Part shown: positions 1 through 64,000 of the stretch, piece after piece
How positions within the stretch are numbered: position 1 is the first letter of the stretch
How the letters are laid out: every line of letters begins with the position of its first letter
Source: Burkholderia sp. BCC0322
Lineage (GTDB): Bacteria; Pseudomonadota; Gammaproteobacteria; Burkholderiales; Burkholderiaceae
Length of the DNA: 64,000 nucleotides
Reading direction: 5' to 3'
Assembly: GCF_902833045.1 (NCBI RefSeq)
Contig: NZ_CADFDU010000001.1
Location: 248,001-312,000, forward strand
The notes under the pieces: generated by a model
Told to the model about the DNA's origin: nothing
Databases searched by the model: none
The model's input: the letters and a program-made list of their open reading frames with translations, nothing else
Translations under genes and position numbers: made by a program

Positions 1-750
1 GCGCACGCGATCGACGGCAACCTCGTCCGGCGCATGGGCGACCGCCATCGCGGCATCGGCTTCAACCAGCTCGCGGTCGTGTCGGACTGCGACGACGCGG
101 CGGCCCGCGTCGCGTTCTGGAACGCCGACGGCTCACCGCTCGACACCTGCGGCAGCGCGACACGCGGCGTCGCGTGGCGATTGATGCGGGAAACCGGCCT
201 GTCGTCGCTCGTGCTGCGGACTCCCCGCGGGTATCTCGTGTGCTCGACGGAGGCGAGCGGCCTCATCAGCGTCGAGATGGGCAAGCCGCTCACCGGCTGG
301 CGGGACGTGCCGCTCGCCGAGGCGCTCGACACCCTCGCGCTGCCGCTGCCCGGCGCACCGGCCGCGTGCAACATGGGCAATCCGCATTGCACGTTCTTCG
401 TCGACGATCTCCGCGCGATCGATGTCGCGGCGCTCGGCCCGGCCATCGAAACGCATTCGCTGTTTCCGCGGAAAACCAACGTGCATTTCGTTCAGGTCAT
501 CGATCGCACGCACATTCGCCTGCGCATCTGGGAGCGCGGCGGCGGCGTGCCGCTCGGTTCGGGATCGTGTTCGTGCGGGGCGGTGGTCAACGGCATCCGG
601 CGCGGGCTGCTCGACGCTACGGTACGGGTGGAATGCGACGGCGGCGACGTCACCGTTCAATGGGACGGCACTGACAGCGTGTTCCTGAGCGGGCCGGTCA
701 CGTTCGGGTTCGACGGGTTGTGGGTGGACGGGGAGGTGACGGCAAGCTGA
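1..750 (+). CDS. DapF-like epimerase/racemase (5' end outside window), second catalytic Cys replaced
   Basis: The reading frame is open from base 1, so the true start lies upstream; 249 residues are visible. The fold is that of diaminopimelate epimerase: an early RHRGIGFNQL segment matches the family's RHxGIGFDQL, the first catalytic loop reads NADGSPLDTCGS and the second follows WERGGG. In DapF the second loop is ACGxGAC and supplies the other catalytic cysteine; here it reads GSGSCSC, so a serine stands at that position and the nearest cysteines are shifted. The first catalytic cysteine is kept. I infer a PLP-independent racemase, epimerase or dehydratase acting on an amino acid other than diaminopimelate, rather than the housekeeping lysine enzyme. 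The neighbours do not name the substrate. Confidence 0.8.
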   Translation, partial: AHAIDGNLVRRMGDRHRGIGFNQLAVVSDCDDAAARVAFWNADGSPLDTCGSATRGVAWRLMRETGLSSLVLRTPRGYLVCSTEASGLISVEMGKPLTGWRDVPLAEALDTLALPLPGAPAACNMGNPHCTFFVDDLRAIDVAALGPAIETHSLFPRKTNVHFVQVIDRTHIRLRIWERGGGVPLGSGSCSCGAVVNGIRRGLLDATVRVECDGGDVTVQWDGTDSVFLSGPVTFGFDGLWVDGEVTAS

Positions 751-953
751 TCGCAGGCATTCGCGGTGCGGCGTGAATCACGATACCGATTCGCGCCGGA
801 TGCGCAGCGGCAATGCAGCCACATCGTCGTCGATCGTCAACGTGATCCGTTCGCCGCCATGACGTGGCGCCCGGCCTCCAACGATCGCGCCGACGCGCGG
901 GGCCATTCATCGCCCGCGGTCGGCGTGGCCCGGCACGTGCCGGGCCGCATGCA

Positions 954-1382
954 TCAGTGCTTGTCGTCGAGCTTCTTCGGCTTCGGCGGCGACGGCACCT
1001 TCGCGTACTGGAACGCGGGCGTCGCCTTCAGCGCATCCTTCGTCGCACCCGGCAGGTAGATGTTGCCGTTGCGCACGTCGAGCGACGCGATCGGCACCGC
1101 GACATCGTGCGCGGCCACGCCGAGGAAGCCGCCGGCCGACACGATCGCCGCCGACACCGAGCCGTCCGGTGCGACGATCAGGTCGCGCACGGTACCGACC
1201 TTCTGGTTGTCGTCGTTGTAGACGGCCTTGCCGAGCACGCTCTTCTTCACGCTCCAGCCTTCGAGCAGCGCCTGCGATTGCTCGACGGTCACGCTGATCG
1301 GCTGCGCGCCCGCGATCTGCGCGTGCGCGCTGACGCTCGATGCGAGGACGGTTGCTGCGATGAGGGTCTTGTAGAAAGCCAT
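954..1382 (-). CDS. Secreted PRC-barrel domain protein
   Basis: 142-residue protein. Residues 1-21 form a signal peptide (MAFYKTLIAATVLASSVSAHA), and the mature part holds a PRC-barrel-like stretch around residues 45-110 (SVLGKAVYNDDNQKVGTVRDLIV, then DVAVPIASLDV). The PRC-barrel is a small beta-barrel, known from photosynthetic reaction-centre H subunit and RimM, and is common in periplasmic proteins of unknown role. An in-frame start lies 35 codons upstream, but the chosen ATG starts exactly at the signal peptide and has GGAG 11 bases before it. The C-terminus is proline and lysine rich (SPPKPKKLDDKH). The gene stands alone. A periplasmic location is inferred; the function is unknown. Confidence 0.72.
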   Translation of the reverse strand: MAFYKTLIAATVLASSVSAHAQIAGAQPISVTVEQSQALLEGWSVKKSVLGKAVYNDDNQKVGTVRDLIVAPDGSVSAAIVSAGGFLGVAAHDVAVPIASLDVRNGNIYLPGATKDALKATPAFQYAKVPSPPKPKKLDDKH

Positions 1383-1569
1383 GCTGTCATGTACTCCGGT
1401 GAATTGTTGTCGGTGTCGGCGGCCGGCCAAGCCGCCTCCATGCCTGCGCCGCGTGAAGCACCGCGGCTCGCGCACGACGCAGCGCACCGGCCCATGTTAG
1501 CGCCACTCGCGCAACGCTGCATCGGACGCGATGACGCAGCCCCGCCACGCTCGCCGCGCGACGGCGACA

Positions 1570-2538
1570 TTACGGACACCGCAACGAGTCGCGCACGCGG
1601 TCAAACTCCGGCAGGTAACGCGCGTAGTTTTCCTCGCGCGCGGTGTAGATCAGCGCACAGGTCTTCGTGTCGCCGGACGTCAGCACGGCCGCCTGGTGCA
1701 CGATTTCATCGTTGAACGCCCGCTTGTGCTCGCACGTCATTGCGGGCCGGCCCGCTATCGTGCCGTGCTCCGGGTGCGACCATGCGATCGCGCTGCCACC
1801 GTCCTTGAACGCATCGACCATCCCGTCACAGAAGCTCGACAGCGTGTCGTCGCTCTTGTCGCCGATGACGAACTCGATCCCCGCCGACATCAGCCCGAAC
1901 CTGAAACGCCGGATCCGGTAGGTCGCGTCGCCGCGATCCTCCGGCTGGTTCGCGACCCGCCATCCTGCCGGCAGATGCAGCTCCGCCGGCGCCGGATAGT
2001 CGCGCACGAGCCGCAGGTCGTTGTCGAAGTTCAACACGCTCGCGACACCCAGCGCCACGATCACCACGGCAATCGACAGCCAGACGCCGAGCAGCGTCAG
2101 CAGGCCGATGCCCGCCGCACGCCAGTTCGATTGCAGTGCGCCGCCGGCGGCCCGATGCGCGTCCACGGCCGCGCGTTGCGCGTGCCGTGCGTGGAAAATC
2201 GTCCCGGCGAGACCGGCAATGACGACCGCATGCACGAGCGCGTGCGGCACCACCGCGGTTTCCGGTATCGCCACCGCCGCGTACAGCACGATCGACACGA
2301 GCGTGACGAGTGCCGTGACGAGAATCTGCCGCCGTGCGAGCGCGCGGTGGCCGAGACGCCGCGCGTTCGCCGCGAGCAGGATGCCGCCGGCGAGCGGCGA
2401 GCCGAGAAATGCCGCCCAGCCGACGCCCGCCATCGTGTACAGCTTGCCGGGCGGGATCGGCGCCGTCGATGCCGTCATGCCGGAAGCAGCGGGTTCGCCC
2501 GGCATGGCCGGTGCGCCGCCGGACGGGACATCGCTCAT
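1570..2538 (-). CDS. Membrane protein of unknown function downstream of aroG
   Basis: 322 residues. A Gly/Pro/Ala-rich start is followed by hydrophobic segments near residues 37-57 (GVGWAAFLGSPLAGGILLAA), 73-93, 98-115 and 143-168, which suggests three or four membrane helices. The C-terminal half, about residues 175-322, is soluble and contains several cysteines (SSFCDG, MTCEHK, TKTCAL). It starts 16 bases after the aroG stop on the same strand, so the two are probably cotranscribed, although nothing in the sequence links it to aromatic amino-acid synthesis. I do not recognise the family beyond a general membrane-anchored extracytoplasmic domain. Confidence 0.6.
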   Translation of the reverse strand: MSDVPSGGAPAMPGEPAASGMTASTAPIPPGKLYTMAGVGWAAFLGSPLAGGILLAANARRLGHRALARRQILVTALVTLVSIVLYAAVAIPETAVVPHALVHAVVIAGLAGTIFHARHAQRAAVDAHRAAGGALQSNWRAAGIGLLTLLGVWLSIAVVIVALGVASVLNFDNDLRLVRDYPAPAELHLPAGWRVANQPEDRGDATYRIRRFRFGLMSAGIEFVIGDKSDDTLSSFCDGMVDAFKDGGSAIAWSHPEHGTIAGRPAMTCEHKRAFNDEIVHQAAVLTSGDTKTCALIYTAREENYARYLPEFDRVRDSLRCP

Positions 2539-2554
2539 GTCGGCATCGCCTGCG

Positions 2555-3685
2555 TCACGCGCTGCGCGACTGCGCGCGTCGTTGCCGCACGGCGTCGGCC
2601 AGCACGTCGAGCACCGGTTCCGTCTGCGTCCAGCTCAGGCATGCATCCGTGATCGATACGCCGTACTTCAGCGGCACGCCCGGCTTCAGGTCCTGGCGCC
2701 CGGCCTCGAGATGGCTCTCGACCATCACGCCGACGATTCGCTGCTCGCCCTGCGACAGTTGCCGCGCGAGATCCTGCGCAACGTCGATCTGACGATCGTG
2801 CGACTTGTTCGAGTTCGCATGCGAGCAGTCGACCATCACCTGCTCGCGCAAGCCGGCCTTGCGCAGCACCGCGCAGCTCGCCTCGACATGTTCGGCGTCG
2901 TAGTTCGGGCCGTTCTTGCCGCCGCGCAGGATCACGTGCGCGTCGTCGTTGCCGCGCGTCTCGAAGATCGCGGCCATCCCCATCTTCGTCATCCCCATGA
3001 ACGCATGGCTCGCCGCCGCGGCAACGATCGCGTCGGACGCGACCTGCACGCCGCCGTCGGTGCCGTTCTTGAAGCCGATCGGGCAGCTCAGGCCCGACGC
3101 GAGCTGGCGATGGCTCTGGCTCTCGGTCGTGCGCGCGCCGATCGCACCCCACGCGATCAGGTCGGCGATGTACTGCGGGCTCAGCAGGTCGAGGAATTCG
3201 GTCGACGCCGGCAGGCCCAGCGCATTGATGTCGAGCAGCAATTGCCGCGCGGCGCGCAGCCCTTCGTTGATGCGGAAGCTGCCGTCGAGACGCGGATCGT
3301 TGATGTAGCCCTTCCAGCCGACCGTCGTGCGCGGCTTCTCGAAGTAGACGCGCATCGTGATCAGCAGGTCGTCCTGCAGCGCATCGGCGGCCGCCTTCAG
3401 GCGGCGCGCGTAATCGAGCGCCTGGTCGTGATCGTGGATCGAGCACGGGCCGACGACAAGCAGCAGCCGGTCGTCACGGCCGTGCAGGATGTCGCCGATT
3501 GCGCGGCGCGTATCCTCGACGAGCGTCTGCGTGGCGGGCGGCACCGGCAATTCGTCCAGCAGCAGCGCCGGCGAGATCAGCGGGCGCACGGCGCCGATGC
3601 GGACGTCGTCGATGCGCGTGGTGTCCTGCGTCGCGTCGGCGCTGCCTACCTCGCGATCGTGGGAAGGATTGTCGAGGTTCTGCAT
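2555..3685 (-). CDS. aroG: 3-deoxy-7-phosphoheptulonate (DAHP) synthase, type I, AroG/F/H class
   Basis: 376 residues, slightly longer than E. coli AroG. Condenses phosphoenolpyruvate with erythrose 4-phosphate, the first step of the shikimate pathway, in the cytoplasm. Family motifs are intact: GPCSIHD (79-85, metal/substrate Cys), KPRTTVGWKG (117-126), GARTTESQ (183-190), GFKNGTDGG (about 204-212), DCSHAN (285-290) and ESHLEAG near residue 325. The 40-residue N-terminal extension corresponds to the part that carries feedback-regulatory contacts in this class; which aromatic amino acid inhibits it cannot be read from the sequence. The start has GGAG seven bases upstream. It heads a two-gene unit with the downstream membrane protein. 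Confidence 0.95.
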   Translation of the reverse strand: MQNLDNPSHDREVGSADATQDTTRIDDVRIGAVRPLISPALLLDELPVPPATQTLVEDTRRAIGDILHGRDDRLLLVVGPCSIHDHDQALDYARRLKAAADALQDDLLITMRVYFEKPRTTVGWKGYINDPRLDGSFRINEGLRAARQLLLDINALGLPASTEFLDLLSPQYIADLIAWGAIGARTTESQSHRQLASGLSCPIGFKNGTDGGVQVASDAIVAAAASHAFMGMTKMGMAAIFETRGNDDAHVILRGGKNGPNYDAEHVEASCAVLRKAGLREQVMVDCSHANSNKSHDRQIDVAQDLARQLSQGEQRIVGVMVESHLEAGRQDLKPGVPLKYGVSITDACLSWTQTEPVLDVLADAVRQRRAQSRSA

Positions 3686-3818
3686 GGTGATTCTCCGGGG
3701 GACGTCTGGAATGATGGGCAGGCTCGATTATGGCACCCGGGCGGGACGGCGGCGGATTGCGGCGGGGGAGCGGGTGCGGCTGCATGGCGGCAGCGCGACG
3801 GAGATCAAAAGGCGAAAG

Positions 3819-3843
3819 AAAAAAGCGACCCGCGCAGGGTCGC
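3819..3843 (-). terminator. Rho-independent terminator for the secreted lipase gene
   Basis: On the minus strand a GCGACCC / GGGTCGC stem (7 bp, 5-base loop) is followed directly by six T residues. It begins about 40 bases after the lipase stop codon, the expected place for an intrinsic terminator of that gene. Confidence 0.8.
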
Positions 3844-3883
3844 CCGGTCATGCGCCGCATCGCACGGCGCGGCGGCGCGGCGG

Positions 3884-5200
3884 CTAGTGCGGCGTTTCGG
3901 GCGCCAGCGAATTGCTCGGCAGCAGCGACGTCAGCCAGCAATTGCTCGGCGCGGCTTTCCCGTTGAAACGGTCGTAGAGCCACGGCAGCATGCCGGCCAC
4001 CCACGGCACGATCGCGCCCGCATGTTCGAGCGGATACTCGTTGTACGTGACCGGCGTGCCGCTCGCGCAGAACTTCTGCGCCAGTGCGCGCACGTCGTAC
4101 GCCATCATCACGCCGTCGCCCACCTGGCTGCTGAACGTGCCATCCAGCGCGCCCGCCGTGCCCTGGCCGATGAACATCGGGATCGTCGGCGATGCGGCCA
4201 GCCCCGCATTCACCTTGTTCGCATACGTCACGTACACGGGAATGCTGTTGATGTCGTTCGCGTATTGCGGCTTGAACAGCGTGCCCCAGCGCAGCCCCGT
4301 GTACTTCGGCAGGATGTACGCGAGCGACTGGCTCTGGATGTCCTTGAACACGGCAACGCCGGTATCGCTGAGATAGGGTGTGAGGTCGAAGCCGTAGCCG
4401 CGCGACAGCCCGGCCAGCGCGGCCGCGGCTACGCCGCCCCAGACGATGCTGCCGTCGACGTAGCGCAGGTTGTGCGCGGGGTCGACCAGCACGCCGCCTT
4501 CCGCCGCGCCGACGAGCTGCCTGTTGATCTCGGGCGCATAGCTCGGCGCGAGCTGCGCGGCCCAGTTCGTCGCGATCGCACCGCCGGAATAGCCGATCAT
4601 CGCCACCTTGCTCGACGGGTTCAGGCCGGTCGACGCCGTATTGAGCGCTGCGCGAATCGAGTCGAGCGTGGTCATCCCGTACTCGGGGCCGGCAGCGAAG
4701 TCGGCGCTCTGGCCTTCCGTATCGGGCACGATGATGTTGTAGCCGAGCAGCAGCAGCGTCGACAGCGGAATCGATTCCGCGCTGTAGAGCAGCGTGCCGA
4801 TGTTGATGACCTTCGTGACGTCGCGGTCGCCGGCGATCACCTGCGACGGCTCGTCGTACGGGTTCAGCGAATCGTAGGCCGACTGGTACGAGATCGCCCG
4901 GCCGTTGCTGACCGGGCTCCGGATCACGGACGTCACGTTGACGACCGGCTGGTTCAGCGCGTTATGGGTGCGATACAGCAACTGCTGCGCGGTCAGCGCG
5001 GTGGGAATGCCGGCCACGTGATAGGTGACGCTGCGCGTCTTGAGCACCGTGCCCGGTGGAATCGATGCCAGCGGCGTCGTACCGGTGTACGTGTAGAACG
5101 GGTCGGACACGGTCGGCGCGGCGGCGCTGGCCGGCGGTGCGGCGACGGCCAGCGCGGCGGACACGGCCGCCGCGGCCATCATGAAACGTCTGGAGGACAT
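3884..5200 (-). CDS. Secreted lipase of the LIP (secretory lipase) family
   Basis: 438 residues. The N-terminus (MSSRRFMMAAAAVSAALAVAAPPASA) is a signal peptide with cleavage near residue 27. The fold is an alpha/beta-hydrolase with the nucleophile elbow GYSGG (Ser205); the surrounding text (VPDTEGQSADF about 158-168, RAALNTASTGL before the elbow, and a late EYPLEHAGAI with the probable catalytic His) follows the secretory lipase family known from Candida and actinobacteria. It should hydrolyse acyl esters outside the cell. Two cysteines near the C-terminus could form a disulfide. There is no foldase (lif) gene beside it, unlike the classical Burkholderia LipA/LipB pair. The start has no good Shine-Dalgarno. 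A terminator follows the gene, so it is a single-gene unit. Confidence 0.82.
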   Translation of the reverse strand: MSSRRFMMAAAAVSAALAVAAPPASAAAPTVSDPFYTYTGTTPLASIPPGTVLKTRSVTYHVAGIPTALTAQQLLYRTHNALNQPVVNVTSVIRSPVSNGRAISYQSAYDSLNPYDEPSQVIAGDRDVTKVINIGTLLYSAESIPLSTLLLLGYNIIVPDTEGQSADFAAGPEYGMTTLDSIRAALNTASTGLNPSSKVAMIGYSGGAIATNWAAQLAPSYAPEINRQLVGAAEGGVLVDPAHNLRYVDGSIVWGGVAAAALAGLSRGYGFDLTPYLSDTGVAVFKDIQSQSLAYILPKYTGLRWGTLFKPQYANDINSIPVYVTYANKVNAGLAASPTIPMFIGQGTAGALDGTFSSQVGDGVMMAYDVRALAQKFCASGTPVTYNEYPLEHAGAIVPWVAGMLPWLYDRFNGKAAPSNCWLTSLLPSNSLAPETPH

Positions 5201-5607
5201 GGTTGGGGGCCCCTGGGATAACCTGCTTGCATCGAAGGAAGTCCGGCGGTGTTACAGACCATCATGCGTACCGCTTCAAAACCGTTTCCGAGCCATCGAC
5301 TGTCTCCTGTGAATGAGTAATCCGGCTTGTTCTGAATCTGTCGTTTTAGTAGGAGTACAAACCGCATTCATTGAAGCACAACGCGCGCGCACCCGATGGG
5401 CGTTTTCCATTGTTTGAAGGTAAACGTCTAAACCGCCGCCGCGTGATGCGAGGCGCACCGGCCGTTCGGCCGACTGTCCGTGTTCTGTCGAAGTGCCGTA
5501 CGATCACGGCTGTCCGGTACCGAAGGCCGCATCGTGCGATGCCGGCCGCGCCGTGCACCGCTTGCCTGTAACCGATCGCCCCTCCCCTGCCCAACCGACT
5601 CGCCACG
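5201..5607. other. Intergenic region between lipase and the next operon
   Basis: 407 bases separating two divergent genes. It is less GC-rich than its surroundings (for example TTTTAGTAGGAG near 5344) and must hold both promoters, but I cannot point to convincing -35/-10 pairs. The short open frames in it lack credible start signals or protein-like composition. Confidence 0.4.
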
Positions 5608-6162
5608 ATGACCGTCTCCGAACTGCTCCGCGCCATCCGCCAACCGTATGCCGACCTGCTCGCGAAAGCGGCCGCACAACCGGCCGTGATCGTCGAACCG
5701 GCCTACCGGCGTGCCGACGGTACGCTCGCCGCCGAAGGGCCGCTCGCGTTGCCGTGCCGGGCCGACATCATCGCAACCGAAGGCGAATCGGCCGGCCAGC
5801 CGGCGAGGGTCGATTCCGCCACGCAGCTGGCGTTCGAGCCGCTGGCGTTCGACCTCGAAACAGCAGCCGTGTCGATTCGCCCGTTCGTGTGGGACTGGGC
5901 CGCGATCGAGGCCGGCGGTCTAGCCGAAAGCGCGGCCGTCGAAGCGTTCAAGACGTGGTTCTTTGCGTGGTTCGATGTCGACGACGAAAACACGCCGGCC
6001 GAAGATGGCCTGCACGGGATCGTTCACTACCTGTCGGAACCGGTTCGCACCGAACAGGGGTGGCGCGTCGATACGGATCTCGGCTCCGCGCCCGAGACGG
6101 CCGTCGAGGATCTGCTGTTCCGGCTCGTCGATGCGGGCGCCACGCGGATCGTGCTCGGATAA
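5608..6162 (+). CDS. Hypothetical cytoplasmic protein
   Basis: 184 residues, acidic, with no signal peptide or membrane segment. It contains a Trp/Phe-rich centre (FVWDWAAIEAGG, FKTWFFAWFDVDDEN, about residues 100-135) and a C-terminal ETAVEDLLFRLVDAGATRIVLG helix-strand. I do not recognise a family. The stop codon TAA overlaps a possible ATG of the next frame (TAATG), and the following genes also overlap, so the three probably form one transcript. The Shine-Dalgarno before the start is weak. Confidence 0.6.
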   Translation: MTVSELLRAIRQPYADLLAKAAAQPAVIVEPAYRRADGTLAAEGPLALPCRADIIATEGESAGQPARVDSATQLAFEPLAFDLETAAVSIRPFVWDWAAIEAGGLAESAAVEAFKTWFFAWFDVDDENTPAEDGLHGIVHYLSEPVRTEQGWRVDTDLGSAPETAVEDLLFRLVDAGATRIVLG

Positions 6163-6191
6163 TGCCGTACTTCATTCCTCACCGGCCCATC

Positions 6192-6614
6192 ATGAAAACA
6201 ACCTTTGCCGCCCTGATGCTCTGCGCGTCGCTGCCCGCGTTCGCCACGGTCTCCACCGAGGTGTACTGCTTCAAATCGGACGGCGACAAACCCGTGCGCT
6301 TCGAGATGCGCACCTACTACGACGACGCCGTCAATTGGTCAGGCGGCATGGTCCGCTATGCGAAAGCAAAAACGGCGCTGCCGCTGGTGGTCGAGCACGT
6401 GGACGAGGAAGTGCTCGCCGAGGGCCGACCGCACCAGTTCACGACGACCTGGGTCGAGATGGTCGACGGCAGGATCAATGGGCGGTACGAGATGACGTCG
6501 CAGGGCGCGATGATCTATTCGATGACCTATACCAGCGCGCGCACCGGCAAGCAGACCGCGTTCGGCAGGGCACTGGACGTCGACGCGTCCGAACAGACCG
6601 GGTGCCGCTGGTGA
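6192..6614 (+). CDS. Small secreted hypothetical protein
   Basis: 140 residues. MKTTFAALMLCASLPAFA is a clear signal peptide. The mature part is a beta-strand-rich domain (VYCFKSDGDKPVRFEMRTYYDD, TTWVEMVDGRINGRYEMTS) with cysteines near both ends, possibly a disulfide. The start is placed at the signal peptide; an alternative ATG at 6162 overlaps the previous stop and would add ten residues in front of it. The gene ends TGATG, its stop overlapping the start of the next gene by one base, which suggests translational coupling. Function unknown. Confidence 0.65.
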   Translation: MKTTFAALMLCASLPAFATVSTEVYCFKSDGDKPVRFEMRTYYDDAVNWSGGMVRYAKAKTALPLVVEHVDEEVLAEGRPHQFTTTWVEMVDGRINGRYEMTSQGAMIYSMTYTSARTGKQTAFGRALDVDASEQTGCRW

Positions 6615-7879
6615 TGCGCCCGCTGATCAGGATGATGCTCGCGCTGATCGCGCTGCGCGCGGGCTTCGCGGATGCCGCGCCGCGCACGGTCTACGAAGGA
6701 ACGCTGCAAGGCGCCGGCGCCGTCGTGATGGAACTCGACGATCGCCCGGCTGCGGATGGTTCGATCTCGGGCCGCTACTTCTATGCGCAGTACGGCGTCG
6801 ATATTCCACTGCACGGTACGCCCGCGGAATTGATCGAACCGGTCGTGCGAACGCAGTTGCCGGACGATGCGCGCGTTCCATTGGGATTCAACGAGCAAGC
6901 CAATTTCGATCATGCCGCCGCCACCTGGCAGGGCACGCGGGACAAGGCCGGCTATCGCGGCCGATGGACCGACGCGCGCACCGGCAAGACGCGCAATTTC
7001 GCGCTGCGGCGCATCGCCGAATACGATCCCGACGCGGTTGCGCCCGGCTCCGTCGAAGCGATCACCAACCGCATCGCCGGCGGCGTCGGCAGCGGCATCG
7101 CAAGCGGCGTGGCCATCGACATGCGGCAGGCGCCCTATGCAACGCTGAAGCTCGCCGGGCACGCGCAGCCGGCCGGCCCCGAGATCGGAGACGGCACCGT
7201 CGCGTACCGGATGTGGCGCGATCCGCGCACGGAGCTCATGTATCCGCGCCTGAGCCGTCATCCCGATCCGGCGGTCATGGCGCGAGTCAACCGCTTGCTC
7301 GAGCAGCAGCACTGGCAGAAGAATCTCGCCGCGCTCGAATGCGCGTCGACCCGCTATACCGACGACGAGCCGGCGGCCGGTTCGCTCGGCGGCTACGACG
7401 ACGAACAGGTGACGGTCACGTGGCTGTCGCCTGCGGTACTCGGCATCGTGGAATCGGGCAGTACGTACTGCGGCGGCGCCCATCCGAACAATCACTACGA
7501 TCCGGTCACGTTCGACCTGCTGCGCGGCACGTACCTCGACTGGAATCGCGTGATCGATGCGACTACGGCAGGCAAGGATGGCGACCCGGCAACGAGCCCC
7601 GCACTGGTGAGTTTCATCACGCGGCTGCGCGATAAGGGCGAATCCGGCACTCGTGCGACGGATGGAAGCGGCGATTCGATCGCGTGCGCCGACGTGTTCC
7701 CGGAATATCTGGCGTTCGGGTTCGATGCACCCGGCAAGCTGTCGTTCAGCGTCTCCGGCATCGGGCACGCGATGGGTGCGTGCCTCGGGCCGCAACTCGA
7801 CGCTTCGTTTGCGGCGCTCGCGCCGATCCTGAAGCCGGGCGGTTCGCGCTATCTCGTACCGGGCGTCAAGCTGAAGTAA
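6614..7879 (+). CDS. Secreted protein with a DUF3298/RsiV-like C-terminal domain
   Basis: 421 residues. The N-terminus (MRPLIRMMLALIALRAGFADAAP) is a signal peptide. The C-terminal half has the layout of DUF3298/RsiV domains: a segment around STYCGGAHPNNHYD followed by VTFDLLRGTYLDWNRVI, that is the GG-x-HPN turn and a 'write the output, then set the level' strand pattern seen in RsiV anti-sigma proteins and periplasmic homologues. Cysteines flank this core. The first half is a separate beta-rich domain (VYEGTLQGAGAVVMELDDR). The start ATG overlaps the previous stop by one base. A periplasmic location is inferred and no enzyme activity can be named. Confidence 0.7.
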   Translation: MRPLIRMMLALIALRAGFADAAPRTVYEGTLQGAGAVVMELDDRPAADGSISGRYFYAQYGVDIPLHGTPAELIEPVVRTQLPDDARVPLGFNEQANFDHAAATWQGTRDKAGYRGRWTDARTGKTRNFALRRIAEYDPDAVAPGSVEAITNRIAGGVGSGIASGVAIDMRQAPYATLKLAGHAQPAGPEIGDGTVAYRMWRDPRTELMYPRLSRHPDPAVMARVNRLLEQQHWQKNLAALECASTRYTDDEPAAGSLGGYDDEQVTVTWLSPAVLGIVESGSTYCGGAHPNNHYDPVTFDLLRGTYLDWNRVIDATTAGKDGDPATSPALVSFITRLRDKGESGTRATDGSGDSIACADVFPEYLAFGFDAPGKLSFSVSGIGHAMGACLGPQLDASFAALAPILKPGGSRYLVPGVKLK

Positions 7880-7910
7880 CGAGGCGGTGCGTGCGATTTC
7901 CGCATCGCAC

Positions 7911-7941
7911 CCCGGCCCGGCCGCGTGGCGGCGGGGCCGGG
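7911..7941. terminator. GC-rich hairpin between convergent genes (weak candidate)
   Basis: CCCGGCC and GGCCGGG (7 bp) flank a 17-base loop between two convergent genes. There is no T-tract on either side, so a role in termination rests only on position. Confidence 0.3.
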
Positions 7942-7969
7942 CAATGCACACGCACCGCAGCCGCTTGTG

Positions 7970-8677
7970 TCAGGACGCGTCGCGTTGCGCGTCGACGTCG
8001 ATGCCCAGTTCGCTGGCCATCCGCTGAACCAGCGCACTTAGCCGCGCCACTTCGTCCGCGAGGCGCTTCTGTTCGGCCTTCAGCGCTTCGAATTCCGAAG
8101 GCGGAACGGAATCGGCGCCGCCGGCATCGGCGCTCGCGAAGTCGGCCATGTTCACTTCGCCGCACATCAGGTGCATCCAGCGGTTCTCGCGCGCCCCCGG
8201 CGCACGCGGCAGCCGGACGACGAGCGGTTGCGCGCGCGCCGCGAGCTCGTCGAGGAACGCCTCGACCGACGAAATATCCGCGAAACCGTGCAGGCGCGCG
8301 CTGTTCAGGCGCAGTTCGGCGGCCGTCTGCGGGCCGCGCAGCAGCAGGATCGTCAGCAGCGCGATCGCCTGGCTCGGGATGCCGAGCACGCGGTTCATGT
8401 TGTGCTCGAAACGCGGCACACGGCTGCTGCTGCCTTCCATCACGAGGCTCAGGTGCTTCAGCCCGTCGAGCGCGGTCGTGACTTCATCCTCGCTGACGTT
8501 CATCACCGGTGCGCGCGCGGTTTTCTGGTTGCAGCCCGCGGTCAGCGCGTTCAGCGATAGCGGATAGGTGTCCGGCACCGTGTGCTGTTTCTCGACGAGC
8601 ACACCGAGAATGCGGGCCTCGAGAGGCGTGAGTTCGCGAAGGGCGCGTGGCGTGGGCGTATCCGGCGTGGTGTTCAT
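7970..8677 (-). CDS. YceH-family protein (DUF480/UPF0502)
   Basis: 235 residues. It matches the YceH family: LTPLEARILGVLVEKQHTVPDTYPLSLNALTAGCNQKTAR at about residues 15-55, then two winged-helix domains and a C-terminal coiled-coil (EFEALKAEQKRLADEVARLSALVQRMASELG). The family is widespread in proteobacteria and its structures show tandem winged helices; its biological role is not established. A longer frame begins 50 codons upstream, but the chosen ATG fits the conserved family start. Single gene, minus strand. Confidence 0.88.
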   Translation of the reverse strand: MNTTPDTPTPRALRELTPLEARILGVLVEKQHTVPDTYPLSLNALTAGCNQKTARAPVMNVSEDEVTTALDGLKHLSLVMEGSSSRVPRFEHNMNRVLGIPSQAIALLTILLLRGPQTAAELRLNSARLHGFADISSVEAFLDELAARAQPLVVRLPRAPGARENRWMHLMCGEVNMADFASADAGGADSVPPSEFEALKAEQKRLADEVARLSALVQRMASELGIDVDAQRDAS

Positions 8678-9040
8678 GAGTGGCGTCGCAGCGTGCAGCA
8701 GGTGAAGGGAAACGGTCGCGGCCCGTCCGGCATCGCGCACGGGCGAGCCATATGATAGCTCGCGTCGCGTAGCCGGCGCCGCGCGGTGTGCGGGCGCGCG
8801 CACTTGCCGCAGCAGGCTTTCGTCCAACCTATCGGCCGGCCGGTGCCGTGCGGCGGATTCCGCCTCCCTGCACGCGGCGGCGTTTGCGCGACGCGCAGGC
8901 GGGCGCTACGATATGCGTCACCCTGACGCCCGCGGCGGCGCGCGACCGCATTCGCACGCCACATCACGCATCGCCCGTCCCGCACGCGTTGCCGCCACGC
9001 ATGTGCTCATCCCGTTCATCCCTTCGAACCACTCACCTCC
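8678..9040. other. Intergenic region between divergent yceH-like and SDR genes
   Basis: 363 bases with the promoters of two divergent genes. It remains GC-rich. No convincing promoter, repeat or RNA was found, and the open frames crossing it look like shadows. Confidence 0.4.
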
Positions 9041-9805
9041 ATGACCGCATCCTCTTCCGCTCCGCACGTGCGCGCCATCGTCACCGGACACACGCGCGGC
9101 CTCGGCGCGTCGCTCGCCGAACAACTGCTGCTGGAAGGCGTCGCCGTGCTCGGCGTGTCGCGCAGCCGCCATCCGTCGCTCGCGTCGCAGGCGAGCGACC
9201 GTTTCGCCGAAATCAAACTCGACCTGTCGGACACGTCGGCCGTCGCGGCCTGGCTGGCGAGTGGCACACTGCGCCGCTTCGTCGACGGCGCGTCGCTCGT
9301 GCTGCTGTTCAACAACGCGGGCATCGTCGATCCGATCGGCCCGCTCGCTGCGCAAGACCCGGCAATCGTCGCGCGCGCGGTCGGCGTGAACGTCGCGGCA
9401 CCGCTGATGCTGTCGGCCGCGCTCACGCAAGCGGTATCGGCCACGACGGAATGCCGGATCCTGCACGTGTCGAGCGGCGCGGCACGCAATGCGTACGCGG
9501 GCTGGAGCATCTATTGCGCAACCAAGGCGGCACTCGATCACCATGCGCGCGCCGTCGCGCTCGACGCGAACCGCGCGCTGCGGATCTGCAGCGTCGCGCC
9601 GGGCGTCGTCGATACGAGCATGCAGGCGACGATCCGCTCGACCAGCGAAGACAATTTCCCGATGCGCGAGAAATTCGACCAGCTGAAGTCGAGCGGCGCG
9701 CTCGCGACGCCCGAGGCGGCCGCGCGACAGCTGATCGGCTATGCGCTGAGCGATGCGTTCGGCTCGGCGCCGACGGCGGACGTGCGGGAATTGCCGAGCC
9801 ACTGA
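9041..9805 (+). CDS. Short-chain dehydrogenase/reductase
   Basis: 254 residues, a single Rossmann domain. The nucleotide-binding turn is GHTRGLG (16-22, the TGxxxGxG motif with a conservative change), NNAG is at 91-94, and the catalytic set is Ser145 (HVSSGA), Tyr158 and Lys162 (YCATK). It resembles sepiapterin-reductase-like members and should be an NAD(P)H-dependent oxidoreductase of a small carbonyl compound; the substrate is unknown. The Shine-Dalgarno is weak (CACCTCC before the ATG). Its 3' end faces the MOSC gene, 11 bases away on the other strand. Confidence 0.88.
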   Translation: MTASSSAPHVRAIVTGHTRGLGASLAEQLLLEGVAVLGVSRSRHPSLASQASDRFAEIKLDLSDTSAVAAWLASGTLRRFVDGASLVLLFNNAGIVDPIGPLAAQDPAIVARAVGVNVAAPLMLSAALTQAVSATTECRILHVSSGAARNAYAGWSIYCATKAALDHHARAVALDANRALRICSVAPGVVDTSMQATIRSTSEDNFPMREKFDQLKSSGALATPEAAARQLIGYALSDAFGSAPTADVRELPSH

Positions 9806-9816
9806 GCCAGGGCCCG

Positions 9817-10524
9817 TCAACGCCCTTCGAGCCGCTGCGTCCAGTCTTCGACCTGCCGCTCCGCCCGGCGCTTGTCGAGCATCTTGCGCCAGCCGGGCGG
9901 CAGTATCGGCACGTCGCACAGCGCATCGAGCGCGGCCATGTCGAGCGTGCGCCGGTACAGCACGTCGAGCACGGTCGACAGCGGCCATTGCGGATAGCCG
10001 CGCCGATGCAACGCCAGCACGTCACCCGGCGCCACCCAGCCTTCCTGCAGCACGCGGTAGTACCAGCCCGTCCGGCCGCTCTGTTGCACGAGCGCGGCCA
10101 TCCGCGGATGATCGAAACGCGTGTTCAGTTTCCAGCACGGCTGCCGCGACTGCGACACCTGAAGCACGGCGCCCCCCAGCGTGAACACGTCGCCGAGACA
10201 CACGTCGCGCTCGGTCACGCCATGCGTCGACAGGTTCTCGCCGAACGCGCCCGGTTGCGCAAACACGTCGCGAGCGCCGATTTGAGCCGACCACCACGCG
10301 TAGTGATCGTGCGCATAGTGGTGGACCGCCTTGTCCGGGCCGCCGTGATGCCGCGCATCGGCCTGCTCGTCGCCGGCAAAGCCGAGCGTGCCCAGCCACA
10401 GACGCGAGCCGACCGGCTGCTTGTCGATCGCGCTGGCGTGCGGCGTGCCGGCCAGCGGCCGGCTCTGGCCGACCCGCACCGCGCCGATGGCGACCGAAAT
10501 CGCCGGCCATGCCGCATCGTTCAT
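9817..10524 (-). CDS. MOSC-domain protein, YiiM type
   Basis: 235 residues. MOSC domain with the YiiM signature: GDEQADARHHGGPDKAVHHY (about 51-70), FGENLS (about 94-99) and QSRQPCWKLN (about 124-133), including the conserved cysteine thought to bind molybdenum cofactor. YiiM proteins of E. coli reduce N-hydroxylated bases such as 6-N-hydroxylaminopurine; that role is inferred here from the family. The C-terminal extension (about 160-235) is typical of YiiM. Its ATG overlaps the stop of the upstream DapA-like gene by four bases (ATGA), which implies translational coupling. Confidence 0.85.
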   Translation of the reverse strand: MNDAAWPAISVAIGAVRVGQSRPLAGTPHASAIDKQPVGSRLWLGTLGFAGDEQADARHHGGPDKAVHHYAHDHYAWWSAQIGARDVFAQPGAFGENLSTHGVTERDVCLGDVFTLGGAVLQVSQSRQPCWKLNTRFDHPRMAALVQQSGRTGWYYRVLQEGWVAPGDVLALHRRGYPQWPLSTVLDVLYRRTLDMAALDALCDVPILPPGWRKMLDKRRAERQVEDWTQRLEGR

Positions 10525-11417
10525 GTCGTCACACCGTCGGGCAGCGCTGCGAGCAAGCGTTCGAGTTCGCGCGTGCGCGCGTCGCCGAGCGGCATCAGCG
10601 GCTTCCTCGGTTCACCCGCATCGAAGCCGCGCAGGCGCAACCCGGCCTTCACGGTCACCGGCAACCCGCCGTTCACGATGAACTGCAGCAGCGGCAGCTG
10701 CGCATGAAAAACCGTCCTGGCGCGCGCCAGGTCGCCCGCGCGCATCGCGTCGAACAGCGCCAGCGGCAACGCCGCGTTCAGGTTCGGCGCGGCCGTGCAC
10801 CATCCGGCCGCGCCCGCTGCGAGCGCGGCGAGCGCCATCGGATTGCTGCCGTTGTAGAACGGGATCGCGCCGTCGCTCAGCTGCGCGAGCCGGTGCATCC
10901 GCCCGATGTCGCCGGTGCTCTCCTTCACCATCGTCACGTTGTCGACGCGCCGGCAGATCGTCGCGATCAGGTCCGGCGACATGTCGACGCCGCTCGTCGC
11001 GGGGTTGTTGTACAGCATGATCGGAATGCCGATGGCATCGCCAATCGCGCGATAGTGCGCGACGATCTCGTCGTTGGCGAGCTTCCAGTACGACACCGGC
11101 AGCACCATCACCGCATCGGCGCCGGCCCGTTCGGCGAAGCGCGCGCGGCGCACCGCGCCCGCCGTGGTGAGATCGGAAATGCCGACGACGGTCGGCACGC
11201 GCCGGCGCACCGCGCGAATCGACGCGGTGGCGACCGCCTCCCATTCGGCGTCGGACAGGTATGCGCTTTCGCCGGTACTGCCGAGCGGCGCGATCGCGTG
11301 AACGCCGTCGGCAATCAGGCGCTCGATCAGCGCGTCGAGCGTTTTCAGGTCGATGGCGCCGTCGGCGGAGAACGGTGTAACCGGGTAGGCAATGATGCCT
11401 TTCAACTGGATGGACAC
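10521..11417 (-). CDS. DapA/NAL-family aldolase or dehydratase
   Basis: 298 residues, a TIM-barrel class I aldolase-type protein. Motifs: GSTGE at 46-50 (carboxylate-binding loop), LYNNPAT with Tyr136, and VTMVKEST with the Schiff-base Lys165. These are the catalytic residues of dihydrodipicolinate synthase, N-acetylneuraminate lyase and keto-deoxy sugar acid enzymes, but the body differs from the housekeeping DapA, so it is probably a catabolic 2-keto acid aldolase or dehydratase. The start is GTG, supported by GAGGA nine bases upstream. It lies between a class II aldolase gene and the MOSC gene on one strand; all three may be cotranscribed. Confidence 0.85.
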   Translation of the reverse strand: MSIQLKGIIAYPVTPFSADGAIDLKTLDALIERLIADGVHAIAPLGSTGESAYLSDAEWEAVATASIRAVRRRVPTVVGISDLTTAGAVRRARFAERAGADAVMVLPVSYWKLANDEIVAHYRAIGDAIGIPIMLYNNPATSGVDMSPDLIATICRRVDNVTMVKESTGDIGRMHRLAQLSDGAIPFYNGSNPMALAALAAGAAGWCTAAPNLNAALPLALFDAMRAGDLARARTVFHAQLPLLQFIVNGGLPVTVKAGLRLRGFDAGEPRKPLMPLGDARTRELERLLAALPDGVTT

Positions 11418-11467
11418 GATAGGTATTCCTCAATGATGATCTGACATGACCGTGACGAATCACGCGC

Positions 11468-12250
11468 TCATTCGATGCAGTCCTGGTGCGTACGCAACGC
11501 CCTGCGCGCGTAGTAGTCGAACGTCACCGCATCGCGCTTCGGCTTCGAAATCCAGTCGTGCGCTTCGCGCGCCAGCGCCGGCGGCACCGGCTTGATCTCG
11601 CCGGCCGACATCGCGAGCAGTTGCAGCTTCGCGGCCCGCTCGATCAGCAGCGCGAGAATGCACGCTTCCTCGATCGTCTTGCCGACCACGAGCTGGCCGT
11701 GGTGCGACAGCAGGATCGCGCGCTTGCTGCCGAGCGCCTTCGAAATGATCTCGCCCTCCTCGTTGCCGACCGGCACACCGGGCCAGTCCTTCAGGAACGC
11801 GCAATCGTCGTACAGCGGGCAGGTGTCCATGTGCGACACGACGAGCGGCTGCTCGAGCATCGACAGCGCCGCGACGTGCGCCGGATGCGTATGGATGATG
11901 CAGTTCACGTCCGGGCGCTCGCGGTAGATCCATGTGTGGAACCGGTTGGCCGGATTCGGAATGCCTGCGCCATCGACGACATCGAGATCCTCGTTCACGC
12001 GCAGCAGGTTCGCCGCCGAAATCTCGTCGAAACCGAGCCCGAGCCGCTGCGTGTAGTACGTGCCGGCGTCGCCCGCACGGCAGGTGATCTGCCCGGCCAG
12101 GCCCGAGTCGTGCCCGGCGTCGAACAGGATCCGGCACGTGAGCGCGAGCTTCTGCCGCACGGACCAGCCGCTGTCGCCCACCTCGTCGTCCAGACGCCGC
12201 TCCGCCAGCGCGACCAGCGCCTCCTTCGTCAGATTCAGCGTTTGCGCCAT
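11468..12250 (-). CDS. Class II aldolase/adducin family protein
   Basis: 260 residues. The aldolase II fold is recognised by GLAGQITCRAGDAGTYYTQRLGLGFDEIS (about 46-75) and by the zinc-binding HTHPAH (about 123-128) plus a later HHGQLVVGKT (about 185-195). Members cleave or isomerise phosphorylated or free sugars (fuculose-P aldolase, ribulose-5-P epimerase) or decarboxylate; adducin-like members of this length in proteobacteria often have unknown substrates. The ATG is chosen because of a perfect GGAGGTGAAC ahead of it. It is divergent from the XRE/cupin regulator and upstream of the DapA-like gene, which suggests a shared catabolic pathway for a sugar acid. Confidence 0.82.
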   Translation of the reverse strand: MAQTLNLTKEALVALAERRLDDEVGDSGWSVRQKLALTCRILFDAGHDSGLAGQITCRAGDAGTYYTQRLGLGFDEISAANLLRVNEDLDVVDGAGIPNPANRFHTWIYRERPDVNCIIHTHPAHVAALSMLEQPLVVSHMDTCPLYDDCAFLKDWPGVPVGNEEGEIISKALGSKRAILLSHHGQLVVGKTIEEACILALLIERAAKLQLLAMSAGEIKPVPPALAREAHDWISKPKRDAVTFDYYARRALRTHQDCIE

Positions 12251-12330
12251 GTTCACCTCCTGAATGGATCGGGTCGGTCGCGCCGTCCGCGGCCGCTTTC
12301 CCGAAGCAAAATGACACACAATACACCACA

Positions 12331-12376
12331 GGACACTTCGTGTCATGCGATACAATCGGTTTTTCGAAGGACACTT
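12331..12376. promoter_or_regulatory. Candidate operator repeats in the aldolase/XRE divergent promoter
   Basis: GGACACTT occurs at 12331-12338 and again at 12369-12376. The first copy is half of an inverted repeat GACAC-TTC-GTGTC (12332-12344), and another GACAC lies at 12313. The second copy ends eight bases before the regulator's ATG, so occupancy could block its own expression. A probable binding site of the adjacent XRE/cupin protein. Confidence 0.5.
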
Positions 12377-12384
12377 GGCGCCCC

Positions 12385-12927
12385 ATGACGATTCGCCTGA
12401 AACTGCTCAGAAAACAGAAGGGCTGGACACTCGACGTGCTGGCCGACGAGACGGGCCTCACCAAGAGCTACCTGTCGAAAGTCGAGCGCGGCCTGAGCGT
12501 GCCGTCGATCGCGGTCGCGCTGAAGCTGTCGAAAGCGCTGAACGTCGACGTCGAGCAGTTATTCTCGGAAAGCCACAACCGCGAGCTGATCACGGTCACG
12601 CGCGCGGGCGAGCGCACGGCGATGGGCGCGGCAGCCGACAGCCACGCGCATCGCTTCGAGAGCATCGCGGCCGGCGTCGCACCGAAGAAGATGCTGCCGT
12701 TCGTCGTGCATCCGCCGCACGCATTCGTCGCGTCGACGTTCCGCGAGCACGAAGGCGAGGAGTTCCTGTTCGTGCACAAGGGGCGCGTCGAAATCGAATT
12801 CCCGAACGAGACGGTGCAACTCAAGACCGGCGATTCAGTCTATTTCAACGCACTCATCCCGCACCGCACGCGCAGCCTCGGCACCGCGCAGGCGGAGCTT
12901 CTGGTCATCGTCAGTCACGACGACTAG
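12385..12927 (+). CDS. XRE-family regulator with C-terminal cupin domain
   Basis: 180 residues. Helix-turn-helix at about 5-60 (LKLLRKQKGWTLDVLADETGLTKSYLSKVERG), the HTH_3 type; cupin_2 domain at about 105-175 (EHEGEEFLFVHKGRVEIEFP, LKTGDSVYFNALIPHRTRS). Such proteins sense small metabolites through the cupin and usually repress the divergent operon. The first in-frame ATG (12340) lies in the operator region and would add 15 residues of poor composition, so the ATG at 12385 is preferred. Likely controls the class II aldolase/DapA-like operon opposite to it. Confidence 0.85.
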   Translation: MTIRLKLLRKQKGWTLDVLADETGLTKSYLSKVERGLSVPSIAVALKLSKALNVDVEQLFSESHNRELITVTRAGERTAMGAAADSHAHRFESIAAGVAPKKMLPFVVHPPHAFVASTFREHEGEEFLFVHKGRVEIEFPNETVQLKTGDSVYFNALIPHRTRSLGTAQAELLVIVSHDD

Positions 12928-12957
12928 CATCGTCACCTTTTCGCGCAAGGATCCCCG

Positions 12958-13695
12958 ATGGTCACGAAGGCCACCGCACCGTTCCAGCAGATCAAGACGC
13001 TCGTTCGCCAGAATGTCGAATCGGGCGACTGGCGCCCCGGGGATCGCATCCCGTCCGAGCTCGATCTCGCCGCGCAGTTCGGCGTCGCACGCATGACGGT
13101 CAATCGCGCGCTGCGCGAGCTGACCGAGGAAGGCGTGCTGAAGCGCATCGCGGGCGTCGGCACCTTCGTCGCCGAGGTGAAGCCGCAGTCGAACCTGCTG
13201 ATGATCGCGCACATCCGCGACGAAATCCGCGCGCGCGGGCACGAATATCGCTGCCGCGTGTTGAGCCAGTCGAGCGAACCCGCGTCCTTCGACGTCGCGG
13301 CCGCGTTCGGCCTGCCGGTCAACACGCCGGTGTTTCATGTGGTGTGCGTGCACGAGGAAAACGGCCGCCCGATCCAGCTAGAGGATCGCTACGTGAACCC
13401 GGCCGCCGCACCCGGCTTCATCGACCAGGATTTCCAGGTCGAGCCGCCGTCCGAGTACCTGTACAACAACGTGTCGCACGACGAGCTGGAGATCGAGCAC
13501 GTGGTCGATGCGTCGTTGCCGACCGGCGAACAGGCGCGGCTGCTCGACATGCGCGCCGACGAGCCGTGCCTCACGCTCACGCGCCGCACCTGGACAAACG
13601 GGCAACCCGTCACGTTCGTGCACTTCCTGCATCCGGGCAACCGCTACCGGCTCGGCTCGCGCTTCAAGCCGGGCGCCGGACGCCACCCGACCTGA
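12958..13695 (+). CDS. GntR-family (HutC/UTRA) transcriptional regulator
   Basis: 245 residues. N-terminal winged helix at about 8-72 (QQIKTLVRQNVESGDWRPGDRIPSE, FGVARMTVNRALRELTEEG, GVGTFVAE), followed by a UTRA ligand domain (about 95-235). The text is close to HutC, the histidine-utilisation repressor that binds urocanate, but no hut enzymes are present here, so I do not give that name. Starts 30 bases after the XRE/cupin gene and may be cotranscribed with it. Confidence 0.88.
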   Translation: MVTKATAPFQQIKTLVRQNVESGDWRPGDRIPSELDLAAQFGVARMTVNRALRELTEEGVLKRIAGVGTFVAEVKPQSNLLMIAHIRDEIRARGHEYRCRVLSQSSEPASFDVAAAFGLPVNTPVFHVVCVHEENGRPIQLEDRYVNPAAAPGFIDQDFQVEPPSEYLYNNVSHDELEIEHVVDASLPTGEQARLLDMRADEPCLTLTRRTWTNGQPVTFVHFLHPGNRYRLGSRFKPGAGRHPT

Positions 13696-13720
13696 TCCTG
13701 TTCCCGCGCACGCAAACACA

Positions 13721-13751
13721 CGGCGGCCGTTTCGTCAGCAAACGGCCGCCG
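13721..13751. terminator. Bidirectional terminator hairpin
   Basis: Perfect 12-bp stem (CGGCGGCCGTTT / AAACGGCCGCCG) with a 7-base loop, placed between the convergent GntR and PhyH genes. The T-tracts are short, with TGTGTTTG on the minus-strand side. Position and stem strength favour a shared terminator. Confidence 0.6.
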
Positions 13752-13776
13752 CGCCCGTCATGCACGCCCGCCGGTG

Positions 13777-14625
13777 TCAGATCGCGCCGGCCTGCCCCGC
13801 GCCACGCGACCACACGACCGGAAACAGCGGGTGATCGAGCGGCGCGCCGTCGGGCAACTGCTCGGCGAGCCCCGGGAAATCGGGCGACGTCTTCCAGCGG
13901 CGCGGCGCGTGACGGATATCGTCGCCGACGAAGCGGATCGAGAACGCGCGGCGGCGGTTCTGCGTACCGCCCGACGCATGCAGCGTGAGCATCCGGAAGC
14001 ACACCATGTCGCCGGGCTCGAGCGCCCAGTGACGGATCGGAAATGCCGCGCGGTCGCCTTCGATGTCCGGCAGATCCGCGAGGCTGCCTTCCGGGAACCA
14101 CTTCGCTTCCTTGTCCATGAACGTGCGCGGCATCAGCCACGGCCCGAGATGCGAGCCCGCGACGAATTCCAGCGTCGATTCGAGCGGCACCGGGTCGACC
14201 GGAATCCACATGCTGACGTTGTCGTCGCCTTCGATGTTGTAGTACGGCTGGTCCTGGTGCCACGGCGTGCGCTGCCGCGTGCCGGGCTCCTTCACGAGCA
14301 GGTGGTCGTGATGGAGCCGCACGTGTTCGGTGCCCATCAGCGCGGCGGCGACCGACGGCGCCGGCGAGCGCACGATGAAGTCGCGATACGCGTCGTTGTG
14401 CTGCCAGTTGCAGAAATCCTCGAAGAACCAGCCCGGATCGTCGGGCCGGCTCGCGACTTTCGCACGCGCGCTCGGCTGTGCGAGATTCGCGTCGATGCCG
14501 GCGCGCAGCGCGGCGACTTCGTCGGGCGAGAAGATGCCCTTGATGCAGACCGCCCCTTCCTCGCGGAACGCGGCGATCAGGTCGGGGGTCACGGCTTGCG
14601 CGACGCGGTCCTGGATACTCGTCAT
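13777..14625 (-). CDS. Phytanoyl-CoA dioxygenase (PhyH) family protein
   Basis: 282 residues, a non-heme Fe(II)/2-oxoglutarate dioxygenase. The metal triad is visible: HQD in PWHQDQPYYN (about 131-140) and the distal His in LTLHASGG (about 220-227), with a 2-oxoglutarate-binding Arg in RRRAFSIRFVGDD. The family hydroxylates diverse lipids, amino acids or small natural products. An upstream ATG at 14652 would add nine residues; I prefer the second ATG, but neither has a good ribosome site. It sits next to an orphan amino-acid binding protein, which may hint at an amino-acid-like substrate. Confidence 0.85.
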   Translation of the reverse strand: MTSIQDRVAQAVTPDLIAAFREEGAVCIKGIFSPDEVAALRAGIDANLAQPSARAKVASRPDDPGWFFEDFCNWQHNDAYRDFIVRSPAPSVAAALMGTEHVRLHHDHLLVKEPGTRQRTPWHQDQPYYNIEGDDNVSMWIPVDPVPLESTLEFVAGSHLGPWLMPRTFMDKEAKWFPEGSLADLPDIEGDRAAFPIRHWALEPGDMVCFRMLTLHASGGTQNRRRAFSIRFVGDDIRHAPRRWKTSPDFPGLAEQLPDGAPLDHPLFPVVWSRGAGQAGAI

Positions 14626-14664
14626 GGTGTGCCTGTCGATTGAATGAATCACGGGATCACGGAA

Positions 14665-15468
14665 TCACGGTGCGGAAGTCAGCTGCTGCTTCGCGCCGTA
14701 GATGTCGAAGTCGAAGTATTTCGCGGCGATCTTCTGGTACGTGCCGTTCGCGCGGATCGCAACGATCGCGTCGTTCAGCCGCTTCTTCATCGCTTCGTCG
14801 CCCTTGCGCACGCCCATTGCGACGCCGTAGCCGGTGATCCGCACGTCGGTCACGTCGGGGCCCGCGAACGCGTAGCCCTTGCCGCGCGGCGTCTTCAGGA
14901 ACGAGTAGCCGGCCTGTGTCTTGTCCTGGAAGGTCGCGTCGAGGCGGCCGTTGACGAGATCCTGGTACACCTGGTCCTGGTTCTGGTACGAGACGATCGT
15001 CACGCCCTTGGTCGCCCATTCGGCCTTCGCGTACGCTTCCTGCGTCGTGCCCTGGTCGATCCCGACGCGCTTGCCCGCGAGCGATGCGGCGTTCGGCAGC
15101 AGCTTCGAGCCGACCGGCGCGACGAGCGCGCCCGGCGACGCATACAGCTTGTTCGAGAAGTCGATCTGCTTGAGCCGCTCGTCGGTGGCCGTCATCGCGG
15201 ACATGATCACGTCGAACTTGCGCGCGCGCAGCGCCGGAATCATCCCGTCGAAGCCCTGCTCGACCCACACGCACTTCGCATGCAGTTGCTCGCAGATCGC
15301 GTTGCGCAGGTCGATGTCGAAGCCGGCGAGCGAACCGTCGGGCTGCTTCGCCTCGAACGGCGGATACGTGGGGTCGATGCCCCAGCGGATCGTCGACGTG
15401 TCCTGCGCGAATGACACGAGCGGCGCGAACGCCAGCGCGGTAACGAGGAGCTTTGCAGTGCGGTTCAT
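14665..15468 (-). CDS. Periplasmic amino-acid ABC transporter substrate-binding protein
   Basis: 267 residues. Signal peptide MNRTAKLLVTALAFAPLVSFA, then a type II periplasmic-binding fold of the HisJ/ArgT class: IRWGIDPTYPPFEAKQPDG (about 27-46), GFDIDLRNAICEQL, DGMIPALRARKFDVIMSAMTAT (about 72-93), GKRVGIDQGTTQE and KGDEAMKKRLNDAIVAI near the C-terminus. These features are typical of basic or polar amino-acid binders. AAGGA precedes the ATG. There are no permease or ATPase genes beside it, so it either pairs with a transporter elsewhere or serves the neighbouring dioxygenase pathway. Confidence 0.9.
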   Translation of the reverse strand: MNRTAKLLVTALAFAPLVSFAQDTSTIRWGIDPTYPPFEAKQPDGSLAGFDIDLRNAICEQLHAKCVWVEQGFDGMIPALRARKFDVIMSAMTATDERLKQIDFSNKLYASPGALVAPVGSKLLPNAASLAGKRVGIDQGTTQEAYAKAEWATKGVTIVSYQNQDQVYQDLVNGRLDATFQDKTQAGYSFLKTPRGKGYAFAGPDVTDVRITGYGVAMGVRKGDEAMKKRLNDAIVAIRANGTYQKIAAKYFDFDIYGAKQQLTSAP

Positions 15469-15674
15469 GGCGTGTCCTTGAAGGTCTCGACGCGGCGGGC
15501 AGGCGCCGGCGTCCGGTGGGGAGCGGTGCGCGAAAGACAGGGACTTCGATGGAACTGCGAAGCAGTCTAGACCGCTTAATTTTCGAGCGCAAGCAGGGGA
15601 AAGGGGGGCGGGGTAGATGGGAGACATGAACCGGGAAGGAAGAATGCAATCGCGCCTGCAACTTGACTGTCTGA

Positions 15675-15696
15675 CAGGAATTTCCTCGCATTCCTG
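15675..15696. promoter_or_regulatory. Inverted repeat upstream of the amino-acid binding protein gene
   Basis: CAGGAAT-N8-ATTCCTG, a perfect 7-bp inverted repeat in the otherwise empty 15469-15766 interval. It could be a repressor or activator site for the binding-protein gene about 200 bases downstream. Function is not established and a chance repeat is possible. Confidence 0.25.
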
Positions 15697-15766
15697 GGGT
15701 ATTTGACCTGCGGGATGCACACCGGCACAGGGCGTGTTTTTCCGGCTATAGGTGAGATGACGATGT

Positions 15767-15913
15767 CTATACCGGTAATCCCGGCACGGTCTCGCCCAAT
15801 TCGGCCGCGCCGCGCAGCCGGCCTTCGCGCGCGCCGCCGTCGGCGGCCACCACCGCCGACGCAAGCGAGGCCAACGCAAACGAGCCGATGATCGCGATCC
15901 GTTTGAACAACAT
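15767..15913 (-). CDS. Small secreted peptide gene
   Basis: A 48-residue open frame beginning MLFKRIAIIGSFALASLASA, a complete signal peptide, followed by a short Gly/Ala/Glu-rich tail ending ETVPGLPV. It is supported by an unusually strong ribosome site: AAGGAGGAAACGGG directly before the ATG. A longer open frame in the same phase starts further upstream, but its composition is shadow-like. It is divergent from the LysR gene. No family is recognised; I would expect a small periplasmic or cell-surface peptide. Confidence 0.6.
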   Translation of the reverse strand: MLFKRIAIIGSFALASLASAVVAADGGAREGRLRGAAELGETVPGLPV

Positions 15914-16056
15914 CCCGTTTCCTCCTTGCGTGCCGCGTGCACCAAAGCGCGGCCGATGCAATGCGTCCGGCACCCCGTGGCGCCGCACATCGCCGCGCCG
16001 CGTCCGGCGAAACCGCGATTGCCCACGGTATCCGGCCATGTTAAAAGTCGTCGCAC

Positions 16057-16075
16057 GCATTTGGAAATGAAATGC
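16057..16075. promoter_or_regulatory. Candidate LysR operator
   Basis: GCATTT-N7-AAATGC, a perfect 6-bp inverted repeat with 19-base span, 23 bases before the LysR start. It fits the size and dyad shape of LysR recognition sites in divergent promoters; here it would serve the small secreted peptide gene and the regulator itself. Confidence 0.4.
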
Positions 16076-16097
16076 TCGAATCCACAAAAGTGCAGAA

Positions 16098-16958
16098 ATG
16101 AATAGACCTCTGTTCGACCTCGACCTGCTGCGTGCGCTCGTGATGGTCGCCGACTGCGGCAGCTTCACGACGGCGTCCGCGCGCCTGCATTCGACACAGT
16201 CGACGGTCAGCCAGAAGGTGCGCCGGCTCGAGGAAATCGCCGGGCACCGCCTGCTCGACCGCGGCACGCGCGACGTGCGGCCGACCGACGCGGGCGTGAC
16301 GGTGCTCAGCTACGCGCGGCGCATGATCGCGCTGAACGACGAGATGCTGGAGGCGCTGTCGGGCGCCACGGTCGCGCTGACGATCCGGCTCGGCGTGCCC
16401 GACGATTTCGCGGCAGGCCGCACGACGCATGCGCTCGCGGCATTCAAGCGCGCACATCCGCAGGTGAAGCTCGAAGTGACGTGCGGGCTGAGCCGCGACG
16501 TCAGCGCCGCATACGACCGCGGCGAGCTCGACCTTGTGCTGATCAAGCAGCGTCGCGACAGCCGCGAGGCCGTCGTGCGCTGGCCCGAGAAGCTGCGCTG
16601 GATCGACAGCGCAAGGCATCCGTCGATCGATCTCGACCCGGTGCCGATCGTCGCGTTTCCGCCGCGCGGGCTCTATCGCGACGACATGATCAAGGCGATC
16701 GAGGAGCGCGGCCGCCGCTGGCGGATCAGCTTCACGACGTCGAGCCTGAGCGGCATCCAGGCCGCCGTCGCGGACGGGCTCGGCATCAGCGTGCTGCCCG
16801 CGCGCGTGGTGACGGACGAGCACGTCGTGCTGACCGCGAAACAGGGCTTCGCGCCGATCGAGCACATGGACATCGCGATCCTGCATCGGCCGACGGCCGA
16901 CCCGATGGTCAGCGAACTGACGAAGGCGCTCGCGGCGATGCTGGAACTCGAGGAGTAG
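16098..16958 (+). CDS. LysR-type transcriptional regulator
   Basis: 286 residues. N-terminal winged helix at about 6-65 (LDLLRALVMVADCGSFTTASARLHSTQSTVSQKVRRLEE), then the periplasmic-binding-like effector domain (about 90-285). The HTH has the standard LysR pattern 'SxxxAAxxLxxSQSxVSxxIxxLE'. It is divergent from the 48-residue peptide gene and not far from the amino-acid binding protein and the deaminase pair; its targets cannot be decided from order alone. Confidence 0.9.
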   Translation: MNRPLFDLDLLRALVMVADCGSFTTASARLHSTQSTVSQKVRRLEEIAGHRLLDRGTRDVRPTDAGVTVLSYARRMIALNDEMLEALSGATVALTIRLGVPDDFAAGRTTHALAAFKRAHPQVKLEVTCGLSRDVSAAYDRGELDLVLIKQRRDSREAVVRWPEKLRWIDSARHPSIDLDPVPIVAFPPRGLYRDDMIKAIEERGRRWRISFTTSSLSGIQAAVADGLGISVLPARVVTDEHVVLTAKQGFAPIEHMDIAILHRPTADPMVSELTKALAAMLELEE

Positions 16959-17065
16959 CAAGCAGGCCGGATGCGGCCGCACTGTGAAGGACGCCGCTGC
17001 GCCGCCGGCACCGCCGATGCGGCAAGCTCGCGGACGCATCGAAACACCGATGCACCCCATCCCCG

Positions 17066-17539
17066 TCAGAACATCGTGTTCCCGTTGGCGGCCTGCTCGG
17101 GCACGGGTTGATTGACGTCCCAGTGCTCGACGATCTTGCCGTTCTCGAGCTTGAAGATGTCCATGATCGCGCTGCCGCGTGTGCCGGGTTCGCGCACCGC
17201 ATGCACGTGCAGGATCACGTAGTCGCCGTCGACGAACGAGCGCTTGATCTCGCTGTGCGACCGCGGATATTTGTCACGCAGGAATGCAACGAATTGGCGG
17301 AAGCCGTCGCGGCCGTCGGCCGCATTCGGGTTGTGCTGCACGTAGCGATCGCCGACGTACGCGAGCGCGGCGCCCGCATCTTTCTCGTTCAGGCCTTTTT
17401 CGTAGAACGCGAGCACCGTCCGCCGGTTGGCTTCCTGCTGCGCGTCGGTCGGGCCGGCCGCCACCGCATGCGCGGCGTTCACGGCGAACAGGACTGCCGC
17501 CATCCATCGTGCGGCCCGTGCCGCTGTCGTGCGTCGCAT
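17066..17539 (-). CDS. Secreted SnoaL-like (NTF2-fold) protein
   Basis: 157 residues. Signal peptide MRRTTAARAARWMAAVLFAVNAAHAVA, then one SnoaL/NTF2-like domain: NRRTVLAFYEKGLNEKDAGAALAYVGDRYVQHNP (about 40-73) and a strand run ending SAIMDIFKLENGKIVEHWDVNQPVPE. The HxN and HWDVxQ features match the small SnoaL-like polyketide-cyclase/hydrolase relatives. GGGAGA precedes the ATG. It is the last gene of a minus-strand unit after two amidohydrolases, 67 bases away. Periplasmic location inferred, substrate unknown. Confidence 0.8.
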   Translation of the reverse strand: MRRTTAARAARWMAAVLFAVNAAHAVAAGPTDAQQEANRRTVLAFYEKGLNEKDAGAALAYVGDRYVQHNPNAADGRDGFRQFVAFLRDKYPRSHSEIKRSFVDGDYVILHVHAVREPGTRGSAIMDIFKLENGKIVEHWDVNQPVPEQAANGNTMF

Positions 17540-17606
17540 CGTCGTCTCCCGGGAAATCCGGCTGAAAACCCGATCATACCGGGGCGACGCCGCGCTCACG
17601 CTTCGC

Positions 17607-18791
17607 TCAGGCCAGCGCGCCGTTGCGCGCGACGATCTTCCCCGACGACACGACGAGCCGCCGCAACGGCCGCGCGACGACCGCCTCGGCGAACGTCAGT
17701 GCATCGACGAGCACGACATCCGCGCGGCTGCCCGGCTGCAGCCCGTAGTCGGCGAAACCGCACCCGCGCGCCGCGCCGTGCGTCACGCAGTCGAGCGCGA
17801 CTTCCAGCGCATCGTCGCGACGGAAATCGTTGCGCATGCCGATCAGCATCGCGCGTTCGAGCATGTCGGGCGACCCGTACGGCGTCCACGTATCGCGCAC
17901 GCCGTCGTTGCCGCCGATGACCGTCACGCCCGCCGCGCGGCACGCGGCCACCGGCGGCACGGGCACCGCCGCCGGCGCGGTCGTGACGAGCCCGACGCCG
18001 AGTCCGGCCATCCGCGCGAGCAACGCATCGCGCTCGCGTTCGGCGATATCGCCGAGACAGAACCCGTGGCTGATCGTCACCTTGCCCTGCATGCCGTGCG
18101 TGGCCGTGCGCTGCAGGATCAGGTCGAGCGAGTACGCGCCCATCGATCCGCGCTCGTGCAGATGAAGGTCGAGCCCGCGGCCGTGACGCTCGGCGATCGC
18201 GAACAGCACGTCCACCGCCTCGACCGGATCGCCTTCGATCGCGCACGGGTCGAGCCCGCCGAGCAGATCGGCGCCGGCGGCGAGGGCTTCGGACAACAGC
18301 GCATCGGTGCCCGGCCGCTTGAGCACGCCCGACTGCGGAAACGCGACGATCTGGATTTCAACTTCCCCGCGCAGCGTCTCGCGCGTCGCGAGCACGCCGT
18401 GCAGATGCCGCAGCCCGGCTTCGGTATCGATGTCGACGTGCGTGCGGATGCGCGTCGTGCCGGCCGCGAGGAACGCGCGTGCCAGCGCGAGCGACGCGGC
18501 GCCGGCGTCATGGCCGCTCGTCGCGCGATAGTGGCGTTCGTTCTCGATCCGGTCGACGAGGCGCGGCCCGACCTGGTTGCGATACCACGGCATTCCCCAG
18601 TGCGTCTTGTCGAGGTGCGTGTGGCCTTCGACGAGGCCGGGCAGCGCGAGCGCGCCCGCGCCGTCCTCGATCACGCAGCCGGCGGGCGCGTCGAGCGACG
18701 GGCCGATGCGCGCGATCCGATCGCCTTCGATCAGGATGTCGAGCGCGGCGTCGGCGCTCGGGCGGACGTTGCGGATCAGCAGGTTCGTCAT
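17607..18791 (-). CDS. Amidohydrolase, cytosine-deaminase-like (second of a tandem pair)
   Basis: 394 residues. Metal-dependent amidohydrolase with HTHLDK at 57-62 (HxH metal site), RTHVDIDTEAGLRHLHG (about 117-133), the GLDPCAIEGDP segment, DLHLHERGSMG (about 203-213), ISHGFCLGD with the third metal His, and GGNDGVRDTW carrying the metal Asp. These are the CodA/N-isopropylammelide hydrolase hallmarks. It should hydrolyse an amidine or ring C-N bond in a pyrimidine-, triazine- or imidazole-type compound. It begins 77 bases after its paralogue and has the same motif positions, which suggests gene duplication with possible substrate division. Confidence 0.87.
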   Translation of the reverse strand: MTNLLIRNVRPSADAALDILIEGDRIARIGPSLDAPAGCVIEDGAGALALPGLVEGHTHLDKTHWGMPWYRNQVGPRLVDRIENERHYRATSGHDAGAASLALARAFLAAGTTRIRTHVDIDTEAGLRHLHGVLATRETLRGEVEIQIVAFPQSGVLKRPGTDALLSEALAAGADLLGGLDPCAIEGDPVEAVDVLFAIAERHGRGLDLHLHERGSMGAYSLDLILQRTATHGMQGKVTISHGFCLGDIAERERDALLARMAGLGVGLVTTAPAAVPVPPVAACRAAGVTVIGGNDGVRDTWTPYGSPDMLERAMLIGMRNDFRRDDALEVALDCVTHGAARGCGFADYGLQPGSRADVVLVDALTFAEAVVARPLRRLVVSSGKIVARNGALA

Positions 18792-18868
18792 GTCGGTTCC
18801 GGGGTAGTCGGTTGGTGCAAGGCAGTGCGAGGAGGGCACGGCGCGTGCCGTGCCGCCGGTCGGGTGGG

Positions 18869-20068
18869 TCAGCGCGCCAGGCGCAGCGCGGGGGCGAACG
18901 GCGCGCCCGTGTCGATTTCGCCGCGACGGAACACCCAGCGCTCGGCCGGCACGCCCGCGACGGCCGCCGCCGCGTTCGGCGCACGCACCGCGACGAACGT
19001 CGCATCGCAGCCGACCGCGATTCCATAGTTGTCCTTTCCGATCACGCGCGCGCCGGCGTGCGTCGCCATGTCCAGCGCGATACCGAGCGCTTCATCGGTG
19101 TAGAAGCCTGACCGATAGCCGACCATCATCGCGCGCTGCAGCATGTCGCCGTTACCGTACGGCCACCATGCGTCACGGATGTTGTCGTTGCCCGCGAACA
19201 CGTGCACGCCCGCATCGCGCAGCGGCTGTACCGGCGGAAACGCGCAGTCGCCCGGCGCATTCGTCAGGATCGACACGCCGGCTTCGGCCAGCGCCGCCGC
19301 GGTGCGTTGCAGGTCGTCGTCGCTCACCTGGCCGAGCGCGTAAGCATGGCTCACGTTCACGCGGCCGCCGAGCCCCGCCGCGCGCGTGCGCGCCGCGATC
19401 CGCAGCAGCTGCGCGATGCCCGTTTCACCGGGCTCGTGCAGGTGAATGTCGATCTTCGCGCCGCGCTTCTCGGCGATGCCGAACACGATGTCGAGCTGGC
19501 CGTCCGCATCGCCGTCGAGCGTCGTCGGGTCGATCCCGCCGACCACGTCCGCACCTTCGCGCACGGCGGCGTCAAGGATCGCGGCGGTGCCGGAGCACGA
19601 CACGACGCCCGCCTGCGGGAACGCAACCAGTTCGATTTCGACGATGCCGCGCCATTGCTCGCGCACGGCCATCACGGCCTGCAGGTTCGACAGGCCCGTG
19701 GTCGCATCGACGTCGACGTGGCTGCGCATCGCGACCGTGCCGAATGCCGCGGCCTGCGCGATCAGCGCATTCGCGCGCTCGACGATCGGCCGCGCGGCCG
19801 CGAGCTGGCGCTTCTCGACCGCGAGCCGCTCGCGCAGCGTGCCGACCGGTTCGTGCGGCACCCAGCGATCGCCGACGAAGCTCTTGTCGAGGTGGAGGTG
19901 GCCGTCGACGAAGCCGGGCAGCACGACGCGGCCGTCGAGGTCGATCGTTTCCGCGCCGGGCGCGGCGGCGCAATCGGCGCCGATCGCGGCAAAGCGGCCG
20001 TCACGGACGACGAGGTTGATGGGCTGGCCGCCGGCGTCGACGGCGTTGACGAAGAGACGATCGGTCAT
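18869..20068 (-). CDS. Amidohydrolase, cytosine-deaminase-like (first of a tandem pair)
   Basis: 399 residues. Same architecture as its neighbour: HLHLDK at 57-62, RSHVDVDATTGLSNLQAV (about 121-138), GGIDPTTLDGDADGQLD, DIHLHEPGETG (about 206-216), VSHAYALG with the third metal His, and GNDNIRDAWWPYGNGDM with the metal Asp. All metal ligands expected for CodA-type deaminases are present. The start is the ATG at the head of the conserved domain, not the one 11 codons upstream. Probably the first gene of a three-gene operon (this gene, paralogue, SnoaL-like). Confidence 0.87.
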   Translation of the reverse strand: MTDRLFVNAVDAGGQPINLVVRDGRFAAIGADCAAAPGAETIDLDGRVVLPGFVDGHLHLDKSFVGDRWVPHEPVGTLRERLAVEKRQLAAARPIVERANALIAQAAAFGTVAMRSHVDVDATTGLSNLQAVMAVREQWRGIVEIELVAFPQAGVVSCSGTAAILDAAVREGADVVGGIDPTTLDGDADGQLDIVFGIAEKRGAKIDIHLHEPGETGIAQLLRIAARTRAAGLGGRVNVSHAYALGQVSDDDLQRTAAALAEAGVSILTNAPGDCAFPPVQPLRDAGVHVFAGNDNIRDAWWPYGNGDMLQRAMMVGYRSGFYTDEALGIALDMATHAGARVIGKDNYGIAVGCDATFVAVRAPNAAAAVAGVPAERWVFRRGEIDTGAPFAPALRLAR

Positions 20069-20531
20069 GGCTCGGAATGTGGGGCGGTCGCGGCGCGACA
20101 CCGGCGCGGACAGGGAAAGGAACCGCAGCCGGCGCGACGCGACCGTTGGCAGGGAATCGAGCCACGATATCGGACGCCGCCGCCCGAGGCCAATTAAATG
20201 TCGCGATGCCGCGCATTCGATTTCGCGATGCGCGTCGCGAGGGATCGCCGGGCCAGGCCCGGCGATGGGGCGGGATTGCGGTGAAGACGGGGAAAAGCCG
20301 ATGGCCGCGCAGCGTCGGCCTCACCCGAAAGCGGGCGTCCGGAAGCCGCGTCGCGCCCTTGTCGGGCGTCGCTTCGGCGCCCCGCCGGGACGGCGATTTA
20401 CGCGGCAACAGACTTTACACGTTGTTACCCGGCCGCACCGGACGCGCTTCCACCCATTCCTTATACTCACGCCGAGTTCGCCACCCGTCCCGGCATTCGT
20501 CGGCGAACCCGTTGCCGATGCAGGAAACACC
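20069..20531. other. Intergenic region between divergent amidohydrolase and lipoprotein genes
   Basis: 463 bases. It contains a perfect 23-base GC-rich palindrome at 20244-20266 (CGCCGGGCC-A-GGCCCGGCG core with flanking AT pairs) without a T-tract, and a more AT-rich stretch just before the lipoprotein gene. A TTATAC at 20461 looks like a -10 box but no matching -35 was seen at the right distance. No gene is apparent. Confidence 0.45.
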
Positions 20532-21179
20532 ATGATGCACATGCCTTCCACGAAGACCGTTCTGTTCGCCTCGCTCGTCGCCGTCGCGGCGCTTCCGCTG
20601 ACCGCCTGCGTCGCACCGGGCTACTACGGCGCGCAGCCGGGGTATCCGCAGCAGCAATACGCGACGCCCGGCTACGCGCAGCCCGCGTATTCGCAACCGG
20701 GCTACGTGCAGCAGCAACAACCCTATCCGAACCAGGCGCCGCAACCGTACGACCAGTACGGGAATCCGCAGCAATACGGGTCGCAGCAGCCGTATGACCA
20801 GTACGGGAATCCGCAGCAATACGGCAACGGCTACGGCACGCAGTACGGCACGGTCTCGAACATCCAGCCGGTCAACGGCTCGGTCGGCCCGTCGGGCGTG
20901 GCCGGCACCGTCGTCGGTGCACTGGTCGGCGGCCTGGTGGGCAACCAGTTCGGCCGCGGCCACGGCCGCGATGCGGCGACCGTGATCGGTGCACTCGGCG
21001 GTGCGGTGGCCGGCAACCAGATCGGCCAGCAGATGGGCGCCGCGCAAGGCCCGAGCAGCTACCGGATCGACGTGCAGGTCAGCGACGGCACGATGCGTTC
21101 GTTCGACGTGCAGTCGCCGGGCAATCTGCGGCCGGGTGATCGCGTGCAGATCAACGGCAACCAGCTGGCGCGGTATTGA
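20532..21179 (+). CDS. Glycine-zipper (2TM) outer-membrane lipoprotein
   Basis: 215 residues. Lipoprotein signal with lipobox LTAC, so the protein is predicted to be acylated at Cys27 or nearby. A Gln/Tyr/Pro-rich low-complexity segment (about 30-110) precedes a glycine-zipper domain (VAGTVVGALVGGLVGNQFG, then ATVIGALGGAVAGNQIGQQMG), as in SlyB/PcpY-type envelope proteins, and a C-terminal strand region ending VQINGNQLARY. The start with AGGA six bases upstream is chosen among three close ATGs. Members maintain the outer membrane under stress; that role is inherited from the family. Confidence 0.85.
   Translation: MMHMPSTKTVLFASLVAVAALPLTACVAPGYYGAQPGYPQQQYATPGYAQPAYSQPGYVQQQQPYPNQAPQPYDQYGNPQQYGSQQPYDQYGNPQQYGNGYGTQYGTVSNIQPVNGSVGPSGVAGTVVGALVGGLVGNQFGRGHGRDAATVIGALGGAVAGNQIGQQMGAAQGPSSYRIDVQVSDGTMRSFDVQSPGNLRPGDRVQINGNQLARY
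20742..20831 (+). repeat. Two tandem 45-bp coding repeats
   Basis: Two head-to-tail copies with a 45-base period inside the lipoprotein gene, encoding QPYDQYGNPQQYGSQ and QPYDQYGNPQQYGNG. The copies are nearly identical in DNA, so copy number could vary between strains by slippage. Confidence 0.85.
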
Positions 21180-21475
21180 TGCCGATACGGTGCGCCTGAC
21201 CTGAGCGGGCGCATCGTCGCGCGTTTGACGTCGTGCGCCGGTTCGGCGCGACGGCGCACCTGCTTCGCCTCACTCTCGCCTCGCTCGTCCGAGCGCTCCG
21301 GTATCGCCGTGTCGACGGCGATGCGGCGCGGCCAGGCGACGCGATGTGACATCGACCGCGCGGCGATGCCGAACACCGCCACGCGACCTCCGGATTCCTA
21401 TTACGATAAGGACGATGCATCCTGCGGCCGCAATGGCCCGCGCCGGCATGCACGACCTTCAACCGGAACGCCCCC

Positions 21476-21985
21476 ATGACGATCACGACCCGCCTGCTCG
21501 ACGCGGCCGACGCTGCCCGTTTCCAGACCCTTCGCCTGCGTGCGGTCGACACCGCGCCCACCTCGTTCCTGCCGACGCTCGAAGAAGAATCGCAGGTGCC
21601 CGTCGACGAATTCGCGACGCGCATCACGCCGACCCACGAACGTGCCGTGTTCGGCGCGTTCGACGGCGATACGCTCGTCGGCATCACCGGCGTGCGCCGC
21701 GATGCGCGCATGAAGATCGCGCACAAGGCGACGACCTGGGGCGTGTTTGTCGATCCCGCGTATCGCGGGCAAGGCATCGCGCAAACGCTGCTCGAAAGCG
21801 CGACCGCGCACGCGGCGCAGGCGTGGGGCTGCAAGCAGCTGATGCTGTGCGTGAACGAGGTCAACGGCACCGCTGAACGGCTGTATGCGTCGCAGGGGTT
21901 CGTCCGGTTCGGCACGGAACCGCGCTCGCTGTTCGTCGACGGCCGCTTCTACGACGAGCATCACATGGTCAAGACGCTGGCGTAA
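21476..21985 (+). CDS. GNAT-family N-acetyltransferase
   Basis: 169 residues with the GCN5-related fold: VGITGVRRDARMKIAHKATTWGVFVDPAYRGQGIAQTLL (about 68-104) contains the acetyl-CoA loop R/Q-x-x-G-x-A (YRGQGIAQ), and VNEVNGTAERLYASQGFVRFG (about 125-145) is the typical motif B. It transfers acetyl from acetyl-CoA to an amine; the substrate is unknown. Stands alone between the lipoprotein and the decayed polygalacturonase. Confidence 0.88.
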   Translation: MTITTRLLDAADAARFQTLRLRAVDTAPTSFLPTLEEESQVPVDEFATRITPTHERAVFGAFDGDTLVGITGVRRDARMKIAHKATTWGVFVDPAYRGQGIAQTLLESATAHAAQAWGCKQLMLCVNEVNGTAERLYASQGFVRFGTEPRSLFVDGRFYDEHHMVKTLA

Positions 21986-22062
21986 CGCATTCAATCAGGT
22001 TGGCGTTCGCGTGCATCGACCAACCGCGCGCGAACGCCCCTCACCTTCACCTCTCGTCACCG

Positions 22063-22535
22063 CTAGTCGGTAATCGTCGTATTGACGGCCGGCCCGGCGA
22101 TCGTCACGTTCATCAGCGTCATCGCGCTCACGTTGAACGCATGGATCGGCCCACGTGACCGTCGGTGTGCCCGACGCGACCGGGGTGCCGAAGTCGCAGT
22201 TGCTGATCGTCACGCCGGAAATCGGCTGCACGGCAAGCACCGGCGGCGCGCGCCGGAGTGCGTCACGTCGGCATCGCGCCCGCGCAGCGCGAGCCGCGAC
22301 ACGTACGCGAGCGACGCGGCGATGCGCGCAGCCGCGCCATGCTCGCCCCAGACGAGGTCGACCGCCGACGCATTGGGCATGCGGCCTCCCGCAAAGGCCC
22401 GGTCGCCGCGAGCGGTCCGCCGAGCATGGCGCCGCCGGCGAGCGCGCCGGTCCAGCCGATGAAAGCGCGACGCAACGCGCGCTTCGACGAGGGCGATCGG
22501 GCAGGCGAAGACGAACGGCGATTGTTTGCAGCCGT
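22063..22535 (-). pseudogene. Decayed GH28 polygalacturonase with lost start codon, deletion and frameshifts
   Basis: Three pieces lie in three different frames on the minus strand. First, at 22535 an ACG codon sits where a start is expected, five bases after AAGGAG, and is followed by a Tat-type signal (KRALRRAFIGWTGALAGGAM). Second, further down another frame reads ISGVTISNCDFG near 22200, a phrase of right-handed beta-helix pectinases. Third, a last frame ends GPIHAFNVSAM then NVTIAGPAVN and a TAG at 22063, matching the C-terminus of GH28 exopolygalacturonases. Intact enzymes need roughly three times this length, so most of the catalytic helix is missing. A single intact gene cannot be read here. 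Confidence 0.62.
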
Positions 22536-22560
22536 GGGAGCTCCTTCAGTGCATGGGGTA

Positions 22561-22799
22561 TCGACGCGCCAGACGGCGGATCGTTACTTGTACGTTGTCG
22601 TATCATGATGCGCAGTCCGAACGCGACCGCAGCCGAGCCCGTATTTGTCGCTTATCCTTTTTTTAACCGGGATAATGCCTCGAATGTATGCGCTCACTCA
22701 CATCGCAAAAGAGTAATTTCAGAGATATGTTGTCGTACATTTATGCGCACAAACTTCAACTGAAACACCCCGGCCGACACCGTCCGCCGGGGCAATGAC
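22561..22799. other. AT-richer spacer beyond the pseudogene
   Basis: Less GC-rich than the surroundings, with runs such as TCCTTTTTTTAACC. No convincing gene. It ends in a GC-rich stem that may terminate the pilin gene. Confidence 0.3.
22768..22792 (-). terminator. Candidate terminator of the CS1-type pilin gene
   Basis: CCCCGGC / GCCGGGG stem with an 11-base loop located eight bases beyond the pilin stop; on the minus strand it is followed by TGTTTCAG, a poor T-tract. Confidence 0.45.
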
Positions 22800-23378
22800 C
22801 TACTCGCCAGCGGCCGCTACCGCACCCGTTGCCGGCTCGCGTCCCGCCGAAGCGGCCGGTTCGAACATCAGCACCAGATCGCCGTGGTAACTCCCGTTGG
22901 CCGACGTCGCGCCACTGACGGCCGGCGCATGGGCGCTGACTATCAGGTTGCGCGTTTCGTCGTAGCCGTCAAAGCCGTCGTGACCGGGCCTGACCAGCGT
23001 GATCGTCCGAGCGGCGCCGGATGCGATTTCCGCGTCGCCCGCCTTGCCCGTCAGCACGACCTTCGCGTTGGCCATGTCGTCGCGACCGTTCGACAGCCGC
23101 AGCGGCTGCAACAGCGCGACGTTGATATCGGGGTTCGTCGTGCGCACGCGGATCGGCAGCGTCGCGGCGAACGCCTGCTGCGCACGGTCCGTCGCGTTCA
23201 GTTCGACCACGTCGTACCACGCGGAATTGTCCGGCTTCGACACGAACAGGCTGTCCCCGATATGCGCCGTCAGCGTGATCTTCTTGACGACCGCTTGCGG
23301 CGACGTCGGGCCTGCATGAGCGATGCCGGCCAATGCGCCGCACACGGCGAGTGCGGCAAGCTGCTTTCCGATCTTCAT
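22800..23378 (-). CDS. CS1-type fimbrial major subunit-like protein
   Basis: 192 residues. Signal peptide MKIGKQLAALAVCGALAGIAHA; the mature protein has the CS1/CFA-I pilin layout: KKITLTAHIGDSLFVSKPD (start strand 'ITVTA' plus Asp-rich turn), LPIRVRTTNPDINVALLQPLRLSNG in the middle and NGSYHGDLVLMFEP near the end, corresponding to the AGxYxGxVxLxF strand. CS1-family pili (including the cable pilus of Burkholderia cenocepacia) are assembled by an alternate chaperone-usher system. GGAG precedes the ATG. No chaperone, usher or tip-adhesin gene is next to it, so it is an orphan subunit or a related secreted protein. An alternative ATG 27 codons upstream is less likely. Confidence 0.7.
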   Translation of the reverse strand: MKIGKQLAALAVCGALAGIAHAGPTSPQAVVKKITLTAHIGDSLFVSKPDNSAWYDVVELNATDRAQQAFAATLPIRVRTTNPDINVALLQPLRLSNGRDDMANAKVVLTGKAGDAEIASGAARTITLVRPGHDGFDGYDETRNLIVSAHAPAVSGATSANGSYHGDLVLMFEPAASAGREPATGAVAAAGE

Positions 23379-23892
23379 TGTGTTGCTCCGCATTCTGGAT
23401 GGATGGTTGAAATCCGATCGCCGACAAGCCGGCCCGCTTCGAGCCCACGATCCCGTCATTGCTGGAAAATCCGGTATTCGCTTATCTCTAAATTAACAAG
23501 AAAATCCCCGCGGAATTCGACACGCCCAGCCGCATGCACGAGCGATCGAATCGTCCGGATGCATTCGTAACCGCGTATCGGATTCCCCCGTCATCCAGCA
23601 ATGACAAGCTCGGGCGAACACCTCACGCCACGGCGTGCATTAACGATAGGCCACGATAACCGGGATAAATATCCATGGAAACCTTCACGGTTCTTTTCGA
23701 TTTCCATTCACCAGTGCCATCTCCAAATCAAATAAAACTCGCACGGTAAGCACCTGCCGTCACGCTCGCCAACGTCATCGTCAATCGCAAGGGATATTCG
23801 TGCGCGCCCATTCGCCTCGGTAATTCCGCCCCTGTTCAGCCCCCCTCCGCCCGCGCTATCGTTTCCGCATCTTCACAGCCCAGGAGCCGCCT
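23379..23892. other. AT-rich intergenic region upstream of the pilin and aminotransferase genes
   Basis: 514 bases, noticeably AT-richer than the window average (for example AAATCAAATAAAACTC and GATAAATATCC). It holds divergent promoters. No coding frame with protein-like composition or RNA structure stands out. Base composition unlike the neighbours may mark a transferred segment carrying the pilin gene. Confidence 0.4.
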
Positions 23893-25251
23893 TTGCCTTC
23901 CCGTCACGGAGTCGACCTCATCCGCGCCCGCACGCTGTTCGATCGCGAGCGCCGCGCATTCACCGAAGCCATGCCGGTCTCCCGCGCCCTGTCCGCGGAA
24001 GCATCCGAGCATCTGCTGTTCGGCGTGCCGTTGCACTGGATGCAGGACTGGTCGACGCCGTTCTCGCTGTACGTGAAGGAAGCGCGCGGCGCGACGTTCA
24101 CCGACGTCGACGGCCATCGCTACGTGGACTTCTGCCTCGGCGACACCGGCGCGATGTTCGGCCATGCGCCCGAACCGGTCGCGCGCGCGCTCGCCGAACA
24201 GGCCACGCGCGGCTACACGACGATGCTGCCGAGCGAGGACGCCGCGTGGGTCGCACGTGAACTCGCGCGCCGCTTCAGGCTGCCGGTCTGGCAGTTCGCG
24301 CTGAGCGCGAGCGACGCGAACCGCTTCGTGCTGCGCTGGGCGCGCGCGGCCACCGGCCGCAATACGATCGTGGTGTTCAACGGCTGCTATCACGGCACGG
24401 TCGACGACGTGTTCGTCGATCTCGTCGACGGCCGCCCCGTGCAGCGCGACAGCCTGCTCGGGCAGTCATACGACCTGCTCGCGAACACGCGCGTCGTCGA
24501 ATTCAACGATCTGGCTGCACTCGAAGCGGCGCTGAAAAGCGGTGATGTCGCCTGCGTGCTCGCCGAGCCCGCGATGACGAACATCGGGATGGTGCTGCCC
24601 GATCCGGGCTTCTGGGCGGCGGCACGCGAACTGACGCGCCGCTACGGCACGCTGCTCGTGATCGACGAGACGCACACGATCAGCAGCGGCCCGGGCGGCT
24701 ATGCGGTCGCGCACGACCTCGAGCCGGACATGCTGGTGGTCGGCAAGCCGATCGCGGGCGGCGTGCCGTGCGCGGTGTACGGGTTCAGCGCGGAATTTGC
24801 CGAACGCGCGAAGCAGGCGAAGCTGAACGCGCCGCCCGGCCATTCGGGAATCGGCACGACGCTCACCGCGAACATGCTCGCGATGCATGCGATGCGTGCG
24901 ACGCTGGCCGAGGTCGCGACCGACGCGGCCTATGCGCACATGTTCGCACTCGCCGCGCGGTTGGCGACGGGGCTCGAACAGGCGATCGCGAAGCACGGGC
25001 TGCCGTGGTGCGTGACGCGCATCGGCGCGCGTACCGAGTTTCAGTTCGCGCCCGTGCCGCCACGCAACGGGACGCTCGCCGGCGCGCAGCTCGACAGCGA
25101 ACTCGAACACATCGTGCACCTGTACCTGCTGAATCGCGGCGTGCTGATCACGCCGTTCCACAACATGATGCTCGTGTGCCCGCAGACGACGGCCGACGAT
25201 GTCGACCGACTCGTGACGCAGTTCGACGCGTGTCTCGGCGAGCTGGTTTGA
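23893..25251 (+). CDS. Class III PLP-dependent aminotransferase
   Basis: 452 residues. Fold type I transaminase of the glutamate-1-semialdehyde mutase/omega-aminotransferase branch: GDTGAMFGHAPEPVARALAEQ (about 77-97), YTTMLPSEDA, FNGCYHGTVDD (about 163-173), VIDETHTISSGPGGY (about 257-271) containing the PLP-binding Asp, and VVGKPIAGGVPCAVYG with the Schiff-base Lys near residue 289. The start is TTG, supported by CAGGAG eight bases before it; the first in-frame ATG is within the conserved domain. The substrate is unknown. Faces the M20 hydrolase gene (convergent). Confidence 0.88.
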   Translation: MPSRHGVDLIRARTLFDRERRAFTEAMPVSRALSAEASEHLLFGVPLHWMQDWSTPFSLYVKEARGATFTDVDGHRYVDFCLGDTGAMFGHAPEPVARALAEQATRGYTTMLPSEDAAWVARELARRFRLPVWQFALSASDANRFVLRWARAATGRNTIVVFNGCYHGTVDDVFVDLVDGRPVQRDSLLGQSYDLLANTRVVEFNDLAALEAALKSGDVACVLAEPAMTNIGMVLPDPGFWAAARELTRRYGTLLVIDETHTISSGPGGYAVAHDLEPDMLVVGKPIAGGVPCAVYGFSAEFAERAKQAKLNAPPGHSGIGTTLTANMLAMHAMRATLAEVATDAAYAHMFALAARLATGLEQAIAKHGLPWCVTRIGARTEFQFAPVPPRNGTLAGAQLDSELEHIVHLYLLNRGVLITPFHNMMLVCPQTTADDVDRLVTQFDACLGELV

Positions 25252-25389
25252 CGCAGTGACATTCGCGGCAGGCAGCACATCGCGCGAGTACGGCCGCGAT
25301 GGGTTGCCTGCGGCGTCGCTCGTGTCGCCCGTCTCGCCTGACAGTGAAACGGACCGCCGCACGGCGAGCCGTTTCCCGTCGCGTGCGCG

Positions 25390-26580
25390 TCATGCAGCGA
25401 CGCGCTGCGCCGCCTTCAACGCCCGCCGCGCCACTTCCGCGAAATACCGCGCCCCCACCGGCAGGATCTCGTCGTTGAAATCGTAGCCCGCGTTATGCAG
25501 CGGCACGCCGCCGCGCCCGGCCGCCTCGCCGTTGCCGATGAACATGAAATTGCCGGGCACGGCCTGCAGGAATGCGCCGAAATCCTCCGAGATCATCATC
25601 GGCTGCACGTCGGCGTTCACCGCATCCGCGCCCGCGACCTGCGCCGCCGCCTGCACCGCCGTATCGACCCACTCCGGCGAATTCACCGTCGGCGCGAACT
25701 CGTGCGTGTACTCGAACGTGCAGGTCGCGCCGTGCGTGCGGCAAACCCCTTCGCTGATCTCGCGCATCCGCGTTGCCAGCAGCGCCTGCACGTCGCGCGA
25801 ATAGCTGCGCGTGTCGCCCTTGATCGTCACCGTCGACGGCAGCACGTTGCGCAGCCCGTCGGTGATGAACTCCGTGCACGAGATCACGGCCTGCTGGCCC
25901 GGATCGAGATTGCGCGACACGATCGTCTGCAGCGCGAGCACGACCTGCGCGCCGATCACGATCGGATCGATGCCCATGTGCGGGCGCGCCGCATGCGTGC
26001 CGCGCCCGTCGATCCGGATCACGAAGTTGTCTTCGCTCGCCATGATGCCGCCCGCACGCGTCGAGAACGTACCCGCGCGCATGCCCGGCATGTTGTGCGC
26101 GCCGAAGATCGCGTCGACCGGAAAGCGCTCGAACAGCCCGTCGGCCATCATCGCCTTCGCGCCGCGGCCATGCTCCTCGGCCGGCTGAAAAATGAAACGC
26201 ACGGTGCCGTCGAAATCCTTGCGCTCGGCCAGCAGTTGCGCGGCGCCGAGCACCATCGACATGTGGCCGTCGTGCCCGCACGCATGCATCTTGCCGGGCG
26301 TGCGCGACGCATGTTCGCGGCCCGGCGCGTGCTCGGCGATGTTCAGCGCGTCCATGTCCGCGCGGATGCCGATCGCGCGACGGCCGGTGCCTGCCGTCAG
26401 GTTCGCGACGAGCCCCGTGCCGCCGATCCCGCGATGCACGTCGAGCCCGAGCGTCGTCAGGATGCGCGCGACGTAGTCCGACGTGTTCACTTCTTCGAAA
26501 CCCGTTTCCGGATGCTGGTGCAGATGGCGGCGCCAGGTCTTCAGTTGCCCCTGCAGCGTGCGTTCTTCGGTTGCGTCCAT
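25390..26580 (-). CDS. M20 family amidohydrolase (hippurate hydrolase/amino-acid deacylase type)
   Basis: 396 residues. Family markers: RRHLHQHPETGFEE (about 17-30), IGIRADMDALNI (metal Asp region), MHACGHDGHMSMVLGAA (metal Cys/His cluster, about 97-113), FIFQPAEEHGRGA (catalytic Glu-Glu pair, about 133-145) and late HNAGYDFNDEILP with the last metal-binding His. Hydrolyses N-acyl amino acids or related amides. GAGG lies upstream of the ATG. It follows the diaminopropionate ammonia-lyase gene by 49 bases, so it may remove an acyl group to feed that enzyme, an inference from context. Confidence 0.9.
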   Translation of the reverse strand: MDATEERTLQGQLKTWRRHLHQHPETGFEEVNTSDYVARILTTLGLDVHRGIGGTGLVANLTAGTGRRAIGIRADMDALNIAEHAPGREHASRTPGKMHACGHDGHMSMVLGAAQLLAERKDFDGTVRFIFQPAEEHGRGAKAMMADGLFERFPVDAIFGAHNMPGMRAGTFSTRAGGIMASEDNFVIRIDGRGTHAARPHMGIDPIVIGAQVVLALQTIVSRNLDPGQQAVISCTEFITDGLRNVLPSTVTIKGDTRSYSRDVQALLATRMREISEGVCRTHGATCTFEYTHEFAPTVNSPEWVDTAVQAAAQVAGADAVNADVQPMMISEDFGAFLQAVPGNFMFIGNGEAAGRGGVPLHNAGYDFNDEILPVGARYFAEVARRALKAAQRVAA

Positions 26581-26629
26581 GGCGTTGGCCTCGTCAGTCG
26601 TAGTCGATCGGGATCGGTCGTGATGTCGT

Positions 26630-27862
26630 TCAGGCCGCCACTGCCGCGCGGTCCAGCCAGTCGCGCTGCCGCGCGAGCACGGCGTCGGCCGCCTCGCCGA
26701 CGCAGCTCCGGTACACGGACGGCGCCGTCGCGCCTTCGGTATTGATCGCCAGCACGCGCGAATCCGCACCCAGCCCCACCTGTCGCGCGAGCGCGGGGTC
26801 GCGCATCAGCACTGCCAGCCCCGCGACGCCGGCCGCGCCCGATTCGCCGGCCACGAGCGGCGCGTCGCGTTCGCTGCCGGCCGCGAGGCCGCGCATCGCC
26901 TGCACCGCGTCCTCGTCGTCGATCAGCATGAAGTGGTCGATGCACAGCTCGAGGAAATCCCATGCGAGCGGCGACGCCTCGCCGCACGCCAGGCCGGCCA
27001 TCACGGAATCGACGCTGCCGGTCGCCTTCGCCGCCCGCCCCGCGAGCGCACTCTGATACAGGCAGTCGGCCTGGCGCGGCTCGACCACGATGAAATGCGG
27101 CCGCTGCGCGCCATCGCGCTCCCACAGGTAGCTCGCGACGCCCGCGGCGAGGCCGCCCACGCCGCCCTGCAGCAACACATGCGTGAACGGCCGCCTGTCG
27201 TCCTGCGCCGCCTGCGCGGCGGCCTCGGCGGCGATCACGCCATAACCTTGCATCACGTCGCGCGGAATCGCTTCGTAGCCGTCGTACGACGTATCCGACA
27301 CGACATACCAGCCGTTCGCCTGCGCAAGCTGCGCCGCGCAGACGACCGACTCGTCGTAGTTCCCCGCGATGCGCACGATCCGCGCGCCGTACGCCGAGAT
27401 CGCGCGTTCGCGCTCGGCGTCGACGTTCGCGTGCAGCACGATCACGCACCCGCAGCCGATCGCACGCGCGGCGGCGGCGAGCGCACGGCCGTGATTGCCA
27501 TCGGTCGCGCTGATCACCGTCAGGTCGGCCAGCTCCGCCGCGTAGCGGCCGGTGACGAGCCCTTGCGGATCGAGATCCTGCGTGCGCCGCAGGCGCTTCA
27601 CGAGCCGCACCAGTGCGATCGGCGCACCGAGCGCCTTGAAGCTGCCGAGCGGCGAGCGGCACGACTCGTCCTTCACGCTGACGCTCGCGACGCCAAGCCG
27701 CGCAGCGAGATCCGGCAGCGCGCGCAGCGGCGTGCGCGCGTGGCCGACGAGCGGCCAGTGCGACAGCCACGCGCCGCTTTCGTCGGCCGACGCGATGTTC
27801 ATCACGCGGCGCAGCGCGTTCGGGTAGGCGGCGCGCGACGCGCGGGGGTTGGCGATCAGCAT
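26630..27862 (-). CDS. dpaL: 2,3-diaminopropionate ammonia-lyase
   Basis: 410 residues, PLP fold type II. It follows the YgeX family closely: the Schiff-base Lys76 in SFKALG, ISATDGNHGRALAAAAR (about 112-128), NYDESVVCAAQLAQANGWYVVSDTSYDGYEAIPRDVMQGY (about 165-205) and GGVGGLAAGV (phosphate-binding glycine loop, about 230). It converts 2,3-diaminopropionate to pyruvate and two ammonia in the cytoplasm. First gene of a two-gene operon with the M20 hydrolase. The divergent Lrp-type regulator 180 bases away is the probable controller. GGAG nine bases before the ATG decides the start. Confidence 0.92.
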   Translation of the reverse strand: MLIANPRASRAAYPNALRRVMNIASADESGAWLSHWPLVGHARTPLRALPDLAARLGVASVSVKDESCRSPLGSFKALGAPIALVRLVKRLRRTQDLDPQGLVTGRYAAELADLTVISATDGNHGRALAAAARAIGCGCVIVLHANVDAERERAISAYGARIVRIAGNYDESVVCAAQLAQANGWYVVSDTSYDGYEAIPRDVMQGYGVIAAEAAAQAAQDDRRPFTHVLLQGGVGGLAAGVASYLWERDGAQRPHFIVVEPRQADCLYQSALAGRAAKATGSVDSVMAGLACGEASPLAWDFLELCIDHFMLIDDEDAVQAMRGLAAGSERDAPLVAGESGAAGVAGLAVLMRDPALARQVGLGADSRVLAINTEGATAPSVYRSCVGEAADAVLARQRDWLDRAAVAA

Positions 27863-28042
27863 GGGGAAAGGCTCCGGTGCAGGACCGCGCAGGCGGCCCG
27901 TCGGGTGGTTCGGATCGGGCAAGCGCGGGTTGCGTTCGCCGTCGTTCCGAAAAATAATATTGCGCATGCCGGTCAATAAAATCGCCAAAACAGTTGCCTG
28001 GACGCAAAAAATTCTCATTCTTTCGAGGTTTCGCGCACCATC
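27863..28042. promoter_or_regulatory. Divergent dpaL / Lrp-type promoter region
   Basis: 180 bases, with an AT-rich middle (AAAATAATATTGCG, AAAAAATTCTCATTC). This composition is usual for Lrp/AsnC binding arrays that wrap several dimers. Exact operators cannot be fixed by eye. Confidence 0.4.
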
Positions 28043-28519
28043 ATGACGACCCCACTCGATGCGTTCGATCGCAAGCTGTTGATGGAAGTGCAGCGCGACG
28101 CGCAGACGCCGCAAAGCGAACTCGGCGCACGCGTGAACCTGTCGACGGCGGCGGTGAACCGGCGTTTGAAGCGTCTCGCGGAAAGCGGCGTGATCGAGCG
28201 CTACACAGCCGTCGTCGCGCCGGACAAGGTCGATCATCCGCTGACGATCGTCGTCAACGTCGAGGTCGAAAGCGAGCAGATCGACCAGCTCGACGCGATG
28301 AAGCGCACCTTCGAGCGCTGCCCGCAGATCCAGCAGTGCTACTACGTGACCGGGGAATGGGATTTCGTGCTGATCCTGGCTGTGCGCAACATGGATCAAT
28401 ACAACGCGCTCACGCGCGAGCTGTTCTTCGCGAACAACAACGTGAAGCGGTTCAAGACGCTGGTGAGCATGAGCCGCGTGAAGGTCGGGCTCGAGGTGCC
28501 GGTCGAACCCGGCGAGTGA
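28043..28519 (+). CDS. Lrp/AsnC-family transcriptional regulator
   Basis: 158 residues. N-terminal HTH at about 7-50 (FDRKLLMEVQRDAQTPQSELGARVNLSTAAVNRRLKRLAESGVIE) and the C-terminal RAM effector domain (about 65-150; YYVTGEWDFVLILAVRNMDQYNALTRELFF). Family members respond to amino acids. Divergent from dpaL, so it probably activates the diaminopropionate operon when the substrate or a related amino acid is present. Confidence 0.92.
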   Translation: MTTPLDAFDRKLLMEVQRDAQTPQSELGARVNLSTAAVNRRLKRLAESGVIERYTAVVAPDKVDHPLTIVVNVEVESEQIDQLDAMKRTFERCPQIQQCYYVTGEWDFVLILAVRNMDQYNALTRELFFANNNVKRFKTLVSMSRVKVGLEVPVEPGE

Positions 28520-28541
28520 GCGAGTGAGCGCTTGCAAACAC

Positions 28542-28569
28542 GAGGCGACCGGCGCACGCCGGCCGCCTC
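28542..28569. terminator. Bidirectional terminator hairpin
   Basis: GAGGCGACCGGC / GCCGGCCGCCTC, 12-base arms with a single mismatch and a 4-base loop, in the gap between the convergent Lrp-type and tannase genes. T-tracts are weak, so termination is inferred from stem and place. Confidence 0.55.
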
Positions 28570-28584
28570 TCATCGACGGCTACG

Positions 28585-30306
28585 TCAGCGGCAGCTGAAG
28601 CTCGCCGCCGAATTCACGTCGCCGGAGCCGTTGTAGCGCGCCACCTGCGGATACGGGCACAGCGGCCGCGTGCGCCCCGCCCCCCACGATGCGGGCACGT
28701 CCGCATTCGGCACCGCGTTCGTCGCATCGCGCGCAGTGGCCACCACCGTACCGGGCGCTTGCCCCTGCTCGACCCACGCGACGAGCGGCGTCAGCAGGTC
28801 GAACTGGTCGGCCGCCGGCCCGCCCGAGCAGTGGTTCATTCCCGGCACCGGATAGAAACGCGCGAAATCCGACGCATCGCCGCCGTTCGCCTGCGCGACC
28901 CGCGCATACCAGTCGCGCGTGTCGTCGAACGAGAACACCGGGTCGCCCGTGCCGTGATAGACCAGCAGCTTCGCACCGCGCGCCTTCAGCGCGGACAGGT
29001 TGGTCTCGTCGGGCGGCGTCATGAACGACCACGCGGATTGCGTGTACACGCCGCTCGTCGCGAAAATGGCCGGCGCGTCGTTGTCCATGTCGAAACCGAG
29101 CGCGAAGCCGGGCACGTTCGCGAGCACCGCCGCGGTTTTCGGCGGCGACATGAACGTGAACGCCATCGCGACCGGATCGAGCGTGATGGAATTGGACTGC
29201 TTCCACGCGGCCCAGCCGCCGCCGGCGATGCCCGGATCGTACGGAAAGCCCGCGTAGAGCGCCGTGCCCGCGCTGTTGCGTGCGCCCGTGAACACGTTCT
29301 CGAGCGCGGTCTTCTGCGCGGTCGTCAGGCACGCGCCCATGCGTGTGCCGTTCGCACAGGTCGGGATGTCCGCATCGACGCTGAAATGCGCCTGGCACGC
29401 GGCGACGTCCTGCACCATCCCGTCGGCCGCGCCGTCGAGCGCATCGCATTTCTCGAGGATCTTCGCGCCGACGAACTGCCGCTCCGCATCGGTGAAACCG
29501 CTGCGGATATCCGGCAGCCCGTTCGACCCGGTCGCCGATGCGATCTTCGCGAACTGCTGCGCGCCATACATCTCGCCGATCGCCGCCTTCGGCAAGTGGA
29601 AGCCCGGATCGCCCGCGATGATGCCGTCGTAGTCGGCCGGGTTGCGCACCGCCGTGACCATCGCGTGGCGGCCGCCATTCGAGCAGCCGCCGAAGTAGCT
29701 GCGATCCGGCGCCTTCCCGTACGCGAGACGGATCACCTGCTTCGCCATCGGCGTCAGCGCATCGACGGCGCCATAGCCGTAGTCGATGCGCGCCTGCGGA
29801 TCGAGGCCGAACAGCGGGTTCTGCGCGCCGCTGTGCCCGGAATCCGAGCTGATCACCGCGAAGCCCTGGTTCAGCGCATCGGTCAGCGGCCCGCCGCCGC
29901 CGATCTCGCCGGTCGCGGTCACGATGTTGCCGTCGAGCCCGCCGTTCGCCTGGTAGAAGAAGCGGCCGTTCCACGCCTTCGGCAAGCGCATCTCGAAGCC
30001 GATCGCATAGGTCTTGCCGTCCACCGCGCTCACGCGCTCGTTCATCTTCCCTTCGATCACGCAGTGCTCGGCGATCGGCTTGCCGGCTAAGGTGAGCGCG
30101 CCGGCGGCCGCGGTCGCAACCGACGTGAACGACGTGTTCGCATACGCGAGCTTCGCGGCGAGCGCGTCGCAGGTCTGCGCCATCGCGGCCGGTGTCGCGG
30201 CGCTCAGGTGCGTCGGCACGGAATTCACCGAATCGTCGCCGCCGCAACCGGCGAGCATCGCGGCGGTGAGCGGGGCAATGCAGAGGAATGCAGATTGTCT
30301 GTTCAA
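28585..30306 (-). CDS. Lipoprotein tannase/feruloyl esterase
   Basis: 573 residues. The lipobox LAGC near residue 18-21 predicts an outer-membrane lipoprotein. Tannase/feruloyl esterase family (alpha/beta hydrolase): nucleophile in GGCSNGGRHAM near residue 205, the calcium/lid region DIPTCANGTRMG, and the late catalytic pair LLVYHGTGDPVFSFDDTRDWY (Asp) and PVPGMNHCSGG (His), with a disulfide linking the nucleophile and His regions (CS-D-HC type). The start is TTG, supported by AGGAG five bases upstream. Last gene of an MFS-porin-esterase operon within the ferulate island, so it most likely cleaves feruloyl or related esters outside the cytoplasm. Confidence 0.87.
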   Translation of the reverse strand: MNRQSAFLCIAPLTAAMLAGCGGDDSVNSVPTHLSAATPAAMAQTCDALAAKLAYANTSFTSVATAAAGALTLAGKPIAEHCVIEGKMNERVSAVDGKTYAIGFEMRLPKAWNGRFFYQANGGLDGNIVTATGEIGGGGPLTDALNQGFAVISSDSGHSGAQNPLFGLDPQARIDYGYGAVDALTPMAKQVIRLAYGKAPDRSYFGGCSNGGRHAMVTAVRNPADYDGIIAGDPGFHLPKAAIGEMYGAQQFAKIASATGSNGLPDIRSGFTDAERQFVGAKILEKCDALDGAADGMVQDVAACQAHFSVDADIPTCANGTRMGACLTTAQKTALENVFTGARNSAGTALYAGFPYDPGIAGGGWAAWKQSNSITLDPVAMAFTFMSPPKTAAVLANVPGFALGFDMDNDAPAIFATSGVYTQSAWSFMTPPDETNLSALKARGAKLLVYHGTGDPVFSFDDTRDWYARVAQANGGDASDFARFYPVPGMNHCSGGPAADQFDLLTPLVAWVEQGQAPGTVVATARDATNAVPNADVPASWGAGRTRPLCPYPQVARYNGSGDVNSAASFSCR

Positions 30307-30334
30307 GATAGCTCCTGTTCGTCAGACTGCCGGA

Positions 30335-31474
30335 TCAGAACATGTGCCGGACGCCGACCATCGCGCCGAGCTGCCCCATCCCTTCGCCGGGCGTCGTGCC
30401 CGGGCCGCCGCCGCTGACCGCGTAGCGTGCATGCGCGCTGTTCCACAGGTACGACGATTGCGCATAGACGGCCGTGCGCTTGGTCAGCAAATAGGTCGCG
30501 CGCAGCGTCGCCATCGTCGCGCGCGTGTCGTGCGCGCTGTTGACGATCCGGTAGCCTTCGCCGTCGACGACGAAATCGGGCTTCACCGCGTACGACGCAC
30601 CGACGAAGAACAGGTCCGAATGCGCGCCGGGCGCGGCCGGCGAACCGGTCGACACGCGCCGGCCGATCCAGCCCGCGCCGATCTTCGCGCCCGCCGCCTG
30701 CGCGTAGGCGCTCACGTGCGTGCGCGCGTCCTTGCCGCCGCTGCTCGTGAAGGCGACCGGCGCGACGCCGTCGAAGAAATTCGCGGCCGCGCCGGTGCCG
30801 CCGCGCTGCTCCTCGTACGACGCCGCCGCGCCGAAATACGCGCTGTCGTACTTGAGCATCACCGACCAGTTGCGGCACTGGAGCGTATCGCCCGGCACCT
30901 GCCCCGCGCACGTGCCCTGCCCCGGCGAGTTGCCGGTGCCCGCGCCGTCGCGGCCGAACGAATACGCGGCGCCAAGCGTCACGCCACGGTACGTGCCGAT
31001 GTAGGTCGCCGCGTTGTCGGCGCGCCCGTTCGGCACATATGCGTCGAACGAGCCGAGCCCGTAGATGTCGGGGCCGATGATGTCCGCGCCCTGCAGCGCG
31101 AGGTACGTCATCGTGTACTGGCGGCCGAACGCGAGCGTGCCGAAGCCGCCCTTCAGCCCGACGAACGCCTGCCGCCCGAACAGCCGGCCGCCCTGCCCGA
31201 GATCGCCGCCGCGCACGTTGAAGCCGCTCTCCAGCGTGAAGACCGCCTGGTAGCCGCCGCCGAGATCCTCCGCGCCGCGCAGCCCCCAGCGCGACGGCAG
31301 TTCGCCGGTCACGGCCGGCATCCGCACCACGTGGTCGCCGGCCGCGTTCGCGTGCGACACGAACTCGACGCCCGTGTCGATGATCCCGTACAGCGTCACG
31401 CTCGATTGCGCGTGCGCGCCGGTCGAGGCCAGCGCGCATGCGCCGGCCGCCAGCAAGGCTTTGGTGTGCTTCAT
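30335..31474 (-). CDS. Gram-negative trimeric porin (Burkholderia type)
   Basis: 379 residues. Signal peptide ending near residue 22 (ALASTGAHA), then a 16-strand porin: SSVTLYGIIDTGVEFVSHA start, WGLRGAEDLGGGYQAVFTLESGFN (about 63-86), FGRQAFVGLKGGFGTLAFGRQ (about 99-119), and a terminal aromatic strand ending HMF, the outer-membrane assembly signal. Between the MFS permease and the esterase in one operon; it probably lets hydroxycinnamates or their esters cross the outer membrane. Specificity cannot be read from the sequence. Confidence 0.93.
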   Translation of the reverse strand: MKHTKALLAAGACALASTGAHAQSSVTLYGIIDTGVEFVSHANAAGDHVVRMPAVTGELPSRWGLRGAEDLGGGYQAVFTLESGFNVRGGDLGQGGRLFGRQAFVGLKGGFGTLAFGRQYTMTYLALQGADIIGPDIYGLGSFDAYVPNGRADNAATYIGTYRGVTLGAAYSFGRDGAGTGNSPGQGTCAGQVPGDTLQCRNWSVMLKYDSAYFGAAASYEEQRGGTGAAANFFDGVAPVAFTSSGGKDARTHVSAYAQAAGAKIGAGWIGRRVSTGSPAAPGAHSDLFFVGASYAVKPDFVVDGEGYRIVNSAHDTRATMATLRATYLLTKRTAVYAQSSYLWNSAHARYAVSGGGPGTTPGEGMGQLGAMVGVRHMF

Positions 31475-31541
31475 GGTTAGTGTCTCCAGACCTGCGTCGA
31501 TATCGCGCTCTGCCGGCGCTCGTGGGTGAAAGTAAAGAAAC

Positions 31542-32747
31542 TCAGTCGTGTGCCTGCGGCCTGCGGATCAGCACCAGCGCCGCGACGGCGGCGACCAGCG
31601 TGACGGGGATGCTCGCGCCGATCACGACCGACGCGCTGCGCCCCATCGCGAGCAGCTCGGCGGCCGCGAGCGGGCCGACCACGGAGCCGAGCCGGCCCAC
31701 CGCAACCGCCGAGCCGACGCCGGTGCCGCGCATCGCGGTCGGGTAGTAGATCGCGGCGAGCGCATACAGCACCGACTGGCCGCCGACGACGAACATCCCG
31801 GCCGCGAACGCGGCGGCGGACAGCCACACGAGGCCCGGCGCGATGGCGAGCGCGGCGAGCGACAGCACGATCCCCGCGTACATGCCGCCGACGACCCGCG
31901 ACGGCCGCATCCGGTCCATCGACATGCCGATGCCGAGCACGCCGAGGCCGCTGCCGATGTTGAAGAAGATCTGCACGATCCCGGCCTGGCTGCGCGCGAG
32001 CCCCTTCGCCGCCATCAGCGACGGCAGCCAATTCAGCAGGAAATACAGCACGATCAGCGTGCAGAAATAGCTGAGCCAGAGCGCCAGCGTCGTGCCGGTG
32101 CGCGAACCGCCGAACAGCGTGTGCGCGACGCCCGGACGCGCGCCGCCCGATGCGTTGACGTCGAGGAACGCGCGCGATTCCGGCAGCAGCGCGAGCAGCA
32201 GCGGGGCAAGCAGCAGCGGCCCGATGCCGCCGACGTAGAAGATGTGCCGCCACTCGGTGTCGCCGGCCAGCAGCACGCCGATCAGCGACGCGATCACGCC
32301 GCCGAACGGAATCCCGCAGTACATCACGGCCACCGCGCTGCTGCGCGAGCGCGAGTCGACCGCTTCGGACGACAGCGCAATGAGGTTCGGCATCGCACCG
32401 CCGAGGCCGAGGCCAGTGAGCGCGCGCACGACGACCAGCATCGCGAAGCTCGACACCTGCGCGGTCGCGATCGACAGCAGCCCGAACAGGCAGACCGACG
32501 CGATCAGCACGTGCTTGCGGCCGATCCGGTCGGCGAGCCAGCCGCCGAGCATCGCGCCCGGCAGCAGGCCGAACGTGCCGGCGCTGAACGCGAGTCCCAT
32601 CTGCGAAACCGTGAGCCCGAACTCGTGAGCCATGCGCGGCGCGGCAACGCCGACCGACTGCAGGTCGAGCCCCTCGAGCAGCGCGATCGCGAAACACAAA
32701 CCGAGCGTCGTCGCGACGGCCGGCCTCTCGGCAACGGAAGTGTCCAT
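31542..32747 (-). CDS. MFS permease of the aromatic-acid:H+ symporter (AAHS) family
   Basis: 401 residues, about 12 predicted membrane segments with the AAHS signatures LEGLDLQSVGVAAP (motif with the conserved Asp in helix 1), GWLADRIGRKHVL (loop 2-3 motif, about 70-82) and MPNLIALSSEA in helix 4. The family carries 4-hydroxybenzoate, vanillate and protocatechuate-type acids with protons. GGAG precedes the ATG; an upstream ATG 26 codons away overlaps the operator and is disfavoured. First gene of the MFS-porin-esterase operon, with the palindromic operators at 32830 and 32922 just upstream. Confidence 0.9.
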   Translation of the reverse strand: MDTSVAERPAVATTLGLCFAIALLEGLDLQSVGVAAPRMAHEFGLTVSQMGLAFSAGTFGLLPGAMLGGWLADRIGRKHVLIASVCLFGLLSIATAQVSSFAMLVVVRALTGLGLGGAMPNLIALSSEAVDSRSRSSAVAVMYCGIPFGGVIASLIGVLLAGDTEWRHIFYVGGIGPLLLAPLLLALLPESRAFLDVNASGGARPGVAHTLFGGSRTGTTLALWLSYFCTLIVLYFLLNWLPSLMAAKGLARSQAGIVQIFFNIGSGLGVLGIGMSMDRMRPSRVVGGMYAGIVLSLAALAIAPGLVWLSAAAFAAGMFVVGGQSVLYALAAIYYPTAMRGTGVGSAVAVGRLGSVVGPLAAAELLAMGRSASVVIGASIPVTLVAAVAALVLIRRPQAHD

Positions 32748-32829
32748 GTCGTCTCCAAACCTTGTACTGCGCGTCATGCCGGGACGCATGCGCGGCGTCT
32801 TTGTCGTGATCGGACCATGCATCATAAAT

Positions 32830-32846
32830 TATCAGGTAGCCTGATT
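32830..32846. promoter_or_regulatory. 17-bp palindromic operator, copy 1
   Basis: TATCAGGTAGCCTGATT, about 83 bases upstream of the MFS start. It is one of four copies of the same element in the ferulate island and is inferred to be bound by the MarR-type regulator encoded next to it. Confidence 0.72.
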
Positions 32847-32921
32847 CATTGTCCGAAATAAAATCCGCTCGACCAGCCGGTCATGCGGACCGTCATCCCA
32901 TCGAAGGACGGGACGATTTAA

Positions 32922-32938
32922 TAACAGGTAACCTGATA
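32922..32938. promoter_or_regulatory. 17-bp palindromic operator, copy 2
   Basis: TAACAGGTAACCTGATA, one mismatch in the left arm. Together with copy 1 it forms a pair, centres 92 bp apart (roughly nine helical turns), before the MFS-porin-esterase operon. Confidence 0.72.
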
Positions 32939-33033
32939 TTTCAAGTGTGCGGTGCGCCGGTGTTAACCCGCAACGCACGCGGAAGCCGGCCGGGCAAGGC
33001 CGTGCGGAACGACGAGTGAAGCGAACGTGTGGT

Positions 33034-33558
33034 TCAGTCGCGCAGGTTGCGCACGAACAGCTCGAGCGTGCGCTGGACCTGCGCGGCGTCGGCGGCGGTG
33101 AGGTCGTCGCCGAGCATCCGCCGTTCGAGCGGCCGCAGCACCCGTTCGCATTCGCGCAGGATCGCCGAACCTTCGTCGGTCAGGCGCAGCAGGATCACGC
33201 GGCCATGATTCGGATCGGCCTCGCGCGTGACGAAACCTCGCGCCGCCATCGCGACCATCACCTCGTTGGCGGATTGCGGCGTGATGAACGAGCGCACCGC
33301 GAGCTGCGCATTGGACAGCGCGCCGCGCGCCTCGAGCACCGACAGCGCCGTGTATTGCGCGAGCGTCACGCCGAGCGGGGCGAGCGCATCGCTCATCTGG
33401 CGGCGCAGCAGCCGATCGAGATTGCCGATCAGGTAGGTCAGCCGCTGCTGGGCACGCATGGGCGGCCTGGCCTCGGTGGCACGGGCAGCGCGTTTCGCGC
33501 CGGCCGGTTTGACGGGAGTCGAACTCATGAAGGTGTCGGGAGGAATATCGCGGGCCAT
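33034..33558 (-). CDS. MarR-family regulator of the ferulate island
   Basis: 174 residues. Winged-helix MarR core at about 35-170: LTYLIGNLDRLLRRQMSDALAPLGVTLAQYTALSVLEARGALS, then SFITPQSANEVMVAMAARGFVTREADPNHGRVILLRLTDEG (recognition helix and wing). MarR proteins of ferulate pathways (for example FerC/FerR-type) respond to feruloyl-CoA or related thioesters; that ligand is inferred. Start by GAGG four bases before the first ATG; a second ATG ten codons in has no ribosome site. Divergent from vanR, with an operator copy in between. Confidence 0.85.
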   Translation of the reverse strand: MARDIPPDTFMSSTPVKPAGAKRAARATEARPPMRAQQRLTYLIGNLDRLLRRQMSDALAPLGVTLAQYTALSVLEARGALSNAQLAVRSFITPQSANEVMVAMAARGFVTREADPNHGRVILLRLTDEGSAILRECERVLRPLERRMLGDDLTAADAAQVQRTLELFVRNLRD

Positions 33559-33622
33559 CTTACCTCACGCGGCCCGCATGGCGGACAGGCTCGCATCGCC
33601 TGATTCGTGGCGACCGGCGCAC

Positions 33623-33630
33623 TGTATACA
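33623..33630. promoter_or_regulatory. Candidate VanR half-operator (GTATAC type), copy 1
   Basis: TGTATACA, a perfect 8-bp palindrome of the type bound by many FCD-class GntR regulators, upstream of vanR. A second copy lies 85 bp downstream. Confidence 0.45.
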
Positions 33631-33707
33631 ACATCAGCCCGCCTAGCAGGTTTCGCTCGTGGTTTACCCGCTGATTTGCACGATTCAACTTGAACACACG
33701 GCAGCGA

Positions 33708-33715
33708 TGTATACA
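33708..33715. promoter_or_regulatory. Candidate VanR half-operator (GTATAC type), copy 2
   Basis: TGTATACA, five bases before the MarR-type palindrome at 33720, so the two regulators could compete at this promoter. Confidence 0.45.
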
Positions 33716-33719
33716 ATTT

Positions 33720-33736
33720 TATCAAGTAACCTGATA
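33720..33736. promoter_or_regulatory. 17-bp palindromic operator, copy 3
   Basis: TATCAAGTAACCTGATA, in the marR/vanR divergent promoter, 49 bases before the vanR start. It would give MarR autoregulation and couple vanR-vanA-vanB to the ferulate regulon. Confidence 0.72.
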
Positions 33737-33784
33737 ACTCCGCACGCCTGCCCCGGCAATGCGGCACTGCCCCCGATATCCGCC

Positions 33785-34552
33785 ATGACCGACCTCGACG
33801 CTCCGACTTCCGACACCCGCGCCGCTTCCCCGTCGCAAACGGTCCGCACGCTGCTCGGCCTGCGCGAGCTCATCGTCGGCGGAGAGCTCGCGCCCGGTGC
33901 ACGCATTTCCGAACTGTGGGTCGTCGAGCGGCTCGGCGTATCGCGCACGCCGGTTCGGGCGGCGCTGATCCGGCTTCAGGAGGAAGGGCTGGTCGAGCCG
34001 ATTTCGACCGGCGGGTTTGCGGTGCGCGCGTTTTCGGCGCGCGAGATCGGCGATGCGATCGAACTGCGCGGCACGCTCGAAGGGCTCGCCGCGCGGTTCG
34101 CGGCCGAACGCGGCGTGCCGCCGTCGATGCTGCACGGCCTGCACGCGTGCGCCGACGAGATCGACGTGCTGCTCGCCGGCCCGCTGACCGACGACACGTT
34201 CTCGCGCTACGTCGACGCGAATGCCCGTTTCCACCGGCTGCTCGCGGCAGCGGCCGGCAGCGACGTCGTCGCGCGGCAGATCGACAAGGTCGCGACGTTG
34301 CCGTTCGCGTCCGCGAGCGCGTTCGTCGTCGTGCAGTCGCTCGATCCGCGCGCGCGCGAAACGCTGATCGTCGCGCAAGCCCAGCATCGCGCGGTGCTCG
34401 ACGCGATCGAACGCCGCCAGGGCGCGCGCGCCGAAGCGCTGATGCGCGAACACGCGCAGATCGCGCACGACAACCTGCGGCGCGTGCTCGACAGCCAGCG
34501 CGCGATGACGAAGCTCAAGGGCGGCAACCTGATTCGCCGCGACGCCGGCTGA
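33785..34552 (+). CDS. vanR: GntR/FCD regulator of vanillate demethylase (VanR-like)
   Basis: 255 residues. FadR-class GntR: winged helix at about 18-85 (TVRTLLGLRELIVGGELAPGARISELWVVERLGVSRTPVRAALIRLQEEGL) and an FCD effector domain (about 95-245; EIGDAIELRGTLEGLAARFAAERG, HRLLAAAAG). It precedes vanA by 86 bases on the same strand, the arrangement of vanR-vanA-vanB, where VanR represses until vanillate binds. Start at the ATG heading the conserved region; the longer frame upstream runs through the operators. The name is a context-based assignment. Confidence 0.82.
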   Translation: MTDLDAPTSDTRAASPSQTVRTLLGLRELIVGGELAPGARISELWVVERLGVSRTPVRAALIRLQEEGLVEPISTGGFAVRAFSAREIGDAIELRGTLEGLAARFAAERGVPPSMLHGLHACADEIDVLLAGPLTDDTFSRYVDANARFHRLLAAAAGSDVVARQIDKVATLPFASASAFVVVQSLDPRARETLIVAQAQHRAVLDAIERRQGARAEALMREHAQIAHDNLRRVLDSQRAMTKLKGGNLIRRDAG

Positions 34553-34638
34553 CCGGCGCGCGGCACCTTCGCGCGGCGCACGACGCGCCGCTCATCCGAC
34601 GATAGACACGGCGTGGGGACACGCCATGGAGGAGACGC

Positions 34639-35682
34639 ATGTTCCTGAAAAACGCGTGGTATGTGGCCTGCACGCCGGACGAATTCGCCGGCAAGCCGCT
34701 GGGGCGGCAGATTTGCGGCGAACGCATGGTGTTCTTTCGCGACGCGGACGGCGCGGTCGCCGCGCTCGAGGATTTCTGCCCGCACCGCGGCGCGCCGCTG
34801 TCGCTCGGCACCGTGCGCGACGGCCGGCTCGTGTGCGGCTATCACGGGCTGACGATGGGCGCGGACGGCAAGTGCACGAGCATGCCGTGCCAGCGTGTCG
34901 GCGGCATTCCGGCGATCCGCCGCTATCCGGCCGTCGAGCGGCACGGCTTCGTGTGGGTGTGGCCGGGCGACCCGGCCCAGGCCGATCCGGCGGCGATCCA
35001 CCCGCTCCACTGGGCCGACGATCCGGGCTGGGCGTATGGCGGCGGCCTCTATCACATCGACTGCGATTACCGGCTGATGATCGACAACCTGATGGACCTC
35101 ACGCACGAGACCTACGTGCATGCATCGAGCATCGGGCAGCCGGAGATCGAGGAAGCGCCGCCCGCAACCAAGGTGAACGGCGACACGGTCACGACCAGCC
35201 GCTTCATGGAAGGCATCGTGCCGCCGCCGTTCTGGGCTGCCGCGCTGCGCGGCAACGGGCTCGCCGACGACGTGCGCTGCGATCGCTGGCAGATCTGCCA
35301 TTTCACGCCGCCGAGCCACGTGATGATCGAAGTGGGCGTCGCGCATGCGGGCAAGGGCGGCTATCACGCAGACCCGCGCGACAAGGTGTCGAGCATCGTC
35401 GTCGATTTCATCACGCCGGAAACCGAGACGTCGATCTGGTACTTCTGGGGGATGGCGCGCAGCTTCGCGGTGGACGACCGCGCGTTGACCGAGACGATCC
35501 GCAACGGGCAGGGCGCGATCTTCGCCGAGGATCTCGACATGCTCGAAGCGCAGCAGCGCAACCTGCTGCGCTGGCCGGACCGGCCGCTGCTGAAGCTGAA
35601 CATCGACGCGGGCGGCGTGCAGTCGCGACGCGTGCTCGACCGATTGATCGACCAGGAGCGCGCCGCCGCGCTGCCGTGCTGA
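34639..35682 (+). CDS. vanA: Vanillate O-demethylase oxygenase subunit
   Basis: 347 residues. Rieske [2Fe-2S] site CPHRGAPLSLG...CGYHG with Cys47, His49, Cys66 and His69, and the mononuclear iron site DNLMDLTHETYVHASS (about 155-170) with Asp/His ligands. This arrangement, with PDEFAGKPLGRQICGERMVFF at the start, is that of VanA, which oxidatively removes the methyl of vanillate to give protocatechuate and formaldehyde. GGAGG precedes the ATG. Part of vanR-vanA-vanB; VanB supplies electrons. Confidence 0.95.
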   Translation: MFLKNAWYVACTPDEFAGKPLGRQICGERMVFFRDADGAVAALEDFCPHRGAPLSLGTVRDGRLVCGYHGLTMGADGKCTSMPCQRVGGIPAIRRYPAVERHGFVWVWPGDPAQADPAAIHPLHWADDPGWAYGGGLYHIDCDYRLMIDNLMDLTHETYVHASSIGQPEIEEAPPATKVNGDTVTTSRFMEGIVPPPFWAAALRGNGLADDVRCDRWQICHFTPPSHVMIEVGVAHAGKGGYHADPRDKVSSIVVDFITPETETSIWYFWGMARSFAVDDRALTETIRNGQGAIFAEDLDMLEAQQRNLLRWPDRPLLKLNIDAGGVQSRRVLDRLIDQERAAALPC

Positions 35683-35738
35683 CCGCATGCCGCGCCGCCG
35701 CCGCATGGCGGCGCGGCACGCCTACTTCACCCTTCCCC

Positions 35739-36725
35739 ATGAAAGTCACGCTCATCCGCAAACTTCCCGTCGCGACCGACATCTGCGCGTTCGAACTCGC
35801 GCCGGCAGACGGCGCGGCGCTGCCGCCATTCACGGCCGGCGCGCATATCGACGTCCACGTCGGCGGCTTCGTCCGCCAGTATTCGCTGTGCAACAGCCCG
35901 TCGGAGACGGGCGTCTACCGGCTCGGCGTGCTGCGCGAGCCCGCGTCGCGCGGCGGCTCGCTCGCGATGCACGCATGCGAGCCCGGCACGACGCTCGACA
36001 TCAGCGCGCCGCGCAACCACTTCCCGCTCGACCCGCGTGCCGCGCACACCGTGCTGCTCGCGGGCGGCATCGGGATCACGCCGCTGCTCAGCATGGCCGC
36101 GCACCTGATCGACACCGGCCAGTCGTTCGAGCTGCATTACTGCGCGCGCGAGCCGGCACGCGCCGCGTTCCTCGACCGGCTCGACGCGCCCGGGCTCAAG
36201 GCCCGCACGCGGCTCTGGTTCGACGATGCGCCGGACGGCCGGCGCATCGATTTCGCGCAGGTGCTCGCGAAGCCCGATGCGGGGACGCATCTGTACGTGT
36301 GCGGCCCCGGCGGGTTCATCGGCGCCGTGCTCGCGGCGGCCGCGCAGGCCGGCTGGGATCCGGCGAACGTGCATCGGGAGTATTTCGGTGTGGCCGGCGT
36401 AGGTGCGGCCAACTCAGGCGTGGACGCCGCAGCCGCCCCGGGCGAAGAGGGAGGCGACCAGGCGTTCCAGGTATCGCTCGCGCAATCGGGCCGCGTCGTC
36501 GACGTGCCGGCCGGCACGACGATCGTCGAAGCGCTGCGCGGCTGCGGAATCGAGGTGCCGGTGTCGTGCGAGCAGGGCGTGTGCGGCACCTGTCTCACGC
36601 GCGTGCTGTCCGGCACGCCCGATCATCGCGACGTCTACCTGACCGACGACGAACGCGCGGCCAACGATCAGATGCTGCCGTGCTGTTCACGCGCGGTCTC
36701 GCCGCTGCTGGTGCTGGATCTGTGA
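35739..36725 (+). CDS. vanB: Vanillate O-demethylase reductase subunit
   Basis: 328 residues. Class IA oxygenase reductase: FMN/NAD domain first (FTAGAHIDVHVGGFVRQYSLCNSPSE about 30-56; LLAGGIGITPLLSMAAHL about 107-124) and a plant-type [2Fe-2S] ferredoxin domain at the C-terminus (GIEVPVSCEQGVCGTCLTRVLSG then a late CC pair, about 268-320). Passes electrons from NADH to VanA. Starts 56 bases after vanA and is the end of the operon; a strong hairpin follows. Confidence 0.94.
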   Translation: MKVTLIRKLPVATDICAFELAPADGAALPPFTAGAHIDVHVGGFVRQYSLCNSPSETGVYRLGVLREPASRGGSLAMHACEPGTTLDISAPRNHFPLDPRAAHTVLLAGGIGITPLLSMAAHLIDTGQSFELHYCAREPARAAFLDRLDAPGLKARTRLWFDDAPDGRRIDFAQVLAKPDAGTHLYVCGPGGFIGAVLAAAAQAGWDPANVHREYFGVAGVGAANSGVDAAAAPGEEGGDQAFQVSLAQSGRVVDVPAGTTIVEALRGCGIEVPVSCEQGVCGTCLTRVLSGTPDHRDVYLTDDERAANDQMLPCCSRAVSPLLVLDL

Positions 36726-36733
36726 AAGTGCGT

Positions 36734-36754
36734 GCGGCGCGGCGGACGCGCCGC
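36734..36754. terminator. Terminator hairpin between vanB and acd
   Basis: GCGGCGCG / CGCGCCGC, 8-bp stem and 5-base loop, in a 40-base gap between two convergent genes. No T-tract; the stem and position suggest a shared terminator. Confidence 0.45.
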
Positions 36755-36765
36755 CCGCCGCCCGT

Positions 36766-38544
36766 TCACGCCGACGGCCGGCTTTGAGCCCCGGCAACCG
36801 GCAACGACGCCCGGCACCCGGCCTCGACGAGCGCGAGCCGATGCGCGAACGCCGCCAGCGGATAGTCGAAGAAGTAAGCGCCGAGCGCGCGCTTGTCCGT
36901 GCGGAACGGATCGTCGCACGGCGCGTCGCCGACGATGCGCAGCGTGCGCGCCCACGCGAACGCGAGCAGCAGCCACCCGAGCAGCGCGAGATAGTCGTCC
37001 GCGACGCGATACGGCAGATCGGGTTCGACCGCGCTCGTGCGCATTACGTCGGCTGTCACGCGTTCGACGTCCGCGCAGCACGCGGCGACCCGTGCGCCCG
37101 CATCCCGCACGCGCTCGCCCGTACTATCGACACAGCGCGCCGCCTCCGCCCGCACGAGATCGAGCAGCATGCCGAGCGCTTCGCCTCGATCGGCCAGCAC
37201 CTTGCGCACCAGCAGGTCGATCGCCTGGATCTCGTTCGTCCCTTCGTAGAGCATCGACACGCGGCAATCGCGCACCGTCTGCTCGATCCCGTATTCGTGG
37301 ATGTAGCCGTACCCGCCGAACACCTGCAGCGCGTTCGACGCGGCCGCGAATCCGTTCGCGGTGAAAAACGCCTTCGCGACCGGCGTGAGCAGCGACGCGA
37401 GCCGCGACGCGGCCTGCCGCCGCGGCAGCTCCGGATCGTGCGCGGCGATGTCGAGCCCGTGCGCGATCCAGTAGCCGATCGCCCGCTCGCCTTCGACGAT
37501 TGCTTGCGCGTCGAGCAGGATGCGGCGGATTGCCGGGTGCGCCGCGATCGGCGCCGCCGTGCCGGCCGCGCGCCCTTGCACGCGTTCGTGCGCATAGGCC
37601 GACGCGGCCTGCCACGCGCTTTGCGCATGCCCGACACCCTGCATCGCGACCTGCAGCCGCGCGGCGTTCATCATCACGAACATCGACGCGAGGCCGCGAT
37701 GCGGCTCGCCAACGAGCCAGCCGACAGCCTCGTCGAAGCGCATCGCGCAGGTCGGGCTCGCCTTCAGTCCCATCTTTTTCTCGATGCCGTCGCACCAGAC
37801 GCCATTGCGCTCGCGCCCGGCCGGGCCGTCGCGCCACTTCGGCACGACGAACAGCGACAGGCCTTTCGTGCCCGCCGGCGCATCGGGCAGCCGCGCGAGC
37901 ACGAGGTGCACGATGTTGTCGGTCAGGTCGTGCTCGCCGCCGGTAACGAACAGCTTGCTGCCGCTGATCCGGTAGCCGCCGACGGCCGGATCGGGCACCG
38001 CCCGCGTGCGCAACAGGCCGAGATCGCTGCCGGCCTGCGGCTCGGTCAGGCACATCGTCGTCAGCCATTCGCCACTCGCTATCTTGGGCAGCACGTCGCG
38101 CTTCAACCGCTCCGAGCCGTGCGCGCGCAGGCACGCGACCGCGCCGTGCGTGAGCCCCGGCGACATCAGCCACGCATGGTTCGCCGCGGCAAGCATTTCC
38201 TGCAGCGCGACGTCGAGCAGATGCGGCAGGCCCTGCCCGCCGCAGTCCGGATCGAGCGCGAGTGTCGGCCAGCCGGCGTCGACGTAGTCGCGATACGCGT
38301 CGCGAAAGCCGTCCGGCACCGTCACGTCGCCACGGTCGAACCGGCAGCCGTCGAGATCGCCGCTCGCGTCGAGCGGCGCGATGCGCCCGGTCACGAAGCG
38401 CGCGGCCTCGTCGAGCACCTGCTGCGCGATCGACGCATCGAGATCCGTCCATTCGGGCACGCGGCGCCACAGCGCCGGTGCATCGAGCCATTCGTCGATC
38501 ACGAACAGCATGTCGCGCAGCGGCGCGCGATATCCGGTACTCAT
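36766..38544 (-). CDS. acd: Acyl-CoA dehydrogenase of the ferulate operon
   Basis: 592 residues, longer than housekeeping acyl-CoA dehydrogenases and matching the long branch (about 590-600) found beside feruloyl-CoA genes in Pseudomonas. Core motifs: LTEPQAGSDLGLLRTRA (about 166-183), YRISGSKLFVTGGEHD, AVGWLVGEPHRGLASMFVMMNAARL, FGGYGYIHEYGIEQTVRDCRVSMLYEGTNEIQAIDLLVRK (about 410-450, FAD site and catalytic Glu in YEGTNEIQ). It may oxidise the side chain in an alternative, CoA-dependent route of ferulate breakdown; its exact step is not settled in the family. Last gene of ech-vdh-fcs-acd, ten bases after fcs. Confidence 0.88.
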   Translation of the reverse strand: MSTGYRAPLRDMLFVIDEWLDAPALWRRVPEWTDLDASIAQQVLDEAARFVTGRIAPLDASGDLDGCRFDRGDVTVPDGFRDAYRDYVDAGWPTLALDPDCGGQGLPHLLDVALQEMLAAANHAWLMSPGLTHGAVACLRAHGSERLKRDVLPKIASGEWLTTMCLTEPQAGSDLGLLRTRAVPDPAVGGYRISGSKLFVTGGEHDLTDNIVHLVLARLPDAPAGTKGLSLFVVPKWRDGPAGRERNGVWCDGIEKKMGLKASPTCAMRFDEAVGWLVGEPHRGLASMFVMMNAARLQVAMQGVGHAQSAWQAASAYAHERVQGRAAGTAAPIAAHPAIRRILLDAQAIVEGERAIGYWIAHGLDIAAHDPELPRRQAASRLASLLTPVAKAFFTANGFAAASNALQVFGGYGYIHEYGIEQTVRDCRVSMLYEGTNEIQAIDLLVRKVLADRGEALGMLLDLVRAEAARCVDSTGERVRDAGARVAACCADVERVTADVMRTSAVEPDLPYRVADDYLALLGWLLLAFAWARTLRIVGDAPCDDPFRTDKRALGAYFFDYPLAAFAHRLALVEAGCRASLPVAGAQSRPSA

Positions 38545-38554
38545 CGTGCGCGCC

Positions 38555-40459
38555 TTACGCGCCGCGCGCCGCGCCGGCGACGATCACGCCGGCATCGGCC
38601 GCGTCGCGCGCATACATCGCTTCGACCACCGCCGCGCGCTGCGTCAGCACCGCGCGCTGGTTGATCGACCCCTTGTCGGTGATTTCGCCGAGATCGAGCG
38701 ACGGCGGCGTGTCGAGCAGGCACAGCCGCGTGATGAACGTCGCGCTGCCGGTCGCGTCGCGGTTCAGCCGCTGCAACAGGTCCGCAAAGAACGCGCGCAC
38801 GGCCGGCGCCTGCAGCACGGCGCGCACGTCGGCGTCCGGCCCCGCGCCCGCGAGGCGGCGGCAATCGTCGACGCGCGGGAAGATCATCGCGCCGACGTCG
38901 TCGCGATTCATCCCGGTCACGACCGCGTCCTGCACGTACGGCGCGCCGTTCGACACGATCCGCGCGCGCATCGGCCCGACGCTCACGAAGGTTCCCGTCG
39001 ACAGCTTGAAATCCTCGGCGATCCGGCCGTCGAACATCAGCCCGATCTCCGGACGCTGCGGGTCGACGAAGCGCACCGCGTCGCCGCTGCGGTAGTAGCC
39101 TTCGTCGTCGAACACCTCGCGCGCGTCGCCGCCGCTCGCGCGCCAGTAGCCGGCCATCACGTTCGGGCCGCGAAAGCGCGCCTCGAGCTTGCCGTCGACC
39201 GGCACCAGCTTCGCGTCGCAGCCGGGCGCGGGCAGGCCGATGTAGCCGGCGCCCGACATCGGCCCGGTGGTGAACATGCACGACGGCGCGGCCTCGGTCA
39301 TCCCGAGGCCCGCCATGATCCGGATGCGCTCGCCGCAGTGCGCGAGCGTCACGCGCTCGAGCCGGTCCCACGCGGCCTGCGACAGCCCCGCGCCCGCGAA
39401 GAAATACATCTTCACCCGCGAGAAGAAGGTCGCGCGCAGCGCCGCGTCCGTTTCGAGCGCGATGGTCAGCTCCTCCCAGCCTTTCGGCACGTTGAAGTAC
39501 ACCGTCGGCGCAATCTCGCGCAGGTTGCGCAGCGTCTCGTCGAACTTGCCGGCGACCGGCTTGCCATCGTCGATGTACAGCGTGCCGCCGTTGTACAGCG
39601 CAATCCCGACGTTGTGGCTGCCGCCGAAAGTGTGGTTCCACGGCAGCCAGTCGACCAGCACCGGCGGCTCGATGCCGAATTGCGGAAACGTTTCGAGCAG
39701 CATCTGCTGGTTGCTGCACAGCATCCGGTGCGTGGTCGGCACCGCCTTCGGCAGCCGCGTCGAACCGGACGTGAACAGGAACTTGGCGATCGTGTCGCCC
39801 GAGATCGCCTCGTGCGCGGCGTCGACGCTGCCCGGCGCGGTGTCGAGCAGCGACGCGAAGCGCGTGACGCCGCGCATCCCGTCCGGCGCCGACACGACCA
39901 CGCGCTCGACGTCGGGCCGCACCGTCGCATCGAGCGCGGCGCGGAACGCATCGCCATCGGCGGCAAACACGAGCCCCGGCGTCAGCAGCGCCAGCGCGTG
40001 ACGGAGCTTGCCGTAGTCGCTCGACACGAGCGAATACGCGGGCGACAGCGGCGCATACGGAACGCCGGCCCACATTGCGCCGAACGCCACCTGCAGGTGT
40101 TCGAGATCGTTGCCGGACAGGATCGCGACCGGCCGCTCGGCCGACAGCCCGCGATCGAGCAGCGCCTGGCCGATCACGCGCGCGCGTTCGAGCATCTGCG
40201 CATAGCTGATGCCGATCCACGCGCCGTCGGGGCCGCGCCGCGCGACGAGCCAGCGATCCGGGTGCGCTTGCGCACCGCTGACGAGCCGATCGGTCAGCCG
40301 ACGCGGATACGCGCCGAGCGCGGTCGATGCACACAGGGTCCAGCAGCCGTCGCGCTGCGCGATGTCGGGCGGTGCCGCACCGATCGCGACGGGGCGGTAG
40401 CCGGCAGGGGCGGGCTGCACGGCGGCAGTGCCGTGCAGTTGGGTCGGATCCGCATCCAA
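38555..40459 (-). CDS. fcs: Feruloyl-CoA synthase
   Basis: 634 residues, AMP-forming adenylate-forming enzyme. Motifs: FLFTSGSTRLPKAVPTTHRM (P-loop, about 228-247), AGLGMTEAAPSC (A5), YRSGDAVRF with the catalytic Asp (A7) and DGRIAEDFKLSTGTF (A8). The GLGMTEAAPSC/ED-FKL text is that of Fcs rather than long-chain fatty acyl-CoA synthases. It adds CoA to ferulate with ATP. The start is TTG with GGAG seven bases upstream. Follows vdh by 91 bases. Confidence 0.9.
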   Translation of the reverse strand: MDADPTQLHGTAAVQPAPAGYRPVAIGAAPPDIAQRDGCWTLCASTALGAYPRRLTDRLVSGAQAHPDRWLVARRGPDGAWIGISYAQMLERARVIGQALLDRGLSAERPVAILSGNDLEHLQVAFGAMWAGVPYAPLSPAYSLVSSDYGKLRHALALLTPGLVFAADGDAFRAALDATVRPDVERVVVSAPDGMRGVTRFASLLDTAPGSVDAAHEAISGDTIAKFLFTSGSTRLPKAVPTTHRMLCSNQQMLLETFPQFGIEPPVLVDWLPWNHTFGGSHNVGIALYNGGTLYIDDGKPVAGKFDETLRNLREIAPTVYFNVPKGWEELTIALETDAALRATFFSRVKMYFFAGAGLSQAAWDRLERVTLAHCGERIRIMAGLGMTEAAPSCMFTTGPMSGAGYIGLPAPGCDAKLVPVDGKLEARFRGPNVMAGYWRASGGDAREVFDDEGYYRSGDAVRFVDPQRPEIGLMFDGRIAEDFKLSTGTFVSVGPMRARIVSNGAPYVQDAVVTGMNRDDVGAMIFPRVDDCRRLAGAGPDADVRAVLQAPAVRAFFADLLQRLNRDATGSATFITRLCLLDTPPSLDLGEITDKGSINQRAVLTQRAAVVEAMYARDAADAGVIVAGAARGA

Positions 40460-40550
40460 GGTCTGTCTCCAGTCGGTTCCGCCTGCGCGCTGGCAGCGCG
40501 CGGCGGAAACTTCATTGTGTCGTTGTCGGTGCCGCGATGCGGCGGCCCGC

Positions 40551-42002
40551 TCAGATCGGGTAGTGGCGCGGCGCGGTCTGCACGGTGATCCAGCGCAGGT
40601 CGGTGAATTCGGCGATCGACGCCTTGCTGCCGAACCGGCCGTAGCCGCTCGCCTTCACGCCGCCGAACGGCATCTGCGCCTCGTCGTGCACGGTCGGGCC
40701 GTTGATGTGGCAAATGCCCGACTCGATCCGCTTCGCGACCTGCATCGCGCGTGCGATGTCGCGGCTGAACACCGCGGCCGACAGCCCGTATTCGCTGTCG
40801 TTCGCGGCGGCAAGCGCCGCCTCGTCGCCGTCGACGCGCTGCACGGTCACGACCGGCCCGAACGATTCGTCCGCGTAGAGCTTCATGTCGCGCGTGACGC
40901 CATCGACGATCGTCGGCTGCATCACCGCGCCGTCCACTTCGCAGCCGAGCGGCAACGCCGCGCCGTGCGCGCGCGCGTCGGCGACCAGCGCCGCGATCCG
41001 CTGCGCGGCCGCCGCGCTTTCCAGCGTGCCGAGCACGACGCCCGGCGCGGCCGGGTTGCCCGCCTTCAGCGTACGCGCCTTCGCGACGAGCCGTTCGACG
41101 AATGCATCGGCGACTGTCCGGTCGACGATCACACGCTCGGTCGACATGCAGATCTGGCCCTGGTTGAAGAACGCGCCGAACGCGACCGCGTCGACCGCCG
41201 CATCGAGATCCGCGTCGTCGAGCACGAGCACCGGCGCCTTGCCGCCGAGTTCAAGCAGCGCCGGCTTCAGGTGCTGCGCGGCGAGCATCGCGACGATCCG
41301 GCCGACGCGCGTCGAGCCGGTGAAGTTGACACGCCGCACCGCCGGGTTCGCGATCAATCGTTCGACGATCGCGGGGGCATCCTGCGGCGCGTGCGTGATC
41401 ACGTTGACGACGCCGTCGCCGAGCCCCGCGTCCTGCAGCACGCTGCCGATCAGCCGGTGCACGCCCGGGCAGCCTTCGGACGCCTTCAGCACGACCGTGT
41501 TGCCGCACGCGAGCGGCATCGCGAGCGCGCGGGTCGCGAGAATCACCGGCGCGTTCCACGGCGCGATGCCGAGCACGACGCCGCACGGCTGGCGCACCGC
41601 CATCGCGAGGCTGCCCGGCACGTCGGACGGGATCACCGCGCCGTCGATCTGCGTCGTCATCGCGGCGGCCTCGCGCAGCATGTTCGCCGCGAGCATCACG
41701 TTGAAGCCGTACCAGTTCGCCATCGCGCCGGTTTCGGCACGGCCGGTCTCGATGAATTCGCCGGCGCGCGCGTCCATCCGGTCGGCCGCCGCGAGCAGCC
41801 GCCGGCGGCGCTCGGTCGGCGCGAGCGCCGCCCATGCGGGAAACGCGCGCGCGGCCGCCGCGACCGCGGCATCCGCATCGGCGAGCGTCGCCGCGGCGGC
41901 GCACGACGCCACCTGTCCCGTCGCCGGATCGATCCGGTCGAACGTGCCGCCATCCGACGCGCCGCGCGACACGCCGTCGATCAACAAACTCACTTCGTGC
42001 AT
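40551..42002 (-). CDS. vdh: Vanillin dehydrogenase
   Basis: 483 residues, NAD(P)-dependent aldehyde dehydrogenase. Glu251 in LELGGKAP, Cys285 in FNQGQICMS, and the cofactor loop GIAPWNAP (145-152) and FTGSTRVG (227-234) are intact. The MANWYGFNVMLAANMLREAAAM insert and the operon context point to the vanillin/benzaldehyde group. Oxidises vanillin, the aldehyde released by Ech, to vanillate for VanAB. Between ech and fcs on the minus strand, 42 bases after ech. Confidence 0.93.
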   Translation of the reverse strand: MHEVSLLIDGVSRGASDGGTFDRIDPATGQVASCAAAATLADADAAVAAAARAFPAWAALAPTERRRRLLAAADRMDARAGEFIETGRAETGAMANWYGFNVMLAANMLREAAAMTTQIDGAVIPSDVPGSLAMAVRQPCGVVLGIAPWNAPVILATRALAMPLACGNTVVLKASEGCPGVHRLIGSVLQDAGLGDGVVNVITHAPQDAPAIVERLIANPAVRRVNFTGSTRVGRIVAMLAAQHLKPALLELGGKAPVLVLDDADLDAAVDAVAFGAFFNQGQICMSTERVIVDRTVADAFVERLVAKARTLKAGNPAAPGVVLGTLESAAAAQRIAALVADARAHGAALPLGCEVDGAVMQPTIVDGVTRDMKLYADESFGPVVTVQRVDGDEAALAAANDSEYGLSAAVFSRDIARAMQVAKRIESGICHINGPTVHDEAQMPFGGVKASGYGRFGSKASIAEFTDLRWITVQTAPRHYPI

Positions 42003-42044
42003 TTCGCTGTCTCCGCTCAGTCCGGTTGCGTGCCGCGTCGCGCG

Positions 42045-42872
42045 TCAGCGCTTGTACGCCTGCAGGCCCGGCTTGATGCTCTTGTCGTCGAGGAACTGCT
42101 TGAGGCCCTGCTCGCGGCCGCCTTCCGGATCGCGGTAGTTCGCCTGGTCGAGCTTCGCGTACAGGTAGTCCTCGTTCTGCTCCCACGTCAGTTCGCGGCA
42201 GCGCTTGAAGCCGTGCTTCGCATTGCGGATCACGACCGGATTCTTGTCGAGCAGCTTCGCGGCGAGCGCCAGCACTTCGTCGCGCAGTTGCGCACGCGGC
42301 ACGCTCTTGTTGACGAGCCCCATCTTCGCGGCCTGCTGCCCGGTGAAGGTATCGCCGGTCATGATGTAGTACAGCGCCTCGCGATGCCCGACGGTATCCG
42401 CCATCGCCTTGCTGACGAGGTTGCCCGGCGGGATGCCCCAGTTGATCTCCGACAGCCCGAACACGGCTTCGTCGGCCGCGATCGCGAGATCGCACGCGAC
42501 GAGCGGCGAGAAGCCGCCGCCGAAACACCAGCCGTTGACCATCGCGATCGTCGGCTTCGAATACATGCGCAGCAGTTGCCACTGCCAGCGGCTCGCGTCG
42601 CGGCGGATCTTCTCCTGCAGGATCTCCGGGCCCGCGTCCACTTCGCGGAAATACTCCTTCAGGTCCATCCCGGCCGTCCAGGCATCGCCCTCGCCGGTCA
42701 GCACGAGCACCTGCGCCTCGGCGTCGAGCTCGACCGCTTCCAGCACGTCGATCATCTCCGTGTTCAGCGTCGGGCTCATCGCGTTGCGCTTGTCCGGGCG
42801 GTTCAGCGTAACCCACGCGATTCCGCCTTCGACCGTGACCTTCACCGTTTTCCAGCGACCTTCGTAACTCAT
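42045..42872 (-). CDS. ech: Feruloyl-CoA hydratase/lyase (hydroxycinnamoyl-CoA hydratase-lyase)
   Basis: 275 residues, crotonase fold. Very close to the HCHL family of Pseudomonas: the oxyanion motif near VNGWCFGGGFSPL (about 112-125), catalytic Glu142 in SEINWGIPPG, and the Tyr-rich EQNEDYLYAKLDQ (Tyr236/238). Hydrates feruloyl-CoA and splits it to vanillin and acetyl-CoA. Start chosen by GGAG seven bases upstream; an upstream in-frame ATG is within the promoter. First gene of ech-vdh-fcs-acd, with operator copy 4 about 50 bases ahead. Confidence 0.95.
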   Translation of the reverse strand: MSYEGRWKTVKVTVEGGIAWVTLNRPDKRNAMSPTLNTEMIDVLEAVELDAEAQVLVLTGEGDAWTAGMDLKEYFREVDAGPEILQEKIRRDASRWQWQLLRMYSKPTIAMVNGWCFGGGFSPLVACDLAIAADEAVFGLSEINWGIPPGNLVSKAMADTVGHREALYYIMTGDTFTGQQAAKMGLVNKSVPRAQLRDEVLALAAKLLDKNPVVIRNAKHGFKRCRELTWEQNEDYLYAKLDQANYRDPEGGREQGLKQFLDDKSIKPGLQAYKR

Positions 42873-42922
42873 CTTCGTTCTCCAATGACCGTGCCGCCCT
42901 ACGCGACTCGATGCCAATTTAC

Positions 42923-42939
42923 TATCAGGTAACCTGATA
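42923..42939. promoter_or_regulatory. 17-bp palindromic operator, copy 4
   Basis: TATCAGGTAACCTGATA, a perfect dyad about the central base, between ech and the divergent amidohydrolase gene. The best copy of the island-wide element. Confidence 0.75.
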
Positions 42940-43042
42940 TGTAAAGTAGAATGGAAGCGGCTCGGGACAAACCCCTAAACGGGCACGAACGCGCGGTTTC
43001 GCGCCGCGCGGCGCCTGCGTTTCACGACATGAGGAGACACGC

Positions 43043-43936
43043 TTGGACATCCGCAACCTGATCGCCATCGACACGCACGTGCATGCCGAAGTGTCGTGCT
43101 GCCAGCCGCCCGACCTGTTCGCGAAGGCATTCGACGATGCGGCCGACAAGTACTTCGGCACGGTGCTGAAGCAGGGCCGCCGGCCGACGATTCCGGAGAC
43201 GATCGCGTACTACCGCGAGCGTCGCATCGGCTTCGTGATGTTCACCGTCGACTGCGAGACGAACATCGGCCGGCGCCGCATTCCGAACGAGGAGATCGCG
43301 CAGTTCGCGCAGGAGAACGCCGACGTGATGATCGCGTTCGCGAGCATCGACCCGCACAAGGGCCGCTTCGGCGCGCGCGAGGCGCGCCGCCTGATCGAAG
43401 AACACGGCGTGAAGGGCTTCAAGTTCCACCCGACGATGCAGGGGTGCTTTCCGAACGACCGGCTCGCGTATCCGATCTACGAGGTGATCGCCGAATACGG
43501 GCTGCCGGCCGTGTTCCACAGCGGGCATTCGGGGATGGGGTCGGGCATGCGCGGCGGCGGCGGGTTGCGTCTGAAGTACTCCGAACCGATCCATCTCGAC
43601 GACGTCGCCGCCGACTTCCCGGACATGAAGATCGTGATCGCGCACCCGTCGTGGCCGTGGCAGGAGCAAGCGCTGTCGATCGCGCTGCACAAGCCGAACG
43701 TCTACATCGATCTGTCGGGATGGTCGCCGAAGTATTTCTCGCCGGAGCTGGTGAAGTACGCAAACACGCTGCTCAGGCACAAGGTGCTGTTCGCGTCGGA
43801 TTTTCCGCTGATCCGGCCGGATCGCTGGCTGGAGGATTTCCACGGCGCCGGGTTCCGGCCCGACGTGCACCCGCTGATCCTGAAGGACAACGCGGTGGCG
43901 TTACTGGGGTTGGGGCTCGACGCGCCGCGCGCGTGA
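43043..43936 (+). CDS. COG2159-type amidohydrolase of the ferulate island
   Basis: 297 residues, metal-dependent amidohydrolase/decarboxylase fold: DTHVHAE (His12, His14), GFKFHPTMQG (metal Lys/His region, about 134-143), VFHSGHSGMG and IAHPSWPWQ (metal His), ASDFPLIRPDR (metal Asp). The closest named relatives are ortho-decarboxylases such as gamma-resorcylate decarboxylase and 4-oxalomesaconate hydratase-type enzymes, so a role in aromatic acid turnover is plausible but the reaction is open. The start is TTG with GAGGAG six bases upstream. Divergent from ech and sharing its operator. Confidence 0.8.
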   Translation: MDIRNLIAIDTHVHAEVSCCQPPDLFAKAFDDAADKYFGTVLKQGRRPTIPETIAYYRERRIGFVMFTVDCETNIGRRRIPNEEIAQFAQENADVMIAFASIDPHKGRFGAREARRLIEEHGVKGFKFHPTMQGCFPNDRLAYPIYEVIAEYGLPAVFHSGHSGMGSGMRGGGGLRLKYSEPIHLDDVAADFPDMKIVIAHPSWPWQEQALSIALHKPNVYIDLSGWSPKYFSPELVKYANTLLRHKVLFASDFPLIRPDRWLEDFHGAGFRPDVHPLILKDNAVALLGLGLDAPRA

Positions 43937-43975
43937 CGCGCCAAGTGGTGAATGCGCCGATCGTGGCGCGGCGGC

Positions 43976-44022
43976 AGGCGCGGCCGGCGCGGTCGTGCGA
44001 CGATGCCGCGCCCGCCGGCCGC
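43976..44022. terminator. Imperfect hairpin between convergent amidohydrolase and lactonase genes
   Basis: GC-rich complementary arms (around GCGGCCGGCGCGG and CCGCGCCCGCCGGCCGC) flank a 13-base centre. Weak evidence; termination is inferred from position. Confidence 0.3.
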
Positions 44023-44039
44023 TGGCCGCGCCGAAACGC

Positions 44040-44942
44040 TCAGATGGCGCGCTTCGGCGTGAACCGCGCGGTCGGCAGCCCCGCGTGCCGCGTCTGCGCG
44101 ACGAACACGCCGCCCGCATGCGCATCGCTTGCCAGCGCGTCGTCGCTCAACCCGACGCGCGCGCTCGTCACGTACAGGCGGCCTTCGCCATCGAGCGCCG
44201 TGCAGCTCGGCTGCGCGGTCGGCACGTCGACGCGCGCCGTCTCGATGCCGTCCGGCCCGTAGCGCACCACCCGTCGCCCGCCCCACTGCGCGTTCCACAG
44301 GCCGCCGTCGCGATCGATCGTCGAGCCGTCGGGGTCGCCTTCCGCGTCTGTCAGGCGCGCGAACGGCCGCACGTTCGCGACGTCGCCGCCCGCGCGGTAA
44401 TCGCAGACGAAAATCTCGCGCACGAGCGAATCGCAGAAATACATCTTCGAACCGTCCGGCGAGAACGCGATGCTGTTCGCGATCGCCGCCGGCGGCAGCG
44501 CGAGCCGTTCGAGCGTGAGATCCGGCTTCAGCCGGTAGAACCCGCCGACCGCGCGCGGCGGCTCGCCGCCTTCGTCCTTCATCCCGAACACGAACGCGCC
44601 GAACGGGTCGCAGCGCCCGTCGTTCAGCCGCGTCGGCAGGTCGGGTTCGACGTCGACGATCCGCGTGAACGCGCCGCTGCGCAGGTCGAAGAACGCGAGA
44701 TGCGTCGCGAGCCCGACGAGCAGCACGTCCGGATCGCCGGTCAGCGCGAAACACGCGAGCCGCTCGGGCATCGGCCACGGCGTGAGGCCGGAGCCGTCCG
44801 CGCGGCATCGCCACAACTGCGCGCCTTCGATGTCCGTCCAGTACAGCGCGTGCGTCGCATCGCACCACGTCGCGCCTTCGCCGAGCGTGTTGCGGCTGTC
44901 GGCCAGCAGCGTCGCCGACGCGGCCGGATGATTCTGTTGCAT
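44040..44942 (-). CDS. SMP-30/gluconolactonase family lactonase (probable arabinonolactonase)
   Basis: 300 residues, six-bladed beta-propeller. Family landmarks: LGEGATWCDATHALYWTDIEG (about 20-40, with the metal Glu), RLNDGRCDPFGAFVFG (metal Asn/Asp, about 104-119), NSIAFSPDGSKMYFCDS (about 155-171) and DPDGSTIDRDGGLWNAQWGG (about 207-226). Opens the lactone made by the sugar dehydrogenase of the same operon to the aldonate. Last gene of the arabinose operon, 58 bases after araH. Confidence 0.88.
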   Translation of the reverse strand: MQQNHPAASATLLADSRNTLGEGATWCDATHALYWTDIEGAQLWRCRADGSGLTPWPMPERLACFALTGDPDVLLVGLATHLAFFDLRSGAFTRIVDVEPDLPTRLNDGRCDPFGAFVFGMKDEGGEPPRAVGGFYRLKPDLTLERLALPPAAIANSIAFSPDGSKMYFCDSLVREIFVCDYRAGGDVANVRPFARLTDAEGDPDGSTIDRDGGLWNAQWGGRRVVRYGPDGIETARVDVPTAQPSCTALDGEGRLYVTSARVGLSDDALASDAHAGGVFVAQTRHAGLPTARFTPKRAI

Positions 44943-45000
44943 GCCGTCTCCCAGTATCTGTCGCGAATATACGTCGCGTTCGCAGGCGGCGCGCTGCCGG

Positions 45001-46020
45001 TCAGATCTTCATCGCGCGCCGCTGGTTGCGACGATACTGGTCGAACAGCACCGCGAGCAACAGAATTCCGCCGCGTATCAGATATTGGTAAAACGTCGGC
45101 ACGTTCAGCAGGCTCATCGCGTCCTGCACCGCGCCCATGATCAGCACGCCGACCAGCACGCCGGAGATCGTCGCGACGCCGCCCGTCAGCGACACGCCGC
45201 CGAGCACGCATGCGGAGATCACGCCGAGTTCGAGGCCGACCGACGTCTTCGGATCGCCGAGGCTCATCCGCGACGCGAGCATCACGCCGGCGAAGCCCGT
45301 CACGAGCCCCTGCAGCACGAACACTGTGATCTTGATGCGCATCACCGGCAGCCCCGCGAGCAGCGCTGCCTCGCCGTTGCCGCCGACGGCGAGCACGTTC
45401 TTGCCGAACACCGTCTTGCGCAGCAGGAAGCCGAACACGACGAAGCCGACGATGTTGCTCCAGATCGGATACGAGATGCCGAGGAACGAGCCGGCCCCGA
45501 GTTCGAAGAAACGTTCCTCGGAGATCATCACCGCATCGCCGTTCGACGTGATGAACGCGAGCCCGCGCACGACTTCCATCATCGCGAGCGTGACGATCAG
45601 CGAATTGATCCGGTAGCGCGCGATCAGCACGCCGTTCACGAGCCCGACCGCGCCGCCCGCGAGCACGCCGGCCACGGTGCCGAACAGCACGCTGTGCGTC
45701 GCGGTGATCAGTGTCGACGCGACGACGCCCGAGAACGCGACGATCGACGCGACCGACAGGTCGACCTCGCCGAGCGCGAGCACGAACATCATCGTCACCG
45801 CGATCGAGCCGATCAGCGTGACCGACAGCAGCAGGCCCTGGATGTTGCGCGGCGTGAGGAAGTCCGGCACGGTCAGCGACAGCGTCGCGAACAGCACGAG
45901 AAACACCATCACGATGCCGGAGCGGTTGATCAGTTGCCACACGCCGCCGCGCGCCCGCATGGGCGCGGCGGCGGCATCGGGGGACGGAGAGGTACGTTGG
46001 GGTTGCATTGCCTGGCTCAT
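45001..46020 (-). CDS. araH: L-arabinose ABC transporter permease
   Basis: 339 residues, with about ten membrane helices and a Pro/Ala-rich cytoplasmic start. RbsC/AraH family signatures: LALGEVDLSVASIVAFSGVV (about 92-112), YRINSLIVTLAMMEVVRGLAF, GGNGEAALLAGLPV (the EAA-like coupling loop) and LGGVSLTGGVATISGVLVG. Forms the channel for the AraF/AraG pair. Confidence 0.92.
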   Translation of the reverse strand: MSQAMQPQRTSPSPDAAAAPMRARGGVWQLINRSGIVMVFLVLFATLSLTVPDFLTPRNIQGLLLSVTLIGSIAVTMMFVLALGEVDLSVASIVAFSGVVASTLITATHSVLFGTVAGVLAGGAVGLVNGVLIARYRINSLIVTLAMMEVVRGLAFITSNGDAVMISEERFFELGAGSFLGISYPIWSNIVGFVVFGFLLRKTVFGKNVLAVGGNGEAALLAGLPVMRIKITVFVLQGLVTGFAGVMLASRMSLGDPKTSVGLELGVISACVLGGVSLTGGVATISGVLVGVLIMGAVQDAMSLLNVPTFYQYLIRGGILLLAVLFDQYRRNQRRAMKI

Positions 46021-46053
46021 GTCATTTGCATTCCGGTTGATCGTTGCGGGGCG

Positions 46054-47607
<1,554 letters not shown>

Positions 47608-47628
47608 CGCGTTTTCGCCTCGCACCGC

Positions 47629-48633
47629 TCAGATGCCGAGCTCGGCGCGCACGGCCTGCCAGTTCGCGCGCGTCATCAGCTTGCCGCTCGTCTGCGTGTC
47701 GGGCGGCGGCGTCTTGCCGTTGCGGATCCACTCGACGAGGTTCTGCGTGCTGTCCTTGCCGTGGTTCGTCGAGCTGACGGCGATCGTCCCGTAGAAGCCG
47801 GTCGGCTCCTTCTTCTGGAATTCGGCGAACGCCTCGCCCGCGCCGTTGATGCCGACGCCGATCACGTCCGTCGCCGGGATGTGCAGCTGCTCCGTCGCGC
47901 GCACCGCGCCGAGCACGGTTTCCTCGTTCAGCGCGTAGACCACCCACTTCTTCACGTTCGGATGGCGCGCGAGCACCGGAGCTGCCGCACTGAAGCCGCC
48001 TTCGTCGTCGGTTGTCTTCTGCGGCGCATCGAAGATGTTCTCCTTGCGGAAGCCGTTCGCGAGCAGCGCCTGCGTCGCGCCGTCGGTGCGCAGCTTCGCG
48101 GTCGGCAGCTCGTAGTTCGTGATCCGCAGCGCGCCGACTTCCTCGGGCTTCCAGCCGCGCCGCTTCATCTCGTCGGCAATGGCCTGGCCGACCTGGTTGC
48201 CGATCTTGGTCGCCGACATCCCGAGGTGCGGCACGTTCGGCAGCGGCTTGCCGGTCGAATCGACGAGCTGGTCGTCGACGGTCACGAACTTCATGTTGTA
48301 GCGCTTCGCGCGTGCGGCGATCGCCGGGCCGAGGCGCACGTCCGGCGCGCAGATCACGAAGCCCTGCGCGCCTTGCGAGCCGAGGTTGTCGATCGCGGCC
48401 AGCACCTTCTCGCCGTCGGGCGTGCCGATCTTCACGACCGAGAAATTCTCCTTCTGGCCGAGCGCGGCCGCCGCGTTCTGCTCGTTGATGAACCAGGCCT
48501 GCTCGGGCATCTTCACCAGGAAGCCGATCTTCAGCGGCGCGTCGGCGTGCGCGGCGCCCTGCATGCCGAGCGGCGCGATGCAAAGCGCGGCCAGCAGCGC
48601 GCGCAGGGTATGGCGGCGAATCGTGCGATTCAT
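47629..48633 (-). CDS. araF: L-arabinose periplasmic binding protein
   Basis: 334 residues. Signal peptide ends near AAHA (about residue 30). Mature protein is of the AraF type: LKIGFLVKMPEQAWFINEQ (about 33-52), KIGTPDGEKVLAAIDNLGSQGAQGFVICAPD (about 68-98), VTVDDQLVDSTGKPLPNVP, and the C-terminal GVGINGAGEAFAEFQKKEPTGFYGT. AAGGAG precedes the ATG. Binds the sugar in the periplasm for AraGH; the pocket of AraF is known to take L-arabinose, D-galactose and D-fucose. Confidence 0.92.
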   Translation of the reverse strand: MNRTIRRHTLRALLAALCIAPLGMQGAAHADAPLKIGFLVKMPEQAWFINEQNAAAALGQKENFSVVKIGTPDGEKVLAAIDNLGSQGAQGFVICAPDVRLGPAIAARAKRYNMKFVTVDDQLVDSTGKPLPNVPHLGMSATKIGNQVGQAIADEMKRRGWKPEEVGALRITNYELPTAKLRTDGATQALLANGFRKENIFDAPQKTTDDEGGFSAAAPVLARHPNVKKWVVYALNEETVLGAVRATEQLHIPATDVIGVGINGAGEAFAEFQKKEPTGFYGTIAVSSTNHGKDSTQNLVEWIRNGKTPPPDTQTSGKLMTRANWQAVRAELGI

Positions 48634-48706
48634 GTCGTGTCTCCTTGTATCGACTGGGGTCTTCATCATTCGTCGTGCGCGGTCGCGGCGCAGCGCGTCG
48701 GCACGG

Positions 48707-50591
<1,885 letters not shown>

Positions 50592-50641
50592 GGTTCGGTC
50601 CTGCGTCGGTCGAAGCGGCATTCAGCCGGAAAACAATGCGT

Positions 50642-52003
50642 TCAGGATTCGCGGGCGAGCACGCCCGCGGCCGGCTGCGGCGCGCGCAGCGTCACGCGGA
50701 CCACGAACGTGATCAGCATCGCGAACAAAAGCGTCGCCGCGAGGAAATACAGGCCGGCCGCGAGGCTGCCGGTCGCCTGCTTGATCAGGCCGATGCCGTA
50801 CGGCCCGACATAGCCGCCGAGATTCGCGAGCGAATTGATCGCGGCGATGCCCACCGCCGCGCTCGTCCCGGTCAGGAACTCGCCGGGCAGCGCCCAGACG
50901 ACGGCCTGGATCGAGTACAGCGAGAACGCCGTGAGGCAGATGAACAGGAACTGCAGCGCGGGCTGCCGCGCCCATGCGCTGGCGGCCATCGTCAGCGCCG
51001 CGGCGGCCGACACGACGACGATGTGCCAGTAGCGTTCGCGCGTGCGATCCGAATGACGCGGCACGACCAGCAGCCCCACCACCGCGAACAGGTAAGGCAC
51101 GGCGGACAGCAGGCCGGTGGCCGTGTCGCCCGCGCCGAACGCGTGAATGATCGTCGGCAGCCACAGCGACAGCCCGTAGATGCACAGCGGGAACGGCAGG
51201 AACAGCGCCGCGAGCAGCAGCACGCGCCGATCGGCCAGCGTGGCGAGCGGGTTGCGGTGCGCGTCGGGGCGGTACGTGTCGCGATCGGCGGCGAGCTGGC
51301 GCGCGATCCAGCGCCGCTCGTCATCGTTCAGCCAGCGCGCGCGATCCGGCGATTCGGGCAGCAGCCGCAGCGTCGGCCACACGAGCAGCACGGCCGGCAG
51401 GCCGCTGGCGACGAACAGCGCCTGCCAGTTCGACAGCCCGAACAGCCCGTGCGTGGACAGCAGCCAACCCGCGAGCGGCCCCGTCACGATGCCGGCGATC
51501 GGCTGTGCGAGCACGAGCAGCCCGATCACACGCGCGCGGCCGCGCATCGGGAACCACTGCGTGAGGAAATACAGGATGCCCGGATACAGGCCGGCTTCGG
51601 CCGCGCCGAGCAGGAAGCGCAGCACGTAGAAGCTGGTTGGCCCCTGCACGAGCGCCATCGCCATCGTGATCACGCCCCACGTCGCGAGAATGCGCGCGAA
51701 CCACACGCGTGCGCCGAAGCGGCCGAGTGCGAGATTGCTCGGCACCTCGCACAGGAAATAGCCGATGAAGAACAGCCCCGCGCCGAGCCCGTACGCGGCG
51801 TCGCCCAGGCCGACGGCCGCATTCATGTACAGCTTCGCGAAACCGACGACCGTGCGGTCGACGTAGGCCACCACGTAGATCAACGCGAGAAACGGCACGA
51901 GCCTGCGCGTGAGCGTGCGCATCAACCGCCGTTCGTCGACGGCGGCCGACGGGCCGGATTGAGCCGCGGCCGGTGTCGCGGACGGGTGCTGCGTCGTCGT
52001 CAT
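50642..52003 (-). CDS. MFS transporter, ACS (anion:cation symporter) family
   Basis: 453 residues and about 12 membrane helices. Signatures of the ACS/NarK-ExuT branch: YVDRTVVGFAKLYMNAAVGLGDAAYGLGAGLFFIGYFLCEVPSNLALGRFGAR (about 47-100) and a long central loop (about 225-260). Members carry hexuronates, aldonates and other organic anions with protons; here a second uptake route for arabonate, galactonate or a related acid beside the AraFGH system is plausible. GGAG precedes the ATG. In the operon between the two dehydratases. Confidence 0.88.
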   Translation of the reverse strand: MTTTQHPSATPAAAQSGPSAAVDERRLMRTLTRRLVPFLALIYVVAYVDRTVVGFAKLYMNAAVGLGDAAYGLGAGLFFIGYFLCEVPSNLALGRFGARVWFARILATWGVITMAMALVQGPTSFYVLRFLLGAAEAGLYPGILYFLTQWFPMRGRARVIGLLVLAQPIAGIVTGPLAGWLLSTHGLFGLSNWQALFVASGLPAVLLVWPTLRLLPESPDRARWLNDDERRWIARQLAADRDTYRPDAHRNPLATLADRRVLLLAALFLPFPLCIYGLSLWLPTIIHAFGAGDTATGLLSAVPYLFAVVGLLVVPRHSDRTRERYWHIVVVSAAAALTMAASAWARQPALQFLFICLTAFSLYSIQAVVWALPGEFLTGTSAAVGIAAINSLANLGGYVGPYGIGLIKQATGSLAAGLYFLAATLLFAMLITFVVRVTLRAPQPAAGVLARES

Positions 52004-52082
52004 CGTGTCTCCATGGGTGGGCTGCGCCGGCGTCGTCGCCGGTCTGTCCTGCTTCACCTGTGCCGTGTGTCGCGCACGCCGC

Positions 52083-53834
52083 TCAATGCGAGTGGCTCGG
52101 CACGTCCGCGCCGCGCGTGCCGACCAGGAAGTCGAGGTCGCACCCCTCGTCGGCCTGCAGCACGTGATCGATATACAGCCGCGCGTAGCCGCCCTTGCCG
52201 AGCTGGCCGGCCACGCCCGGCGCCGCGGCCGGATCGACGTCCGACAGGCGGCGCTGCAATTCGTCATCCGTAATGTCGAGATGCAACGTGCCGGCCTCGC
52301 AGTCGAGCTCGATCCAGTCGCCGTTGCGCACGGCCGCGAGCGGCCCGCCGGCGGCGGCCTCCGGCGCGACGTGCAGCACGACCGTGCCGTACGCGGTGCC
52401 GCTCATCCGCGCGTCGGAAATCCGCACCATGTCCTTCACGCCCTGGCGCAGCAGCTTCGGCGGCAGCCCCATGTTGCCGACCTCGGCCATCCCCGGATAA
52501 CCGCGCGGCCCGCAGTTCTTCAGCACGAGCACCGAGCTCGCGTCGACGTCGAGCGCTTCGTCGTTGATCGTGGCCTTGTAGTGGTCGAAGTTCTCGAACA
52601 CCACCGCGCGGCCGCGATGCTTGAGCAGCTCGGGGCTCGCCGCCGACGGCTTCAGCACCGCACCGCGCGGCGCGAGATTGCCGCGCAGGATGCGGATGCC
52701 GCCGTCCGCGATCAGCGGCCGGTCGAGCGGGCGGATCACCTCGTCGTCGTAGTTCGGCGCTTCGCGCACGTTGTCCCACAGCGATTTGCCGTTCACCGTC
52801 AGCGCATCCGGGTTCGGCAGCAGCCCGCCTTCGCCGAGCCGGCGCAGCACCGCCGGCAGCCCGCCCGCGTAATAGAACTCCTCCATCAGGAAGCGACCCG
52901 ACGGCATCAGGTCGACGATCGTCGGCGTGTCGCGGCCGATGCGCATCCAGTCTTCCAGTTCGAGCGGCACGCCGATGCGGCCCGCGATCGCCTTCAGGTG
53001 GATCACCGCATTCGTCGAACCGCCGATCGCCGCGTTCGCGCGGATCGCGTTCTCGAATGCCGCGCGCGTCAGGATCTTCGACAGCACGAGCCCTTCGAGC
53101 GCCATCTCGACGATGCGGATGCCGGACATGTGCGCAAGCACGTAGCGGCGCGAATCGACGGCCGGAATCGCCGCGTTGTGCGGCAGCGCGACGCCGAGCG
53201 CCTCGGCCATGCACGCCATCGTCGACGCGGTGCCCATCGTGTTGCAGGTGCCGGCCGAGCGCGACATCCCGGCTTCGGCCGACAGGAAGTGATGCAGGTC
53301 GATCTCGCCGGCCTTCAGCGCTTCGTGCAGCTGCCATACGGCCGTGCCCGACCCGATGTTCTTGCCTTCCAGCTTGCCGTTCAGCATCGGGCCGCCCGAC
53401 ACGACGATCGCCGGCACGTCGCAACTCGCCGCGCCCATCAACAGCGCGGGCGTGGTCTTGTCACAGCCGGCGAGCAGTACGACGGCGTCGATCGGGTTGC
53501 CGCGGATCGCTTCCTCGACGTCCATCGACGCGAGGTTGCGCGTGAGCATCGCCGACGGCCGCAGGTTCGATTCGCCGTTCGAGAACACCGGGAATTCGAC
53601 CGGGAAACCGCCCGCCTCGAAGATCCCGCGCTTCACGTGCTCGGCGAGCTTGCGGAAGTGCGCGTTGCACGGCGTCAGTTCGGACCACGTATTGCAGATG
53701 CCGATGATCGGCCGGCCATCGAACTCGTGATCGGGGATGCCCTGGTTCTTCATCCAGCTCCGGTACATGAAGCCGTTCTTGTCATTCGTGCCGAACCATT
53801 GGGCGGAGCGCAGCCTGGGTTTTGTTGCCGACAT
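52083..53834 (-). CDS. Probable L-arabonate dehydratase (IlvD/Edd family)
   Basis: 583 residues. The Fe-S ligands fall at Cys56 (GICNTWSELTPC), Cys124 (LAGCDKTTPA) and Cys197 (GTCNTMGTAST), the same spacing as the characterised L-arabonate dehydratase of Rhizobium (offset by three residues), and the catalytic serine region is DARMSGTAYGT near the C-terminus. Dehydrates L-arabonate (often also D-galactonate/D-fuconate) to the 2-keto-3-deoxy acid. First gene of the minus-strand arabinose operon, divergent from a LysR regulator. Confidence 0.9.
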   Translation of the reverse strand: MSATKPRLRSAQWFGTNDKNGFMYRSWMKNQGIPDHEFDGRPIIGICNTWSELTPCNAHFRKLAEHVKRGIFEAGGFPVEFPVFSNGESNLRPSAMLTRNLASMDVEEAIRGNPIDAVVLLAGCDKTTPALLMGAASCDVPAIVVSGGPMLNGKLEGKNIGSGTAVWQLHEALKAGEIDLHHFLSAEAGMSRSAGTCNTMGTASTMACMAEALGVALPHNAAIPAVDSRRYVLAHMSGIRIVEMALEGLVLSKILTRAAFENAIRANAAIGGSTNAVIHLKAIAGRIGVPLELEDWMRIGRDTPTIVDLMPSGRFLMEEFYYAGGLPAVLRRLGEGGLLPNPDALTVNGKSLWDNVREAPNYDDEVIRPLDRPLIADGGIRILRGNLAPRGAVLKPSAASPELLKHRGRAVVFENFDHYKATINDEALDVDASSVLVLKNCGPRGYPGMAEVGNMGLPPKLLRQGVKDMVRISDARMSGTAYGTVVLHVAPEAAAGGPLAAVRNGDWIELDCEAGTLHLDITDDELQRRLSDVDPAAAPGVAGQLGKGGYARLYIDHVLQADEGCDLDFLVGTRGADVPSHSH

Positions 53835-53913
53835 CGTCAGTCCTGTGGTGACGGGATACCGGCGCAGTCTAGGCAGAATTTTGATAACTCGCTAATGACG
53901 TTTTGGTCGATTA

Positions 53914-53933
53914 CGATATCCAATTCGATATCG
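53914..53933. promoter_or_regulatory. Candidate LysR operator in the arabinose divergent promoter
   Basis: CGATATC-N6-GATATCG, a perfect 7-bp inverted repeat with 20-base span between the arabonate dehydratase and LysR starts, 16 bases before the regulator's ATG. It has the size of a LysR recognition site. An AT-rich tail follows. Confidence 0.55.
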
Positions 53934-53948
53934 ATATAAACCCGTACG

Positions 53949-54899
53949 ATGCCCGAAGCCAGTCCGTGGGGAAACCGTGGCCGCCTGAAGACGCGCCAGC
54001 TTCTGCTGGTCGTCGCGCTTGCCGACGAAGGCAGCATTCACCGCGCGGCGGCCGCGCTGAACATGACGCAGCCGGCCGCGTCGAAGCTGCTGCGCGAACT
54101 CGAGGAATCGATCGGCGCGGTGCTGTTCGAACGCCTGCCGCGCGGGATGCGGCCGACGCTGTACGGCGACGCGCTGATCCGCCACGCGCGCGCGGCGCTC
54201 GGCAGCCTCGACCAGGCGCACGAGGAACTGGCCGCGCTGAAGGCCGGCCATCTCGGCCATGTGGCGGTGGGCGCGATCACGTCGCCGGGCCTGCGGCTCG
54301 TGCCGCCGGCCGTCGCCGCGGTGAAGGACACGCACGCGAACGTGCGCGTGTCCGTCGCGATCGACACGAGCAATGCGCTGCTCGAACACCTCGCGCAGGA
54401 CAAGCTCGACATCGTGCTCGGCCGGCTGTCAGCCGAACACGACAAGCTGCACCTGCGCTACGAGCCGCTGACCGGCGAGCCGGTCGCGGCCGTCGTGCGG
54501 CCCGGCCATCCGCTGCTCGCGCAAGCACCGCTGTCGCTCGCCGACGTGCAGCGCGCCGCGTGGATCATGCCGCCGGCCGGCAGCGTGCTGCGCCACCGCT
54601 TCGAGCTGGTGTTCCAGCGCGCGAGCCTCGCGCCGCCCGCGAACGTCGTCGAGACGGCCGCGCTGCTGTTCATCACGCAGCTGATCGAGCAAAGCGACAT
54701 GATCGCGGTGCTCGCGGAGGACGTCGCGCTGTACTACGCGCGACATGGCATCGTGTCGGTGCTGCCGCTGGAGATGGATTGCCGGATGGACGATTTCGGG
54801 ATCATCACGCGCACCGACCGGCTGCATTCACCGGCCGTCGCGGTGATGGCCGACGCGATCCGAGCGACCGCGCGGGAGGTGTACGGGATCGCGTTGTAA
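53949..54899 (+). CDS. LysR-type regulator of the arabinose operon (GbpR-like)
   Basis: 316 residues. HTH at about 14-75 (RLKTRQLLLVVALADEGSIHRAAAALNMTQPAASKLLRELEESIGAVLFER) and effector domain to the end. The sequence is close to GbpR-type regulators of galactose/arabinose operons, which usually repress until the sugar binds. Divergent from the arabonate dehydratase gene; an inverted repeat lies between. Its end almost touches the end of the OsmC gene. Confidence 0.9.
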   Translation: MPEASPWGNRGRLKTRQLLLVVALADEGSIHRAAAALNMTQPAASKLLRELEESIGAVLFERLPRGMRPTLYGDALIRHARAALGSLDQAHEELAALKAGHLGHVAVGAITSPGLRLVPPAVAAVKDTHANVRVSVAIDTSNALLEHLAQDKLDIVLGRLSAEHDKLHLRYEPLTGEPVAAVVRPGHPLLAQAPLSLADVQRAAWIMPPAGSVLRHRFELVFQRASLAPPANVVETAALLFITQLIEQSDMIAVLAEDVALYYARHGIVSVLPLEMDCRMDDFGIITRTDRLHSPAVAVMADAIRATAREVYGIAL

Positions 54900-54901
54900 C
54901 G

Positions 54902-55378
54902 TCACGCGGCCGCGCACTCGACGCGCGGTTCGCACCGGATCGGAAAGTTCACGGAGTTGGCGATATAGCACTTCGCATGCGCATCGTGATGCAGCCGCTC
55001 GGCCAGCTCGCGATCGTCGCCCGCGCGGATCGTCACGCGCGGGTGCAGCACGATTTCGGTGAAGCGCCCCTGCTCCGCGGTGTCGAGCATCGTCCCTTCG
55101 GCGTCGTCGACGTACGCGAGCACGCGGATACCGGCTTCCGAGCAAAGATGCAGATACCACAGCTTGTGGCACGCCGAGGCCGACGCGAGTAGCAGGTCCT
55201 CCGGATTCCAGCGTGCCGCGTCGCCGCGAAACGCCGCGTCCGACGAGCCCGGAATGTCCGGCTTCGAACCGGCGCGGATCACATGATCGCGGCCATATTC
55301 GCGATACCCCGACGTGCCGGTTCCGCGGTTGCCGGTCCACTCGACTGCCACGCGGTACGTGTGTTCGCCATGCGCCAT
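54902..55378 (-). CDS. OsmC/Ohr-family thiol peroxidase
   Basis: 158 residues. OsmC fold with the two catalytic cysteines at Cys70 (LLASASACHKLWYL) and Cys137 (HAKCYIANSV), spaced like the OsmC group, and the Glu (EDLLL) before the first. Members reduce organic hydroperoxides. The N-terminus (HTYRVAVEWTGNRGTGTSGYREYGRDHV) fits the YhfA/OsmC-like subgroup. Divergent from the GntR gene, which may control it. Confidence 0.9.
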   Translation of the reverse strand: MAHGEHTYRVAVEWTGNRGTGTSGYREYGRDHVIRAGSKPDIPGSSDAAFRGDAARWNPEDLLLASASACHKLWYLHLCSEAGIRVLAYVDDAEGTMLDTAEQGRFTEIVLHPRVTIRAGDDRELAERLHHDAHAKCYIANSVNFPIRCEPRVECAAA

Positions 55379-55435
55379 CTCGCTCTCCTTCGATATTGGA
55401 ACGTGAGGCCGTCATTGTGGCATCGGAAACCCATT

Positions 55436-55445
55436 TGGTATACCA
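55436..55445. promoter_or_regulatory. Candidate GntR operator
   Basis: TGGTATACCA, a perfect 10-bp palindrome of the GntR-FCD GTATAC type, 26 bases before the regulator's ATG and between it and osmC. Likely autoregulation and control of the divergent gene. Confidence 0.55.
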
Positions 55446-55470
55446 TTATTCCAAAATGGGGAATCACGGA

Positions 55471-56112
55471 ATGGAAGCCAGACTCGATTCGACGGCGGAC
55501 GCGGTGGCCGCATCGCTGCGGGAAATGATCGTCAACGGCGAGCTGCAGGCCGGCGAGCGGCTCGTCGAACGCGACCTCGCCGAGCGCTTCGGGATCAGCC
55601 GGATTCCGATGCGCGAAGCCATCCAGCGGCTGGAGCGCGAAGGGCTGCTGGAGATCTTCCGCAATCGCGGTGCGGTCGTGCGGATGCTGAGCGCGTCCGA
55701 CGTGCGGGAGATCTACGACATGCGTGCGCTGCTCGAAGGCGACGCAATCCATCGCAGCGTGAAGCGGCTCGACGACGAGACGCTCGCTCGCGCCGAGCTC
55801 GTGCATCGGCTGCTCGGCGAATCGAACGTCCCGCGCCGGCAAGGCGAGCTGAACCGTGAATTCCATGCGTTGCTGTATTCGTGCTGCGGCAACGAGCGGC
55901 AGTTGAAGGCAATCGCGGAGCTGCGCAGCCAGGTCGAACGATACGAGCGCCTGCAAGCCACGCTGCTCGCGGACACGCCGTCGTTCCAGGTCGAGCACGA
56001 AGAGATCCTGCAAGCGTGCCGCGAGCGCAATGCGCGCGGCGCCCGGGCGATGACCGTCGCGCATCTCGAGTCGGCCCGGCGCATCGTGTTGCGGCTCGTC
56101 GAAGGCGGGTGA
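55471..56112 (+). CDS. GntR/FCD transcriptional regulator
   Basis: 213 residues. Winged helix at about 10-70 (DAVAASLREMIVNGELQAGERLVERDLAERFGISRIPMREAIQRLEREGLLE) and FCD domain with IYDMRALLEGDAIHRSVKRL (about 88-107) and the metal-binding HxxxH pattern near HEEILQA. I use the ATG with GGGGA eight bases upstream; one ATG five codons earlier is possible. Divergent from the OsmC gene. Confidence 0.87.
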   Translation: MEARLDSTADAVAASLREMIVNGELQAGERLVERDLAERFGISRIPMREAIQRLEREGLLEIFRNRGAVVRMLSASDVREIYDMRALLEGDAIHRSVKRLDDETLARAELVHRLLGESNVPRRQGELNREFHALLYSCCGNERQLKAIAELRSQVERYERLQATLLADTPSFQVEHEEILQACRERNARGARAMTVAHLESARRIVLRLVEGG

Positions 56113-56430
56113 CGCCGGCACGTGGTCGGGCACGGTCATGCGCGCAATCGCGCCGACCGGTGCGGGCGGCCCGGTTTTTCGCACGTCCGGGGCGTGCTGC
56201 GCCCGCATGAACGGCGCAGCGCGCGTATCCACCGCTACCGTGAATCGCGCCAGTCGGTGAGCCGTCATTCGGCTTTCCGCCCACCGTTACCGAATTCGCA
56301 CGGCGCCAACCATCGCCACCGGCGGCTTCCCCGAACCCCAACGCTGTCCCGAGGCTCCCCGGCAAATCCGACCGCCCCGCCGCTCCCTCCGACGCCCTTC
56401 GGCACCCGCGCAACAAGATCAGCTTACGAT
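56113..56430. other. Spacer upstream of the Fur-controlled receptor
   Basis: 318 bases, GC-rich, mostly non-coding to the eye. A longer minus-strand frame crosses it but its composition looks like a shadow. The interval from 56431 on holds the Fur box. Confidence 0.35.
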
Positions 56431-56451
56431 TGCAAATAACTCTCATTTGCA
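56431..56451. promoter_or_regulatory. Fur box of the TonB receptor
   Basis: TGCAAAT-N7-ATTTGCA, a 7-bp perfect inverted repeat with 21-base span, similar to the Fur box form with A/T-rich hexamer repeats (GCAAATAAC / TCTCATTTGC). It lies about 98 bases upstream of the receptor start. Iron-responsive repression by Fur is expected. Confidence 0.7.
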
Positions 56452-56548
56452 TTAGATTTCGGCGCGCAAATGAACTGTTTGGAACACGGATGCCGGCGCA
56501 AGACGGCCCGCGGTGCCCGAACGCGGACCAATCTCTGAAGGACGGGGT

Positions 56549-58654
56549 ATGAGCAGAAAGAACTGGGCGGCCGCACCGCTGGCCATCGTCGTCGGCACGG
56601 CCGGCCTGAGCGCCGCCGACGCTCAGGAACTGTCGCTGCCCGCGATCGAAGTCTCCGGGCAGCGCACGACGGCGCCGTTTCGCGCGCCGGAATCGACGAG
56701 CGCGACGCGCACCGAGACGGACGTGATGGAGATTCCGTTCGCGGTCAGCAGCGTCGACAAGAAACTGATCCAGACCGTGGCCGCCACACGCGGCGAAGAC
56801 CTCTACGACTGGGTCGCCGGCGTCGCGCGGCAAAACAACTTCGGCGGGCTGTGGGACAACTACGCGGTGCGCGGCTTCGCCGGCGACGGCAACACGTCCG
56901 GCACCGACTACCTCGTCAACGGCTTCTCGTGGAATCGCGGCATCGGCGTGCCGCGCGACACCGCCACGCTCGAGCGCATGGAAGTCCTCAAGGGGCCCGC
57001 GTCCGCGCTGTACGGCCGCGGCGACCCCGGCGGCCTCATCAGCTACACGACGAAGCAGCCGCAGTTCGCGCGCGCGAACACGATCGGCGTGTCGGCCGGC
57101 AGTTACGGCGCGCTGCGCGAGACGCTCGATTCGACCGGCCCCGTCACGCAGTCGCTCGCGTACCGCTTCGTCGCGATGAACGAGAACAACGGCAGCTTCC
57201 GCGATACCGTGTCGAGCAAGCGCTACCTGTTCGCGCCGTCGTTCACGTGGGACATCGGCGCGGACACGACGCTGCACTATGAATTCGAGACCGTCCGGCA
57301 GCGCGCGCCGCTCGATCGCGGCGTGGTCGCGGTCAACGGGCAGCTCGGTGCGGTGCCGGCGTCGAGGTTCCTGGGCGAGCCGCGCGACGGCGACTACGAC
57401 GTGCGCAACTCGGGCCACCAGTTCACGCTCGAACATCGCTTCAATGCCGACTGGTCGGTCAACGCCGGCTTCGCGCAGCGCGACACCGACCTGTCCGGCC
57501 GCTCGTCCGAGGCGTTCGCGCTGCAGCCGGACGGGCGTACGCTATGGCGCCGCTACCGGCAGGTCGCGTTTCATTCGAACGACGTGCAAGGGCGCGTCGA
57601 GGTGGCCGGCAAGGCCCGCACCGCCGGCATCGGCCACACGTTCGTGATGGGCGTCGACGCCTATCGCTTCAACTACGACCAGTTCGTCGCGCGCTCGACG
57701 CCGACGGCCGCGGCGCCGTATGCGATCGACATCTTCGATCCGGTTTACGGCCAGCCGGCGCCCGTGCCGCGCACCGCGACGAACCTGCTCGAGCGCGACG
57801 ACGGGCAGGGCCTGTACGCGCAGGACACGCTCGCGTTCGGGCCGCACTGGAAAGTGCTCGCCGGGCTGCGCTGGGACCGCTTTCACCAGTCGGTCGAGAA
57901 TCGCCTGACGGGCGTGACGACGACCCAGCTGCAAACGGCGCTGAGCCCGCGGCTCGGCATCGTGTACGAAGCCAGCCCCGCGCTGTCGTTCTATGCGAAC
58001 ACCGCGTATTCGTTCCGGCCGAACAACGGCGCCGACGTGAACGGCCGCGCGTTCGATCCGGAGAAGGGGCACGGCTATGAGGCCGGCGTGAAATGGGCCG
58101 GCACGCGCTGGCTCGCGACCGTCGCCGCGTTCTACGTGAACAAGCGCAACGTGCTGACCGCCGATCCGGGGAATGCCGGGTTCTCGCGTGCGGCCGGCGA
58201 AGTACGCAGCCGCGGTGTCGAATTCGAATGGAACGGCGAACTGGGCCACGGGTTGCGCGGCATCGTCAATCTCGCCTACGTCGATGCGCAGGTCACGCGC
58301 GACAGCGTGCTGACGCCCGGCGCACGGCTCGTCGACATTCCGCGGCTGAGCGGGAGCGCGCTGCTGATGTACGAAACCGCGCTGCCGCTCGTCGACAAGG
58401 CCGGCGCGGGCGCGGGCGTGATCTACGTCGGACGCCGCGCGGGCAACACGGCGAACACGCAGGACGGCTTCGAGCTGCCCGCCTACGCGACCGTGCAGCT
58501 CAACGGCTACGTGCAGGTCAACAAGCATCTGCGCGCGTCGGTCGTGCTGAACAACCTGTTCAATCGCACGTACTACGCCAGCTCGTACAACAGCCTGTGG
58601 GTCACGCCGGGCGCGCCGCGCAGCCTGTTCGCCTCCGTCGCGTACTCGTTCTAG
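56549..58654 (+). CDS. TonB-dependent siderophore receptor
   Basis: 701 residues. Signal peptide ends near residue 25 (SAADAQ). TonB box-type LPAIEVSGQ (about 30-38), plug domain (GEDLYDWVAGVARQNNFGGLWDNYAVRGFAGDGNTSGTDYLVNG and LERMEVLKGPASALYGRGDPGGLI), then a 22-strand barrel ending with the SLFASVAYSF outer-membrane signal. The plug text (GxDPGG, MEVLKGPxSxLYG) is the FhuA/FpvA siderophore group, so a ferric siderophore ligand is expected. AAGGA precedes the ATG. No biosynthesis or transport genes for a siderophore are next to it. Confidence 0.93.
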   Translation: MSRKNWAAAPLAIVVGTAGLSAADAQELSLPAIEVSGQRTTAPFRAPESTSATRTETDVMEIPFAVSSVDKKLIQTVAATRGEDLYDWVAGVARQNNFGGLWDNYAVRGFAGDGNTSGTDYLVNGFSWNRGIGVPRDTATLERMEVLKGPASALYGRGDPGGLISYTTKQPQFARANTIGVSAGSYGALRETLDSTGPVTQSLAYRFVAMNENNGSFRDTVSSKRYLFAPSFTWDIGADTTLHYEFETVRQRAPLDRGVVAVNGQLGAVPASRFLGEPRDGDYDVRNSGHQFTLEHRFNADWSVNAGFAQRDTDLSGRSSEAFALQPDGRTLWRRYRQVAFHSNDVQGRVEVAGKARTAGIGHTFVMGVDAYRFNYDQFVARSTPTAAAPYAIDIFDPVYGQPAPVPRTATNLLERDDGQGLYAQDTLAFGPHWKVLAGLRWDRFHQSVENRLTGVTTTQLQTALSPRLGIVYEASPALSFYANTAYSFRPNNGADVNGRAFDPEKGHGYEAGVKWAGTRWLATVAAFYVNKRNVLTADPGNAGFSRAAGEVRSRGVEFEWNGELGHGLRGIVNLAYVDAQVTRDSVLTPGARLVDIPRLSGSALLMYETALPLVDKAGAGAGVIYVGRRAGNTANTQDGFELPAYATVQLNGYVQVNKHLRASVVLNNLFNRTYYASSYNSLWVTPGAPRSLFASVAYSF

Positions 58655-58676
58655 AACGGCCGGCCGACGTGCATCA

Positions 58677-58707
58677 CACGCCGGACGCAAACCGTGCGTG
58701 CGGCGTG
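58677..58707. terminator. Bidirectional terminator hairpin
   Basis: CACGCCGGACGCA / TGCGTGCGGCGTG, 13-base arms with one mismatch and a 5-base loop, between the convergent TonB receptor and LacI genes. Confidence 0.5.
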
Positions 58708-58789
58708 CAAAACGCAATCACATCGCAGACGTCACGGGCCTCTCCACCCATTGCCCGCAACGTGAAAACGCCGCGCACGCCGCCCCTCG

Positions 58790-59824
58790 CTACATGGCGG
58801 CGCGTCGCCCGGACACCGCCGCCGTCGTACCGCGCACCACCAACCGCGGCAACGACGCAATCCGCACGCGAGACGCATCGTCGATCCGGCCGCCCGCCTC
58901 GCGCAGCGCGTTGAGCAGTTCGACCGCGAGCCCGGCGGCCTCGGCGGTCGGGATCGCCACCGTCGTCAACGTGGGACGCGTGTCGCTCGCCAGATGAATA
59001 TCGGTAATGCCGACGATCGACAGGTCGTCGGGCACGCGCCGGCCGCGATCGGCCGCCGCGTGCAGCGCGCCGATCGCGGGCAGGTCGTTGGTGGCGACCA
59101 GCGCGGTCAACCGCGGATGCGTATCCAGCAACCGCCCCGCCGCGCGCACGCCGCCTTCGATCGAATCGGGCTCTGCCGCGACAATCGTCGCGTCGAGCCC
59201 CGCTTCGCGCATCACATCGACGAAGCCGTCGTAGCGCGCCGCCTGCACGCCGCTCGCCGACCCGCCGACGATCACGCCGATCGTCCGGTGCCCGAGTTCG
59301 AGCAGATGCCGCGTCGCGATCCGCCCGGCTTCGCGGAAATCCACCGCCACGCACGGCAAACCTTCGGGCGGCGCATCGGGCCGCTCCCACAGACACAGCA
59401 CGACCGGCACGCCGCGCGCCGCCACATCGAGCAGATCCGGCAGATGCAGGTTCGCATTGGTCACGAGAATGCCTTCGGAGATCGTGCCGGCGATCTGGTC
59501 GAGATACGCTCGGCCCTGTAACGGATCTTCGTTCGTATTGCAGACGATCAGGAACTGCCCGTTGCGGCGCACCGCGCGCTCGACCGCCAGCGCGAACTCC
59601 GGATAGAACGGGTTCGCGATGCTCGACACCATCAGCGCGACCGTTGGCGCGCGCCCTTCCGCCAGCGCCCGCGCGGCGAGATGCGGCCGATACCCGAGCG
59701 CCTCCACGGCTTCCAGCACCCGCGCACGCGTCGCCTCGCCCACCCGGCCGCGGTTGCGCAGCACGTTCGAGACCGTCGCCGCCGTCACGCCGGCGCGGCG
59801 GGCCACTTCATCGAGTGTCGCCAT
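58790..59824 (-). CDS. LacI-family regulator of the galactoside cluster
   Basis: 344 residues. LacI HTH at about 1-55 (MATLDEVARRAGVTAATVSNVLRNRGRVGEATRARVLEAVEALGYRPHLAARAL), then the sugar-binding core (about 60-330; SSIANPFYPEFALAVERAVRRNG, GHRTIGVIVGG, VPDDLSIVGITDI). The ATG begins exactly at the HTH. Divergent from the ABC ATPase; the 18-bp palindrome between them is the likely operator, with a galactoside as probable inducer. Confidence 0.92.
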   Translation of the reverse strand: MATLDEVARRAGVTAATVSNVLRNRGRVGEATRARVLEAVEALGYRPHLAARALAEGRAPTVALMVSSIANPFYPEFALAVERAVRRNGQFLIVCNTNEDPLQGRAYLDQIAGTISEGILVTNANLHLPDLLDVAARGVPVVLCLWERPDAPPEGLPCVAVDFREAGRIATRHLLELGHRTIGVIVGGSASGVQAARYDGFVDVMREAGLDATIVAAEPDSIEGGVRAAGRLLDTHPRLTALVATNDLPAIGALHAAADRGRRVPDDLSIVGITDIHLASDTRPTLTTVAIPTAEAAGLAVELLNALREAGGRIDDASRVRIASLPRLVVRGTTAAVSGRRAAM

Positions 59825-59960
59825 GACTTGCTCACTATATGAGACGTTGATCCAGTATTTGCTTCGCTCACCGAAGCGGCGCACTATCCCCGCACACCCT
59901 GCCGCCTGACCGACGGGCGCGACTCGGCCGCGATCGCATCGCCTCTTTTTTTGATCGCGA

Positions 59961-59978
59961 TGATTAAGCGCTTAATCA
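59961..59978. promoter_or_regulatory. LacI-type operator of the galactoside cluster
   Basis: TGATTAAGCGCTTAATCA, a perfect 18-bp palindrome with a CG centre typical of LacI-family operators, between the LacI gene and the ABC ATPase. A degenerate second half-site (AAAGCGCATTA) follows closely at about 59985-59995. Confidence 0.72.
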
Positions 59979-60013
59979 CTGATGAAAGCGCATTAGAACA
60001 TGGAGCGGAGACA

Positions 60014-61162
60014 ATGGCGAGCATCTCGATGCGGCGCGTGCAGAAAGCCTACGGCGATCACGCGCCGGTCATTCGCGACGTCGATCTGGAGATCGGCGCG
60101 CACGAGTTCTGCGTGTTCCTCGGGCCGTCCGGATGCGGCAAGTCGACGTTGCTGCGCATGATCGCCGGGCTCGAGGATCTGAGCGCGGGCGAGCTGTCGA
60201 TCGACGGCCGCCGCGTCGACGACGTGCCGGCCGCCGAGCGCGGTGTCGCGATGGTGTTCCAGAGCTACGCGCTGTTTCCGCACATGACGGTCTACGAGAA
60301 CATGGCGTTCGGGCTGAAGCTCGCGCGCGTGCCGAAGGCCGAGATCGACCGGAAAGTGCGTGATGCCGCGCGCATCCTGCAGCTCGACATGCTGCTCGAT
60401 CGCAAGCCGAAGGCGCTGTCGGGCGGCCAGCGCCAGCGCGTCGCGATCGGCCGCGCAATCGTGCGCGAGCCCGGCGTGTTCCTGTTCGACGAACCGCTGT
60501 CCAATCTCGACGCGGCGCTGCGCGGCCAGACCCGCATCGAGATCGCGAAGCTGCACCGGCAGTTCGAACGCGCGAGCGTCGTCTACGTGACGCACGACCA
60601 GACCGAAGCGATGACGCTCGCCGACAAGATCGTGCTGCTGCACGCCGGCGCCGATACCGCGCAGCACGGCAGCATCGCGCAGGTCGGCGCGCCGCTCGAC
60701 CTCTACCACCACCCGGCCAGCCGCTTCGTCGCGGGCTTCATCGGTTCGCCGCGCATGAACTTCCTGCCGGCCGTCGTGACCGCCTGCGATGCGCATCGCA
60801 CGGCCGTGACGCTCGCGCCGTCCGGCGAAACCTTCGTGCTGCCGCGCAACGGCGCGGCGCTCGGTGCGGGCGCCGCCGTGACGCTCGGCATTCGTCCCGA
60901 ACACCTGACACTCGGCGCCGCGCACGACGCGACGGCACTCGCCCGCGACGTCGCGCTCGTCGAACGCCTGGGCGAGCAGACGTACGTGCACCTCGACCAG
61001 CCCGGCGGCCACTCGCTCATCGCGAAAGTGCCCGGCGACGCGCGGGTGCACAGCGGCGAACGCGTGCTCGTGCATGCGCCGGCCGCGGCGTGCCATCTCT
61101 TCACCGAAGACGGCCGCGCGGTGCCCGCGTGCGCCGACGTCCACGTTCACCACTACGCATAA
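60014..61162 (+). CDS. Sugar ABC transporter ATP-binding protein (MalK/UgpC class)
   Basis: 382 residues. ABC domain with GPSGCGKST Walker A (about 39-47), LSGGQRQRVAIGRAI signature (about 134-148), VFLFDEPLSNLDA Walker B (about 154-166) and a C-terminal TOBE-like regulatory region (about 240-375) typical of MalK/UgpC-type ATPases that energise oligosaccharide uptake. The start after the LacI operator is taken with GGAG a few bases upstream; a longer frame starts in the operator. First gene of the galactoside operon. Confidence 0.9.
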   Translation: MASISMRRVQKAYGDHAPVIRDVDLEIGAHEFCVFLGPSGCGKSTLLRMIAGLEDLSAGELSIDGRRVDDVPAAERGVAMVFQSYALFPHMTVYENMAFGLKLARVPKAEIDRKVRDAARILQLDMLLDRKPKALSGGQRQRVAIGRAIVREPGVFLFDEPLSNLDAALRGQTRIEIAKLHRQFERASVVYVTHDQTEAMTLADKIVLLHAGADTAQHGSIAQVGAPLDLYHHPASRFVAGFIGSPRMNFLPAVVTACDAHRTAVTLAPSGETFVLPRNGAALGAGAAVTLGIRPEHLTLGAAHDATALARDVALVERLGEQTYVHLDQPGGHSLIAKVPGDARVHSGERVLVHAPAAACHLFTEDGRAVPACADVHVHHYA

Positions 61163-61171
61163 GGATCGGGC

Positions 61172-63157
61172 ATGCGCCTCGGAGTCTGTTACTACCCGGA
61201 ACACTGGCCGGAAACGATGTGGGCCGACGATGCCCGCCGGATGAAAGCGCTCGGCATCGAGCAGGTGCGGATCGCCGAATTCGCGTGGAGCCGTATCGAG
61301 CCGTCGCCGGGCGAGTACGACTGGGGCTGGCTCGATCGCGCGGTCGACGTGCTCGGCGCAGCCGGCCTCGAGATCGTGATGTGCACGCCGACGGCCACGC
61401 CGCCGAAATGGCTGGTCGATCGCCATCCCGACATCCTCGCGATCGGCGCGGACGGCCGGCCGCGCGCGTTCGGCTCGCGCCGCCACTACGACTTCTCGTC
61501 GCCGACCTATCTCGACGCGTCGCGCCAGATCTGCACGGCGGTCGCCGAGCGCTACGGCCGCCACCCGGCCGTGCGCTACTGGCAGACCGACAACGAGCTG
61601 GGTTGCCACCAGACCGTCGTCAGCTACTCGCCGGCCGCGCTCGTGCGCTTTCGTGCGTGGCTGAAGGCGCGCTACGGCACGATCGACGCGCTGAACCGCG
61701 CGTGGGGCACCGTGTTCTGGAGCATGGAGTATCGCCATTTCGACGAGGTCGACGCGCCCGTCGGCACCGTGACCGAGGCCCACCCGTCGCATCGCCTCGA
61801 CTACCGGCGCTTCGCGTCGGACGAAGTCGCGCGCTATCACCGGATGCAGGTCGACGTGATTCGCGCTCATTCGCCGGGCCGCCCGGTTGCGCACAATTTC
61901 ATGCAGCTTTTCACCGAGTTCGACCATTACGAGGTGGCGCGCGACCTCGACATCGCGACCTGGGACAGCTATCCGCTCGGCGCGCTCGAGGAGCAATGGT
62001 TCGCGCCTCACGTGAAGGCGCGCTGGCTGCGTACCGGCCACCCCGACTTCGCGTCGTTCAATCACGACCTCTATCGCGGCATGTCGAAGCTGCCGTTCTG
62101 GGTGATGGAGCAGCAGCCGGGCCCCGTGAACTGGGCGCAGTGGAACCCCGCGCCGCTGCCGGGCATGGTGCGCCTGTGGAGCTGGGAAGCGTTCGCGCAC
62201 GGCGCCGGCTGCGTGTCGTACTTCCGCTGGCGGCAGGCGCCGTTCGCGCAGGAGCAGATGCATGCGGGCCTGCACACCCCCGATGACAAGCTCGACGAAG
62301 GCGGCCGCGAGGCGCAACGCGTCGCGCGCGAGATCGCGGCCGTGCACGACGCCGGCGCGGACGCGGACGGCGCGGTGCGCGCCCCCGTCGCGCTGGTCTT
62401 CGACTACGACGCGAAGTGGCTGTTCGAAGTGCAGCCGCAGGGCGCCGATTTCCATTACCCGCGCTTCGCGTTCGAGTACTACTCGGCGCTGCGCTCGCTC
62501 GGCCTCGACGTCGACATCGTGTCCGCGCACGCGCCGCTCGACGGCTACCGGCTCGTCGTCGTGCCGCCGCTGCCGGTCGTGCCGGACGATTTCGCCGCGC
62601 GGCTCGCGGCCTCGGGCGCGCATGCGGTGTTCGGGCCGCGCACCGGCTCGAAGACCGTCGACCTGCAGATCCCGCCGACGCTGCCGCCCGGCCCGCTCGC
62701 GTCGATCCTGCCGGTGCGCGTGTGGCGCGTCGAATCGCTGCGGCCGAACGTGACCGAGCGGATCGACGGCACGCTGCGCGACGGCGCGCCGCTCGCGGGC
62801 GAGGCGCGCCACTGGCGCGACTTCGTCGAGCTTCACGACAACACGCGCAGCCTCGTACGCGCACGCTTCGCCGACGGTCACCCGGCCTGCGTGTCGCACG
62901 GCACGCTGCACTACTGGGCCGCGCTGTTCGACGATGCGACCACCGTCCGGCTGTTCGCCGATGTCGCGGCCGAAGCCGGTCTCGCGCCGACGCCGCTCGG
63001 CGACGGCGTGCGCGTGAGCCGGCGCGGCGGCCTGACCTACGTTTTCAACTATGGCGACACGCCGCACACGATCGACGCGGTGCCGCCGTCCGCGTTCGTG
63101 CTCGGCACGGCGCAAGTCGGGCCGCAAGACGTGGCCGCGTATCGAAGCCGTTCGTAG
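61172..63157 (+). CDS. Beta-galactosidase, GH42
   Basis: 661 residues. GH42 catalytic domain: [38 protein letters not shown] (about 3-40), acid/base Glu142 in [10 protein letters not shown], nucleophile Glu313 in [11 protein letters not shown]; followed by a trimerisation domain (about 395-600) and a small C-terminal beta domain. No signal peptide, so it acts in the cytoplasm on imported galactosides. It starts nine bases after the ATPase stop codon. GH42 enzymes often attack galacto-oligosaccharides from plant galactans. Confidence 0.94.
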
Positions 63158-63220
63158 CAACCGCCGCCGGCGCCACGATGCGCCGGTAACGTACAACGAC
63201 ACCCAGAACTGGAGACACGT

Positions 63221-64000
63221 ATGACACATCGCCCCCTTCGCGTCGCTGCCCGGCTCGCCACGGCCGCCGCTGTCGCACTGGCATCGCTCGGCATGACGGC
63301 GCCCGCCGATGCCGGCACGCTGACGATCAACATCGCGTTCAAGGGCGCGAGCCAGCGCGCGGTCTGGCAGTCGACGCTCGACGCGTTCCGCAAGGCGCAT
63401 CCCGACATCGACGTGAAGGCCACCTTCGTCGACGAGGAAGCGTACAAGGTGCAGCTCCCCGCGTGGCTCACCACCATCGCGCCGGACGTCGTGAACTGGC
63501 ACGCGGGCGAGCGGATGGCGTACTACGCGAAGCGCGGGCTGTTCGAGGACCTGAGCGGCGACTGGGCGAAGAACGGCTGGGGCGCGATGTACGCGTCGAC
63601 GCGCGACGCATCGTCGTACAACGGCAAGCAGTACGCGGCGCCGACCGTCTACTACTCGTGGGGGCTGTTCTACCGCAAGGACCTGTTCCACAAGGTCGGC
63701 ATCGCCGACGAGCCGAAGACCTGGGACCAGTTTCTCGACGCGTGCAGGAAGCTGAAGGCGGCCGGCATCACGCCGATCGCGATCGGCGGCCGCGACGCCT
63801 GGACCCTCGCCGGCTGGTTCGACTATCTCGACCTGCGCCTGAACGGCAACGTGTTCCACCAGCAGCTGATGGCCGGCGACGTGCCGTACACCGACCCGCG
63901 CGTGAAGAAGGTCTACACGACGTGGAAATCGCTGATCGACGCGGGCTACTTCATCGACAACGCGCTGTCCTACGATCTCGACGGCGCGCAGCCGTTCCTG
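63221..64000 (+). CDS. Sugar ABC transporter substrate-binding protein (3' end outside window)
   Basis: Open from a good start (GGAG then ATG) to the window edge; 260 residues are visible. Signal peptide MTHRPLRVAARLATAAAVALASLGMTAPADA, then the family-1 solute-binding start LTINIAFKGASQRAVWQSTLDAFRKAHPDIDVKATFVDEE, TTIAPDVVNWHAGERMAYYAKRGLFEDL and APTVYYSWGLFYRKDLFHKVGI (about 137-158). Belongs with the ATPase and GH42 upstream; two permease genes are expected to the right. Probably binds galactosides. Confidence 0.9.
   Translation, partial: MTHRPLRVAARLATAAAVALASLGMTAPADAGTLTINIAFKGASQRAVWQSTLDAFRKAHPDIDVKATFVDEEAYKVQLPAWLTTIAPDVVNWHAGERMAYYAKRGLFEDLSGDWAKNGWGAMYASTRDASSYNGKQYAAPTVYYSWGLFYRKDLFHKVGIADEPKTWDQFLDACRKLKAAGITPIAIGGRDAWTLAGWFDYLDLRLNGNVFHQQLMAGDVPYTDPRVKKVYTTWKSLIDAGYFIDNALSYDLDGAQPFL

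Follow-up and report, generated by a model that had tools for sequence, protein, structure and literature searches.

A 17-bp palindrome as candidate operator of a probable HcaR-type ferulate regulon in Burkholderia

Known hydroxycinnamate regulators and the Burkholderia locus

Control of hydroxycinnamate catabolism by MarR-type proteins has been described in several bacteria. In the accessible parts of reviews, HcaR of Acinetobacter ADP1 appears as the repressor of hydroxycinnamate catabolism (hca operon), induced by CoA thioesters, and FerR of Pseudomonas fluorescens BF13 and FerC of Sphingobium SYK-6 as MarR-type regulators of ferulate genes with feruloyl-CoA as the signal, a likeness by description to what we propose here. 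According to the accessible text of PMC4737184, CouR of Rhodococcus jostii RHA1 is a MarR repressor of p-hydroxycinnamate genes that acts at a promoter inverted repeat and responds to a CoA-thioester inducer; its box, cATTGA-N5-TCAATg over the -35, differs in its half-site from the TATCAGG-N3-CCTGATA found here. In Agrobacterium fabrum, a MarR/VanR-group pair (HcaR and Atu1419) divides the ferulate pathway between its members (PMC7797058, accessible text), and our locus encodes a like pair, although the pathway there is, in the part of a review at hand, beta-oxidative, unlike the one encoded here.

The window analysed, a stretch of 64 kb from Burkholderia sp. BCC0322, contains on its minus strand an HcaR-like MarR-family regulator gene (33034..33558, assigned from Pfam, a PDB sequence match and a structure search), the proposed repressor. 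The same strand carries genes for an MhpT-like MFS permease (31542..32747, with the start at 32747 chosen by us in a frame open to 32825) and, named from domain matches, a porin (Porin_4, 30335..31474) and a tannase/feruloyl-esterase family protein (PF07519, 28585..30306) whose N-terminal LAGC looks, by eye, like a lipobox. On the plus strand, a vanR-like regulator gene (33785..34552), whose product carries the GntR and FCD domains of the VanR group, precedes a vanA-like oxygenase gene (34639..35682) and a vanB-like reductase gene (35739..36725), both named from gene order and relatives. Then come, again on the minus strand, the genes for an acyl-CoA dehydrogenase (36766..38544), a feruloyl-CoA synthetase-like acyl-CoA synthetase (fcs, 38555..40459), a vanillin dehydrogenase-like aldehyde dehydrogenase (vdh, 40551..42002) and a hydroxycinnamoyl-CoA hydratase-lyase-like member of the enoyl-CoA hydratase family (ech, 42045..42872), the last 84% identical to the Acinetobacter indicus gene so annotated. 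An amidohydrolase gene (Amidohydro_2, 43043..43936, plus strand) diverges from ech. The linkage of marR to ech, vdh and fcs seen in HcaR/FerR-type systems is thus present on the window map.

The MarR protein matches Pfam MarR and MarR_2, in agreement with a winged helix-turn-helix regulator. Its closest PDB entry is HcaR of ADP1, both by sequence (E 2.7e-29) and by Foldseek E-value, where the first seven chains are HcaR (model pLDDT 79). However, the superposition on HcaR is loose, with an rmsd of 7.5-8.9 and a TM by query of 0.54-0.57, and a higher TM is reached by other MarR chains (0.63 for 7kua), so that the Foldseek E-value ranking leans on sequence. A plasmid of A. indicus shares the tannase-family esterase, porin, acyl-CoA dehydrogenase, feruloyl-CoA synthase, aldehyde dehydrogenase, ech, MhpT, MarR, GntR and van-type oxidoreductase and oxygenase, but in an unlike gene order; its MarR is 44% identical to that of the window, and the site upstream of its ech is half conserved, with 4 mismatches. 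Expression data come from Paraburkholderia aromaticivorans on ferulate (PMC9701309, accessible text), where counterparts of the locus genes rose strongly: the log2 fold changes were 11.36 for a MHETase-like esterase, 11.5 for a porin, 11.7 for an MhpT-type transporter, 9.6 for ech and 9.1 for vdh; vanA rose by only 1.9 log2 and vanB fell by 1.1.

Four palindromes at three promoter regions

A pattern scan of both strands with TATCAGGTAACCTGATA, allowing up to 3 mismatches, found exactly four places in the window; as near-palindromes, all four were matched on the minus strand too. The copy at 42923..42939 (TATCAGGTAACCTGATA, operator 4) is a perfect 8+1+8 palindrome. Operator 1 (TATCAGGTAGCCTGATT, 32830..32846) has 2 mismatches, and operators 2 (TAACAGGTAACCTGATA, 32922..32938) and 3 (TATCAAGTAACCTGATA, 33720..33736) have 1 each, as the preliminary description had read them. 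Its further claim that the window holds no other copy also stands: the next best place, at 22941, has 5 mismatches and is the sole addition when up to 5 are allowed, and at the 3-mismatch threshold no match appeared when the window was dinucleotide-shuffled 100 times.

The palindromes had also been placed at the promoters of the MFS operon, of a marR/vanR pair and of ech. The gene context agrees with this, with two refinements. The 33720 copy is closer to the start of vanR (33785) than to that of marR (33558). Operators 1 and 2, 92 bp apart from start to start, share the intergenic stretch that separates the MFS gene from the stop of marR (33034), and there are therefore three promoter regions, not four. 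Operator 4 fills the -35/-10 spacer of a promoter-like pair, TTTACA-18-TAAATT (42916..42945, minus strand), a placement backed by the consensus around 70 ech sites, CTTg..ATaTcAGGt..CCTGATAtTAAATgg. The other two promoter-like pairs are consensus matches only. Operator 1 overlaps the -10-like hexamer of CGGACA-16-GATAAT upstream of the MFS gene (32828..32855, minus strand), and operator 3 lies directly 3' of the -10-like hexamer of TTGAAC-16-TACAAT upstream of vanR (33690..33717, plus strand); operators 2 and 3 are outside the spacer position.

These palindromes at the promoters of linked genes, as expected of an HcaR/FerR-type system, are very probably the operators through which the 33034-33558 protein would act as a hydroxycinnamate repressor of a ferulate regulon. 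Without inducer, a MarR dimer would sit on TATCAGGN3CCTGATA at the three promoter regions and block RNA polymerase, by occupying the spacer at ech, overlapping the -10 at the MFS gene and following the -10 at vanR. The repressor would leave the DNA on meeting feruloyl-CoA or p-coumaroyl-CoA, CoA thioesters that the first enzyme of the pathway itself produces. Expression would follow for the MFS permease, the porin and the esterase of the tannase family, as well as for ech, vdh, fcs and the acyl-CoA dehydrogenase gene. The amidohydrolase that diverges from ech may belong to the same set, as may vanR-vanAB in close Burkholderia. Binding, repression and feruloyl-CoA as the effector are what we infer for this species. 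Such a regulon would place side-chain cleavage in the cytoplasm under one control with the esterase, the porin and the permease, and it offers a concrete candidate operator for ferulate sensing in a large family of bacteria from soil and plants, of use in annotating lignin-monomer catabolism and in building feruloyl-CoA biosensors.

Distribution of the site and alternative readings

For the genome scans we used TATCAGGN3CCTGATA with at most 1 mismatch unless stated. Among 200 Burkholderiaceae genomes, the motif is present in 71 of the 74 that encode this MarR and in 14 of the 126 that lack it (nominal Fisher p 9e-36), whereas a reversed pattern shows no association (7/74 against 13/126, p 1). 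We dropped MarR proteins that had internal stops or no more than 110 residues, which left 80, and 30 of these entered an alignment (A1). In the 74 MarR-bearing genomes, 110 of 119 sites fall in the fetched MarR loci; the context reading of the nine outlying sites, which left out four (those of G102, G152, G193 and G199), placed 4 upstream of ech. Three of the 77 loci have no site at up to 2 mismatches. An ech match occurs in 72 of these 77 (in L109 at 30% identity only), the exceptions being L069, L073, L077, L107 and L131. The preliminary description had named many randomly spread copies as a refutation; in genomes of relatives, scanned in place of the window's own, at up to 3 mismatches, 17 of the 21 places in five Burkholderia genomes are in the cluster and one precedes a second ech; the remaining three (G001 C156, G002 C1 and G005 C15), whose context was not read, have 3 mismatches each. 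In B. cepacia LK29, a fifth site precedes a second ech-vdh-fcs-acd cluster.

In the MarR-less genomes, the sites were read in 5 of the 14 (L148 to L152), and all five are within open frames of more than 150 residues. The sequence CATCAGGAATCCTGATA recurs in seven such genomes, and in the three where its context was read the gene is, by eye, that of a transporter. Further away, a class-wide search with the window MarR (E up to 1e-15) retrieved 1 of 369 genomes, G001 itself, and an order-wide search (E up to 1e-20) 2 of 150, G001 and G629; the MarR of G629 is 42% identical, and TATCAGGTTGCCTGATA lies between its marR and ech. With an HcaR segment (E up to 1e-6), the class-wide search gave 7 of 369 genomes, six of them weak. 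We did not meet the operator sequence in the literature searched, where subscription papers were mostly out of reach, and the terms HcaR, MarR, hydroxycinnam, vanill and coumar are absent from the accessible text of a paper on aromatic regulation in Betaproteobacteria (PMC6449761).

Could the palindrome belong to the GntR/FCD protein, whose gene diverges from marR and has the 33720 site in its promoter? This is very improbable, as 71 of the 77 fetched loci have no VanR match (the loci only were searched) and 68 of these 71 nevertheless carry the site at up to 2 mismatches. Moreover, in all 8 aligned loci, including two without the 17-mer, the vanR promoter has its own pair of TGTATACA boxes, and TGTATACA is the core of ATGTATACAT, the sequence bound by the VanR-group regulator Atu1419 (PMC7797058, accessible text). 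A structural role for the repeats, as terminators or as members of a short repeat family, is scarcely credible: the minus strand at 32831-32845 does score as a terminator-like stem, but one such match in the region compares with 0.8 in shuffles, and the copies, few per genome, lie upstream of genes, at the loci of one regulator over 200 genomes, with none elsewhere in the window.

That the MarR protein chiefly activates, or both activates and represses like Pseudomonas FerR in the accessible part of a review, with the distal 32922 site serving activation, seems unlikely, though less so than the two preceding readings. In its favour, once MFS matches below 60% identity were dropped, paired sites upstream of the MFS gene recur in Burkholderia, 59 to 106 bp apart from start to start. 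However, this spacing keeps no fixed helical phase, and we discarded the idea that the two MFS sites are in helical register; operators within the spacer or over the -10 fit repression. Taken together, the co-occurrence, the confinement of the sites to MarR loci, the spacer position at ech, the HcaR likeness and the induction in P. aromaticivorans on ferulate support the original proposal that the adjacent MarR governs a ferulate regulon, and make an HcaR-type regulon, a kind of control already known from other bacteria, the most likely explanation. Against it, 22 of 68 MFS matches lack a site that belongs to them alone; 19 of the 22 are on the ech strand, downstream of ech, and 3 are not.

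Further boxes at the vanR and ech promoters

Two promoter features stand out, the operator at vanR and a GGGTTT box at ech. The equivalent of operator 3 follows the vanR promoter in all six close Burkholderia loci (degenerate in 2) and is absent from two relatives. As expected for the VanR group, the vanR promoter carries a ATGTATACAT-type palindrome: TGTATACA occurs at 33623..33630 and 33708..33715, 85 bp apart, in the forms CTGTATACAA and ATGTATACAA. One exact TGTATACA is found in L109 (VanR 70%), outside the 8-locus alignment. In the accessible text of PMC7797058, an Atu1419 tetramer can bridge two ATGTATACAT copies 190 bp apart, a wider spacing than in the window, and gel shifts gave no binding of Atu1419 to the hcaR promoter, whereas in the window 4 bp separate a MarR-type operator from a VanR-type box.

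The second conserved ech box, GGGTTTGTCCC (42964..42974, minus strand), was, like the VanR-type boxes, outside the preliminary description. Of 70 ech promoters, 63 have GGGTTT in their upstream part (MFS and ech matches below 60% identity dropped). It is unlikely to be part of a divergent promoter, because tandem arrangements (L061, L080) carry it too. It is possible, though we hold this tentatively, that close Burkholderia have wired the ferulate repressor onto the vanR promoter beside the 85-bp-spaced boxes as an AND gate, in which the second half of the pathway would open only in the presence of both feruloyl-CoA and the VanR signal, and that a further activator uses the GGGTTT box, which lies near -60 of ech, and perhaps also GGTTTACCC at vanR. 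If so, the pathway would not be controlled by de-repression alone. As for the box being the site of a global regulator, its 11-base form GGGTWTRCACC has 7 copies in one 8.6-Mb genome, against 0 for the reversed control; five are inside open frames of at least 100 residues, and two are upstream of genes for a phasin and a DctP protein.

The putative operator and the genes around it

The preliminary description had placed four copies of the palindrome TATCAGGTAACCTGATA (core TATCAGGN3CCTGATA) in the window. We found all of them, at 32830, 32922, 33720 and 42923, with no further copy at up to four mismatches and zero matches in dinucleotide shuffles of the window; no report of this putative operator came up in the literature searched. 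On the minus strand lie genes for a tannase/feruloyl-esterase family protein (28585-30306), whose N-terminus, read by eye from the open reading frame, resembles a lipoprotein signal with LAGC, a porin (30335-31474), an MhpT-like MFS permease (end at 31542) and the regulator MarR (33034-33558). A vanR-like GntR/FCD regulator (33785-34552), vanA-like (34639-35682) and vanB-like (35739-36725) genes follow on the plus strand, then, on the minus strand, an acyl-CoA dehydrogenase (36766-38544), an acyl-CoA synthetase (fcs, 38555-40459), an aldehyde dehydrogenase (vdh, 40551-42002) and an enoyl-CoA hydratase family gene (ech, 42045-42872), and finally an amidohydrolase on the plus strand (43043-43936). 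For vanA, vanB, vdh, fcs and ech, the names are based on family, gene order and the annotated Acinetobacter indicus cluster; when ten proteins were compared with NCBIfam, the matches listed included only the permease above a curated cut-off (MhpT).

Judged by consensus matches, the ech operator (42923-42939) is placed inside the 18-nt spacer between a -35 TTTACA (42945-42940) and a -10 TAAATT (42921-42916) on the minus strand. Again by consensus match, the MFS -10, GATAAT (32833-32828, minus strand), is overlapped by the site at 32830-32846, with a further site 92 bp upstream, and at the plus-strand vanR promoter (TTGAAC at 33690, TACAAT ending at 33717) the site at 33720 stands just past the TACAAT. 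Across the window and 77 marR loci extracted from relatives, the site was present at 70 of the 73 ech hits, with the flanking consensus CTTg..AT[site]tTAAAT. Of the three other hits, two were truncated by the locus end and the third was a 30% hit; when ech was later extracted from the same three genomes, the site was present in 3/3. Among 68 MFS hits, 22 had no site of their own; 19 of these are encoded downstream of ech in the same direction and three are not, so that the ech site can serve most of them.

Co-occurrence of regulator and site

The MarR of the window, which is from Burkholderia, shares 99% identity with its B. cepacia LK29 counterpart and is present in 74 of 200 Burkholderiaceae genomes (E up to 1e-15), and the core, at one mismatch or fewer, in 85. 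The core occurs in 71 of the 74 genomes with MarR versus 14 of the 126 without it (Fisher p 9e-36, a value that is only nominal because related genomes are not independent); the reversed-pattern control gave 7/74 and 13/126 (p 1). Among the three MarR-bearing genomes without the pattern, G139 has its marR on an 11.5-kb contig, the sites of G191 carry two core mismatches, and the marR of G151 is interrupted by stop codons.

A total of 110 of the 119 sites in the 74 genomes fall in extracted marR loci; five of the nine outside were inspected, four of which precede ech and one of which is inside an open frame. In five Burkholderia genomes searched at up to three mismatches to the 17-mer, 17 of 21 places fall in the cluster. 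Of the other four, one was inspected: it belongs to B. cepacia LK29 and stands before another ech-vdh-fcs-acd cluster (acd being the acyl-CoA dehydrogenase gene), whose ech is 90% identical. Upstream of this second cluster (contig C90, 8639-14795 of locus L147) lie a perfect core operator and the GGGTTT box described below. A distant MarR (42%) retains a site between marR and ech. Residues P94, Q95, A97, N98 and E99, where the fourth helix (94-106) of the MarR model begins, are invariant in 30 aligned MarR proteins; the A. indicus MarR, outside this alignment, reads PQSTNK at that stretch.

Further elements at vanR and ech

Two TGTATACA boxes lie between marR and vanR in 8/8 aligned loci, including the window, where these palindromes (33623-33630 and 33708-33715) are 85 bp apart. 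They match the core of the operator of Atu1419, a VanR-group repressor described as binding ATGTATACAT and able to bridge two copies (PMC7797058), and a DNA loop between the two boxes is possible. Locus L109, with a more distant VanR and outside the alignment, has one exact TGTATACA. In all six loci whose MarR is at least 92% identical, the 17-mer comes directly after this pair's second box, with one core mismatch in four loci, two in L003 and three in L004; the aligned van loci L060 and L063 lack it there. No van hits were obtained at L057, L058, L059 (same genome as L002) or L005. The pattern in the eight aligned loci suggests that the operator at vanR may either have been gained in one lineage or have decayed in others.

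Of 70 ech promoters (loci L055-L131 and the window, at 42964-42974, minus strand), 63 have a GGGTTT box (loosely TNNGGGTTTRCACC; counted as GGG[TC][TA]T) that precedes the operator by 29 to 35 nt; two of the remaining seven have a GGGTTT-type match at another position and five lack one. GGTTT[AG] occurs in 44/70 ech versus 0/45 MFS promoters, where shuffles expect 3.7 and 0.9. The vanR promoter has GGTTTACCC, which resembles the ech box, at 33661-33669 on the plus strand, 29 nt upstream of the -35; five of the eight aligned loci carry GGTTTACCC, two CGTTTACCC and one CGTATACCC, the last three differing by one or two changes. The long pattern TNNGGGTTTRYMCCRAG is exact at five places in four of eight genomes, every one at ech, and with one mismatch it has 25 places in the eight; some of these lie upstream of a DctP-type transporter protein and an HPPD-family gene. 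The reversed control has 7 places. Boxes of GGGTATGCACC or GGGTTT type were also seen in Burkholderia upstream of DctP-type protein, phasin and HPPD-family genes (L162, L164, L165, L172, L168, L166, L167).

Proposed ferulate control and related plasmid clusters

In Paraburkholderia aromaticivorans, strong induction on ferulate is reported (PMC9701309) for an MHETase-like esterase (RS20005, log2FC 11.36), a porin (RS20010, 11.5), a 3-(3-hydroxyphenyl)propionate transporter (RS20015, 11.7), a hydratase-lyase (RS20025, 9.6), a vanillin dehydrogenase (RS20030, 9.1) and a 4-coumarate-CoA ligase (RS20035, printed as 89). As named and numbered there, they correspond to the esterase-porin-MFS and ech-vdh-fcs clusters of the window. 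The same source gives VanA up 1.9 and VanB down 1.1, and strong van induction is therefore unsupported by these data. Gene sets of this kind under HcaR-type control are already known, and reviews report that hydroxycinnamoyl-CoA releases HcaR, FerC and CouR. By homology with these, the window MarR would be released by hydroxycinnamoyl-CoA, and as a single repressor it may serve the three promoter regions.

The A. indicus plasmid pAI01 (NZ_CP044019.1) carries a ferulate-to-protocatechuate set of esterase, porin, feruloyl-CoA synthase, ech, MhpT, MarR, GntR, van-type and pca genes, in a stretch that includes two transposase genes; the kinds of genes in the window cluster all recur in an Acinetobacter cluster of this sort. 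On the Rhodococcus opacus PD630 plasmid pRoPD630_1, palindromes of the TATCAG-N5-CTGATA type separate ech from a MarR gene (38% identity) and stand upstream of an acyl-CoA dehydrogenase gene, with a one-change copy by an IclR gene; the half-site core of the window recurs here in a different phylum.
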